Shown here piece by piece: positions 1 to 64,000 of a DNA stretch of 64,000 nt. Below the pieces are notes generated by a model. That model was given only the letters and a program-made list of their open reading frames with translations, was not told the origin of the DNA and did no database searches. Position 1 is the first letter of the stretch; every line of letters starts with the position of its first letter. The stretch comes from Taenia hydatigena (lineage: Eukaryota; Platyhelminthes; Cestoda; Cyclophyllidea; Taeniidae). The translations under genes were made by a program, and so were the position numbers. The stretch lies in NCBI GenBank assembly GCA_036345935.2, contig JADWOT020000004.1, positions 8,204,734-8,268,733 on the forward strand, given 5' to 3'.

Positions 1-3000
1 AGTACGAGAAGTTGAAATTGCACTCCTCCGCCATCGGAATCGAGACAGGGAGTCAACTGCCCCGTATCTTGGCAGTGGCGTGGGGCCTCGTGCCTTCACC
101 ACCTCAACGAAACAGACCACACCACCTGTCACCCACTGCCAACAAGGCCAAGTGGAAGCGAAGAAAAGGATTCACACTCACCTCAATGCCTCAGTTTAGC
201 CTCCTAGCCTGGGGACATTGTTAATGGTAGTGGATGGTGGCGACGAACGCGATGATGTCGAAAAGGTCAGAGACGGATGCGACGAATTTTAGGGGAGGGT
301 AACCTAAAAGACACACGCCGTCTAATTATGAGAGGTAGGAAATAAACCACTAACCTCGCCTTCATGCCTTCAATATAATCCATTAGAGCAAGCACGGGGA
401 TCCCCTTACAATTGATAAGCACATCGGCAATATCCGATATCGTCCATACAAGGCAACAGACTTGAAGGAAGTTGCCGATCACCACATCCATTGTCATGAC
501 AAAAAGGTAAAACAGAAGAAAGCAGCCACTCAGAAGTCCAAGATTGCTCACACTCAAGTCACTCATATCTTCGCACAATTGACAAATTTTAAATTAAATC
601 AACAACACAAATCGATTAATCGATACGCCCCAACAGAGCACCAATAGGCGCGCGTTTGAACACGTCAACACAGCATTCTCTTGGCACGCAAACCCGATGA
701 TGAGATACGACTTCGCGCACTGCGATAAAATTCCCCCCAATCAACCGTTCTTGACAGCTTTACGGCAGTGTTTTCCTTCCTTCTACGACCCCTTCCACGG
801 AGGAAGAGGAGGAGGAGGTGAAGGGCACATTCTCGCCACCAAAAACGCATCGCGTCAAGACCAGTCGTCTTAGCAACAAGACGGTCGAGTGACTCTGTGG
901 AGACGCCTTCCTTCCTTGACCTGACTGCTGAATTATCTGTGCCTCATGGCCTCATGCCTCATCAATGGAAAGACGATTCTATGGGTAGCAACGTCAATCC
1001 CCCAAGAAGTGTTCCAAACGCCACACAACAGGTCCACACACGTTCAGAGGGGACCTACCACCAACCTCGACTCATTGATGCGACCACAACAGGCAGTGCG
1101 CTCAAATCTCGCCTCCAACCACCTTCCTTACTCTTCCTATTCGTCTCCCCTTTGACCCACCAGCATCTTCCCAGTTGATTGAGCATCAAGGTCAGCAAGA
1201 CCACCGATGTTAGAGTATGCATGGACTCCAGTTTGTGGAGAAGCACACAACCATATCCACACCATTGGCAAAGCCAGTTAAATGTCTCAGATCAACCATT
1301 ATCCAAAAAAATGCGGACGAAAGAGGGCAAAAGAACAATAGACTGTCAATCAAAGGAGGAATTAGGGAACACAAAACACCCTTTCGCACATCCACACAAA
1401 ATCTATTGTTTGATCGTATCCAACAATCCTTCTCCACCACCTCCATGGCAACATTTACAATACGGAGGATACGCCACAGAAAAGACGTGCGGCCAACAGA
1501 TAGCTGCTATTGAATGCTCCATCTAGAATCTTCCTGCGGACTCAGAACATGGCAGTGAATCTAATCATTGGCAAATCCAATTATTGTTGTTGAAAACTGC
1601 AAAATAACTTTTCCGCAATTTGAAGAGTAATTTAGATCGCGAATAAAATCATGCGTTAACACCATTTCGGCATTCGGATAATCCTATATCAACACAAAGC
1701 ATTCACACACAAAGCTAGCTTTTAAAATCATGGCAGACAAAATAAAAACACCATTACTGCTTTGTAACTTTATGCAGACAAATTAGTCCCGCCAATTAGA
1801 ATTCGCACTAGCCGCCTAGATGGCGATGGATGCAAATAAAAAAGCAGAAAAAGGGGAGAGATAGAATATGCTTACCCCAGAATACATATATTAAAGGACA
1901 ACCGATTGCGACAGCACGCCATATCGGTCAGCGCACGCCAAATCTAGTTCCGCACCATACAGGTAACAACCCGTAAAAATTGTGTCGGTTTTAAGTCTTA
2001 GCAAGGCGCAGATTACGGAACCCCTATCCTGGCCGAGGGAATTCCGCTTAGCTTGATACTAGGCTCTGCGCAGTTCGGAGGCCCGACACACACCATCCAA
2101 TTCTTTCTCGAATTTTTCGCAAACACACATCCTCCTGTGGATCCTTTGTCATGGTTAGGCAATCTACCACTACGATTGTTATCTTCATCTTCAGAGTCTA
2201 CAAATGCAAAATACGCTTTAATCACAGGTGCAGGATTTCACTGTATGTACTACGCAAACGGTGTGTCTCAACAGTAACGCATGCCAAAACGGTAAAAAAT
2301 TTGCTTCTGCACACTGTTTTACAAATATTTGCAACAAACCAGAGGGGAGCCAGTGACGCGACGCATTAGAAGAGCCGAAACCAGGAAACGAACGACACCA
2401 TAGTCACACAGCGCGTTAGTGATGTTTCGAAAGTGCCGCACATTGAATTTAAGCAATCGGAAAGTATTATCAATCACAATGCGTAACATGGCCCTCATTC
2501 TGTGTCAAACACAACCTTTTTAAATGTATAACATACAATAAATTCATACTATATGCATTGATTACGTGGAGTTGAGTTTTTACTCCGATTTCTGGATCAT
2601 AATTTTGATAATGGTTAAGTGCACCTGGTTACCACCAAAGGAACTACTTCAAGCCTTTTGACGTTTTACTTATCTCTGTAATTTTTAACTCACTATGGTG
2701 GACATTTATAAATTCTGCTGTTATCATGAGCTGGAAATTGCTTGCCAATAAACAGGTTAATATTTTGAGGTCTGCTACGATAACTGCTCGTTTCTTCCCA
2801 TGCATCAACTGCTTTATTTCGTGGGTTTGTTCTAGAAATTAGCTGTAGTTCCTATCTTTAATAACTGAATTAAATATAAGGAGGCAGAATCCTTCCGCAG
2901 TCTGATACAATTTGTCAAACTTTATTAGTAACTCTCCCATTATGATATTTCACTGTGAATTTTATCGCTGTAAGCGTTTTTTGTGCTTTGCGCAGCATCG

Positions 3001-3367
3001 TTTCCTAGCTTCTCGCAAAATTATGTTTTGTGTATCTAGTCGCCTGAAGCCCACTGCGTGCTCCTACACGCTTGAGGGCTGAACATTCTACCAGTGGAAA
3101 ATTGTACCAAAAACGGCCGTGGGCACAATTGTCCGCCCTCCTGAAGTCGTCCTTTCACTGCCACGCGCTGCTGTTCACCCACTGCTGCAACCGCTACTGC
3201 CTACTACTTGGTCGCGACTGGTGATTAGCGAACCGATATGCTGCTAGACTACTGCTGCGTCGTTTACTACTGACAGTGGTGTGACAGACGAGTTGCTGGT
3301 TAAGTCAACAAAATCAGTCCCACAAGATCAGCCATTGCAGCTCCTCTAGAATCGCCCAAACCAAACG
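1..3367. other. Gene-poor left flank
   Basis: Apart from the weak membrane-protein exon at 355-578, I see no ORF with recognisable protein character. The stretch is AT-richer after about 1540. It ends at 3367, where the long inverted arm begins. No known transposon terminus or target-site duplication was visible at that edge. Confidence 0.5.
355..578 (-). CDS. Candidate first exon of a multi-pass membrane protein
   Basis: An ORF starts at an ATG at 578 on the minus strand. It encodes about 74 codons with two or three hydrophobic stretches: a Leu/Phe-rich segment around residues 13-36, then a Val/Leu/Ile-rich segment to about residue 65. It runs into a splice-donor-like GAG|GTTAGT at 355/354, after which the same frame becomes Arg-rich. 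No family is recognised. No downstream exon can be tested, because the window ends 350 bases further along this strand. It could be a chance hydrophobic ORF. Confidence 0.22.
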
Positions 3368-5358
3368 GCCGCGACAACACAGGCAAACGCCCCACCAAGA
3401 GGTGCTCACATACCGAATGCTTGCACTTTGTTACAGTCTGACTCGAGATCTTCCCATTTGAACCACGGTTAGCTACAAGCTGAGAAGTTCTCATTCAAGT
3501 TTGATCTACTTATAAATGCATAAAAAGAAGCTCAACCTTGGTGGCAAGTTCTCACGGCTTTCTTTTTTGTCATTCCTTTAGCGAATATCACCCGAGAGTT
3601 AGACGGAACCTTAATTAGTCGAACCCGTCACACATTTGACAACGAAGAAGCACATTTCGCGTACTGTGGACAAACACCATTCAGTTTGTAGTCATCACAA
3701 CGCAAAACCACAACAAACGCCACTCAAAATGCTCACTCGACAACTGGGAAGTACATGCAATGTGAATCACTTTATTGGGTGGTCTAAGCACAGGTTCGTC
3801 GCAGACTACAACCGGCCGTATTTAACCATCAGGCAGCAGTCCTAGTATTTTACAATCTTAGCAAATAAGGATCATCTTTGTAAAGGAGCATATAATGCAG
3901 GCGGTAGTCTTGCAAGCATTATAATGAAATCTGGCACACATAGCATTAGCAAAGAAGATTTGGATTTTACAAATAAATGACAGTCGACTAATAAGAGTCT
4001 TCGTAATTTTTCGGCTAGTTTACAGAATAGGAAAAAAGACAAATATCTAAGCTAAATTCCAGTGACCATTGATTAGCCAAATAAATGTTCAGTTTAGTTC
4101 CGTCAGCGTTTATAATAGGAAAGGGAAGAGAACTTGCAGTTCGAACAAAGTCGACGTCGTGAAATCCCTTCTCCATCTTTTCCGCAAGATAACAACGAGC
4201 CAATAAACCACTGCTGCTGCATATTTCGCCATCTCATGAGATCATTCGTCTCCACCATCTACAGTATCTGCACGCTCCATATCACACCGACGAACTGCCA
4301 CGTCACCAAAATTCATAGCCTCAGCGGAAGGCACAAAGGCAACAGCGGTGGCACCACAACCATCAGCATTAGTGTCCTCGGTTTCAGAAGCGACAACAGT
4401 AATCAGCAAGTCGGTGGCACCATCTGCCTGCCACTCATCAACGCTGTCATGGATGTACGCTACCACCTAATACAAAAGGAGTACAAAGAAGTACATTTGG
4501 TGGGCAAGGGCTATCAGTGGAATGAGGAATTTGGCAAATGAGACGCACAATGGGAAAAACGAGGTCAATGATGTGGTGCTTCTCTTCTGCGCCTCCACAC
4601 AGGAGACGTCACCCGCGCCAGCGCCAAGTGCACCACTGCAGCAGCAGAAGGTGATTGGCATGTCGAGGAGACCGTTGGCGGCTATTCCAAGTTGACGGTC
4701 TTGGTGATAATATTGCAGTAGAAAAGCTCAAGGATGTTAAGACGTGTCGCTTCAATCGTCATGTGTCGGCCACCACCTGGCAGCAGGATTCACAGTGACT
4801 GGGGTGAGGCTTGCTGGATTACTTAGTGACGCGGCCTCATGACTATGGGTAAATCGTGGGGTATGCGGAGACAAATGGTGTAGAAGTTGGTTGGAAGGGG
4901 AAGTGTTGAATTCAGGTCTGCACCCATTACATGCATACTTCTGTGCTCACATTTCTTCTTTTCTTATCACTCTATATGTTAGGCTATTCGTTTCAAAAAT
5001 AGCTGCAGTCGCTGTCAAGACTTTTTGTTTTCCATTTGCATTGCCTAATCGCGTTGATTTATCACTACACAATCCTTCTTGCGAATAAGTAGGATCGTTT
5101 TCGCCGTTTCCAAGTGGTTAGTTATTTTATCAAGAATTAGTTTTGATTAATGCGGTGGGGTTTGTTGAAGAGACTTGTGAGGAGTTTTAACGTTGTTCAT
5201 TATTTCCTTGCTAGTATTCATCTTGTTCATAAATCTTATCCTCCACTTTCTTTTTCCGCTTTCATGCTAGAATAGACGTTGAAGAAGAGGAAGAGGAAGA
5301 AGAAGGAGAAGGAGATGGAGATGAAGCTGTAGCAATGAGCGTGAATCTCGTCTTCGCT
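3368..5358 (+). repeat. Left ~2-kb inverted arm of locus A
   Basis: This segment is the reverse complement of 12769-14732. Every ORF tested in it (for example the 135-codon frame at 4134-4541 and the 65-codon frame at 4891-5088) is repeated residue for residue on the opposite strand of the right arm. The main difference is about 27 extra bases near 3562-3590. A few single changes occur near the outer end. Identity stops sharply at 3368 and at 5358. Copy B has core followed directly by right-arm sequence, so the right arm is in the ancestral order and this left arm is inferred to be the inverted duplicate. Confidence 0.93.
4242..4466 (-). CDS. Exon-like ORF in the left arm (duplicate)
   Basis: Exact inverted duplicate of the ORF at 13661-13885, with the same acceptor-like tract just upstream on the minus strand. 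It is probably a by-product of the arm duplication. Confidence 0.2.
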   Translation of the reverse strand: MVAYIHDSVDEWQADGATDLLITVVASETEDTNADGCGATAVAFVPSAEAMNFGDVAVRRCDMERADTVDGGDE

Positions 5359-5535
5359 GTGCCCACTGAAGCATGCTTATGCGATAATATATTTCTAGCT
5401 AACTGGACTAAAGCATCTACAAACTCACCAGTGTGCGCTTCCATGTGGTGCTACATGAGTGATTCAAAACCCTCGAATTGCTGGGGATGCACAAAGCACA
5501 CGTTGTGCTGCAAAACTTGGAGCGTGTTTAAATGA
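5271..5535 (+). CDS. Chimeric ORF across the arm/core junction
   Basis: Begins after an acceptor-like CTTTCATGCTAG at 5270 and stays open for 87 codons. The first part is Ile-Asp-Val followed by an acidic Glu/Gly/Asp run from the arm. The second part is a Cys-rich stretch from the core, ending at a stop at 5533-5535. The join falls at 5358/5359. In the unrearranged right arm the same exon instead ends at a TAG after 35 residues. Expression is unknown; the open fusion may be chance. Confidence 0.25.
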
Positions 5536-5669
5536 AATCGTGCATTCTCGTCAACAAACGAGTTACCGTAGTGCGAGTGTAATGAGGACAATGTTTGGAT
5601 TGACCTACCCATTTGATCTATGAGCACCTTCCTAGTCGATGCCTTCATCCTTAACCATTCTAAAACCAT
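5359..5669 (-). pseudogene. Truncated copy of the zinc-finger-like ORF (copy A)
   Basis: Same frame as 51459-51768, including the shared TAG at 5448-5450 and the His-Thr-Gly-Glu-Phe linker. It is cut off at 5359 by the inverted arm, after which the frame runs into Ser-rich arm sequence. Sharing the stop with copy C shows the lesion predates the duplication. Confidence 0.4.
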
Positions 5670-5959
5670 TCTAAAATATGTTTAAATTGATGGAGGTAGT
5701 GTTGAGTGAATCATCGAAAGGCGCACTGGTGGTGCAGCAAATTGATGGATGCAAAGCATCCACCAGTTGTGTGACAACGTAGTCCCACTGTGTGGAGTGA
5801 AGCAGAAAGGGGGATATTTGTGTAAGAAAGAAGATAAGATGCCTCCAACCGCTCTGCACATGGGCATGTATGCTAAGTAGGCGAGAAGGGAGGGAAGGCT
5901 CCGTGCTGCTTGATTAATCTCATAAGACCATCTCCTCTGCAATGCGTTCCAAATGGTAG

Positions 5960-6295
5960 TTGTGTTGTCATTCCATCACGCGGTTCCCACCACAGGGCAA
6001 CTATGCGGAGTTGAATGAAACGCTGATGGAACATACAGACGGGATGGAGATTATTGTGGGAGATTGGTCTGTCGAACGCCTTTCAATAACATCTGTTGGT
6101 GTGTCTGCAGTCTTTTGTATCTTATACCTTTGCCAAGTTATGTTGGACTGTTGGCCTGCATGTTCTGATGTAGGCATGTGGTGGAAATATCAAATCAGAA
6201 ATAACATGAAATGTTCTTTATGTCAGACTTGTCACGATGGAAATGAAATGAAATTTGTTTTGGCAAGGAAAACGATAGTTTCGCTTCAAAATTAG
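5960..6295 (+). CDS. Short conserved ORF of unknown function (copy A)
   Basis: Counterpart of 35223-35576. A 26-base deletion just upstream joins the frame to a different upstream start. An internal 42-base deletion removes a segment that in B and C looks like a 33-nt GT-AG intron plus nine bases. The rest of the frame is intact. Confidence 0.18.
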   Translation: MCCHSITRFPPQGNYAELNETLMEHTDGMEIIVGDWSVERLSITSVGVSAVFCILYLCQVMLDCWPACSDVGMWWKYQIRNNMKCSLCQTCHDGNEMKFVLARKTIVSLQN

Positions 6296-6764
6296 CCTCA
6301 TTATTTGTGTGGTGGAGCTTCGCGCAAGTTACTTCTAAAATAAATACGTGACATTGTATTGTTGCATAATATGACGACACGTAAATGTAATCTACGGGGC
6401 CTAGAGAAAACAAACTCGTCCGAGCTATCTAAGAATGAGTTAATGTTTCTTCGTAGTGCTGCATTGTGGAGAGGTTTTGCCTCACAAGGCGACAACGGCG
6501 ACGACCATGAGAACGTCGTAAAACCACGCTGATGGGTCTCGACGGCAAAGGAAAAGTAGATGACAAAAAGCAAATGGGGCTCAAGAATAGGGATGCTAAA
6601 ACACAGCAATAAGTTGTTCTTGGTTGTGGAACACTAACTGGAAAGCGGTTGGGCTTTTTCAATGTGGGCAACAAATGTGATGTAGTGTTCCAAGACTTCA
6701 TTAAAAGCAAAAGAGGACATAATACTTAAATAGAATGTATATACATTCAGCAAGCAGAGTGTAG

Positions 6765-6870
6765 AGACCTGTGGCGTGGTCCAAAGACCAGCTCGCCCGT
6801 TTGGAGCAACATGGTCACCCAAGTCACCGTAGCCGAAACCGGCAATCAAACAAACAATGCATTAACTTTG
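6765..6870 (+). repeat. SINE-like dispersed repeat (copy A)
   Basis: A block reading GTGGCGTGGTCCAAAG, CAGCTCGCCC, then GTAGCCGAAACCGGC and CAAACAAACAATGC. It recurs in copy B (35770-35880), in copy C (50225-50330) and in diverged form outside the duplication at 20640-20745. A duplication-independent copy points to a mobile repeat. Internal promoter boxes cannot be proven by eye. Confidence 0.4.
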
Positions 6871-8189
6871 AGGTATTGTAGAGAAATCAGAATGTAGTAA
6901 ATAAAAAGCGTAAGAATTAGAAATGCAGAAACAATAGAAGAAATTAGGCATGCGTGTGCAAAGGGTGAAAATCCTCTTGTCATAGAATGCTACACAAAAG
7001 GATTGGGTGACTATCATCAGGTTAAGAAGATGAATTGAAGATAAATGTGAATGCCACATAACATTATAGGGAGAAAGGGAAACAATGAAGTATATTTGTT
7101 TCGCACTTGGGGGGTTTAATATGTTTGAATGGAGGGAGGAAAGAGGGAGGAGGAATAAGGTGGGGAGGGAGTTAAGCCATATAATTATACATTGCTGCGA
7201 CACCATCGTTTTTCCACTTTCCTGACTGCACTGCAGTTGCTAACCTTGTTTGATGTTAAAATGCGCTAATTTCTGGAAGTCGCGAGGTTGCTACGACACA
7301 TTCAACATTGCTGTACCGCATGGAGATGGCATGGTGCAGACTAGTTCAGCTAATTTAAAACAAGTGGTCAATCATGAAAGAGAGCAATTACTGGACAAGA
7401 ACTCATTGATTTGTTGCTAGAAGATGACGCGACTCAGTTGTAATAAAGCACCCTCACTCACTCACTGCCATCGCTTGTTTTCGTACACTTCGCTCCCACC
7501 AAAATGCCCGCAAAGGCCTGGCACGTCGGAGGCATTTGTCTTTAGCCTTGGCACAGCCGAGCCAATCGCCACAGCGATGGCAGAGATGAGATGTCAGATG
7601 AATGCGAAGAGAAAAAGCAGATGGGTTAGAGTCAGTCACGATCTCACGCTTTGCGAATACAGAGCTCATGCTGATCATGTAAGGAATGATTTGCGTATAA
7701 CATGCAAGATCTTCCATAGGTGTCTCGATGGGCTTTTTCTATCGTCCAATCTTAATGCACACTTCCGAACGTGGTCGAATAAATAGACGCAGTTAATTCT
7801 TCTACCGCTGAGCAAATCATGCAATTGAACTACAATAACTCTGCTTGAAAAAGCCATTGCTCAATTCATCAATTTGAAAAGACTTTAGTTCACTTATCGG
7901 AAGCATATAACTCCCACAGGGCGAATAATAATGTCCCTCATGAAAGGAACCACAGTGCTGACAATGAGAGGCCTCACGTATTGGCACGATTGTGGCGACT
8001 GAGTGGAACACCTTATGGCAGATTTGGAGGCTCATCAAAGGACAGCTCTACCAATAAGGCAATGACTCAAATTAGAAGCTACTCCTTCAACTGGACCATC
8101 TTAAGTCCAACGAGAACGATTTTGACCACTTTATCATTCTATCTTACGGCTACCAACCACCGTCTCGCATGTGTGACACATCTAGCCAC

Positions 8190-8272
8190 TTCTTCCTCCC
8201 TTCCTTCTTTCCTTCCTCCCTTCCTTCCTTTCTTCCGTCCCTCCTTTCTCTTTCCTTCTCTTCTTCAAAAAG
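8190..8272 (+). repeat. TTCC-type polypyrimidine tract (copy A)
   Basis: About 80 bases of nearly pure C/T, mostly TTCC and TCCC units. It is also present at about 37206-37290 (B) and, as polypurine, at about 48825-48905 (C). It produces long low-complexity Ser/Pro/Phe/Leu or Glu/Arg/Lys/Gly frames on both strands, which are not counted as genes here. Confidence 0.8.
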
Positions 8273-8751
8273 CAAGCCTGCTGTCCCACCGGTGTAACAT
8301 GTGTTGGTTCTTTCCTTACCACCACCATCGAAAATGCACATACTGGATATGCTGCATAAATGCCTTCAACACTCACACCCGTCTTCCCGTCACACGCAGC
8401 AGCAGAAACCCACTACTCAAGTCATTTGAGTAACACTTTTATTCCACTCGCATTCCAACCGCATTTCTAGCTCACTGGCATTGTGAGGCGACAGTACAGC
8501 CTCATCGTTGTGGGTGGTTGCTATCACTTCCACAAGCACATTCAACGCACCTATACCTCACCTACACCACAAAGCAGTACATCGTTCCAGTCGTGCCAGT
8601 AATAATTATCATCATTAGCCGCCAACATGCACCACAATTTAGCGTGATGGCAGTGCAGTCACCACACAGAAAGCGCTGCTGACTTTCAAATGGTGAGGCT
8701 ATCGATTGAATCCATTGATCGTGTCACACACTCAAACATACCGCCACTACA

Positions 8752-9744
8752 ATGTTTGCGAATCGGATGTATCTGCAAATGCTCTTCGTCTTGGTGTACA
8801 TTTCGCTTTGGTTTTTCGGTCACTTTGGTTTTTTCCGTTTGCGATTTTTCTTTCTCGCGTGGACCCTCGTGGACATGGCGCAAGCAGTGTCGACGAGGAG
8901 AGGTAGGTGCTCGCCTTTACACACACACCTCTACTAACCTCATTGTCATGCAGGTTGCCAAAGACGCCAACAGGCTGTCTCTCACAAAGCACTTCAGACA
9001 GATGTTCATGTGGAAGAAGAGCGGGTGGAGCAAGTGGAGCAGGTGGAGGAGATGGAGAACTCGACTGGCGCATCTGATGCGAAGCTGGTGAGGTTCCAAC
9101 AGATACTGCAATTCTTCGCCTCGCCTCCAAGTCATTCGATGCGGAGGCGGCAGCGACGGTTGGCAGAAACAGAAGGAGATACCGGCGCCGCAGACACGAC
9201 CTACGGTGTTACCGACCTTCCGGATGAGTACGAATGGAGGGAAGAAGGAGGAGGTGTTAGTGTGGATAGCGCAAAGGGCCTTTGCGCTGAAAGGAGGAGG
9301 ATGAGAAGACGGATGGAGACAAAGGGCCGTTCGAAGAGGGACGAGGACGGGCAGCAGGAAGAGGAGGAGGAGGAGGAGGAGGAGGAGGAGGAGGAGGTGC
9401 GGTTGGAGCGGGAGGAGCGGGTGGAGCGGGTGGAGCGTGAGCGGGAGCAGGCGCAGGTGCGGGATGGGCAGCGCGAGGAGAACGAGCAGGAGGAGGAGGA
9501 GCAGGAGCAGGAGCATGAGGAGCGGGAGGAGGACGGGAGAATGGAGAAGGAGGTGAAGAAGGAGGAGGCGCACAATGTCATTATCGAGAGTGGTCACCAC
9601 GCACGCGGCAAAGCAAAGAAGACACGCAGCGGCAGGTGGCGTCGGCTCTTCACCAACTCAATCGGTGGGCTCGCGTGGCACCAACAACACAAGGGACCAC
9701 CTCACCAACACCGACACCGGTTTACGGACTCCATGATGCATTGA
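8752..9744 (+). CDS. Two-exon Glu-rich, putatively secreted protein (copy A)
   Basis: Model: exon 1 at 8752-8902, a 51-nt GT-AG intron at 8903-8953 (donor AG|GTAGGT, acceptor CATGCAG), exon 2 at 8954-9744; 313 residues. Residues ~1-45 are strongly hydrophobic (Leu/Phe/Val/Trp with a few Arg) and end in Ala-Gln-Ala, like a signal peptide or anchor. Next come a Gln/Val/Glu heptad-like stretch, an Arg/Asp/Glu region, a long Glu run near 9357-9396, and a basic His-rich C-terminus. Copies B and C keep this spliced frame open although their intron is 49 nt, which argues for splicing. Against it: most A/B differences change amino acids, Glu runs arise easily by GAG slippage, and the opposite strand has long ORFs too. 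No family is recognised. Confidence 0.38.
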
Positions 9745-10062
9745 TGATGGAGCAAAGTGTGCTTCTTGCCTACCACCAATTCACACCAAGTCAAGTTGGT
9801 GAGAGCATTGTCCTTCCTGTTAATGCAGCAGCATCTGCACTATGAGCAGCAGCAGCAGCAGGAGGAGGAGAAGGGCGTTGTTGTTGTCGTTGTTTTGGTT
9901 GTTAGGGACACTGTAGTTGTCACAGTTGGCTCAGCAGCAGCAGCAGGAGGAGGTAGATGACGATGATGACCTCCACCCATGCCAAGAGCGAAGGACTTCC
10001 GTTCTTCCATCCATCCGTCCGTCCGTCCGTCTCTCTTAACTTCCTTTTTTTTCTCTCCTTTT

Positions 10063-10682
10063 TCATTTAGTGTTCAGTTGAGATGTCCTGGTGCCAACAA
10101 TGTCTCGCCCATGTCCACCGTCAGAGTCGACAATTGTGCCCCTGCTGCCATCGCCGATGCCGTTGTTCACCGCCATGCGTGATGTCTCCTCGTTCTTCAC
10201 TTCCCTCTCCGTTCCGATGCCTCCTCTCTCTCTCTCTCTCTCCCTCCCTCCCTCCCTCACTCCCTGCCTCCCTTCCCCCTCCCTGTTTCTCTCCCTCCCT
10301 CCCCGCCCTCCCTCCTTCCTTCCTTCCTTTCTCCCTTCCTCTTCTTCCTCGAGTAGCTGCTTGTCTTCCACCGTCGCCCTTCTTTCTTTCGTATTCACAT
10401 CTCACCCCTCCGCTTCCTCCCATTCGCATTCATCTGGACCTTCGGTCGTGCCGTGGACGTCTCCTGCTGATGCGCCGGCTCCTTCCATTTCGCCACCGTC
10501 AGCGATGACTTGCAGTATCCGTTGCAATCTACCAACCTTCACATCAGATGCGACTGCTTGCGAGTTCCCCCTCCGCCCACACTGCCCACCCTGCCCATTC
10601 TGTCCCACTTCCCCTGCTTCCACATGAACATTCGTCGTCTGAGGTGCTTTGTGTCAGACAGCTTCTTGGCTTCTTTGGCAAC
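10063..10682 (-). pseudogene. Inverted, diverged paralog of the Glu-rich gene (copy A)
   Basis: Facing the intact gene about 320 bases away. On the minus strand the sequence aligns with exon 2 from its first bases (GTTGCCAAAG at 10682) through the Val-His-Val-Glu block, the Asp-Glu-x-Glu-Trp block and the Glu/Lys-rich tail ending Glu-Val-Lys-x-Glu-Glu. Two in-frame TGA codons interrupt it: one replaces a Ser early in the exon and one follows Glu-Gly at 10402. The acceptor AG is missing. Both stops are shared by copies B and C, so the decay predates triplication. Confidence 0.45.
10205..10350 (+). repeat. Long CT/CCTC polypyrimidine tract (copy A)
   Basis: A run of CT dinucleotides passing into CCCT and CCTT units, within the inverted paralog. 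Copies at about 39205-39350 (B) and 46745-46890 (C, as polypurine) differ in unit number, which causes frame changes in the paralog. Confidence 0.8.
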
Positions 10683-11556
10683 CCACATACCACCTTTCTT
10701 ATTTTTGTTCTTCTTCTTGTTTGTTCAAATACATCTCTTTTATTCATTAGACGAAGGCCTTATCTCACTTATCACTTAGTAGGCGGCAGGATGGCGGTGA
10801 TGCCACAGAATCCGCCTTACTGTCGGTTTGAGCTCACTCTTCACCGACCACTTCGAAGCATTCAATACCACATCCCGACTCTGTCTTATGGTCGTTGAGT
10901 TGTGTGACGCCATCTCCTTCACATTATAACAAGACACGTCGTTCCCAGGCAGCTCTCTCCCTCCACATAAAGTCCACCCGATGGGAAACTGAAGCACATC
11001 TTTCAAGTCATTCTTGATGAATGACGAGGAAGGAGCGATGCTTGATGGGATGAAAAGAAGCCCACTGCCGTCTGTCTATGCCGGCTTGACTTCCATGCAT
11101 CCAAGCAAATGATGAAGGAGGACGAGCAATTAGGTGATGGCACAGGAACTGACTTCTCTTAACAGGGTCACAAGTGGCGCAACTCCTTGCCTTCGCAACT
11201 AATTCACTGACTACTTCTTAACAACCCACCAACCAATATCACTTTCGATGGAAATTTCAACTGACATGATCCCTTCAAATTAATCAAGTGACCGAACTCT
11301 TCTGCAACAACTGCCTCATTCTCCGTCACCTCACTCTGTAAGGGTTTGCGCCTTCGTGGTTGCCAATCTATCGCCGTTCGCGTCGTCCTCTCGTCAAGCT
11401 TTGGTCCCACGCTGTTGACTGTGCAACCACAAAAAGTAGTCCACCACAACCTTCCAAAACTGCTCAGAGAAGTCTCAACAATCTTCAACTAAAATTCAGT
11501 AAAGTACTCAAAAGGAAGATTGTTATTTAAGAGCAAGTTCAGCACTCAGGCCGATG

Positions 11557-11745
11557 TTATTCCGCGTAGCACTTGCTGTTAAGCCACCCACATCCCATCG
11601 CATCGTCGGTCGGTGATGTCCACGCATACGTGGCAGTAGTAGCAGCAGCTGCAGTGGCAGAAGCGGGGCTCTGTGGAGGAGGCGAAGCATAGAAAGGTTG
11701 AACTAGCGCCGTCGACAACTCTCCAAATCTCCATCCTTCAGGTAC
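11557..11745 (-). CDS. YAWTS terminal-exon unit 1 (copy A)
   Basis: Starts after the acceptor-like TCAATATTCTAG on the minus strand and ends at a TAA, 62 codons. The product has a Phe-Tyr-Ala-Ser-Pro-Pro-Pro-Gln motif, an Ala/Thr run coded by GCN/ACN repeats, then Tyr-Ala-Trp-Thr-Ser-Pro-Thr and a short Trp/Cys-containing C-terminus. A second unit with the same motif order follows an equivalent acceptor at 12152. Copies B and C keep the frame, with a 3-base indel in the Ala run. No family is recognised. Confidence 0.32.
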   Translation of the reverse strand, partial: VPEGWRFGELSTALVQPFYASPPPQSPASATAAAATTATYAWTSPTDDAMGCGWLNSKCYAE

Positions 11746-11949
11746 CTAGAATATTGACAACGAGTTGTCAAATGGAAATGCCTCCTCTTTTTGCTTCTCC
11801 TCCTCCTCCTAACAGAAAAGCACAAATCAAAACTAACACGAGGGACCACCGCCAGTCTACCCAAGCAGTATACCGCAACTCCCTCTCCCATTATGCGGCG
11901 GCCCAAAAAAAATGATGAAATTGCTGTTGTTGCGATAGCGATCGTTGGA

Positions 11950-12152
11950 TGAATAAATGAACGAATGAATGTCCCCGTCCGTGATGTCCAGGCATACGCA
12001 CCAACACAGGCAGAAGCAGAGCTCTGTGGAGGAGGCAGAGAATAGAACGATTGAGTCGCCGCTTCAATCGATGTAGCTGCGTCCACCAACCGTCTGTGCC
12101 GTGCAGTATCACAATCCTTCCTTCGCCTTCCAAGCATTCCGAACCGTTGCAC
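11950..12152 (-). CDS. YAWTS exon unit 2 (copy A)
   Basis: Begins after TTTTTCAATGTTGCAG on the minus strand. The opening is Arg-rich, followed by Ser-Phe-Tyr-x2-Pro-Pro-Pro-Gln-Ser-x-Ala-Ser-Ala and Tyr-Ala-Trp-Thr-Ser, matching unit 1 in order, spacing and frame relative to the acceptor. Sequence upstream of both acceptors is also alike, so exon and intron were duplicated together. The 3' end is uncertain; the frame runs on to 11703 through intron-like sequence. Confidence 0.28.
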
Positions 12153-12386
12153 CTGCAACATTGAAAAAGAGTTGCAAGACGGAGATGCTTCTCCACCCCG
12201 TCGCCTAGCGCAAAGCACAGGTCAGCAGAGCCGCACCCTACCCTCATGCCAACACAAGCGACCACCGCCAATCCATCCAAGCAGTGCACCACAGCCGCAA
12301 GCAAATACTTACGACTGCTACAAAGTACAGTCTGCGTGGTGATGCCAAAGCTTCCCACTAGCCCCACTCCTGCTGCTGCTACGTCT

Positions 12387-12442
12387 ACTCACTCACTCAC
12401 TCACTCACTCACTCACTCACTCACTCACTCACTCACTCACTC
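12387..12442 (+). repeat. TCAC tetranucleotide microsatellite
   Basis: About 14 units in copy A. The same site in copy B (about 42532-42560) holds only a few imperfect units, so the array expanded or contracted after duplication. Confidence 0.9.
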
Positions 12443-12747
12443 AGACACCAACTTGTGCCATCAAAGGTAAAAAAATTTGCGATTAAACCATCACCGAGGC
12501 CCTCTACACAACACCTTCCGCAGCAAGGATCACATCAACACAACAAATTACCCTCGTCCCGCCCCCAGTCCTCCGCCATCTCTATGCGCTGCTGCTCCAA
12601 CACCACGCATATCACACTGATGACAATAGCGCACCTTTCACCACACTGGTAAACAGGAAAAGCACCTTTCCACCCAACATAAGAACAACGCACATCGATT
12701 CTCTTACTGCACCCACAAAAGGCATCAACTACTCAATCCAATCTTAC

Positions 12748-12856
12748 CTAGTGAATGCGCGAAGTCATAGCGAAGACGAGATTCACGCTCATTGCTACAG
12801 CTTCATCTCCATCTCCTTCTCCTTCTTCTTCCTCTTCCTCTTCTTCAACGTCTATT
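12748..12856 (-). CDS. Candidate acidic terminal exon (copy A)
   Basis: Reads from an acceptor-like CATGCTAG on the minus strand into Ile-Asp-Val, then a run of Glu and Gly/Asp residues, then a short hydrophobic tail (MSVNLVFA) and a TAG stop. The TAG is immediately followed by GTAAGA, so the stop codon coincides with a consensus splice donor. Copy B keeps the same frame with one extra codon in the acidic run. No family is recognised. Confidence 0.25.
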
Positions 12857-14732
12857 CTAGCATGAAAGCGGAAAAAGAAAGTGGAGGATAAGATTTATGA
12901 ACAAGATGAATACTAGCAAGGAAATAATGAACAACGTTAAAACTCCTCACAAGTCTCTTCAACAAACCCCACCGCATTAATCAAAACTAATTCTTGATAA
13001 AATAACTAACCACTTGGAAACGGCGAAAACGATCCTACTTATTCGCAAGAAGGATTGTGTAGTGATAAATCAACGCGATTAGGCAATGCAAATGGAAAAC
13101 AAAAAGTCTTGACAGCGACTGCAGCTATTTTTGAAACGAATAGCCTAACATATAGAGTGATAAGAAAAGAAGAAATGTGAGCACAGAAGTATGCATGTAA
13201 TGGGTGCAGACCTGAATTCAACACTTCCCCTTCCAACCAACTTCTACACCATTTGTCTCCGCATACCCCACGATTTACCCATAGTCATGAGGCCGCGTCA
13301 CTAAGTAATCCAGCAAGCCTCACCCCAGTCACTGTGAATCCTGCTGCCAGGTGGTGGCCGACACATGACGATTGAAGCGACACGTCTTAACATCCTTGAG
13401 CTTTTCTACTGCAATATTATCACCAAGACCGTCAACTTGGAATAGCCGCCAACGGTCTCCTCGACATGCCAATCACCTTCTGCTGCTGCAGTGGTGCACT
13501 TGGCGCTGGCGCGGGTGACGTCTCCTGTGTGGAGGCGCAGAAGAGAAGCACCACATCATTGACCTCGTTTTTCCCATTGTGCGTCTCATTTGCCAAATTC
13601 CTCATTCCACTGATAGCCCTTGCCCACCAAATGTACTTCTTTGTACTCCTTTTGTATTAGGTGGTAGCGTACATCCATGACAGCGTTGATGAGTGGCAGG
13701 CAGATGGTGCCACCGACTTGCTGATTACTGTTGTCGCTTCTGAAACCGAGGACACTAATGCTGATGGTTGTGGTGCCACCGCTGTTGCCTTTGTGCCTTC
13801 CGCTGAGGCTATGAATTTTGGTGACGTGGCAGTTCGTCGGTGTGATATGGAGCGTGCAGATACTGTAGATGGTGGAGACGAATGATCTCATGAGATGGCG
13901 AAATATGCAGCAGCAGTGGTTTATTGGCTCGTTGTTATCTTGCGGAAAAGATGGAGAAGGGATTTCACGACGTCGACTTTGTTCGAACTGCAAGTTCTCT
14001 TCCCTTTCCTATTATAAACGCTGACGGAACTAAACTGAACATTTATTTGGCTAATCAATGGTCACTGGAATTTAGCTTAGATATTTGTCTTTTTTCCTAT
14101 TCTGTAAACTAGCCGAAAAATTACGAAGACTCTTATTAGTCGACTGTCATTTATTTGTAAAATCCAAATCTTCTTTGCTAATGCTATGTGTGCCAGATTT
14201 CATTATAATGCTTGCAAGACTACCGCCTGCATTATATGCTCCTTTACAAAGATGATCCTTATTTGCTAAGATTGTAAAATACTAGGACTGCTGCCTGATG
14301 GTTAAATACGGCCGGTTGTAGTCTGCGACGAACCTGTGCTTAGACCACCCAATAAAGTGATTCACATTGCATGTACTTCCCAGTTGTCGAGTGAGCATTT
14401 TGAGTGGCGTTTGTTGTGGTTTTGCGTTGTGATGACTACAAACTGAATGGTGTTTGTCCACAGTACGCGAAATGTGCTTCTTCGTTGTCAAATGTGTGAC
14501 GGGTTCGACTAATTAAGGTTCCGTCTAACTCTCGGGTGAAAGCCGTAAGAACTTGCCACCAAGGTTGAGCTTCTTTTTATGCATTTATAAGTAGATCAAA
14601 CTTGAATGAGAACTTCTCAGCTTGTAGCTAACCGTGGTTCAAATGGGAAGATCTCGAGTCAGACTGTAACAAAGTGCAAGCATTCGGTATGTGAGCACCT
14701 CTTGGTGGGACGTTTGCCTGTGTTGTCGCGGC
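12769..14732 (-). repeat. Right ~2-kb inverted arm of locus A
   Basis: Inverted partner of 3368-5358, 27 bases shorter because of one indel. Copy B continues from core into the first ~450 bases of this arm (42870-43325), and a 140-bp piece of it survives next to copy C (44818-44957). Arm and core were therefore contiguous before the duplications. The outer end, from about 14600 past 14732, resembles the satellite units of 21.7-24.06 kb. Confidence 0.93.
13661..13885 (+). CDS. Exon-like ORF in the right arm
   Basis: A 74-codon frame starts right after a strong acceptor-like tract (pyrimidine-rich, ending TTTTGTATTAG at 13660) and ends at a TGA. The product is acidic with normal amino-acid diversity and no low-complexity bias. 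Upstream, the same frame is open from 13466 apart from the TAG that forms the acceptor. An identical copy lies on the minus strand of the left arm at 4242-4466. No homology is recognised. It could equally be the shadow of the 135-codon frame on the other strand (13586-13993). Confidence 0.22.
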   Translation: MVAYIHDSVDEWQADGATDLLITVVASETEDTNADGCGATAVAFVPSAEAMNFGDVAVRRCDMERADTVDGGDE

Positions 14733-17700
14733 ACCAAGGCATCTCTCCCCCTTTTAAATGCCTTTTTCGGTTTTTTATTGGTAATCGGAGATCTGCTGTG
14801 ACAGTCGCGTGCTGCGTTTGTTATGAGGAGCTCTTGAGAGAGACTGACTAAGTGATATCATTCTGAATGCGTTCGCATTGCCCTATGGATTCCCTTTTCT
14901 GTGCTGAACTGTAAAGATGTATTGCTACAGTTCCTCGTACCATTGTACAACCTAGCGTTTCATCTTCACTGTTTCTAAGTGAGTCAGCGCTCACTACGAG
15001 TTGTCTCGCCATCTGGTAGTGTTGGGATTGTCTAACCATTGTAGAGATGGCGAACAGTTCACGGTCTGTTGCACCTTTCTGTCTCATTTGTTGCCGAGTC
15101 TGATACTGGCGTAGGCGATGACGTCCAGTGCAAAGGGTAGTGCGCTGGGCACCAAGTTTGGTAAGGCTTGGATCCGTGCGGAGCAATTTTTATTCTAGTT
15201 CTTCTGGCGCTTTGTGATGCTCAGTCTCTTACTTGAATTTCTTATTTGTCAGCTTTCTGATCGCTTTATGCAGGAGCCAGCGATCTTAGCCATTAACAAA
15301 GCGCCTGCAGTATTTCGCCAAGCAAGTGAAACTACGAAACTCCGTCTGGCTGGTTGGCGTTGATTAAGCGTTCACTTGCTTTGTACAGTCTTTAGGGACT
15401 GCCCTCTCGTCTGACAAAAAAATTTACGCACCAGGAAGATTAAGCAGCGCTGAGGAAAGCGTCAATTCTTTGGATTCAAGTGCTCGACTCTTCTCAAGGT
15501 GACCAAATCGAAGCTCGAGACCGATGAGGTGGTCCTCTGCTCCCACTCTCTGCGTCAAATTTTGTCAAGGTGAAATGATCTTGGGAGAGACTGCACATTT
15601 CCGGAGAAGCAGTCCAAGTCTCTCCCTCCCTTTCTTCATCTTTGTTTTTTCTGTTCCCTTGACCTCAGCATAACTCCCCATCTTCGGCTGTTCTCTGCAC
15701 ATTAGAAGTTCACACTTGGCCCGTGCTCGGCGCAGATCATGGCAGTTAAAGCGTTAAAGAGTAGGCAAGTTTATGGACTTCTTTTCATTCTGTTCCCCTT
15801 CCTCATTTGCATTTTTTATTTATCGGCTAAGTGTTGCCGCCTTTGTGGGGTTTGTGTCTTGTGTTCCCTATAAGAACAACATTGTTGACTGCCTATAGCA
15901 ACGCAACCAACTTGCTTTTACTTCTTTTTGGATGTGCGCTTAGAACATTCAGGTTCTGAGCATTGTGGTTGTGAACATTGACAGGAGTAATCTATCAGCT
16001 TTATTTTTTGCCAAAAGTAACCTTCAAATGCATTTCGACCCTTTTTTCATGTTGCCGATTAGGGTTGGAACAGACGAGCCCGTTTGGAGTGAGATCCGCA
16101 GTGTGCTCAAGGTCTTCCCACGAACCATCATTCGCGGCTCTGTCACGCACACTGAGCACGTGAAGCGCAAGACCGTCACTGCATGTACATAGTCTATGCC
16201 TTAAATTTTAGGACCATACTTCCCACTAAGGGGGCGTTGTAACCGGTGGGTGGATGGAGAGAGAGAGGGAGATTGTGGCGGATGTGTGAACGCCTTAACA
16301 GCCACTTTCAATATCACGTCGTACATTGCCTCCATCTTTGCTCATCCCACTGATGAGGGCAACAAGGCCGTGTGGGGAGGCAAACCGGTGCTTGGCCGTG
16401 TGTGCTGCAGATGTGCGATTAATTGAGATGGAGATGGGAACTTGTGAGCTTGCTCCCGGCGTTCCATTATTCTCTCCATCTGCCTCCTCTCTCCCTCTTT
16501 CTCCAAGTCGCATCAGTGGATATCTTTGATGCGCTCAAGTCATCGCCCTTGTGCGTCGGATCGGCATACCAACATTCACAGCGGTCGTAGGGAGAAACAT
16601 TATTAGGCAGGAGGACGGACGATTAATTGCCTGAGTAAGTGGGTGGGCAATCGGCCGTGCGGACGGACAGTTGTCGACAGGTGGAGAGGATAGCGCGTAT
16701 GAGGTCAGAGGTGATAAGTATAACCCTGTTTTTGCAATCAGACATTGAGGTCCCCGTTGTCGACCTCCCCAGGCAAAAGAACACTGCAGATTGGGTGTTG
16801 TGGGAAGCAGCTCTTTTCTAGCCAGCTGGCTAAATAGTCGACAAACGCCTTCAAGTCGGAGTTTATTCGTCCCATCCAAAACAAGTTCTCATCAGCGTAC
16901 CTTTCCAAATGACAGACAGTTAGAAATGGTTAACAAATAGTCTACCCCATTTACTGGGAAAGAGTGAGGGAGCAATTGTGATGGTGGAGTTGGGGAACAT
17001 GCTACTCTGCACATTTGGGTAGTACAGACCAGCATTAAGGGAATTAGTGAAGCGAAGGGCGAGTAGTGATTGCAGTTACGGAGCGCAAAGACCCTCAATC
17101 ATCAAACAATGAGCCTGCTCCGTGCTATCTGGGCCTTTATTTCCTTTGGTAGTCATACCTTCGCATTGAGCCTCGCTGCCATATCATACCTCAGCAGCAC
17201 CGTCTTCTCTCGTTCACCAACAAAACTCGAACTACCACCCCTTCACTACACCTCCGCCGCCACATTTCAGGTACTCCACTCCAAACCATTATTCTCGAAC
17301 GGCTCAACACACCCACACAAAGACAATGAACACCACATGCATGCCAATAACAGCTCATCGAAATGAATTTATTGCAAAACACGAAAGGCAGAGAAACAAT
17401 TCACAAGAAGAAGAATATCAAAATGCACCAACGCCTCGACAGGCAGAACCTCGTCCACTCCTTTGAAAGAGAACACCTAGCTGAAAGGCTTGAACACAAC
17501 ACACAAATGCCGCAATAAGGTGAGCAGCAGTATTGAATGCAGAAAGGGCTCATAGCGTTTCTCATGGCAGATGCAAAGGAATAGATGCACTTGATTTGCA
17601 CCACCTCAACGGTGCCTCACATACAAATCTGCGTCTACGCCACAAACTCGATGGCATCTAAAGCAACCACGTGGCACCTGCAACCGCGATCACACACTTC

Positions 17701-17736
17701 GGGATAGCGGGGACTCCAACACTGGCTGCCTACGAA

Positions 17737-18288
17737 TTAGTCGAAATCCAGCCAGATAACGATCTTACGAGGACAATCTTGACTAAACAACCAATCTCCC
17801 AAATGGCTATCAAAAACTGCTGACGCACCACCCACCACCATCTTCATCGCGTCTATGTGACAGCCCAATATCCTACCCCAGCTCGGCAATACCCCAACCA
17901 CCGGCTCACAGGCAGCCAGGTACAACCATACTGGCTCACTTTCAAACAACTTTGGGGTGGTCGTCAATAATTCCACCCCCACCACCTAGCCACTTAACGC
18001 CACACACCCACCAACATGTAACCAACTAACCATCTTGGCTGTAGAAGTGGCGACAAATTTCTCCTCCAAGACAGACATTAAAGAAGCCAGCACCACCTTA
18101 ACAGGTCTCGCTGATTGGCGCCAAATTACAGAAGGTGTAAACTTCAAGTAATCTCCTTCAACCATCGACCCCACGAAATACAAGCGCTGTCTCCCGCGGA
18201 GCCGAAAGAAGGCCATAGTGCAAAATGCTGATGATCTAGCCCTACCTGCTGGTAATATGAAGGCCATCAATTCATCTACAAACCACAA
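17737..18288 (-). pseudogene. Broken ORF of unknown origin
   Basis: One minus-strand frame of about 183 codons is open except for a single TAG near 17986. The translation has ordinary composition, with no low-complexity bias. No family is recognised; an old retroelement or gene fragment is possible, and so is chance. Confidence 0.2.
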
Positions 18289-19397
18289 CTGCTGCAGCCC
18301 CTAAAATGCAACTTTAAATTAATAATCGGCCTTTAAAGCCCTTGCGCCAACCATCACTTCACGTGCATATTCACCAATGCAAACGCTTAATAACACTTTA
18401 ATTTCAACATCAAAACAGCTTCAGTGTCATCTCCCAATCCACCCTATCGCACTTAACTGCCTTGTTGCAAATAACGAGCCAGACGTTTCTGACACCATTC
18501 AAGTGCACATATCCTACACCACGTGTCAGACTCTGGATGGCTTAGTTACCCTGCGTCAACATCACGACTCAGATAAAAGACATTCACCATGGCCAATCAC
18601 TCGCAATGCCCGAAATTCTGCACAAGTAATGCAGGCGCGAGGTGAAAAAGACTTGAGATCTCCGGTGTACCACATCCGAGGGAAAGACACCATCCAGGGA
18701 TTGGCGCAAAGACTCAACGTGCCCAGTTTTCGAAGTTGGGAGACAGCATAGGATAGGCAGTGAAGCCGATTATTCTACAGCTGAAGATTCCTAAGCTTCT
18801 TCACCCACAAAGGTGACTGCCTAAATGCACCAGGAAGGAGGCCAGATACCCATTTCATATCGCCCACTGACAAAACCTACCCGTCAATATCAGCATATAT
18901 TACGGTGCCCTGATTGCTCGCTAAAAGATAACTTTCCAGATTATCCCAATTCCGACAGTCTTTCGACAGTCAAGCGATTCCATTCTACGACAAGTCTCTC
19001 AGACCAGAGCAGAGTCCTTCAATACACTCGACTGAGAATCCATCTTACTTGAATTCAGGCCGAGGCGAGTTCGATATCGCGATATGCGATTTTCAAATCG
19101 TTGAAGCTCAGCATTCCTTTTGTCAGTGTCTCAGGGTAAGGTGGAAGCGGTTCTGCATAGAGTAACCTCTCCGGTTCTCATTTACAAATTGACCGACACT
19201 TGACATCGGCAGAATTCAAGTCAATGTGATTGCGTACCTTGGGGAGTCCAACACCCAAAACAACAAGGACCGTACGTCAATGCTTTGTCAATTTCTAGAA
19301 GCACGCTGCAAAGAAACACAGTTGATGAGTCAAAACCAGCCTAATCGAACATGCAGTGGCTCCAAATAACCACTAATTTATTCTAAAAAACGAGGTC

Positions 19398-19886
19398 ATG
19401 AGCAGGATCAGAAAGAACGATGGTGAATCTACCCAGGCTCGCAAACCTATCATACACTTCCACAATGTTCTCCTTAAGCCAAAATCATTAACAATAAAAC
19501 CAAGTACCTGCAAACTTAACACCCATTTACTCGACAAACAACAAAACTATGCGAGGAGCAGGGTCATGAACAACAACGTCGGTTATCCATCCGACGAGTC
19601 GGATGGACAGCAAACTGATTCGCACCTAATGCAACTGGTTAACTACGCAACACTCGTCTATCGAGCCGTGATAGCGCTCAATTCAGCAATGTATTCAAAC
19701 AAAGGTGGGCAATTATTCGCACTAATCAACAGCCTACGTGATGGAAATCCAGCTATCCGCAAAAAGTGTTGTAATTCGAGAGGCACCCAAGCAAGTGTAA
19801 ATCTGCATTACCGAATTGTCAGGACGCTTGAATGGCTTCCGCATTACATCCACGCCCCTGCCAAAAAACAATTCCCCACCTTTTGA
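19398..19886 (+). CDS. Unrecognised 162-codon ORF
   Basis: Starts at an ATG and ends at a TGA, hydrophilic, Asn/Gln/Lys-rich, with no signal or membrane segment. Its last codons lie in the 277-bp direct repeat (19870-20146), so the C-terminus is repeat-derived. No homology is recognised; it may be chance. Confidence 0.15.
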   Translation: MSRIRKNDGESTQARKPIIHFHNVLLKPKSLTIKPSTCKLNTHLLDKQQNYARSRVMNNNVGYPSDESDGQQTDSHLMQLVNYATLVYRAVIALNSAMYSNKGGQLFALINSLRDGNPAIRKKCCNSRGTQASVNLHYRIVRTLEWLPHYIHAPAKKQFPTF

Positions 19887-20146
19887 ATCCGCGCTTCGTT
19901 TGACAAAAAGGCTTACTTATAATAACAAATAAAGCCACCAAATTAAAGCCATGTACTTTTTAAAAAAGCGCTTGAAGGCATTCACTTTGCTATGATATTA
20001 TTTTTTGTACCTAATTCTTATAATCTGCACGTGCTAATGTTAGCTGAGCATAAGCCAGAATCCAGAGGTTGCAAGCAATAGTTGCGGCAAAATATTTGCT
20101 TTTCGCAGATAAGTTTATCTCATATGAAGAAGTTTTATTTATCAAA
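19870..20146 (+). repeat. 277-bp direct repeat, copy 1
   Basis: Nearly identical to 24779-25055, from a CCACCTTTTGAATCCGCGC block to TTTATTTATCAAA. Weak similarity (CCGCATTACATC) extends a little upstream in both copies. They flank 4.6 kb containing the satellite array. The ends do not read TG...CA. Confidence 0.9.
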
Positions 20147-20601
20147 TATATGCATGAAAGTGTGGCTTGCGCTTAATGGGTGTTGCCAGATCCGTACTGA
20201 CTTTAATTATACTTCCTAATTTGATTCAACAATGGTATGGGCTGTGTATGCTTAGTCTAAGCGATTATTTTACAGCGTGACGGTGACTAAATTATGACGA
20301 CCACTGAGGATCAATTTTTGCTGGATGCGCGCTTTATTCTTGGGAAAGAAGACGACAGCCGAATTGATGGGCCAACCACTAGAGGGTAGTTATATTCCAG
20401 ACAATCAGAGGTAACATTGAAGTTCTATAACAATTATTGTAGGAAAACACAAATTATGACGAAGGAAACACAAGTTTGCTCTTTTAAGCTGTAGCTGTGT
20501 GTATGTTGGGAAAGACTAGCAGATAATTTAGCGAATGTGTAGCGTCCCGAGGCTCCCTCGAAGGCAAAAGAAGGCAGAACACTAGGGCGAAATATCTATA
20601 C

Positions 20602-20621
20602 ATATATATATATATATATAA
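20602..20621 (+). repeat. TA dinucleotide run
   Basis: About ten TA units just upstream of the SINE-like repeat at 20640. Confidence 0.9.
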
Positions 20622-20639
20622 TCAACGGACAGAGGAAAA

Positions 20640-20745
20640 TAGGACGCTGGCATGGCCCAGAGGCCAGCCCACGTAGCTAGGGCAGTACAGCCACCCCTGT
20701 GTCCTTGACCGAAACCGCTAGTTCCAACAAACAAAGTACTACAAA
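20640..20745 (+). repeat. Diverged SINE-like repeat
   Basis: Same order of motifs as 6765-6870: GCATGGCCCAGAGGCCAGCCC, a spacer, then GACCGAAACCGC and CCAACAAACAAAGTAC. It is preceded by a TA dinucleotide run, as copy A is preceded by TATATACATT. Confidence 0.4.
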
Positions 20746-21699
20746 CATGCCTTGAGATTCCCCGCGACTTATTTTGGTGGTTGCATGCAAAGGACCGCTC
20801 AGCAGACAGCACTTTATAGAACTTCCCACTTCGTAAAATCACTAACCTCTTCATGGGGTTAAGAAGCAAAGTGGGAATTGGACCAACGCCAACTAACCAA
20901 ACAGAACTCCGCAGTTTACCTAGCTTGGCAATTCGCTACAAGCGTTTCACTAAAGACTTGGCTAAGATTATATGTCGCTGCGAAAAGTGACTAAGAAGCT
21001 GGTAAAAAGGTGTTTTACGTAGACGAATGAGCATGGTGAAGCAAAGGACCGAGGCAGGTGATGTGTGCCCTCTCAGAGAACCATCTCGCAAATCGTGTCA
21101 CCGACCCGGTCAGAAGGGATTAATCATACATCTAACCACCACACACACTCGCATACGCTTTTCACCGCCTCCCTCCCAATCTCTCTGCGCAGAAACATCC
21201 ATCCTCTACTCTACTTCCTCCCTTCTGTGAACGTCTCATCTTCGCCTCTCATCCAACTATTCTTTCGTGGCTTTTTCCTCCCGTGGCTCCTCTACTTCCT
21301 CACTTATTTCAGATTCAAATGGACGGACCACATGGAATTGGCAGAAGAATTCGTGCAAGGTTGAGGAGATACATCGTCCGCGTCTTCAACACGTGCTGTC
21401 TGTGCGGCCCGACGGCACAAAAACCCGTCATACAGGGCGATTTTTCACAGTACACAAGTTATGAATTTTGCGGCGGACTGAGTGAACGAATGCTTTGCGA
21501 TTCCCAATCATGAACCCTCCTCAGTGGCACCAACTCTTCAAAGTGGGAAAGCGACACACAGCCATCGCGCAACTCGGTGGCATTTGAAGGGGCACAACAA
21601 TCACCGAGCACACCCAGATGGTCTCTCACAGAATAAAGGTCAACTCAACAATCTGACCGTGATAAGCCCATGAGAGACACAAAAGCACGGAGGAGTTCT

Positions 21700-24060
21700 C
21701 ATTATAAAAATGTTATTTAAAAACGGACATCAAAGAAGCGCCGAAGTGGCGATTTCAAACCAATAACGATTCCATTACGTGCCGATCGAAAAGAAGCGCA
21801 GTGTCGAGGACGCGGAAAAGTAGGCTAGAGCGCTACCACCAAGGCGCAAACATCTGGAGAATGCCTCGGTAAATTCGCACAGCAAAAACAGGAGGCAACC
21901 AAGTCGCCACTTCTCCTTTTTACTAATAAAACTCGAAACCGATTAAAAGAGAGCCACGTGGCTGCCATGATGACCCTGCCACCGCGCTACTGAAAAGCGC
22001 TGTCCAGGTAGAGAATGCAGCGATTCCATCACCAACTTACACGGGAACTCCCAAGAGCAAGACAGGAGGCAACAGACCGAGCAGTTCTCCGTTTCAAAGT
22101 TAAAAACCTATAAAAAGATTTAAAAAGAGAGCCACGTTGGTGACGCGACAACACAAAGTGCCGCTCGACGACCAAGAAGTGCCCAGCTATAAAATGTGTC
22201 CGTTTCATCACTATCTGAGTAGAGAGCTCGTCAAAGGTAAGTCTAGACGCAGCATTCGAAATTAAAAATTCAAAACGGATTTAAAGAAGCGCCACATTGC
22301 AGCCGCAATGTTAACAAGAGATGGCCACACAAAAAGTGCATCCAGGGCGCCACAAACAGACCCGAGAGTTCGACAGAACAAATACAAAAATCAAAGCGGT
22401 TCTCGCACTAAACGCAGAAATTCAAAAAGCCATTTTTAAAAAGCGCCCAGCAGAAGCCCGGAAAACGCCACAAACCGCGCGTGCAAAAAAAGATTTTTGA
22501 AACAGAGAAGCAAACGAGAGGTCAATATCTGCATCAAAAGGATTGTAACCGAAAAAAGAAGGCGAATAAAGACAAGAGCATTTGTAAAATAAGAGACGTT
22601 GTGCTGCAGCGATTACAGTCTACCTCCCTACTACCAAAAGATGCCCGCATAAACAAGACTTCCAATTCCTACAATCCGTACTGAGAGCACCTCATCACGA
22701 TCGCGAAAGGCGACTGCATCACCAATCCTCCGTCTCAACAATATAAAACGTCATACCAAATAAAAGGGAGAGATTCGACTGTGCCGCCAGAACAGACCAC
22801 CGCCCTACTACTCTCAAGAGGTGCTTACATACAGAATACATTTAAATCCTCACAATCCGTACAGACAGGACCTCATCACCATCGCAAAAGGCGACGCCAT
22901 GACCAATCCTCCGTCTTAACAATATAAAGCGCCATATCAAATAAAAAGGAGAGATTCGTCTGTGCCGCGACAACAGACTACCGCTCTACCACTCTCAAGA
23001 GGTGCCCACATACAAAATACTTCCGACTCCTCACAATCTGTACCGACAGCACCTCATCAACATCGCTAAAGGCGACTTCATGATTAATCCTCCGTTTTCA
23101 CCTTATAAAACGTCATACCAAATATAATGTTGAGATTCGTTAATGCCGCGATGGCGGATTGGCGCCTATCAGATCTGTCTAAACAATAGTGTTGCGGATT
23201 GTAAAGGAGAGACGCGTCGTTGCCTTGATAATATTGACTACTGCCCTTTTACTAAGATGCGCTCACGTACACAACACTTCATTTTGTCACATTCCCTACC
23301 GACGGCTTCTTGCAACAGACCTAGGGGCTGACAAGTTTAGCAACTCTGTCTTAACAATAGAAAACCTGAAGCGGATTACAAAGGAAGGACGCGTCGATGC
23401 TGCGACAACACAGACTACCGGCGTACTACCGAGAGGTGCTCACATGCACAATACTTCCATTTCGTCGCAATCTGACCCCACAGCTCCTCATGACAAAGAC
23501 AATACGCGACTGGTTCTTTAAAAAGCATGAATCGGATCGCAAAGGAGAGACGCGTTGGTGCCGCGATGATACAGACTACCGCCCTATTACCAAGAGGTCC
23601 TCACGCACAGAACACCTCCATTTCGTCACAATCTCTACTCACAGCTCCTTACAACTGACGTAGGAGCCGACAAGCTCAGCAGTTCTGTCTCAACAATAAA
23701 AAAACTTGATACGGATTGTAAAGGAAACACGCGTCGGTATCATAATTACAGATACCTCCGCCCTATCGCCAAGAGGTGCTCACGTACAGAAAACCTCCAT
23801 TTGGTCTATTTCTACCCACGGCTCCTTACGGCACACGTAGGAGCCAAGTGCCTCAGCTCCTCTTCGCCCTTTTAACGATCACATAAAACGTGATGCTGAA
23901 TCTAAAGGGAGGACTCGTTGGCGCCGCGATGACAGACTACCGCCTTACTACCAACAGGTGCTTACATACAGAATACTTCCATTTCGTCACAATATGTACA
24001 GATACCTCATCATAACAAAGGTGGGAGGCGACTGCTTTAAAAGTTTTGCGTTTCAACACT
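21700..24060 (+). repeat. Degenerate tandem satellite, ~175-180-bp unit
   Basis: Clear repetition from about 22660 to 24040. Each unit carries a GCCGCGA-ACAGACTACCGCCC block, an AAGAGGTGCTCACATACAGAA block, a CATTTCGTCACAATCTGTAC block, and often ACAATATAAAACGTC. The CACAATCTGTAC block recurs near 22850, 23030, 23290, 23468, 23630, 23805 and 23988. More diverged units extend left to about 21700. Short ORFs inside differ from unit to unit and look non-coding. The outer end of both locus A arms resembles one unit. Confidence 0.8.
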
Positions 24061-24778
24061 AAAAACGTTCAAAACCGGTTTTAGTAAGACAAGTTTTACC
24101 TTTACATTGAGATACCACGATGACTAGCATGTACCCGGACTACCACTACACACGAATGTAATGCTTTCTCACATGTAATTGATTTGTTTTGTGGCCATCT
24201 TTTCTGTGGACTACTAACTTAGGCTCAACTACACGAACAATCAGCTGTTATAAAAGTGTGTCAACTCAACCTACTAACTTATTTGCGACGTTTTGCTTTA
24301 CTTTATTAACAATTAATAATTTGGAAACACCGAAGGGAAATGGCAACGCTACCAGATTCCAACAGAGATCCATGGAAGGAAATACAAAAATCACAACAGA
24401 GACAACGGTGATGACGTTCCACAGACAAACAATAGACCACCACGACCCTACGTGTTCATCGGCTACCTCGTGTCCAATGCAAGCAACATCCGTCTAAAAT
24501 GGCCATTAAACGACCACTTTATATAGTACGTTACAGAAAACAGATGAACCCTCAAAACATGACTTTACTAACCCTCTTTTCAACGGCTTCACCACAGCTT
24601 AGATGTTCCACTGTTTTTTTTTCATAAAAAAACTCGTTTGCATAAAATAAATGCACTGCTACCAACCTAACCCAATATGCTCATGGCACTTCACTTCAGC
24701 CAATTATAACAAACAAATAAGGAAAACGCGTTAAACAGACGACATTAGGCCACTCTGCATTAGTCTCCGCATTACATC

Positions 24779-25055
24779 AATTTCCCACCTTTTGAATCCG
24801 CGCTTCGTTTGACAAAAAGGTTTACCTATAATAACAAATAAAACCACCAAATTAAAGCCATATACTTTTTAAAAAAGCGCTTGGAGGTATTCATTTTGCT
24901 ATAAGATTATTTTTTGTACCTAATTCTTATAATCTGCACGTGCTAATGTCAGCTGAGCATAAGCCAGAATCCAGAGGTTGTAAGCAATAGTTACGGCAAA
25001 ATATTTGCTTTTCGCAGATAAGTTTATCTCATATGAAGAAGTTTTATTTATCAAA
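24779..25055 (+). repeat. 277-bp direct repeat, copy 2
   Basis: Second copy of 19870-20146 with about a dozen substitutions. Its right end abuts the truncated protease of the retroelement at 25055/25056, which marks a rearrangement or insertion breakpoint. Confidence 0.9.
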
Positions 25056-25135
25056 CACCAATGACTTGGCTGCGCCCGAGTCAAGGAGGAAACTGCAGAG
25101 GCGTCCCCCTAGCTTGCCGGAGACTCGCATAAATG
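25044..25135 (-). mobile_element. Protease start of the retroelement, truncated
   Basis: In the frame -1 relative to gag, the minus strand reads Arg-Val-Ser-Gly-Lys-Leu-Gly-Gly-Arg-Leu followed by Leu-Asp-Ser-Gly-Ala-Ala-Lys-Ser-Leu-Val. The Asp-Ser-Gly is the retropepsin-type active-site motif. Two codons later the sequence crosses into the 277-bp direct repeat and meets a stop. The frame offset fits gag-pro frameshifting, but decay cannot be excluded. Confidence 0.62.
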
Positions 25136-25795
25136 GAAGATAGCCATGGGAGGATAAGCGATACGGAGAGGAGGGGTCCACCGCGCACGTGTGAAACTCG
25201 GTCGTCGGTGGGACGTGTGGAGCGACGAAGTCAGGAGAAATTCCTGACGTTTCCTAGTGGCTGCATCGACCAGCTGGCTGAGGTCGCTGGTCTTCAGGGC
25301 CTGGAGTTTTGCGGCGATAGATGGGGGACGGACGCCGGATTTGATTTGGACAGCCACCCATCTTTTCACCTTATTAGGTGGGCAGCCTCTGAAAGCCCGT
25401 TCAGCGAGGATTTGCAGTACTCCCGCGTAGTCCTCGTCGTTTTCGCCCGATTTTTGGTCGCGGAGAAAGAACTCTCGAGCGAGCGACTCCTCTTGTTGGT
25501 CAATAAAGAGCTGGGCCAGAATCTCGCAGCACTGGTCGAGATCGGAGTCGGGTGAGACTCCGACATCAACCCCTGCGGAGAACAGCTCTTGCGGGAGAGC
25601 GTGCAGGATCAGCGCAATCCTCTGCCGCTGGGGGTACAAGTGGATGTTAAACCCAACGGTTTTCATCCAATCTCCGAAATTCATTCCTTTCTTGAAATGG
25701 GGAAGGTCCGCCAACGCTGCCACCAGTGTAAAGGGTTCCTCATCTCTTTTCTGGTCACCCTTGTTGTTAGTAGAAGTCTGGGTATGCTTCGACAT
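25109..25795 (-). mobile_element. Gag ORF of an LTR retrotransposon (truncated element)
   Basis: 228-residue ORF from the ATG at 25795 (an upstream in-frame ATG at 25825 adds ten Tyr/Ile-rich residues from an AT run). It shows the layout of retrotransposon Gag: a Phe-x2-Trp core near residues 40-46, a Leu-rich stretch ending Leu-Pro-Gln-Glu-Leu-Phe, a Glu/Asp-containing Gln-Lys-Ser-Gly-Glu-Asn segment, then Leu-Ala-Glu-Arg-Ala-Phe, typical of Gypsy-like gag in animals. No zinc knuckle is visible. Pol, beyond the start of a protease, is missing. Confidence 0.7.
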
Positions 25796-25799
25796 CTTC

Positions 25800-25816
25800 A
25801 ATATATATATATATAT
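25800..25816 (+). repeat. AT dinucleotide run
   Basis: Short AT run immediately upstream of the gag start on the minus strand. The related fragment at 29930 has a shorter version, so the run belongs to the element. Confidence 0.8.
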
Positions 25817-26383
25817 CGTCAGCATCTCTTGGTTTCATTTTAGTGTTCTTGTCATCTTTCGTATGTGGATCAAGACCTACTCCGAGTAGTTGTTCATTAA
25901 ATAGCACGTGCTGAAATGAGACTCAAGGAAGGAGACTGGATTGCAGGTCTATATTACATTTCAAGTGTCTCTCCTCTGAAGCCATTGATACAGTCGTCTT
26001 TACCCCAGTTGTTGCCGCAGTGTCCTCAATGGTTGGTAACATTAGCGCGCTGTTGCGATCGTCAACAAATGCGGGTAAACTCATTCGAATTCATGCATGA
26101 CTTATCAAATGAAGACGAAAAAGATGAGCGCGATTGGCGAGTCGTGACGTGGGAGTGGAGGCGTGCTTAAGGTGAAACCGATCTGTTCGCCCACACCAGT
26201 CAAAGTCAGTGTGCTTTCGGCCATTCTCCAAATCGAAAATTAATGCTTTAACCTAGGGAGACAAGGGCGAGTCTTTGAAGTTGTTTCTTTCCCAATGTCA
26301 TTAGTAAAATGGCCTTTGGATTCCATTAATTTATTTTCAGCCACGATTTGCCGTCGTCATTTAGCTCAGCCCAACAGTCAACT

Positions 26384-26530
26384 CTTCTGTACTGTCCAAA
26401 GCTGGAATGCTGTTCTCGTGTCTGACGTCTGCCAACCCTTTGAATGTGCAAATCTTTGTCAACGGTTCCATTCACCCACCAGTCCTCCAACATGGAGACA
26501 TGTCTCCTTTTGTACTGACCATGCTTATCA
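26384..26530 (-). repeat. Repeat upstream of gag, copy 1 (possible LTR or leader)
   Basis: Similar, with perhaps 75-80% identity by eye, to 30265-30410 (shared ACTGTCCAA, GGAATGCTGTTCT, GTCTGCCAA, CCAGTCCTC blocks). In both places it lies upstream, on the minus strand, of a piece of the same gag. It is therefore best explained as 5' or LTR sequence of that element. Confidence 0.5.
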
Positions 26531-29500
26531 GATCTTAAGTTCCAAGTGCCAGACGAGCACCAAAAGGCTGCAGTGGGGCCTGAAACCACCACTATCTGCA
26601 TTGTCGTTGATAGACAGACTTAAAATTATCCAAACAAATGTCTTAGTGGTGCACAGTGTCACAACCCTCCGCCCCGCTGTTCATCTCTTCGTAAATTTGG
26701 TGCGCACTTGCCACCTAATACCGGATGGAATGCCATCGCGGCAGCAGACTCTTCATTCCATTAGTACGAAATTTGCAATCCCTGTTTGATTCGAATGTTC
26801 CTTGCGCCTTTGAAGGGGTAACTTGTGATGGTGGCGTTTGAGAAGACCTTTGTCGCCGACAACGTGACCGGGGATGGAGCAGGCCTGTGTCGAAGTAGTA
26901 GTGAGAGATCAAGTCTTCATGCGGTTTTCAACTGCTCCTGTTCTTCCTTTAATGCAAAGCTAATAAGCTCCTTCTCGAAGACCGGGAACCAGAATGCTCC
27001 ATTTCGCATTGAAGGTGGCATTAGAGATGCGAAACAGTTGTCGAAAGTAATGGTCTGTTGGGAATTGGGATGTGTGCCTGCACCCGTGTGCGTGGGTGCG
27101 GTCGCTGTTGCCAGTAATGTGGAGTGGTCAATCCCCTCCAGCTTTATTTCTCGAATTCGAAGTTGATCACTCGGTGGTTGGCTTGACATCCACTTGGCAC
27201 CTAACACTCACGCCCCATGCTCAGTCTTCCTTGACTAGTTCGTGAATGAACACTAGTGGTTCTTATTCACTCATTCACTCCAATTTGGCGTCTGGAGAGC
27301 GTTGTAGTCGTCTCATCGGTAGGTTATTTGCCTTCGAAATTCAAAGTCCACAAGCGGATAGTCATTCTAGGAGGGAGCCAAATATACAATCCTTGCATCC
27401 ACGCACACCTTCCTCCTCTTCTTCTTCCTTCCATTCGTTCTCCTTTCTCCTCCCCCTCCTCCTCCTCCTCCTCCTTCTTGTTCCCTCCCTCATTCCTTTC
27501 CATCCCTTAAAGGTAGCCGACTTGGCAGACAGAGTACAACTACCACCTAGTCTCGATCTCTTTCGCCCATTAGCTGTCACATTGTAGGACTGTTTGAGGC
27601 GGCTAATTGTGGTTTATTCTGCTGTCGCTTGGACAGAGGTACATGCTTGGCATGTCACAATGGGTAGATGGTGAACTCGTTGATCCGCGAACCACGGCTC
27701 CACCTGTCTCCTCTTTGCCATTTCAGTCCTATCACGTCCAGGCGCGATTTCATCTCACCCTCTTGGTCCATGCTAAACCAGGTCAAATCAAGATCAGAAA
27801 ATCGAGGTACATTAGCCTCCTTCCTCCTTTGCCTCCTTTCTAATCCATCCACTCCTTTGTTGCTATCTCTTATCGTCAGTGGTCGAATTGATCATGCACT
27901 CCTGCAGTCATCGTCAGCATCATCATAAGTTCTCCTTCTCATCTTTTTATGCCCGCAGACTTGAGATAAAAGGCATTGGATGATTAGCAAGCATCATTAG
28001 TCTTGGCACCAGACCAAAAAGGATGCCGTTTGTGGTGGCCCACTACTGGTGGTACTGCTGCCACACTAATCATCGCCAGCAGGTGTGCTGTGGATCGGGT
28101 GTCGAGTAATATTTTGCGATATTCCCTCTCAGGATGTGCTGTATCGAACCATTGACTAGTGGAACCATCGCGATGGTTCAAACTTGATCTCGATGTTTGC
28201 TTCAACAGGCTGCGTGCTTCCCTTCTTTGTCGTCAATAAGTCTTCTTTACACAAGGACGAGTCCCATCGTGGAACCAACTGAGATGCAGCGGATCTGCTG
28301 ATGAACCAACAATATTTGGCGAGGAGAGTGTGCATGGCTGATAGTTGCACAAAGTGGGAAATGGTGAGGTGGGTAAATCAACGGTTGGACTGTGTGAAGT
28401 ACCATTCTGCAGGGCGATCACAATGAACTCTCGGTCCTACAAACGAGCCACCATGTGCCACGTTGGCGGTGAATCTGAGCTAAGCCTGTTAGTTTAGTGA
28501 CGACCCATGCATTCATCCGTTCATCCATCCATTTACTCCTTATCCGTCCGTCCGTCAGTCTGTCCGACCACCCATCTCAAAGTATTTTGCTAATTTGAGG
28601 GAATTCGGTGAAGCAAGGTGGAAACGCGATGAACTAAATGAAATCCTTCTTCAGTCCAGTGGGAGAAGGAGGGCCGTTTCTCCCTCACTGATTAAAACCC
28701 AGACAGTCTGTTCGGTATATTCGTTTCTAGGAGAGGCACCAAAATTTCATCAAGACAACCGATTGACTCCCTTACAAGTCCCTGTCCAATTTTCACTCGA
28801 TGAGTTTTGACTTTTCTTAAAAATTCCTACGATTCGGAAGAAGTAGGAGGTGAAAGTTATAGGCGAAATTAGCTGAATTTTCCCATAACTCTGGTGCAAA
28901 TACAGCCCATTCCGTTGACTTGGACAATTTCCTGTCCTAGATGTCGTCGTCGTCGTCGTCGTCGCCTTACGGTCCTGATTATGTGCCACAGTTAAGACAC
29001 TCTAAAAACAGCATTTTCGGTTGTCGAGATGCATTAAAGCAGATGTAACCAATTAAAGGCGAAAGTAAGGCAACAAGTTGTGGAATTTGGTTGTTTTGTT
29101 TGCTTTCGGAGGCACTCTCACTTGCGACCATCTCGCATAATTCACCAAACAACGGATTGCCCGAAACCGCTAAATTTGATGCCACGACTTGACGTTGTGC
29201 CTGCTGATCCCTTGCTAGCTATTGTCGAGTCCGCATTGTCCGCTACCTCCTTCACTGGAGTTCAGTTTGCAGTCTCCACGCATTGGATTGGAATCAACCG
29301 TCAGAAGGGAGCCTGTCGTCCAAACACCAGAGAACACGCATTATTCCAAATGTAAAATGTAACTGATTTGCAAATTTTGGATGCTGCCCGAGGAAGCGAG
29401 TGAGTAAATGTTAAAATGACTTCTGCTTGCCATTTCTTCATTTGACTTCCAGAAGAGAAGAGAGAATCACTAACAAAGTTTCACAAACCATGCGATTGTC

Positions 29501-29875
29501 AATAGATTAGGCATTCAGAGATAAAACAAAGCAAGAACAGCGCCATTGTTTGCTTGAACAAAGCCACCAACATTTCTTTAAGCAGATGCATAGACGGCGA
29601 TTCCAAGGCTGATTTCACCCACAGGGCTCTCCCAATTCAAATCCTCCAAGTAATCTCTCCACCAGACTCGATAGTATCAGACATAAAGTGTCTCCCGCAT
29701 TTGCATGGGGTGCTCCCTGTCTAAACATTCAAAATTTCCGCATTTTCGGTATGAGACGACTACATACAAATGGCAGAGTGCTCTTCTATGGCACTGCTAA
29801 TTGTTACAATGGTGGCAACAGTTCAAGCTGTCCTATCACGACTCGCCATCTATCGTCGCTTGCAACGCATCACCA
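26531..29875. other. Gene-poor stretch
   Basis: No recognisable gene. Simple sequence includes a CTC run near 27448-27475 and a TCG run at 28943-28964 (a related CGTCAT/CGTCGT run occurs at 30421-30445). Short ORFs on both strands lack domain character. Confidence 0.45.
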
Positions 29876-29938
29876 CCTCTCTTTTCTGGTCACCCTTGTT
29901 AGTAGAAGTCTGGGTATGTTCCGACATCTTTAATATAT
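29876..29938 (-). mobile_element. Second gag fragment of the same retroelement
   Basis: The minus strand matches the first codons of the gag ORF (Met-Ser-x-His-Thr-Gln-Thr-Ser-Thr-Asn, then Lys-Gly-Asp-Gln-Lys-Arg) and the bases just before its ATG. The match ends after about 17 codons, so only the 5' end of gag remains. Confidence 0.6.
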
Positions 29939-30264
29939 AGGGTGATAATTACACAGCTAGGCGAGATGTGGGGGTTCAGGCCTGGGAAGTGTCACGCTCC
30001 AGCGAGTCTCCACGCTGCTCCGTCACGTGGTCCAAATTCTTTTCCCACCTCTGGCCTACAAAGCACATTTAAAGAATATAAGTACTACAAACACTCGATT
30101 TGTTTGCCTACGTAAATCGTAAAACACTCACTTTTGTGCCCACCATCAGGCAACCACGTTTTGGTGCTGGAGAGGCAAGCCTGCTCAAATTCTCATTCTG
30201 TGGCCAATTTTAACACCACACAATGCATTTATATCCTTTTCCATAATGAGCACAGTAATAATCA

Positions 30265-30410
30265 CTTCTGACTGTCCAAGGATGGAATGCTGTTCTGGTG
30301 TCTGAAGTCTGCCAAGCCTTCGAAGGTGCAAATCGTTGTGAACGCTTCCATACACTTACCAGTCCTCAAAAAAGGAGACGTCTGCCCATTTATTGACCAT
30401 CCTAACCAAA
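30265..30410 (-). repeat. Repeat upstream of gag fragment, copy 2
   Basis: Partner of 26384-26530. The distance to the gag start is about 340 bases here against about 590 for copy 1, so the region between them differs by insertion or deletion. Confidence 0.5.
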
Positions 30411-33400
30411 TCTGTCCTAGTTGTCGTCATCGTCATCGTCGTCGCCCGCTCTATTTCGTGGGTGATAATGCGATTGTCTGATGGCTGAGGAGAGTGTTGA
30501 TCACCTCAAGTGTAGATTTTGCTACACTGCAAATTTTGCCACTTTTTCAATCCAATTTATTGTCCTATTCGGCTTGTGTACAAGAACTGACGTTATTCGT
30601 GCTCGCGTGGAAGAAATGGTAACTTCCGTGCGGGCTATCTACTCGTAGCCATTTGCACGGTGAGAGACTACGTCACCGTCAGGATATTTTATGAAGTCCT
30701 CTTTCACCAGATAAACATCTGTTCCAGCTGCTTGGGAGCATCTTTTGTTCTGGCACCGGCATGATGTTATTAACTGCTAAGAATGCATTTCTGGAGCAAA
30801 TAAAAGCGACTTGTCACTTAGTCAACAAATCAGTGGTGCTATTCTATGGCAAGAACTTATCAAATGCTCAATTGTTAATGAGCGGTGAGCAAGTTGCGTA
30901 AAGTCGTTTGAAAGTGTGCCACGACTGGCTCGCAGTCCAGACTACCCACTGGTAGTGACGGTCTCGGCGTTCGCATGTCCAGCTTATCGCTAATCTTCTC
31001 ATCCTACACGAGACCATCCATCCATCCATCACTCCATCAAGTGTCAATCACACAGAGTGAAGGCCAATTATGCGTCCTCTGGTACACAGAGAGCAGAGCA
31101 ATGTGAGAAGACTGTACTAAGGTGGGGAGATTGCCACAAGGAGGATGGAGAAAGGAGAGGGAAGAAATCGGAGCAGGATTCAGTGAATCCCCCTCAACGT
31201 GTCTCCTACTCCACCACTACTGCTCCATGATCATCCAACTGGCATCCTTGTTGCCTGTGAAGGTGGCCACACTGTCGTTAATGTCAGTTGCTGTGGTGTG
31301 GAAAAGGCATCTGCTTGAATGTCGCAAAGTGGAAAGCAGTTGTATCGGTTTCCATCGAGTAGAAGGATCTCGCCTATCAGTGACCTTCAGTCTTCTGTAA
31401 GTAAACCATTCACCACCACGAGAAACTGTGTCTACATTCCACCATACGCACACGCTGAAAGCACAGTCTTTGAGACATGAAGTGGTAACTGCTTCAGGTC
31501 CATGAGATGACCCCCGTGTTTGGACGAATCGGGGCAATCCATGACGACGAGGTATCCATTCGCTCAGCAGTCGTGGCACTCCGAGTCAGTCCCACCATAT
31601 GCCATTCTCCCGCTCGGACATTCACTCAGTAAACCACTCTAGACGTGCGTGGGGGAGGTACAGGAAGAACAAATTCATGGTCTGCCAGTCCTGCTACCCA
31701 CCACGTACCATGTCATGTCAGCTGGGTGGCAGTCAGCCTCCGCCACACAAATCTCAATGTCGATGTAGGAGTAGTGAATCCACTGTTGCACCATCACTCA
31801 GGTTGGGTAGCGCTGTTGCTTGCTCCTCGCACACTGATCCCGAATAAAGTTTAGGCAGGGGAGACATGAACCTCTTCTTCGTTATTCAAAATAGGGAGTC
31901 CCATCGGAAGCGATGCCCTTCGAGTGACTAGGCATCACCCAAATTGAACTGTTCAAGCCATTTGATCACAAACGATACGCTTCACCAATGTCTACTACTC
32001 TCCTTCCAAATATTGTGGAAAACTCTTGTCCCGTAATTGCTGGTAGCAGATTATATCGTAATGAGGGAGTGTTCAGTCTAAGCATTCTTTACTTTCTCAC
32101 TGTGTGTGTCAACCCGCGCCCTTCTTTCCTAACTTATTCAAGCCTGTCACAATATAGCCTAGGTGGCTAATTTAGCCTGTTATATTACACTGCAACCTAG
32201 TGTGATCTAGTTAGGCCTAGTCAGGAGCAACGTGCTACACTGCTTCCACAGTGGGACATGGTTATCGGGCAATTTGTTGCAATCCACCAGGTCTGCTGCT
32301 GCTGCTGCTGCTGCCACTGTTTATTTAGTGCTCGTCAACACATGTAAGAACCATTGTAAGCAAGTGCAAAACAGTTAACGCAGTGAAAAGTATGCATTAA
32401 ATTAAAAGAATCGGTCACATACCCCCTAAAGGTTTCTATGCAGCTAAATAATGGATGCCTCCGGTGTAAATTCGCAATATCGTGCTTGGACGAATCCCTG
32501 CCTCGCATCACAAACGACACCAGAGGCGCATGCAGTTCATCCACACACGTGAAGTGATCTGCATGCTCGGCTGAAAGAGACAAAGGAACGATTGCGGTAG
32601 AGGCGAAGCAGAGAGAGTGAAAGGGGGATAAGGGGAAGGAGGATTGAAAGTGGACACCGTTGGATGACTCCGCACGGCACTTCAATGCAGCCCTCTTTAT
32701 TTCCTTCCTTTCTCCCACCTTTTCATGAATTGTTGCATTTACCCACTCACCTAACCACTTGACTGAGTTAAATACCAAGGATTCAGCTTAATGGAGGGAA
32801 TATGAATTTCGTGTCAACAACATACTTGAAGAGACTAAGCACAGCTTTCCCCTACTACGCATTTCACATAGGATATGAGATGCGATAATAGCAACGCGAC
32901 GTACGCAAATGAATTGGATCTCCACCTCTACTGCCCGGGTGTTTTGGTGGTTGCATGTGGATGGCATTGCGGTGTGCAAGACGTATAAGGGAAAGGAGAA
33001 GGAGGAGGAGGAGGAGGAGGAGGAGGAGGAGGAGGGAGTGCGTTGGGTTTTTTAGTGCACACTAAGATGTAATCACATGGAAGTGAAGTAGTCGGTGTTT
33101 GTATGACGAGGTGTAGGTGTAGGTGATCGGTGTAAGGCAGGACGTTAGGGTTACCGTGTGCATGTGATGTAGGTGTTGACTGGATGCGCCAGCGGATTCT
33201 TTACGAGTAGTCATTTCTTCATATTGACTACCTGGTCGAGCATGGTCTTAGGGATGTTCTATAACAGAAATATTAATATTTTGCAGGCAGCCAGTGTTGG
33301 AGTCGGAGTTGCCTCGAGTGCTGCGTGGCTGCTGCTGGTGTGATCGCGTTTGCGATGCAGTGGGAGATCAGTGAGTGGGGTGGCGATTTGCACTGATGTA

Positions 33401-35010
33401 AGTGTCGAGTGTATGCATTCCTGCCCACGGACGATTGGTAGTGAGATGGAGCCTGTCTGCATTGACTATTCGACTTTTGCTCATCCTTCTAGGGCCCCTG
33501 GGTGTGGATGCTCTACCACTGCAATGGAGCGTGTGCACGAGATGTCACGCAATAGCACATTGTCTTATTTCGACAGTGTCGCGTGGTGTAGTACTCGGCC
33601 TTCCATGTGTCGCGATGCCTTTTTTAATTGCGCTGCTGTTGGTTTTTATAATGTGCTCATTGATTTGACGAGGTTGTGGGGATGGTAGAGGATGAGGGTG
33701 AGCAGTCTCACTGACTGACACTGGCTCTGTTGCCGCTACCACCTTCAACGCTGGTTATGGGTCGCTCTCTAAGGACACCACAGACTGACTCATCAGGCTG
33801 CCAACAACACCCATCTTTGCCGTCGGTGGCAATGGCAAAGAGGAATGTTGATGTAGAAGCAGACCAATGGGAGGGAGGCCGCTAAGACTGCACACTAAGC
33901 GCCTTTGAACTCATCGTCGACAGCTGTGGAGTCGCAATCATTCGGCGGATTGAGTGTACCGATTGTTACCTTCCTAAATGCGAACTATTCGTTCATGCAG
34001 GATATAAGAGACACGGTTTTCCGATTGGAGGTGTCGAAAACGGTAAGTGAGGTGTGAGTGCCATGCAAGAGCGAAACAGGTGCGAACCTGTGGCCTGGTA
34101 AGCATGCTAGATAAGTCAGATGTTATTATCTTCTTACAATGGCTGGTTTTGCCGATTCATTTTTACATCTAAGATGTTCAGGCATTGTCGCTTTTACTAC
34201 TGTGAAATGAGGTGATGCCAGTGTGAAGTAGGTGTGGAGTAATTGGAAGTGTACTTATGATGCTTTGATATGTATGAATGATTGCCTGTGCGACTCATTG
34301 TCATGCTCGATAATCGCTTTTCTAATGTTATAGGCTTAAAAACTGTCACTATAGTTGTTGTGGTGCCGTACCGTTGACATGAGTTTGACTAACCGCTTTC
34401 AGACCAATGTTTCCTCTACTGATGATGGACACGCGTGGTGGTTAACACATTTGCCCCTTATCGCATACGGAATCAGCTTGCAGCATGGGAGATGGGGAGA
34501 CTGACGATGCAGTAGCCTTACCGAGGAGAGCACGGCGGATGGCGCTGGACAAGGCGAAGTGAACCGTGTTATGCGTTGGTGGCTCAATGAATGACGGATT
34601 TTGGTGGTGAGGCCACTTAAATGCGCCATCGTTGTATCTCTTCGCAGTGGTATTTTGAATGCACGTGTATGTATTTAACCCGAGTATGATGTCCTCTTTT
34701 GTCTTCAGGGGGAAGGCAAATGCTGAGAAAACTGCAGTACCTATGTATGAATTGGTGATAGAGATGTTCTATTGTGGATTGAAGGTTCGCTAGCCGTAAC
34801 CCATTTGCTTCAGAGGGTGTAGAACTGCTCTTGCTTTGTTGGGTGGCAGATAATTGTTGGCTGTACAGGTAATGAGTGCATTTTGAAGTAGATTGCCTAC
34901 TGTTGGAGGTGTCATGAGTCTTTAGGAGGAGTGGCATGCTGTCACTTAGCCTTAAGAATGGCTTTAGAAGGTGCAGAGTGTGTAACTAGTGGGTGATTGG
35001 GTCGGTGGGT
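30411..35010. other. Gene-poor stretch
   Basis: No convincing gene. A CTG run lies at 32293-32314 and a GGA run at 32999-33034. A hydrophobic 88-codon frame at 33402-33668 follows an acceptor-like TATTTTGCAG at 33284 but lacks support. Copy B begins at 35011. Confidence 0.4.
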
Positions 35011-35222
35011 GTGAAGCAGAAAGGGGGATGTTTGTGTAAGAAAGAAGATAAGATGCCTCCAACCGCTCTGCACATGGGCATGTATGCTAAGTAGGCGAGA
35101 AGGGACGGAAGGCTCCATGCTGCTTGATTAATCTCATAACACCATCTCCTCTGCAATGCGTTCCAAATGGTAGTTGTGTTGTCATTCCATCACGCGGTTC
35201 CCTTAAGCAGACGTGGTAGCTA

Positions 35223-35576
35223 TTGCCACCACAGGGCAACTATGCGGAGTTGAATGAAACGCTGATGGAACATACGGACGGGATGGAGATTATTGTGGGA
35301 GATTGGTTTGTCAAACGCCTTTCAATAACATCTGTTGGTGTGTCTGCAGTCTTTTGTATCTTATGCCCTTGCCAAGTTATGTTGGACTGTTGGCCTGCAT
35401 GTTCTGATGTAGGCATGTGGTGGAAACATCAAATCAGAAATAACATGAAATGTTCTTTATGTCAGACTTGTCACGATGGAAATGAAATGAAGGTATTCGC
35501 TATGAGATCACTAATTATTTTTCAGCGTCCAAAATTTGTTTTAGCAAGGGTAACGATAGTTTCGCTTCAAAATTAG
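35223..35576 (+). CDS. Short conserved ORF of unknown function (copy B)
   Basis: About 117 codons beginning near a CCACCACAG|GGC acceptor-like site. It contains a Cys-containing tail (CSLCQTC) and ends at the same stop in all three copies (A 5960-6295, C 50798-51175 on minus). Copy A lacks 14 codons in frame. Differences between A and B are mostly amino-acid changing, so selective constraint is not evident. The function is not recognised and this may not be a gene. Confidence 0.2.
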   Translation: MPPQGNYAELNETLMEHTDGMEIIVGDWFVKRLSITSVGVSAVFCILCPCQVMLDCWPACSDVGMWWKHQIRNNMKCSLCQTCHDGNEMKVFAMRSLIIFQRPKFVLARVTIVSLQN

Positions 35577-37768
35577 CCTCATCATTTGTGTGGTAGAGCT
35601 TCGCGCAAGTTACTTCTCAAATAAATACGTGACATTGTATTGTCGCATAATATGGCGACACGTAAATGTAATCTACGGGGCCTAGAGAAAACAAACTCGT
35701 TCGAGCTATCTAAGAATGAGTTAATGTTTCCTCGTAATGCTGCATTGTGGATATACATTCAGCAAGCAGAGTGTAGAGACCGGTGGCGTGGTCCAAAGGC
35801 CAGCTCGCCCGTTTGGAGCAACATGGTCACCCAAGTCACCGTAGCCGAAACCGGCAATCAAACAAACAATGCATCAACTTTGAGGTATTGTAGAGCAATC
35901 AGAATGTAGTAAATAAAAAGCGTAAGAATTAGAAATGCAGAAACAATAGAAGAAATTAGGCGTGCGTGTGCAAAGAGTGAAAATCCTCTTGTCATAAAAT
36001 ACTACACAAAAAGATTGGGTGGCTATCATCAGGTTAAGAAGATGAATTGAAGATAAATGTGAATGACACATAACATTATAGTGAGAAAAGGAAACAATGA
36101 AGTATATTTGTTTCGCACTTGGGGGGTTTAATATGTTTGAATGGAGGGAGGAAAGAGGGAGGAGGAATAAGGTGGGGAGGGAGTTAAGCCATATAATTAT
36201 ACATTGCTGCGACACCATCGTTTTTCCACTTTTCTGACTACACTGCAGTTGCTAACCTTGTTTGATGTTAAAATGCGCTAATTTCTGGAAGTCGCGAGGT
36301 TGCTACGACACATTCAACATTGCTGTACCGCATGGAGATGGGATGGTGCAGACTAGTTCAGCTAATTTGAAACAAGTGGTCAATCATGAAAGACAACAAT
36401 TACTGGACAAGAACTCATTGAGTTGTTGCTAGAAGATGACGCGACTCAGGTGTAACAAAAAAACACCCTCACTCACTCACTGCCATCGCTTGTTTTCGTA
36501 CACTTCGCTCCCACCAACATGCCCGCAAAGGCCTGGCACGTCGGAGGCATTTGTCTTTAGCCTTGGCACAGCCGAGCCAATCGCCACAGCGATGGCAGAG
36601 ATAAGATGTCAGATGAATGCGAAGAGAAAAAGCAAATGGGTTAGAGTCAGTCACGATCTCACGCCTTGCGAATACAGAGCTCATGCTGATCATGTAAGGA
36701 ATGATTTGCGTATACCATGCAAGATCTTCCATAGGTGTCTCGATGGGCTTTTGCTATCGTCCAATCTTAATGCTCACTTCCGAACGTGGTCGAATAAATA
36801 GACGCAGTTAATTCTTCTACCGCTGAGCAAATCATGCAATTGAACTACAATAACTCTGCTTGAAAAAGCCATTGCTCAATTCATCAATTTGAAAAGACTT
36901 TAGTTCACTTATCGGGAGTATGTTACTACCCACAGGGCGAATAATAATGTCCCTCATGAAAGGAACCACAGTGCTGACAATGAGAGGCCTCACGTATTGG
37001 CACGATTGTGGCGACTGAGTGGAACACCTTATGGCAGATATGGAGGCTCATCAAAAGGACAGCTCTACCAATAAGGCAATGACTCAAAGTAGAAGCTACT
37101 CCTTCAACTGGACCATCTTAAGTCCAACGAGAACTATTTTGACCACTTTATCATTCCATCTTACGGCTACCAACCACCGTCTCGCATGTGTGACACATCT
37201 AGCCACTTCTTCCTCCCTTCCTTCTTTCCTTCCTCCCTTCCTTCCTTTCTTCCGTCCCTCCTTTCTCTTTCCTTCTCTTCTTCGAAAAGCAAGCCTGCTG
37301 TACCACTGGTGTGGTATGTGTTGGTTCTTTCCTTACCACCACCATCGAAAATGCACATACTGGATATGCTGCATAAATGCCTTCAACACTCACATCCGTC
37401 TTCCCATCGCATGCAGCAACAGAAACCCACTACTAAAGTCATTTGAGTAACACTTTTATTCCACTCGCATTCCAACCGCATTTCTAGCTCACTGGCATTG
37501 TGAGGCGACAGTACAGCCTCATCGTTGTGGGTGGTTGCTATCACTCCCACAAGCACATTCAACGCACCTATACCTCACCTACACCACAAAGCAGTACATC
37601 GTTCCAGTCGTGCCAGTAATAATTATCATCATTAGCCGCCAACATGCACCACAATTTAGCGTGATGGCAGTGCAGTCACCACACAGAAAGCGCTGCTGAC
37701 TTTCAAATGGTGAGGCTATCGATTGAATCCATTGATCGTGTCACACACTCAAACATACCGCCACTACA

Positions 37769-38726
37769 ATGTTTGCAAATCGGATGTATCTGCAAATGCT
37801 CTTCGTCTTGGTGTACATTTCGCTTTGGTTTTTCGGTCACTTTGGTTTTTTCCGTTTGCGATTTTTCTTTCTCGCGTGGACCCTCGTGGACATGGCGCAA
37901 GCAGTGTCCACGAGGAGAGGTAGGTGCTCGCCTTTACACACACCTCTACTAACCTCATTGTCATGCAGGTTGCCAAAGACGCCAAGAGGCTGTCTCTCAC
38001 AAAGCACTTCAGACAAATGTTCATGTGGAAGAAGAGCGGGTGGGGCAAGTGGAGCAGGTGGAGCAGGTGGAGGAGATGGAGAACTCGACTGGCGCATCTG
38101 ATGCGAAGCTGGTGAGGTTCCAACAGATACTGCAATTCTTCGCCTCGCCTCCAAGTCATTCGATGCGGAGGCGGCAGCGACGGTCGGCAGAAACAGAAGG
38201 AGATACCGGCGCCGCAGACACGACCTACGGTGTTACCGACCTTCCGGATGAGTACGAATGGAGGGAAGAAGGAGGAGGTGTTAGTGTGGATAGCGCAAAG
38301 GGCCTTTGCGCTGAAAGGAGGAGGAGGATGAGAAGACGGATGGAGACAAAGGGCCGTTCGAGGAGGGACGAGGACGGGCAGCAGGAGGAGGAGGAGGTGT
38401 GGGTGGAGCGGGTGGAGCGTGAGCGGGAGCAGACGCAGGTGCGGGATGGGCAGCGCGAGGAGAACGAGCAGGAGGAGGAGGAGCAGGAGCAGGAGCATGA
38501 GGAGCAGGAGGAGGACGGGAGAATGGAGAAGGAGGTGAAGAAGGAGGAGGCGCACAATGTCATCATCGAGAGTGGTCACCACGCACACGGCAAAGCAAAG
38601 AAGACACGCAGCGGCAGGTGGCGTCGGCTCTTCACCAACTCAATCGGTGGGCTCGCGTGGCACCAACAACACAAGGGACCACCTCACCAACACCGACACC
38701 GGTTTACGGACTCCATGATGCATTGA
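37769..38726 (+). CDS. Two-exon Glu-rich, putatively secreted protein (copy B)
   Basis: Exon 1 at 37769-37919, a 49-nt intron at 37920-37968, exon 2 at 37969-38726; 302 residues. The leader is identical in sequence to copy A. The Glu run is much shorter and one extra VEQ-type repeat is present early in exon 2. All indels relative to A are multiples of three in exons, while the intron differs by 2 nt (one CA unit). Unspliced reading would break the frame in this copy but not in A. Confidence 0.38.
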
Positions 38727-39058
38727 TGATGGAGCAAAGTGTGCTTCTTGCCTACCACCAATTCACACCAAGTCAAGTTGGTGAGAGCATTGTCCTTCCT
38801 GTTAATGCAGCAGCATCTGCACTATGAGCAGCAGCAGCAGCAGCAGGAGGAGGAAGAGGAGAAGGGCGTTGTTGTTGTCGTTGTTTTGGTTGTTAGGGAC
38901 ACTGTAGTTGTCACAGTTGGCTCAGCAGCAGCAGCAGGAGGAGGTAGATGACGATGATGACCTCCACCCATGCCAAGAGCGAAGGACTCCCGTTCTTCCA
39001 TCCATCCGTCCCTCCGTCCGTCTCTCTTAACTTCCTTTTTTTTTCTCTCCTTTTTCAT

Positions 39059-39682
39059 TTAGTGTTCGGTTGAGATGTCCTGGTGCCAACAATGTCTCGC
39101 CCATGTCCACCGTCAGAGTCGACAATTGTGCCCCTGCTGCCATCGCCGATGCCGTTGTTCACCGCCATGCGTGATGTCTCCTCGTTCTTCACTTCCCTCT
39201 CCGTTCCGATGCCTCCCCTCTCTCTCTCTCTGTCTCTCTCCCCCCCCTCCCTCCCTCACTCCCTGCCTCCCTTCCCCCTCCCTGTTTCCCTCCCTCCTTC
39301 CCTCCCCGCCTTCCCTCCTTCCTTCCTTCCTTTCTCCCTTCCTCTTCTTCCTCGAGTAGCTGCTTGTCTTCCACCGTCGCCCTTCCTTCTTTCGTGTTCA
39401 CATCTCACCCCTCCGCTTCCTCCCATTCGCATTCATCCGGACCTTCGGTCGTGCCGTGGACGTCTGCTGCTGATGCGCCGGCTCCTTCCATTTCGCCACC
39501 GTCAGCGATGACTTGCAGTATCCGTTGCAATCTACCAACCTTCACATCAGATGCGACTGCTTGCGAGTTCCCCCTCCGCCCACACTGCCCACCCTGCCCA
39601 TTCTGTCCCACTTCCTCTGCTTCCACATGAACATTCGTCTGAGGTGCTTTGTGTCAGACAGCTTCTTGGCTTCTTTGGCAAC
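39059..39682 (-). pseudogene. Inverted paralog of the Glu-rich gene (copy B)
   Basis: Counterpart of 10063-10682 with the same two TGA codons. It lacks the three extra bases (CGA/CGT) seen in A and C just before the Met-Phe-Met-Trp-coding stretch, and it carries a frame change within the GGAA/GAGA low-complexity run. Confidence 0.42.
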
Positions 39683-40557
39683 CCACATACCACCTTTCTT
39701 ATTTTTGTTCTTCTTCTTGTTTGTTCAAATACATCTCTTTTATTCATTAGACGAAGGCCTTATCTCACTTATCACTTAGTAGGCGGCAGGATGGCTGCGA
39801 TGCCACAGAATCCACCTTACTGTCGGTTTGAGCTCACTCTTCACCGACCACTTCGAAGCATTCAATACCACATCCCGACTCTGTCTTATGGTCGTTGAGT
39901 TGTGTGACGCCATCTCCTTCACGTTATAACAAGACACGTCGTTCCCAGGCAGCTCTCTCCCTCCACATCAAGTCCACCCGATGGGAAACTGAAGCACATC
40001 TTTCAAGTCATTCTTGATGAATGACGAGGAAGGAGCGATGGTTGATGGGATGAAAAGAAGCCCACTGCCGTCTGTCTATGCCGACTTGACTTCCATGCAT
40101 CCAAGCAAATGATGAAGGAGGACGAGCAATTAGGTGATGGCACAGGAACTGACTTCTCCAAACAGGGTCACAAGTGGCGCAATTCCTTGCATCCCCAACT
40201 AATTCACTGACTACTTCTTAACAACCCACCAACCAATATCACTTTCGATGGAAATTTCAAATGACATGATCCCTTCAAATTAATCAAGTGACCGAACTCT
40301 TCTGCAACAACTGCCTCATTCTCCGTCACCTCACTCAGTGAGGGTTTGCTGCCCTAGTGGTTGCCAATCTATCGGCGTTCGCGTCGTCCTCTCGTCAAGC
40401 TTTGGTCCCACGCCATTGAATGTGCAACCACAAAAAACAGTCTACCACAACCTTCCAAAACTGCTCAGAGAAGTCTCAACAATCTTCAACTAAAATTCAG
40501 TAAAGTACTCAAAAGGAAGATTGTTATTTAAGAGCAAGTTCAACACTCAGGCCAATG

Positions 40558-40743
40558 TTATTCTGCATAGCACTTGCTGTTAAGCCACGCAAATCCCATC
40601 GCATCGTCGGTCGGTGATGTCCACGCATACGTGGCAGTAGCAGCAGCTGCAGTCGCAGAAGCGGGGCTCTGTGGAGGAGGCGAAGCATAGAAAGGTTGAA
40701 CTAGCGCCGTCGACGACTCTCCAAATCCCCGTCCTTCAGGCAC
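40558..40743 (-). CDS. YAWTS terminal-exon unit 1 (copy B)
   Basis: 61-codon counterpart of 11557-11745, one codon shorter in the Ala/Thr run, with the same acceptor and TAA. Its translation is identical to that of copy C over the full length. Confidence 0.32.
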   Translation of the reverse strand: MPEGRGFGESSTALVQPFYASPPPQSPASATAAAATATYAWTSPTDDAMGFAWLNSKCYAE

Positions 40744-41330
40744 CTAGAATATTGACAAAGAGTTTTAAGATGGAAATGCCTCCTCTTCCTAACAGCAAAG
40801 CACAAATCAACACTAACACCAAGGACCACCGCCAGTCTACCCAAGCAGTATACCGCAACCCCACTCCACCCCCATTAAGCACACTCCAAACGTCGTTCAA
40901 GGCACAAACAACCCCACAAACCAACAAAACAGTCCCCATTTACCGCCTATCGTGCTATACAGTGACAAAAAATGCACCACGTGAGTAGAAGGACTGATTC
41001 CATCGCTCCGAACAACACCTAATCGCCACACTTCCTCATCCAACGACTTTTGAAGTGAAGGCCACAGTCTACCAAAAGTGCTCACCCATCCGCCTTTTTC
41101 TAACGCCAAGTTAGGCTTTCGCATTAGCGAGGAACCAGAATCCTTCTCTCCGTGATTACAACTGGCAAGAATAAAATCCACACCTTTCAATGCGTCTAAA
41201 CCTTCTTACCGGTTAGTTCGACCGCAAATCCAAGTCGTTTCTGATGCAAAAAATCAACATTGGCCCCTTACCCAGTTGGGCAGCCAAAAAGGACTGATGA
41301 AACTGCTGTTGTTGCGATAGCCATCGTTGG

Positions 41331-41372
41331 ATGAATGAATGAATGAATGAATGAATGAATGAATGAATGAAT
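41331..41372 (+). repeat. GAAT tetranucleotide microsatellite
   Basis: About ten units in copy B, against about four imperfect units at the matching site in copy A (about 11950-11968). Confidence 0.9.
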
Positions 41373-41554
41373 GTCCCCGTCGGTGATGTCCAGGCATACG
41401 CACCAACACAGGCAGAAGCAAAGCTCTGTGGAGGAGGCAGAGAATAGAACGATTGAGTCGCCGTTTCAATCGATGTAGCTGCGTCCACCAACCGTCTGTG
41501 CCGTGCAGTATCACAATCCTTCCTTCGCCTTCCAAGCATTCCGAACCATTGCAC
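41370..41554 (-). CDS. YAWTS exon unit 2 (copy B)
   Basis: Counterpart of the unit at 11950-12152, with the acceptor TTTTTCAACGTTGCAG and the same motifs. It is followed by an expanded GAAT repeat (41331-41372). The 3' end is uncertain. Confidence 0.28.
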
Positions 41555-42862
41555 CTGCAACGTTGAAAAAGAGTTGTAAGACGGAGATGCTTCCCCACTC
41601 CCTCTCCTAGCGCAAAGCACAGACCAGCAGAGCCACACCCTACCCTCATGCCGACACAAGCGACCACCTCCAATCCATCCAAGCAGTGCACCACAGCCGT
41701 ATTGCAACCCCAATCCGCCCCCGCCTTGCCCCTCCCACTTCCTCCCCTCCCCTCCCCCTCCTCCTCCTCTCCACAACTACCTACTTGTGCCTTTTCAACC
41801 CATTCGCATTCTTAAGGCTACGTCGCAGTAGTAGTGAGAACAGCGCCACCACTCATCACCTATACAGTCAGCAACAAATTAACTGCCACCCTCCCACACC
41901 AACAACATCCCCCTACCTTCGAAAGCAAATTATGCCGCACTTACCACCAGTGACCTCTCACCCATAGCACTTCCATTCGTCATCGTCGTCGTCGTTGTCG
42001 CCGTCGCCGTCGTAAGAGAGCGTCACCTTCACTCTTCCACACAAAAGCACGACACGCCTCCCCTAGTCTCTCCCCTCCCTCTCCGCCACCCCTCCTCTCC
42101 CCGTCCACCCACTTAACCACCCATGCCCCCCCGGAAGAAAAAGAGATGCTCACATAATAGCAGTAGTAGTCCCTGTCGTCCACGCCTGCCGACACCTACA
42201 TCGCACAACCCAGACCGAGACGCCGCCACCGCCAACGCCAACGCCGCGAATCACTCCAACATCTCGCACTGCCCACCATCACTCCACACAATCATCAAAT
42301 GCTACTTCACCATCACCACAATAAGTTTGTAGCATCTGAAAAGGGAAAAAAACCAAGCAATGCAGAGATGGACGTGTGACAGTCCAATGCGCTGCAAAGC
42401 TAACACCAACGAACATAACTGCTGATAGGAGAGAAACGACTTAGCAAGCAAATGCTTAAGACTGCTACAAAGTACAGTCTGCGTAGTGATTCCAAAGCTT
42501 CCCACTAGCCCCACTCCTGCTGCTGCGTCTACCTCACTCACTCACCCACTCACTTACTCAGACACCAACTCGTGCCGTCAAAGCTGAAAAAACCTACGAT
42601 TGAACCATCACCGAGGCCCTCTACACAACACCTTTCGCAGCAAGGATCACATCAACACAACAAATTACCCTCGTCCCGCTCCCAGTCCTCCGCCATCTCT
42701 ATGCGCTGCTGCTCCAACAGCACGCATATCACAGTCATGCCAATAGCGCACCTTTCACCACACAGATAAACAGGAAAAGCACCTTCCCACCCAACATAAG
42801 AACACCGCACATCGGTTCTGTTACTGCACCCAAAATGCACCAACAACTCAATCCAATCTTAC

Positions 42863-42974
42863 CTAGGGAATGCGCGAAGTCATAGCGAAGGCGAGGTTCA
42901 CGCTCATTGCTACAGCTTCATCTCCATCTCCTTCCTCTTCTCTTTCTTCCTCTTCCTCTTCTTCAACGTCTATT
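42863..42974 (-). CDS. Candidate acidic terminal exon (copy B)
   Basis: Counterpart of 12748-12856. It differs by a 3-base insertion in the Glu run and by three substitutions, one silent (Asn) and two changing (Val to Ala, His to Pro). The acceptor, the frame and the TAG directly before GTAAGA are all retained. Confidence 0.25.
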
Positions 42975-43325
42975 CTAGCATGAAAGCGCAAAAGAAAAAT
43001 GGATAATACGACTTATAAACAAGATGAATACTAGCAAGGAAATAATGAACAACGTTAAAACCCCTCACAAGTCTCTTCATCATATTCCACCGCATTCATC
43101 AAAACTCATTCTTGATTAAATAACTAAGCACTTGGAAACAGCAAAAACGATCCTACTTATTCGCAATAAGGATTGTGTAGTGAAAAATCAACGCGATTAG
43201 GCAATGCAAATGGAAAACAAAAAGTCTTCACAGCGACTGCAGCTATTTTTGGAACGATTGGCCTAACATATAGAGTGATAAGAAAAGAAAAAATGTAAGC
43301 ACACAAGTATGCATGTAATGGGTGC

Positions 43326-44817
43326 TTGATCGCACAAAAGCACCAAGCAAGTAATTGCCAAGCACTCGGTAAGATTATAACTCCTCTCAACCAAATTGCA
43401 CCCCACCAATCAAACTCCAACGTCATTAATACAAAAAACACAGCCTCACACACTGCTAAAACGGTCATAATTTATCACTTATAGTGCCGTGTAGCAAAAC
43501 TGCACCTTAGTAAACGTCTCAACAGTCACATTAAGAGGCCTTTGCGTTTACTCCAGCAAGTACGTGTGTAACAGAAGAAATTCGATATTTAAAATATCTG
43601 TTAACAACAAAACCACCAAACGCTTACAAGATTTCCAACTTCTGACGGCGAACAAAGGCTCACTAATCCGAAACAACGGTGGCCGAAACAGGCAGCTCTT
43701 ACGCGAGCCACGTACAAACATGACCAATCAGGTCAAAGTTCGTTCGGTAAAACAATCAGGCTTTTAATATATATGTGTTTTATACGATGCAACAACTAAC
43801 ACAAACTAGAGCAGTTTTGTAACAAACACAAAATTTAAAGTAGAAATACACAAATGAAAGAGTTTACGAATTGCGCACGAGTGAGAGATATGGCAATGAA
43901 TCTCAGCAGACGACCAAAGCATAGATACTATAGTATAAGGTGCAACAGCGCAAAGCAAAAGTAGTTTCAATAACAACACTTAATTTTAATGTGTTGTCCT
44001 CATGGAAAATTTTAATTGTCTTTGGTGTCCAATGCCTTTTTATGGTTCGAATATCTACGCCACTAAGGTCGGTTAAGGTCGTAAATGAATGACTGGCTTG
44101 TGCATTCGGCTGAGTGTTGCGTTGTTTTGCTTCTCTTCTCATTCAAATGGGTCGTTTTACTAATGCTTATGGGCCAACGACTGTTGGGAAATGAATGCCT
44201 TGCTATTCGCGACTCAGGACAGTGTTGAGAGTGGATTACGTTAGTTTGTGGCATGTCTACAGTGGATGAATGGAAGTATGGATGAATGGTTGAGAAGGAC
44301 CACCGATTTTGCGCCATTTCAGTAGAAGCGGAAGCGCTCCCAAAGTGAAAGGTAAGGTAGGAACATAGATGCTGGTTATTTTGTGTGTCTATCCATGATT
44401 TTATTGCGGTACTTGCATGCACAGGATGGGTTAATTGATTTGTTCTCCTCGAGGAATATGGTGTTAACCAATGCGTTTGCATTTTCACAAGTTGATTGAA
44501 CCTGCTGAAGACGCGTTTGTAACGCGTTGCACCGTGACCACTCTTCTTGTTACGTTGCACCTACACGTGTGGCATGTGTTTCATATCACCAAGTCATGGC
44601 TATCCAGAATACCCGATGTATTTAAAGCAATAAAGGTGGTGAGGGACAGTTGTGTTGTGTAGTATTTGAAAAGGAGGAGGAGGGGAGGTCAGTTGATTAG
44701 AAGAAGTGAATGCAGTTAGCGTAATTGTATAGGCGAAACAGGCACTACTGTTGGGTGTGGTGATGAGGATTGCTGCTTAGCAGGTGAAGCGTGTTTTGCG
44801 TAGGTGTTACCTCTGAC
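43326..44817. other. Spacer between copies B and C
   Basis: About 1.5 kb not shared with locus A. It holds a 175-bp dispersed repeat (43785-43960) and a 165-codon minus-strand ORF (44063-44560), rich in Ser, His and Thr, which I do not recognise and do not call a gene. Confidence 0.5.
43785..43960 (+). repeat. Dispersed ~175-bp repeat, copy 1
   Basis: Matches 58878-59055 in the same orientation: CACAAACTAGAGCAGTTTTG, a variable stretch, then CGAGTGAGAGATATGGCAAT and AACAGCGCAAAGCAAA. Scattered substitutions indicate an old dispersed repeat. Confidence 0.85.
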
Positions 44818-44957
44818 AGCAGGGATTCACAGCGACTGGAGTGGGTCTTGCTGGATTACTTAGTGACGTGGCCTCATGACTATGGGTAAATCGTGGGGTA
44901 TGCGCGAACAAATAGTGTAGAAGTTGATTGTGAGGGGAAGTGTTGAATTCAGCTCTG
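44818..44957 (+). repeat. Fragment of the 2-kb arm beside copy C
   Basis: About 140 bases match left-arm positions 4783-4921 with scattered differences. Orientation and order are those expected if copy C once ran core then arm, with an internal deletion of the intervening part. The match ends after a GTGTTGAATTCAG motif. Confidence 0.85.
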
Positions 44958-45354
44958 CCTTGTGTAGAGTGTTCGGCTGTCTGTTAAGGAGAGGAAGGAG
45001 GTAGGGAAGAGGATGGGAGGTGGAGGAGGGCACATACAGTGAAAAGCGCATCATTCCACGCAACACCCTGCCAATTTCGACGCTTGAATCATCTTGAGGT
45101 GGAATTAGTCCTTCTACTCACGTGGTGCATTTTTTGTCACTGTATAGCACGATAGGCGGTAAATGGGGACTGTTTTGTTAGTTTGTGGGGTTGTTTGTGC
45201 CTTGAACGACGTTGGGAGTGTGCTTAATGGGGTAGGGGGTTGCGGTATACTGCTTGGGTAGACTGGCGGTGGTCCTTGGTGTTAGTGTTGATTTGTGCTT
45301 TGCTGTTAGGAAGAGGAGGCATTTCCATCTGACAACTCGTTGTCAATATTCTAG

Positions 45355-45540
45355 GTGCCTGAAGGACGGGGATTTGGAGAGTCGTCGACGGCGCTAGTTC
45401 AACCTTTCTATGCTTCGCCTCCTCCACAGAGCCCCGCTTCTGCGACTGCAGCTGCTGCTACTGCCACGTATGCGTGGACATCACCGACCGACGATGCGAT
45501 GGGATTTGCGTGGCTTAACAGCAAGTGCTATGCAGAATAA
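45355..45540 (+). CDS. YAWTS terminal-exon unit 1 (copy C)
   Basis: Identical in translation to 40558-40743 but on the plus strand, in the inverted copy. The acceptor TCAATATTCTAG ends at 45354. Exact B/C agreement contrasts with several differences from A. Confidence 0.32.
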   Translation: MPEGRGFGESSTALVQPFYASPPPQSPASATAAAATATYAWTSPTDDAMGFAWLNSKCYAE

Positions 45541-46415
45541 CATCGGCCTGAGTGTTGAACTTGCTCTTAAATAACAATCTTCCTTTTGAGTACTTTACTG
45601 AATTTTAGTTGAAGATTGTTGAGACTTCTCTGAGCAGTTTTGGAAGGTTGTGGTAGACTGTTTTTTGTGGTTGCACATTCAATGGCGTGGGACCAAAGCT
45701 TGACGAGAGGACGACGCGAACGCCGATAGATTGGCAACCACTAGGGCAGCAAACCCTCACTGAGTGAGGTGACGGAGAATGAGGCAGTTGTTGCAGAAGA
45801 GTTCGGTCACTTGATTAATTTGAAGGGATCATGTCATTTGAAATTTCCATCGAAAGTGATATTGGTTGGTGGGTTGTTAAGAAGTAGTCAGTGAATTAGT
45901 TGGGGATGCAAGGAATTGCGCCACTTGTGACCCTGTTTGGAGAAGTCAGTTCCTGTGCCATCACCTAATTGCTCGTCCTCCTTCATCATTTGCTTGGATG
46001 CATGGAAGTCAAGTCGGCATAGACAGACGGCAGTGGGCTTCTTTTCATCCCATCAACCATCGCTCCTTCCTCGTCATTCATCAAGAATGACTTGAAAGAT
46101 GTGCTTCAGTTTCCCATCGGGTGGACTTGATGTGGAGGGAGAGAGCTGCCTGGGAACGACGTGTCTTGTTATAACGTGAAGGAGATGGCGTCACACAACT
46201 CAACGACCATAAGACAGAGTCGGGATGTGGTATTGAATGCTTCGAAGTGGTCGGTGAAGAGTGAGCTCAAACCGACAGTAAGGTGGATTCTGTGGCATCG
46301 CAGCCATCCTGCCGCCTACTAAGTGATAAGTGAGATAAGGCCTTCGTCTAATGAATAAAAGAGATATATTTGAACAAACAAGAAGAAGAACAAAAATAAG
46401 AAAGGTGGTATGTGG

Positions 46416-47045
46416 GTTGCCAAAGAAGCCAAGAAGCTGTCTGACACAAAGCACCTCAGACGACGAATGTTCATGTGGAAGCAGAGGAAGTGGGACAGAA
46501 TGGGCAGGGTGGGCAGTGTGGGCGGAGGGGGAACTCGCAAGCAGTCGCATCTGATGTGAAGGTTGGTAGATTGCAACGGATACTGCAAGTCATCGCTGAC
46601 GGTGGCGAAATGGAAGGAGCCGGCGCATCAGCAGCAGACGTCCACGGCACGACCGAAGGCCCAGATGAATGCGAATGGGAGGAAGCGGAGGGGTGAGATG
46701 TGAATACGAAAGAAAGAAGGGCGACGGTGGAAGACAAGCAGCTACTCGAGGAAGAAGAGGAAGGGAGAAAGGAAGGAAGGAAGGAGGGAAGGCGGGGAGG
46801 GAAGGAGGGAGGGAAACAGGGAGGGGGAAGGGAGGCAGGGAGTGAGGGAGGGAGGGGGGGAGAGAGACAGAGAGAGAGAGAGGGGAGGCATCGGAACGGA
46901 GAGGGAAGTGAAGAACGAGGAGACATCACGCATGGCGGTGAACAACGGCATCGGCGATGGCAGCAGGGGCACAATTGTCGACTCTGACGGTGGACATGGG
47001 CGAGACATTGTTGGCACCAGGACATCTCAACCGAACACTAAATGA
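46416..47045 (+). pseudogene. Inverted paralog of the Glu-rich gene (copy C)
   Basis: Counterpart of 10063-10682 on the plus strand, with the same two TGA codons. It also shifts frame within the purine-rich low-complexity run (about 46750-46880); the C-terminal part resumes in another frame ending at 47045. Confidence 0.42.
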
Positions 47046-47374
47046 AAAAGGAGAGAAAAAAAAAGGAAGTTAAGAGAGACGGACGGACGGACGGACGGAT
47101 GGATGGAAGAACGGGAGTCCTTCGCTCTTGGCATGGGTGGAGGTCATCATCGTCATCTACCTCCTCCTGCTGCTGCTGCTGAGCCAACTGTGACAACTAC
47201 AGTGTCCCTAACAACCAAAACAACGACAACAACAACGCCCTTCTCCTCCTCCTCCTCCTGCTGCTGCTGCTGCTCATAGTGCAGATGCTGCTGCATTAAC
47301 AGGAAGGACAATGCTCTCACCAACTTGACTTGGTGTGAATTGGTGGTAGGCAAGAAGCACACTTTGCTCCATCA

Positions 47375-48338
47375 TCAATGCATCATGGAGTCCGTAAACC
47401 GGTGTCGGTGTTGGTGAGGTGGTCCCTTGTGTTGTTGGTGCCACGCGAGCCCACCGATTGAGTTGGTGAAGAGCCGACGCCACCTGCCGCTGCGTGTCTT
47501 CTTTGCTTTGCCGTGTGCGTGGTGACCACTCTCGATGATGACATTGTGCGCCTCCTCTTTCTTCACCTCCTTCTCCATTCTCCCGTCCTCCTCCTGCTCC
47601 TCATGCTCCTGCTCCTGCTCCTCCTCCTCCTGCTCGTTCTCCTCGCGCTGCCCATCCCGCACCTGCGCCTGCTCCCGCTCACGCTCCACCCGCTCCACCC
47701 ACACCTCCTCCTCCACTTCCTGCTGCCCGTCCTCATCCCTCTTCGAACGGCCCTTTGTCTCCATCCGTCTTCTCATCCTCCTCCTCCTCCTTTCAGCGCA
47801 AAGGCCCTTTGCGCTATCCACACTAACACCTCCTCCTTCTTCCCTCCATTCGTACTCATCCGGAAGGTCGGTAACACCGTAGGTCGTGTCTGCGGCGCCA
47901 GTATCTCCTTCCGTTTCTGCCGACCGTCGCTGCCGCCTCCGCATCGAATGACTTGGAGGCGGGGCGAAGAATTGCAGTATCTGTTGGAACCTCACCAGCT
48001 TCGCATCAGATGCGCCAGTCGAGTTCTCCATCTCCTCCACCTGCTCCACCTGCTCCACTTGCTCCACCCGCTCTTCTTCCACATGAACATCTGTTTGAAG
48101 TGCTTTGTGAGAGACAGCCTCTTGGCGTCTTTGGCAACCTGCATGACAATGAGGTTAGTAGAGGTGTGTGTAAAGGCGAGCACCTACCTCTCCTCGTGGA
48201 CACTGCTTGCGCCATGTCCACGAGGGTCCACGCGAGAAAGAAAAATCGCAAACGGAAAAAACCAAAGTGACCGAAAAACCAAAGCGAAATGTACACCAAG
48301 ACGAAGAGCATTTGCAGATACATCCGATTTGCAAACAT
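47375..48338 (-). CDS. Two-exon Glu-rich, putatively secreted protein (copy C)
   Basis: Minus strand: exon 1 at 48338-48188, a 49-nt intron at 48187-48139, exon 2 at 48138-47375; 304 residues. Leader, splice sites and C-terminus match copies A and B. The Glu run carries a Val interruption. It lies in the inverted arm of the palindrome, so B and C face each other and could be homogenised by gene conversion. Confidence 0.38.
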
Positions 48339-50797
48339 TGTAGTGGCGGTATGTTTGAGTGTGTGACACGATCAATGGATTCAATCGATAGCCTCACCAT
48401 TTGAAAGTGAGCAGCGCTTTCTGTGTGGTGACTGCACTGCCATCACGCTAAATTGTGGTGCATGTTGGCGGCTAATGATGATAATTATTACTGGCACGAC
48501 TGGAACAGTGGGCTGCTTTGCGGTGTAGGTGAGGTGTAGGTGCGTTGAATGTGCTTGTGGAAGTGATAGCAACCACCCACAACGATGAGGCTGTACTGTC
48601 GCCTCACAATGCCAGTGAGCTAGAAATGCGGTTGGAATGCGAGTGGAATAAAAGTGTTACTCAAATGACTTGAGTAGTGGGTTTCTGCTGCTGCCTGTGA
48701 CGGGAAGACGGGTGTGAGTGTTGAAGGCATTTATGCAGCATATCCAGTATGTGCATTTTCGATGGTGGTGGTAAGGAAAGAACCAACACATGTTACACCG
48801 GTGGGACAGCAGGCTTGCTTTTCGAAGAAGAGAAGGAAAGAGAAAGGAGGGACGGAAGAAAGGAAGGAAGGGAGGAAGGAAAGAAGGAAGGGAGGAAGAA
48901 GTGGCTAGATGTGTCACACATGCGAGACGGTGGTTGGTAGCCGTAAGATAGAATGATAAAGTGGTCAAAATAGTTCTCGTTGGACTTAAGATGGTCCAGT
49001 TGAAGGAGTAGCTTCTACTTGGAGTCATTGCCTTATTGGTAGAGCTGTCCTTTGATGAGCCTCCATATCTGCCATAAGGTGTTGCACCCAGTCGCCACAA
49101 TCGTGCCAATACGTGAGGCCTCTCATTGTCAGCACTGTGGTTCCTTTCATGAGGGACATTATTATTCGCCCTGTGGGTAGTAACATACTCCCGATAAGTG
49201 AACTCAAGTCTTTTCAAATTGATGAATTGAGCAATGGCTTTTTCAAGCAGAGTTATTGTAGTTCAATTGCATGATTTGCTCAGCGGTAGAAGGATTAACT
49301 GCGTCTATTTATTCGACCACGTTCGGAAGTGAGCATTAAGATTGGACGATAGCAAAAGCCCATCGAGACACCTATGGAAGATCTTGCATGGTATACGCAA
49401 ATCATTCCTTACATGATCAGCATGAGCTCTGTATTCGCAAGGCGTGAGATCGTGACTGACTCTAACCCATCTGCTTTTTCTCTTCGCATTCATCTGACAT
49501 CTTATCTCTGCCATCGCTGTGGCGATTGGCTCGGCTGTGCCAAGGCTAAAGACAAATGCCTCCGACGTGCCAGGCCTTTGCGGGCATGTTGGTGGGAGCG
49601 AAGTGTACGAAAACAAGCGATGGCAGTGAGTGAGTGAGGGTGTTTTATTACACCTGAGTCGCGTCATCTTCTAGCAACAAATCAATGAGTTCTTGTCCAG
49701 TAATTGCTCTCTTTCATGATTGACCACTTGTTTCAAATTAGCTGAACTAGTCTGCACCATCCCATCTCCATGCGGTACAGCAATGTTGAATGTTTCGTAG
49801 CAACCTCGCGACTTCCAGAAATTAGCGCATTTTAACATCAAACAAGGTTAGCAACTACAGTGTAGTCAGAAAAGTGGAAAAACGATGGTGTCGCAGCAAT
49901 GTATAATTATATGGCTTAATTCCCTCCCCACCCTACTCCTTCTCCCTCTTTCCTCCCTCCATTCAAACATATTAAACCCCCCACGAGCGAAACAAATATA
50001 CTTCATTGTTTCCCTTTCTCCCTATAATGTTATGTGTCATTCGCATTTATCTTCAATTCATCTTATTAACCTGATGATAGCCACCCAATCCTTTTGTGTA
50101 GTATTCTATGACAAGAGGATTTTCACCCTTTGCACACGCATGCCTAATTTTTCCCATTGTTTTCGCATTTCTAATTCTTACGCTTTTTATTTACTACATT
50201 CTGATTTCTCTACAATACCTCAAAGTTAATGCATTGTTTGTTTGATTGCCGGTTTCGGCTGCGGTGACTTGGGTGACCATGTTGCTCCGAACGGGCGAGC
50301 TGGCCTTTGGACCACGCCACCGGTCTCTACACTCTGCTTGCTGAATATATACACACATTCCATTTAAGTATTATGCCCTCTTTTGCTTTTAATGAAGTCT
50401 TGGAACGCTACATCACATTTGTTGCACACATTCAAATTGCCCAACCGCTTTCCAGTTAGTGTTCTACAACAAAGAACAACTTATTGCTGTGTTTTAGCGT
50501 CCCTATTCTTGAGCCCCATTTGCTTATTGTCAACTACTTTTCCTTTGCCATCGAGACCCATCAGCGTGGTTTTACGACGTTCTCATGGTCGTCGCCGTTG
50601 TCGCCTTGTGAGGCAAAACCTCTCCACAATGAAGCATTACGAGGAAACATTAACTCATTCTTAGATAGCTCGAACGAGTTTGTTTTCTCTAGGCCCCGTC
50701 GATTACATTTACGTGTCGCCATATTATGCAACAATACAATGTCACGTATTTATTTGAGAAGTAAATTGCGCGAAGCTTTACCACACAAACAATGAGG

Positions 50798-51175
50798 CTA
50801 ATTTTGAAGCGAAACTATCGTTATCCTTGCCAAAACAAATTTTGGACGCTGAAAAACAATTAATGATCTCATAGCGAATACTTTCATTTTACTTCCATCG
50901 TGACATGTCTGGCATAAAGAACATTTCATGTTATTTCTGATTTGATATTTCCACCAAATGCCTACATCAGAACATGCAGGCCAACAGTCCAACATAACTT
51001 GGCGAAGGTGTAAGATACAAACGACTGCAGACACACCAACAGATGTTATTGGAAGGCGTTCGACAAACCAATCTCCCACAATAATCTCCATCCTGTCTGA
51101 ATGTTCCGTGTGGTGGCAATAGCTACCACGTCTGCTTAAGGGAACCGCGTGATGGAATGACAGCACAACTACCAT
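50798..51175 (-). CDS. Short conserved ORF of unknown function (copy C)
   Basis: Inverted counterpart of 35223-35576, 125 codons, with the same stop and the same 14-codon segment as copy B. The upstream part differs because of indels before the CCACCAC site. Confidence 0.18.
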   Translation of the reverse strand: MVVVLSFHHAVPLSRRGSYCHHTEHSDRMEIIVGDWFVERLPITSVGVSAVVCILHLRQVMLDCWPACSDVGIWWKYQIRNNMKCSLCQTCHDGSKMKVFAMRSLIVFQRPKFVLARITIVSLQN

Positions 51176-51458
51176 TTGGAACGCATTGCAGAGGAGATGG
51201 TGCTATGAGATTAATCAAGCAGCATGGAGCCTTCCCTCCCTTCTGGCCTACTTAGCATACATGCCCATGTGCAGAGCGGTTGGAGGCATCTTATCTTCTT
51301 TCTTACACAAACATCCCCCTTTCTGCTTCACTCCACACAGTGGGACTACGTTGTCACACAACTGGTGGATGCTTTGCATCCATCAATTTGCTGCACCACC
51401 AGTGCGCCTTTCGATGATTCACTCAACACTACCTCCGTCAATTTAAACATATTTTAGA

Positions 51459-52040
51459 ATGGTTTTAGAATGCTTAAGGATGAAGGCATCGACTAGGACG
51501 GTGCTCATAGATCAAATGGGTAGGTCAATCCAAACATTGTCCTCATTACACTCGCACTACGGTAACTCGTTTGTTGACGAGAATGCACGATTTCATTTAA
51601 ACACGCTCCAAGTTTTGCAGCACAACGTGTGCTTTGTGCATCCCCAGCAATTCGAGGGTTTTGAATCACTCATGTAGCACCACATGGAAGCGCACACTGG
51701 TGAGTTTGTAGATGCTTTAGTCCAGTTAGCTAGAAATATATTATCGCATAAGCATGCTTCAGTGGGCATACAAGCTTCCCCAGAATTCATACTTTGTTGT
51801 GATGTTGCAGGTCAAAATAAGGAGTCATCTGATGCCCGCTACTACTGCATGGAATGTTATGGGGACTGTCCAACATGGGAGACACTGAGGAACCACATCC
51901 GCCTAAGCCGTCCTTGTACGTTTTCCTCCGTTCGTAAAACTCACTTCTTGATGACTAATTTTGCCGGTCATGCCCCTGCCTTGCAGATGTTTGGAGCAAG
52001 CTGTACAGTCAAATGGGATAAAATCCCCTCAAGCAAATGA
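51459..52040 (+). pseudogene. C2H2 zinc-finger-like ORF with an in-frame TAG
   Basis: One frame is open for 193 codons except for a TAG at 51675-51677. Codons 58-79 fit a C2H2 finger: Cys58-x2-His61-x3-Phe65-x5-Leu71-x2-His74-x4-His79, followed by the linker Thr-Gly-Glu-Phe. The second zinc ligand is His instead of Cys and the TAG falls inside the finger. A second finger-like block begins near 51846 with Cys-x2-Cys-x12-His and Leu at H minus 3, preceded by an acceptor-like GATGTTGCAG. Only the part up to 51768 is duplicated in copy A. It is probably a decayed zinc-finger gene; a spliced-out stop is the alternative. Confidence 0.4.
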
Positions 52041-55000
52041 GCTTCGTAAGTTCCAAATGAGTTCATTTATTGCCTTAAAGCATTTTTAGAAGAGCGATGA
52101 TCACTAAGGTAAAACCAGTTGAGCTCGCAAAATTTTAATGGTCCTACGACAACGGAGTCGCCTTTGCGAAACTTGCTTTAGTTAGTTGATATTGCGAGAA
52201 GCACATGAATCGCAGGGATCTGCCAGTCGAACTTCTTGAAAATGTCAGGTGTTTTAGGAATCACCCTCGGTGTAAGCTCTGCTTGGCTACGCTTCGAGTC
52301 CGTTTAACGTGCTATCTTCTGCCACCTTCCTTGGGCAATCGTTTGGGCATGTGCTTTAACATAATCATTAGCGTAACCTGCAATTTGCCACTTTCAAATG
52401 TACGGACTCTTGCTTTTCCATTCAATCATTCCTTAATGCTTTTAAGGAAGCGCTTGGGCATTTGTTTGACCTAGTAAGCAGAAATTCCAATGCAAATTTG
52501 ATTGGGCATCTAGCTGGATGCGAATTACAACATACAAATTCTTAACCTTTGGACCAATACAAGGCAAACACTAATTCCTTCACATATAAATCCTTTTAAT
52601 CCACACAGGGCTGCTGCAATAGTCAGCGGGCAACAATGCCGCTCAGTTCAGATGCTAGACTTTAAAAGGCACGCCCCGTAAAGCTAGGTAAACCTTCCTC
52701 CTATCTTTTATTCAAAAGGAAGTTCGTGTTCATTTGTAATGCAAATCCTCTTCTAGAATTTTGCCTTTCCTTTGATCATCTGCAGCACATTATGCCGTTA
52801 AGCATGAAATACTTGGAGTCAAATAAATAGCATAAAACTTACTTGACATCGTAGAAGATCTGTGACTTCTCACCGCCAAAATATACTTTATGTATAAATA
52901 CTTTTACTGATTGTTGGCAGCTCTCGCTGAGGACGGAATTCTCATTTGAAGCATGGACAACTGTAGCAAGTGCCTTTTTAATGTATGTTTTGGTAGTGAG
53001 TAGTCAGATTAGCCACCTTCGTGGCTCAGCAGAGGTCACTGATACCACGGAGAAATTAGACCCTGATTACATCCATGCTGGTGCGTTAACAACACGCATA
53101 CGGTGGAGTGGTTGAGTGGGAGCCTTCAGTAATAATAACATGGATCAGTCATGTAACACTTTCGTTCCCAACGCTGTCATGTCAAAATGAAGCAGGATTC
53201 TAATGTGCTTTGCACTGCGTCTCATTAAGCTAAGGATAATCATAACAGCACGGATTAACTTAACTGCACTCTGATCTTCGTAATTTTGACTTATTGAAGG
53301 GTGACTAGGGAGATCCGTCTCGTTTAGAAAGCTCTTTTTTTATATTTACTTGTAAACGCTGATGATTTTGTGCAGAATGCACAAAGGTGGGCTTTAAGGA
53401 ATGTGGTTTCGTTCTTAGTCTCCCAATTTGCCCACCGCATCTAAAAATGCACGAATCCATTGCTAAATGATTCCTGCGAGTCCAGAGAGGGTTGGATTGA
53501 AAAGAGTTTGAGTTTTAGAAATAAAACGGCTGTAGGATTATAGAAACCGTACCGACGACGGGTTATGGCGAAAAACACATTAGTCTGCAGTCTGCTGATA
53601 ACGCGAGTATTGCAGGACAAACTATTGGGCCTATGTTTGCACAAAACTCGGTACCACGCAACCACCAGTTCCATTTCCTCCAGTGGCATCAAATCGCAAG
53701 TCTCCATACACAATCCTACGTGCCAATGTGCGCTCCCGGTGTGTTGACAAGGTATCTCGACTACCTCCAAATGCTGAAGCATGCGATGCACAATGTTCGA
53801 TGGAATGCATCTGTTTTGAGGAAGGCAATGACTTTGTCGTTGCTCCTGCCACGTCTTCTCAGAATATGAATCCCCAGTTAAACCACTTGCAGTCAAGCTA
53901 GGTGGAAATTCGCAATTTTAGATTTGAGCGCACTGAGGCTAAAGAAGGAGAATTGAAATTAAGGTAAAATAATTATGTTTTAGGCAAAGCAATTGGGAAC
54001 AGATACAAGAAAGCAAACTAAGGTGTAGTTGTTTGAGCAGGTTTTGCGAATTGGAATGATTGTACAGTAGATGCTAGGAGTGTTTGCTTGCAGTAAATAA
54101 TTCCCAATCGCCCAGGGAAATGCGTGCACTGACGGATTGTTCTGGCCTCTTGGAGAGCAAATTCTTACGATTTTATTTATCACGTGTGGGATTCACAATC
54201 GCCTAGATGTGATATGCGGTCTGCACGGATGTGCACGTAGTGTGTGTCCAGTAGTGAGTGTGAACAATGAGGCCAACCAGCAGTGCATGTAGGTTGTCAC
54301 GCATGTAAGTTCGTTTGCATTTGTACATCCACAATGCCACGAACCATGCTGCTAACAAAGCCATTTACGCCTCAATTTGGCCTTTTGCACCAAAGACAAG
54401 CGAATTCCGCACCACAAGTAACAGGGCAAGATGACGCCTACTTCACTGGAGTAGTCATTTGAGCCCTGCTTTCAGCCTGTCTAGATGTCCGCTAGCAGCA
54501 CGCAACTACGTAGTACCACAGTCGACATTAAAAAGCGGCGTTTAGACAACCAACTGGAGCACGATGTGGATACACAATGGCTTCTGACCTCGAGCACGTC
54601 TGTGCTTGGAAAATACCTCACTTAAGGATGACACAATCATCATGTTATTTAAAAGGATGCATGCCGCAGTAATGGGTGACGAATTCAGAGTTCTTTGCCA
54701 ACAACTACTCGTAAGTCATTCGATACGATCGAGATGAGTCTGTACCTTAGCTGGTTTCGCGGACTTCATTTAAATATTAGATTTCCCTTACCTTAGGTAA
54801 GTCGGTCGCTTTAGTAAAGAAATGCAAGTACAACCGTGTTGCAGTGTGTTGCACACACTTGTGCAGTGTGTGGTGCGTCAGGCAGTGGGTGAAGTGATGT
54901 GGGCGTGGATGTGAAGAGGCAGGCAAATGCGAATCAAATGCGTTTACGTGCACTCACCTGTTACATTACCAGGTGGTGCTGTGGGGCAAGCAAAACTACT

Positions 55001-55121
55001 CCAGCCTCAAGCATTACTAGCACACCAGCCCATCGTTATAGACCACATAGCAAAGTAGTTTCTGGTAAGACGCGCTTGCATATGAACTGCACGCAGTTGA
55101 ATTAAGCACTGCATTGCTGCA
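52041..55121. other. Gene-poor stretch before the galactosyltransferase
   Basis: No recognisable gene. Around 53441-53896 ORFs overlap on both strands, including a Cys-rich plus-strand frame (53683-53901) and a 151-codon minus-strand frame, so the region cannot be assigned. A 5' untranslated exon of the GT31 gene may lie upstream of the acceptor at 55121. Confidence 0.4.
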
Positions 55122-55127
55122 GGAAAC

Positions 55128-56454
55128 ATGGGAGCTCCTGCTCTTCCTTTCCATTCTACAAATCGAAAACCGGTGTTACACTTCATTGTCATCTGCGCAT
55201 CCATAACTTACCTTATCTACAGTTATGCCATTTACATCAAAGCCACATCCTTGGAGAGGTGGGTAACTCAACCAAATCGCAACGGTACTTACTGCGCATG
55301 GAACGTGACAAACCCATTTCTCGCGTACGCAGAAAGTCTACCATTGCTTTTCATGACACCTTTTTCTTGTAAGTGGGCTAGCAGCCCTCCGTGTGGTAGT
55401 TAATATGTGTGGGTACGGGAATGCATGAACATGCCTTTAATCTTTCACCCATGACATCCCGTCCTCTACCGTCTTGCATGAAACAATATCTCAGGAATAT
55501 TATTCTGTGATCTTGCATTCTTCTTTTAGCCTTCCCTTTACAATCCATGGATCCGAGTTCGCCAAGTACCCTCTGGAGTATGCTCTCTTCTCGTGCACCC
55601 ACAAGCCACAGATGGGCTCGCCGATGGATTGTCTCGCCCTGACGTGGTGATTATGCACAAGTCAGAAGTCTACAATTTTGAGGAGAGAAGTCAACTGCGC
55701 AAACTCTACCATCTCTACTACCCGAACGTCAAGATTTACCTCTTCTTCCCTATCGGCTTACCACGAACTTTGCTAGACAAACGTATTTCAACGGGACGGA
55801 TTTAATGTGACCCTTAATAACAGAGCAGGAAATGAACTGAAGGCATATTCACAGCATCCACAAAGGACAGCCGAAATGCTTTCCAGGGAAATGCACGAAT
55901 ATGATGACCTACTTGTCGGTGACTACGAAGACTCCTACTATAATTTGACGCTGAAAATGTTCCACACATTCCAGTGGGCTGCTCGATTTTGTCGACCCTA
56001 CAAACCCATCTTCGTCTTTCTTGATGACGACTATGCCGTCAATGCAAATAAGTTAGTCACATTTGTACGTAGCCTAACAACGGAACTTCGAGAAAACCTG
56101 AACTACGGTTGCGAAGTGATGGTGAATCCTGTTTTCCGGCATACCAGTTCGTATCTGCAGTGGGTCTTCTCGAAGCGCGAAATTCCTTGGCCATTCCATA
56201 CACCACAGTACTTGGGTATCTACAGTATGTGGAGCTACCGTCATGTCCACGACTTGGCTCTGGCAATGCACTTCACTAAGCCCATGGCAATTGATGACAC
56301 GTGGCTAAGGATGGTGCAGTACAAGCTGAATCTCACACCCAAGGGGATGGAAGGCATGTTCCGCAAGAGTTGGCCGATGCCGAAGCATGTCAACTGCTCC
56401 GATATCTTCTTTGCTCTTCTTAGCGAATTTGAACAGCGCAAGTGCGCATTGTAA
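55128..56454 (+). CDS. Beta-1,3-galactosyltransferase-like protein (GT31), frame disrupted
   Basis: GT31 enzymes transfer galactose or GlcNAc to glycans in the Golgi as type II membrane proteins. Exon 1 (55128-55368) follows an acceptor-like GCTGCAG and encodes a short cytosolic tail, a membrane anchor (about residues 17-37) and a stem with Asn-Gly-Thr and Asn-Val-Thr sequons. A GTAAGT donor at 55369 and TTCTTTTAG acceptor at 55529 bound a 161-nt intron. Exon 2 carries the domain: Asn-Phe-Glu-Glu-Arg near 55674, Asp-Tyr-x3-Tyr-Tyr-Asn-Leu-Thr, the Asp-Asp-Asp metal motif at 56023-56031, and Ile-Asp-Asp-Thr-Trp near 56290. The best reading changes frame at about 55362-55368, 55600-55640 and 55770-55805. 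It is therefore a pseudogene or an indel-affected assembly. The last 215 codons are intact and family assignment is firm. Confidence 0.82.
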
Positions 56455-56483
56455 AAAGAGTCCTACAAACTTGCTATGCTAAA

Positions 56484-56493
56484 ATTAAATAAA
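56484..56493 (+). promoter_or_regulatory. Polyadenylation signal of the GT31 gene
   Basis: Overlapping ATTAAA and AATAAA hexamers lie 30-39 bases after the TAA stop of the galactosyltransferase. Position and orientation fit a short 3' untranslated region. Confidence 0.55.
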
Positions 56494-56499
56494 CATCTT

Positions 56500-57990
56500 G
56501 AGGTAAATGCTCATGCATTAAAAGCCGCATGTTTGCACTCCCCACCAAGCAATGAAGCAGACCTAATTTCGGAATACAACAGGAAGAGGTGATCAGTTCC
56601 TGAACACCTCATCCTGATGTGAGGTTTTTAGTGAACTTTGAACCAAATGTCTCTGTCACGTGTTTGCGGTGTAACCCCATAATTCCGTAATAGCAGCTTG
56701 AGGAACTGTTATCATATTTAAGAGCTTTGTTTTGATCAGGAAAGCATTTCTGCCTTAGTGACATTGCTCTACTTCCACAGCCAGAGGCGTGACACGTTCT
56801 CTTGCCTTCAGGGTCTGGAATATGCCTTGTTCTGATAAATGTCGTCCTGAGAATATTCTTTCCGATTTTCGATCACAAAACTCATTAACTTATGCATTGT
56901 CACACTGTTTTTAAGCTCTGCTTTATTTCCTTCTAATCGGACAGCCAAAAGTTTCACAGTTAGATATTGTGTTATACAAAACTGCGACCCACAAATATGC
57001 GTCGGAAGTGCAGAAATACTGATAAGTCGTAGCGCAGCAAATCTTTTCTATTGAGCAGTCAGCAATTTACCTGCTGCTGGTTCACTACCAGATTTTGTGT
57101 GCCAAAGGGTGGACTCCATTTAACCTCACTGTTGTGTTTTGCGCCGATTCCAACAGCTAGAGCTTCAATGAAGTGGCACACTGGCTTCATTCACAAAACC
57201 TTCTCCATGCGTTTACAACCACACACCCACTCGTTCACTCACTTTTCCATTAACACGGCTCTTTGGGCCATTGTCACACGCTCCTCCACCCAATGAAAGA
57301 GAGGTTGCAATAAAATTACACTAAAAGTTTATGCATTCCTTAAACCGGCACCAAGCCCGCCTTCTCTGTTTTCATCATTGCTATCTCCGTTGACAGTACC
57401 CTGAGATACCTTTAAAGGTTCACTGCCATTGCGAATAATAGCAGTTGAAAATATTCGGCATCTGACCAGTTTAATCCATTCCGGACGACGGGTGGTAAAT
57501 GCAACAATGTCCCACTGATCGCCTAACAATTGATAGGCTTAGTACAAGTGCGCACTTCGAGCATTTGTCGCGCGCATTTAGCTGTTGGGAAAAGAAGTTA
57601 TCAAGGTAAGCGGTGTAGGTGTGAGTGTGCGACTGGGTGCAATTGTGGGCATTTGGTACATCATTTTAAACCATGTGAAAGTCATCGAGAGTGGGAGTCC
57701 AAAATGTAATCCACATTTTCCACTCACATTTTAGACAAGAAACTCTTATGCAAGAAAGTAAAGTGCGTGTTTCAAATAATTGAGCGTTTAACGCTAAAAA
57801 GGCGGGTGATGGTTGTAGTGCGGGCAACAGGTTATCAAAAAAGGAACATTTTAGCATGAATGCAAAAATAGGCTTTAAATGAGCATGAGATTGCATCGCG
57901 ATGTGTAGAGGCAGAACACACTGATACCGTTGCTGTCGGCTGCCATCGAAGATAAAGGAACTTCTTCCCATCAAGACAGAGGAAAAGTGA
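56500..57990. other. Gene-poor stretch after the GT31 gene
   Basis: No recognisable gene on either strand; short ORFs have no domain character. Confidence 0.45.
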
Positions 57991-57994
57991 TGAA

Positions 57995-58200
57995 AGGAAC
58001 TCCACAATTTAACAAGCTCTGAACTCTAATGCTAGCTGCACGATAAGTTGCAGAACAGACACGGCTAATCTCAAGTCTTCACAAGATGGCAATTGCAACT
58101 GGCAATTGTACTTTTCAAAGGCTTTGCTGTTTCAGGTATGGCTTTGAATGAGTTCCAAGTGCTGAACAAATTTAGATGGCATCGACTTGACCAGCGTCAA
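57995..58200 (+). repeat. Local duplication, copy 1
   Basis: Matches 59505-59690 about 1.5 kb downstream in the same orientation: AACAAGCTCT, GATGCTAGCTGC-type, CAAGATGGCAATTGCA, GGCTTTGCTGTTTCAGGTATG and AAATTTAGATGGCA blocks. Copy 1 has a short CAACTGGCAATTG insertion. The shared TTGCTGTTTCAG|GTATGG has the form of a splice acceptor. Confidence 0.85.
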
Positions 58201-58877
58201 GGTCACTTAACCAACTCCTCCTCACCTTTGCACAACACAAAGTAGAAAGCACTCATCCATCTACTTCCGCTTCTCGATCCTTCCATCTGTGCACCATCCC
58301 ATCAATGTCCAATCATCAAGTGTAGCCCTCACACCAAGTGCACAACTTTGTTCATATTTATTCATGAGGTCCACCCTTCCCTTTCATAAACCCTTTACGC
58401 AGGTCTGGCAAAATCAAAGTCCAGTGCATTTTACACGCACGGTGGTAATTACTGATACGCTTCAAGAGTGGCATGGCCTTTTTACACTTCTGTCACTTTG
58501 GTTCCCGTCCACAGAAGCAAAAGCAACGGCTTTGTCTCTCCCTCTCTCCCCCTCTCTAGCTCCCCATTGCGTTTCATGTGCATGTGCTAATTGGATTCAT
58601 CCCCACTCCTACACATCCATCGACGCCATATCGCCTCTAGCCCTCCTCCCACTCCCACCCCTTCTCCACTCCCCCACTCCTTCTCCTCCTCCTCCTTCCA
58701 GTGTCAATGCTGCGCACACGCCAGCAATAAAAGCGGACCCGTTTGGGAAGGGGGCACGGGTTTCTTGCCGATGTGCAAGTGTAGGTGGTGGGGTGGTGGT
58801 GGTGTAGAGTGTTTAATGAGGATGAAGCGTTGGTATTCTTGGAAAAGGGTTGTAAGGCGGAGATGTGGTTTAGATGA

Positions 58878-59055
58878 TGCAACAAATAGCACAAACTAGA
58901 GCAGTTTTGTAACAAACACAATAATTTAAAGTACAAACACGCAAGTAAAACAATTTAGGAATTGCACACGAGTGAGAGATATGGCAATGAATCTTAACAG
59001 TCGATCAAAGCATAGATGCTATATCATTGGGTGTAACAGCGCAAAGCAAAGCGCC
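58878..59055 (+). repeat. Dispersed ~175-bp repeat, copy 2
   Basis: Partner of 43785-43960. Upstream, both copies share GATGCAACAA before CACAAACTAG. Identity stops just after the GCAAAGCAAA motif. Confidence 0.85.
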
Positions 59056-59504
59056 TTGCTACTGTTAGGAGATAGGTAAAACAAGCACATATTTTGAACT
59101 ACTAAAAGAAACGGAAGTTGGAATTATGAGGTGCATGGGTGATAGCACAAATGTAACCGCATATATGATATCGTGTTAGAACCAAGAAATGTCACCTCTA
59201 ACCGAGGTGAGTCTTACTTTGTTGCAACTCAACTTAGGTATTAATGGGACAGACTTCTAAACTAACCATGTTGGAAGATGTCTGCACCTCAAAACCGACT
59301 TCGTGACAAATGGTCATGAGCCTCATAATTTTAATGAAATTCAAGCCTTCTACATATCCATTTTTCGTAATTAGTTGCGTTTGCCATGATATCTTAGGAT
59401 TACTTAGCGAACCACAGGAACGATTGCTCCATCATACCACGTGCGGCTGTGAAGAGATGGTGCATCAGTCGACTATGGTGGGAGGGATTGCGTGGTGATG
59501 AAAC

Positions 59505-59690
59505 GAACCTCCACATTTTAACAAGCTCTACACTCTGATGCTAGCTGCAAGATAAGTTGCGGAACAAACATGACTATTCTCAAGTCTTTACAAGATGGCA
59601 ATTGCACTTTTCGAAGGCTTTGCTGTTTCAGGTATGGCTTTGAATGAGTTGCAAGTGCTGAACAAATTTAGATGGCAACGACTAACTAAT
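59505..59690 (+). repeat. Local duplication, copy 2
   Basis: Partner of 57995-58200. Only this copy has an open frame through the block (70 codons from the ATG at 59595). It is not otherwise supported as a gene. Confidence 0.85.
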
Positions 59691-59830
59691 GAGCTGATTT
59701 CGATGTGTATTGTGAGAAGCTGTCGAATTAGAGCCAAATATGAAGAGGTGACGAATACAAAGTGGAGTAAAGAACGCCAACCGGAGGCAGCCGAGATGTC
59801 AAATTAATGTAGCCCATCTCCTAAGCCAAC

Positions 59831-59848
59831 TTGTGTGTGTGTGTGTGG
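59831..59848 (+). repeat. GT dinucleotide run
   Basis: Nine TG/GT units directly upstream of the CxxC exon candidate. Confidence 0.8.
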
Positions 59849-59883
59849 CTCTACATGTAAACATTCGTCTATCCACCTCCCAG

Positions 59884-60124
59884 AAATGAGGCAGCTTGGG
59901 AGTGTGTGACCTCCATTACATGTTGCCTTTGTAATGAGCGGATATTTGCAACGACCAGGCATTCGTTGGAACTGCAGCCACTTAACGTAGGCACAAGCCA
60001 AGTTGACACAAGCGGAATGCACTACTGTCCTAGATGCTCCTATGAGCTCGACACGAACATGATGCGGTGGAGTAATGTTTCGGAGGAACTTGATGTGAGC
60101 GTCATTGCTTGTACTGAGGTGTGA
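59884..60124 (+). CDS. Exon candidate with paired CxxC motifs
   Basis: Follows an acceptor-like CTATCCACCTCCCAG at 59883 and stays open to a TGA at 60122-60124. It contains Cys-Cys-Leu-Cys-Asn near its start and Tyr-Cys-Pro-Arg-Cys about 30 residues later, a spacing usable for zinc binding. A possible donor (GAT|GTGAGC) lies near 60090. No named domain is recognised and no partner exon was found; chance is possible. Confidence 0.27.
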
Positions 60125-63100
60125 ACAAGCAGTGTTCCCAAAAGGAGCACAGTGCGTCTGATTCAGAAGTTTAATTCATGTGCAATTCATCAGGTCAGCG
60201 TTTAGCTGGAAAATGTCACCCAATTGCCGTCCGTCCGAAAGACGAGCGGCTATTAAGTTCCTCTTAGAATCGCCACCAATATTTGCTTAACGAGAGGCGC
60301 ACTTTATTTCCTTTGGAAACTACTGCAAGTGATTTACTTACTTTTGTTGGGTGAAGGTATGGCAGTCAAGATGTAAATTTAAGTGAAAAATTGGAATTTC
60401 CTAGCTGCAATTTGTGACCCTGCTTGTGACACTGGTCGCAGTGATCGTGGATTGGTGAGGCGTGAGATTCGACCACCAATGTTCCAGTAAAAGTTGCAAG
60501 GGGCTAGCAAGTGTAACGAAACTTGAGTACCAAGCCTTTACGAAGCAATTGCTGCATGACAAATTGCATGACTTAGCTTAAGCGTTGGTGTTTTGAGTGC
60601 GGTCGCATAGTTTAGAGCAGAAATGACAGAAAATTGACGCGAATGTAAGGTATTTATGTAACAAAGGGAAATGACTATAACCTAGCCACTCATAGTAGTC
60701 TGCCGTGGCTCTTAAACTGCGGTTAGAATTCTAAATGCGCTTGTGTTTTCGTTGAATGAGTTCAAGTATCAGACAATTCCTGGCCATCTGCTGGTCGCCA
60801 CGCATCCTGAGTTAACCAAACTCGCAATACAATCACTTTGTTACACGGCAAAGGGATATACTCTATTTGAAATGGCAGCGATTCTCAACTACCTTTTTTC
60901 TTTCCCTTCTCGCACGAAGTAAAACAAGGCTGTAACGCCTACAGAGAGCTCAAGCATTCCTCCTAGGCACCAATTTTGCATCGATTCCGGACAGCCGAAA
61001 TTCATTGGCCTGAAAGCTGTTAGTCCTTCTTGACACGGTCGGACATCACTTCAGATTATCCGTCCAAAGTTATACGGAGCTCATGAGGGTGTTCACATGG
61101 AATCGAATTCTTTCGAACGAGTTAAGTCTTGCATTTGCATCTTGTATCTGCATTCATGGAGCAAGGAGCAATCATAGAAGCAGTAAACGAACGATCAGAA
61201 CCTGAGTTGTTGCACTGCTTTAAAGGGCCTCGTTCTCTGTCTCTCACTCGCCATTTCCACGAATGCGAAACAGAGCTCGCATAAGTTAGGAATGACACTA
61301 ACTTCGGCACTCCAAATTGGCGGCCTTATAAACTTGGCTCAACCACGACAAAGGCACGCAACGTGATTCATGACAAAGGTGTTGGCATTTCCTTCCTCAA
61401 AGTGATAGCTCAGCCTAGGCAAGAACCGTTTTTACCAAAGAAAAAGAACTTTTCTTGAGTTCCTCACTCTTGTGCAAACATGCAACACATTTGAAAGTGT
61501 TTACGTGGACTGTTTCATGTCACCGAACAGTGAGTGAGAGCTTTTAACTTTTGGAACTAAACAACTTGCAACGTTCCAGGCAGTATTTCTGTTTATTTTC
61601 AGGCATTTAACGTGTTACAGATTTGACCAAAATGTCGCTTTTTAATCCCACCTCACTGTATATCCATAAGCTCAAGTGCTATTGAACCGCGTTCGCACAC
61701 CACTTGTCGTCGAGCTGATTCCAACATCGGGGTGCGAATAGACTCAAGAGAATTGTCACTCGTCAGAGTGACGATCCGTCTTCTGTCGTGAGTGCCATAA
61801 GAGGAGTGTACAACAAGAAGCTCGGAAACAAATTGGAAAATGAGGTGTACTGTGACGTGTCTTAAGGTGTAAACCACTTTCCCAACCTCTGGGTTGGCCT
61901 TTTTGTGGGTGATTGTTTGTCACTGGTTGGGGTGGTAAGCTAGGAAAACAAAGAGGGAGGAGCTCGCATTCTATTCAGTTTTCCTCATTTTGGTTCAAAT
62001 GCGAAGCGCCAAGAAAATTGAACACATGCACTTAAGAAATGAAGGAATGATGAGGCAGGACTTGGTAATCAAATTGATAAATCAACCAAGGTGATAACAC
62101 ATTTTCACTCATCAACATCCACTGGCTACTACCTAGTTGAATGCACTAGTGTTTTAACTACCGTTCTACCCTCCATTGCCCAGTCACATCTTATTTGCTC
62201 ACCTGGACTACCATAGCTTCGGGAAAGGATCACTACAAGTGTAGGCCTGTGTAAACCACCTCCATACAAACCGAAACGGGTTCAAGACTAGTGTGACTGT
62301 TCTATTTGGCAAAATGGAATGTATGGTGAATGCCTCGATTTGGTTTTGCACTAAATACTAGTTGGTTACAATCGTTCAGCTCTAACATTGCAGCCATGAA
62401 CGCGTGACTTGGACAGGAATCATATTCCCGATGTTCCCTCTCTGCTGAATGGAAGTGATGCTGTTGGCATTAATATAACCAAACATGCTGCCCTTTAAAG
62501 CCATCCGGTTTGGCATTATTAGCAAAATCTTTGCAGTCGTTTCTCTAGCAAGTACCATGGCACCGCATGCAGTGTATAATATTCAGCGTAAATCAAAGAA
62601 GATGACCACAATATGCACGATTTTGTTCATGTTCGAGGTCGCATTCTGCATTGAGTTTGCACGGATTAATCGAGACGAATTTGTGACAGAACCTACAGCA
62701 TTACATCCTGACACAATTCTGTCATCAAGGAGTCAGTTTCACAGAAATGTCGGAGTCCCCTTCAAATGTCCCACATCATGGTTTCGCAGACTTTGTGTTT
62801 TTAGCTAGGATGAGGAACTCTCCTGCTATTCTTCTCAGCATAGCCTGCATGCCGCTGGATATCGTCATGCCATACATCAATGAATGCATTCGGAGACACC
62901 GACGTAGAGTTTATTACCTAAAATGCTGCTGACCTCATCACTCATCATCATTGCAGCCCGCCGTATACTTTGTCGCTTTGCTTTAGCTCAAGGTTCATCC
63001 AGACGCCAGTGCACAGTTCGCATACGAGAACAGCTGCATACGTTGGAGGAACCATTCGCAGTGAAATAATGTCATGACTTGAGTATGCGTGAGCAGCCAG

Positions 63101-64000
63101 CAGCGTGAATCGACATTGCCAAATCGAGAATTCAAGCCAAGCCGAGCCTTGGAAACTGCATCAGTAAAGCTAGAGGGATGATGGGAGCAGTATACTTCAC
63201 GCGAACTAACAACTAGATGGGCTGCAATGATCAGCCGTGACAATATCACGCTTTTTGAAAATTACCAGCATAGATGTCATCGGGGCAATCTTTCTCAGTC
63301 TCCATTTACCTGCAAGCTCTTGATGACACCATATCAGCGCACTTAGGCACCGAAGGGCTACCTAGACAACAGGGAACGAACCCACATTGTGTGTGAGTAG
63401 TAGCGATTCAAATTCAGCTGTGCAAACAGAGCAATCGGTTGATGAAGCACACGCACTACACCAAACACGGAGGTGCGATGAACAAGTGACCAGCCAAAGA
63501 GGCGATGCCAAATGTCCCATGCCGTTGTTAAGCTCGCAACAGATAAAGATATTTGGCCGATTCGACGAAGTGACTGACAATTCGTCATATGCACTTCTAT
63601 CGCATGTCATAGCTACCATGATAAACGCAAGTAACGTTTCACCCATATGCATAGGCCCACAATCATGCAAAGTCTAACAAACATCTCTACTTTCTTTGCT
63701 TAAAACTCAGACCGTGATATCAATCACAATCCAATGCATGCATACTCATCTGAGCATGTGACGTCATAGCCTGGTGCCACACACGTTTTGATCTCGTATC
63801 TAGCGATCAAACCGTTTCCTTTCCCTCCGCATCTACATTTGCATCTGTCAAAATTCAAATCGCGTGATCGCGAGAGTGCAAGATTTCGTACGACAAACTT
63901 GGGATTGGTGCTCAACTCCATCCTAACTTATGCTGGCTTGTTTCCTCAAGTCAAATTTATTCATCCCATTTACCAACTTGCACCACCTCACCATTGGTTG
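60125..64000. other. Gene-poor right flank
   Basis: No recognisable gene. A frame at 62485-62808 contains a hydrophobic stretch resembling a leader (from an internal Met near 62600), and a pair of overlapping ORFs lies at 63358-63677. Neither has motif or splice support. Confidence 0.4.

Follow-up and report, generated by a model that had tools for sequence, protein, structure and literature searches.

A probable inverted segmental duplication cluster with unevenly similar copies in the tapeworm Taenia hydatigena

Introduction

Two similar segments face each other in a Taenia hydatigena contig, and the locus raises the question of whether they form a genuine inverted repeat and, if so, whether their likeness comes from exchange between the arms or from a shared later origin. 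The original prediction described a palindrome of two copies of about 7 kb (B and C) carrying variants not found in a third copy, A. Here we analyse the window, the whole 64,000-nucleotide stretch in which the locus lies. The inverted B/C repeat is real but that description was incomplete, as the repeat is part of a larger cluster made up of three copies, A, B and C, and a partial fourth, A-prime. The cluster is probably a local, apparently non-coding inverted segmental duplication in a taeniid that then underwent patchy ectopic gene conversion.

Results

Copies were located by self-BLAST of the window and compared in three-way MAFFT alignments of A, B and C (Table 1). The segment spans about 7-9 kb, and two of its four copies are inverted. 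By self-BLAST, B 35,746-41,002 matches C 50,357-45,100 in inverted orientation at 97.9% (E=0), and B 35,008-35,751 matches C 51,334-50,623 at 91.1%, gaps counted. A matches C over 5,360-11,896 at 94.8% and B over 6,736-11,888 at 95.5%; with gaps counted, BLAST identities of the long pieces lie at 94.8-97.9%. Segmental duplications are defined as at least 1 kb at 90% identity or more in the part of the literature cited here (PMC2640414), and the copies share 6-6.5 kb at 97.3-98.05% ungapped. The B/C alignment itself (B 35,008-41,002, C 45,100-51,334) is 98.05% identical over 5,951 ungapped columns, with 12 gap runs.

Table 1. Coordinates of the copies and of the features within them
Feature	Position in window	Strand	Relation
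Copy A	5,360-13,350	+	extends as the right arm as far as 14,732, followed by satellite-like sequence up to 14,784
Copy B	35,008-43,325	+	corresponds to A 5,794-13,207
Copy C	45,100-51,768	-	equivalent to A 11,896-5,360, in the opposite orientation to A and B
A-prime (fourth, partial copy)	3,368-5,361	-	copy of A 12,766-14,732; abuts A head-on
Right arm of the A inverted repeat	12,766-14,732	+	likely source of A-prime
Inner homogenised tract, B side	39,733-40,860	+	aligned region A 10,733-11,880
Inner homogenised tract, C side	45,238-46,365	-	aligned region A 10,733-11,880
Central 1,633 bp	43,326-44,958		order inverted relative to A
146-bp fragment	44,813-44,958	-	matches A 13,206-13,350; displaced continuation of B

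B and C do face each other, but their alignment covers only 6.0 and 6.2 kb, short of 7 kb: B is truncated at its 5' end by 434 bp that A and C retain in the three-way alignment, and C stops at 45,100. The outer edges lie at B 35,008 and C 51,768, with C 51,334-51,768 matching A only. The inverted arms are separated by a spacer of 4.1 kb (41,003-45,099). The interval of 43.3-44.8 kb first proposed as the spacer is the main part of it that is not homologous to A; 44,959-45,099 likewise has no homology to A. A nested inverted repeat of about 180 bp lies inside B (37,968-38,143 and 39,505-39,683, 78% identical, 1.4 kb apart) and also occurs in A and C.

Assemblies are known to go wrong at large inverted repeats, and B and C might be one copy, or two haplotypes, that the assembly has misplaced or misoriented. 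We consider an artefact of this sort unlikely. Fold-back of one molecule predicts near-identical arms and mirrored ends, whereas 116 substitutions and 12 gap runs separate B from C, their ends fall at different positions in the unit, and the sequence next to those ends is not the same. There is also no N anywhere in the window. On these sequence features a single-molecule fold-back is unlikely, while a wrong orientation of B and C in the assembly is possible.

The copies also differ in length. B lacks about 270 bp that are present in A and C, and it carries stretches of 398 bp and 745 bp (the latter at 41,699-42,443) that are absent from A. A and C are 100% identical over 269 bp in the outermost part of the unit, which B lacks. 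Alignment of C past 45,100 is spurious (about 40% identity), and the variant counts below use the trimmed alignment.

The segment looks non-coding, judging from its sequence, though a lineage-specific gene or RNA could lie within it. A Pfam search of the six frames of 3,368-14,732 returned no match at E<=0.1 (0/6 frames). Pfam scans, some of them at E<=0.01 and the others at E<=0.1, covered the window outside 1-3,367, 33,901-40,899 and 45,221-51,767, with the B and C arms judged through A. They found no domain above the cut-off in the palindrome centre, where DUF2798 (13.5 bits) and HJURP_C (13.1 bits) fell below it, as did an LRR1 PH domain match in the window (17.1 versus 27 bits). An Rfam scan and a tRNA scan, the latter with the bacterial code, found nothing.

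The YAWTS frames of B (40,561-40,743) and C (45,355-45,537) are indeed identical and both unlike A, as first noticed, but the frame carries no coding signal that would make it an exon: changes fall 2/3/4 over the codon positions (A frame 11,560-11,745). The open frame at 37,953-38,723 was likewise rejected as a gene, with none of 104 candidates for its residues 1-130 reaching E<=0.001; changes in the matching A frame are 5/7/6, though none of the three copies interrupts that frame and its indels come in threes. Among A open frames of at least 50 codons, changes are mostly spread across codon positions, and B or C contains stops in some and none in many. A minus-strand frame at 6,865-7,239 is open in three copies with no indels and shows a slight third-position excess (8/6/12), and its translation does not look protein-like by eye; two further frames were judged by eye only.

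Two Pfam matches passed the cut-offs in the scanned regions. One is a galactosyltransferase exon at 55,777-56,451 (PF01762, E=2.1e-18), whose best relative among 29 proteins listed is TsM_000384100 at 79% identity, TsM being the T. solium gene prefix. Downstream of this exon is a direct repeat of about 200 bp (57,987-58,187 and 59,495-59,683, 86%). The other is DUF5726 on the minus strand within 25,112-25,834 (PF18996, E=6.7e-40), with a T. solium protein as best relative at 65%. In both cases the best relative is a taeniid protein, which places the window in a taeniid tapeworm. This region is probably a retroelement gag remnant, because some of its 17 relatives, from T. solium, carry the name retroviral-like protease or Pol; our literature search found no paper on DUF5726. 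A 278-bp direct repeat (19,869-20,146 and 24,778-25,055, 95% identical, starts 4.9 kb apart) may represent an element's terminal repeats. By base counts the GC content of the window is 46.4%, and tapeworm values given in the part of the T. hydatigena paper cited here are 43.0, 42.9, 43.2, 42.2, 41.9 and 36.4% (PMC8384839).

Could the unit instead be an uncharacterised mobile element with many copies genome-wide? That same portion of the paper assigns most T. hydatigena repeats to no known class (PMC8384839), self-BLAST shows no match at E<=1e-10 between the sequences immediately flanking A, B and C, and each copy holds the nested inverted repeat of about 180 bp. We nonetheless find a mobile element improbable, since the six-frame Pfam search of the A locus (E<=0.1) returned no domain, transposase included, the ends of the copies fall at differing places in the unit, and no target-site duplication was noticed by eye at the ends read. 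The 2-kb inverted repeat of A, which might be likened to the terminal repeats of a TIR transposon, is absent as a pair around B or C by self-BLAST; the lack of a transposase Pfam match in 3,368-14,732 is compatible with a non-autonomous element.

Pairwise comparison of A/B, A/C and B/C along the arms, which the original prediction had put forward as a check, revealed uneven identity in which an inner tract stands out. Over the shared core, ungapped identity is 97.45% for A/B (147 mismatches), 97.30% for A/C (174) and 98.05% for B/C (116). In the inner tract, B and C are 99.65% identical (4/1,128 differ), while A/B and A/C fall to 96.01% and 96.36%. In the remainder (A 5,794-10,732) the three pairs are about equidistant, at 97.72% for B/C (107/4,685 columns differ), 97.86% for A/B and 97.39% for A/C. 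The claim that B and C share variants absent from A thus holds mainly for the inner 1.15 kb or so.

Within the tract, an 821-bp stretch is fully identical between B and C. The longest run of sites at which B and C agree against A covers 26 of 206 three-way variant sites and was reached in 0/10,000 shuffles, in tests that assume exchangeable sites. The longest A=C run is 8 sites (13/10,000 shuffles), or 11 (0/10,000) when the one site differing in all three copies is removed. The longest A=B run is 7 sites either way (159/10,000, or 183/10,000 without that site), a weak result at about 0.016-0.018, uncorrected. Recent exchange between the facing B and C arms is strongly supported by these patterns for the inner tract, in keeping with part of the original suggestion of gene conversion; the runs also point, more weakly, to exchange between A and C.

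GC bias is a frequent mark of conversion. None was seen in the tract, where A is the odd copy 16 times towards GC and 17 times towards AT, which are small and unpolarised numbers. With three copies and no outgroup, sites with a single odd copy cannot be polarised, and the counts for the whole core (A odd at 96 sites, C at 59 and B at 50) represent branch lengths only.

Those counts could be read as a sign that B and C are a younger pair, born of one late inverted duplication and similar by descent alone. Five length differences of at least 15 bp also separate A from the other two copies, one of them a stretch of about 130 bp (40,868-41,002 and 45,100-45,222) missing from A, although without an outgroup it may just as well be A that changed. 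If descent were the only cause, divergence should be the same from end to end of the arm, and the uneven identity disfavours this: outside the tract, B and C are no closer than A and B, so that they cannot be treated as sisters throughout, and the substitutions do not support the general shared later origin once proposed for them. A purely genealogical explanation therefore seems rather unlikely to us. Strong selection on the inner tract could likewise lower local divergence, but A differs there by about 4%, more than elsewhere, and open frames in the tract show no excess of third-position changes, making this account very improbable.

The part of the unit that C lacks behaves differently from the core. 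In this tail (A 11,897-13,207), A and B are 93.2% identical, with 87/1,280 positions differing compared with 147/5,763 in the core (Fisher p=2.6e-12). Higher tail divergence is expected if the shared part was homogenised; the tail could also simply be evolving faster than the core.

The palindrome centre is itself rearranged. Homology of B to A ends at A 13,207 (43,325), and the 146-bp fragment, read from 44,958 to 44,813, resumes at A 13,206. When 43,326-44,958 is reversed and its first 200 bases are joined to B, one continuous match to A 12,297-13,350 results (1,028 bp versus 1,054 in A, 89.2%). The centre is inverted relative to A, and we take the order in A as the likely ancestral one because A is uninterrupted. 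The centre also contains one member of a 188-bp dispersed repeat (43,773-43,959), 87% identical to 58,863-59,050.

Copy A has an inverted repeat of its own, absent from the earlier description and more perfect than B/C. A-prime and the right arm (3,368-5,361 and 14,732-12,766) are identical at 1,964/1,967 ungapped bases (99.85%), with one 27-bp gap. The junction of A-prime with A, at 5,360/5,361, coincides with the start of A/C homology. The right arm is continuous with sequence shared with B (A 12,297-13,207), and at its outer end similarity to a 181-bp tandem array extends past the repeat (14,658-14,784); at the left arm this similarity begins at the edge (3,368-3,442). Since B and the satellite share the sequence that adjoins the right arm, A-prime was probably copied from that arm. 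The tandem array itself lies at 22,615-24,065 in units of about 181 bp, and sequence 71-74% similar to it occurs at the outer end of each arm of A's inverted repeat.

Discussion

We favour a local inverted segmental duplication whose copies later underwent patchy conversion. A segment of about 7-9 kb would have been duplicated locally by non-homologous or microhomology-mediated copying, and the 2-bp overlaps at the only two junctions read closely (TG at 5,360-5,361, GC at 43,324-43,325) are consistent with microhomology. Ectopic gene conversion would later have homogenised parts of the copies. Its most recent action would lie in the inner stretch of the B and C arms, whose facing orientation allows pairing.

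Rough ages can be attached to these steps from uncorrected distances (t=d/2r), assuming neutrality and a borrowed Echinococcus intron rate of 7.1e-9 per site per year, as cited from part of PMC4558846. The A/B tail would then be about 4.8 million years old, the core outside the tract 1.5-1.8 million, the inner B/C tract 0.25 million and A-prime 0.1 million.

It is tempting to go further and propose, tentatively, a self-homogenising inverted-repeat cluster, in which facing copies correct each other from the centre outwards and new inverted copies, such as A-prime with its 0.15% divergence, still arise. Taeniid tapeworms are, to our knowledge, hermaphrodites without sex chromosomes. If true, such a cluster would amount to palindrome-type concerted evolution in a hermaphroditic flatworm, free of genes and away from any sex chromosome. 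By itself the locus changes no known mechanism, and if it is real in the organism it offers a compact natural test of conversion, with inverted and direct copies within 50 kb.

Among the papers listed for Taenia, Echinococcus, helminths and arm-to-arm conversion, no title or opening lines of an abstract describe a nuclear palindrome in a tapeworm, which is not proof of absence. Ectopic conversion in a taeniid genome has a precedent in the ta-TRIM elements of T. solium, for which the cited part of the work gives four significant cases in that species and none in four other taeniids (Koziol et al. 2015, PMC4558846). Those elements are short dispersed retrotransposons, whereas here the conversion would act on a local inverted segmental duplication.

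The structure described here is of a known kind, found in this case in a flatworm, and its nearest precedents, by analogy, appear to be the mammalian palindromes and the Caenorhabditis inverted repeats. Mammalian sex-chromosome palindromes, as the cited portion of that study presents them, similarly show evidence of conversion between large inverted arms, but their arms exceed 99% identity and their conversion is GC-biased (Jackson et al. 2021, PMC8981503); here the arms are 98.05% identical overall, only about 1.15 kb exceeds 99%, and no GC bias was seen in the small numbers available. Long inverted repeats in Caenorhabditis consist of paralogous gene pairs for which active maintenance has been proposed, according to the part of that report cited (Zhao et al. 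2007, PMC1803023). In two examples given there the intergenic arms are 124 and 160 bp, with the genes beside them, and the comparison is cross-species, in contrast to arms of 6 kb with no gene detected at our locus. Both are nevertheless inverted paralogous DNA in an invertebrate, in which the members of a pair are closer than simple descent predicts.
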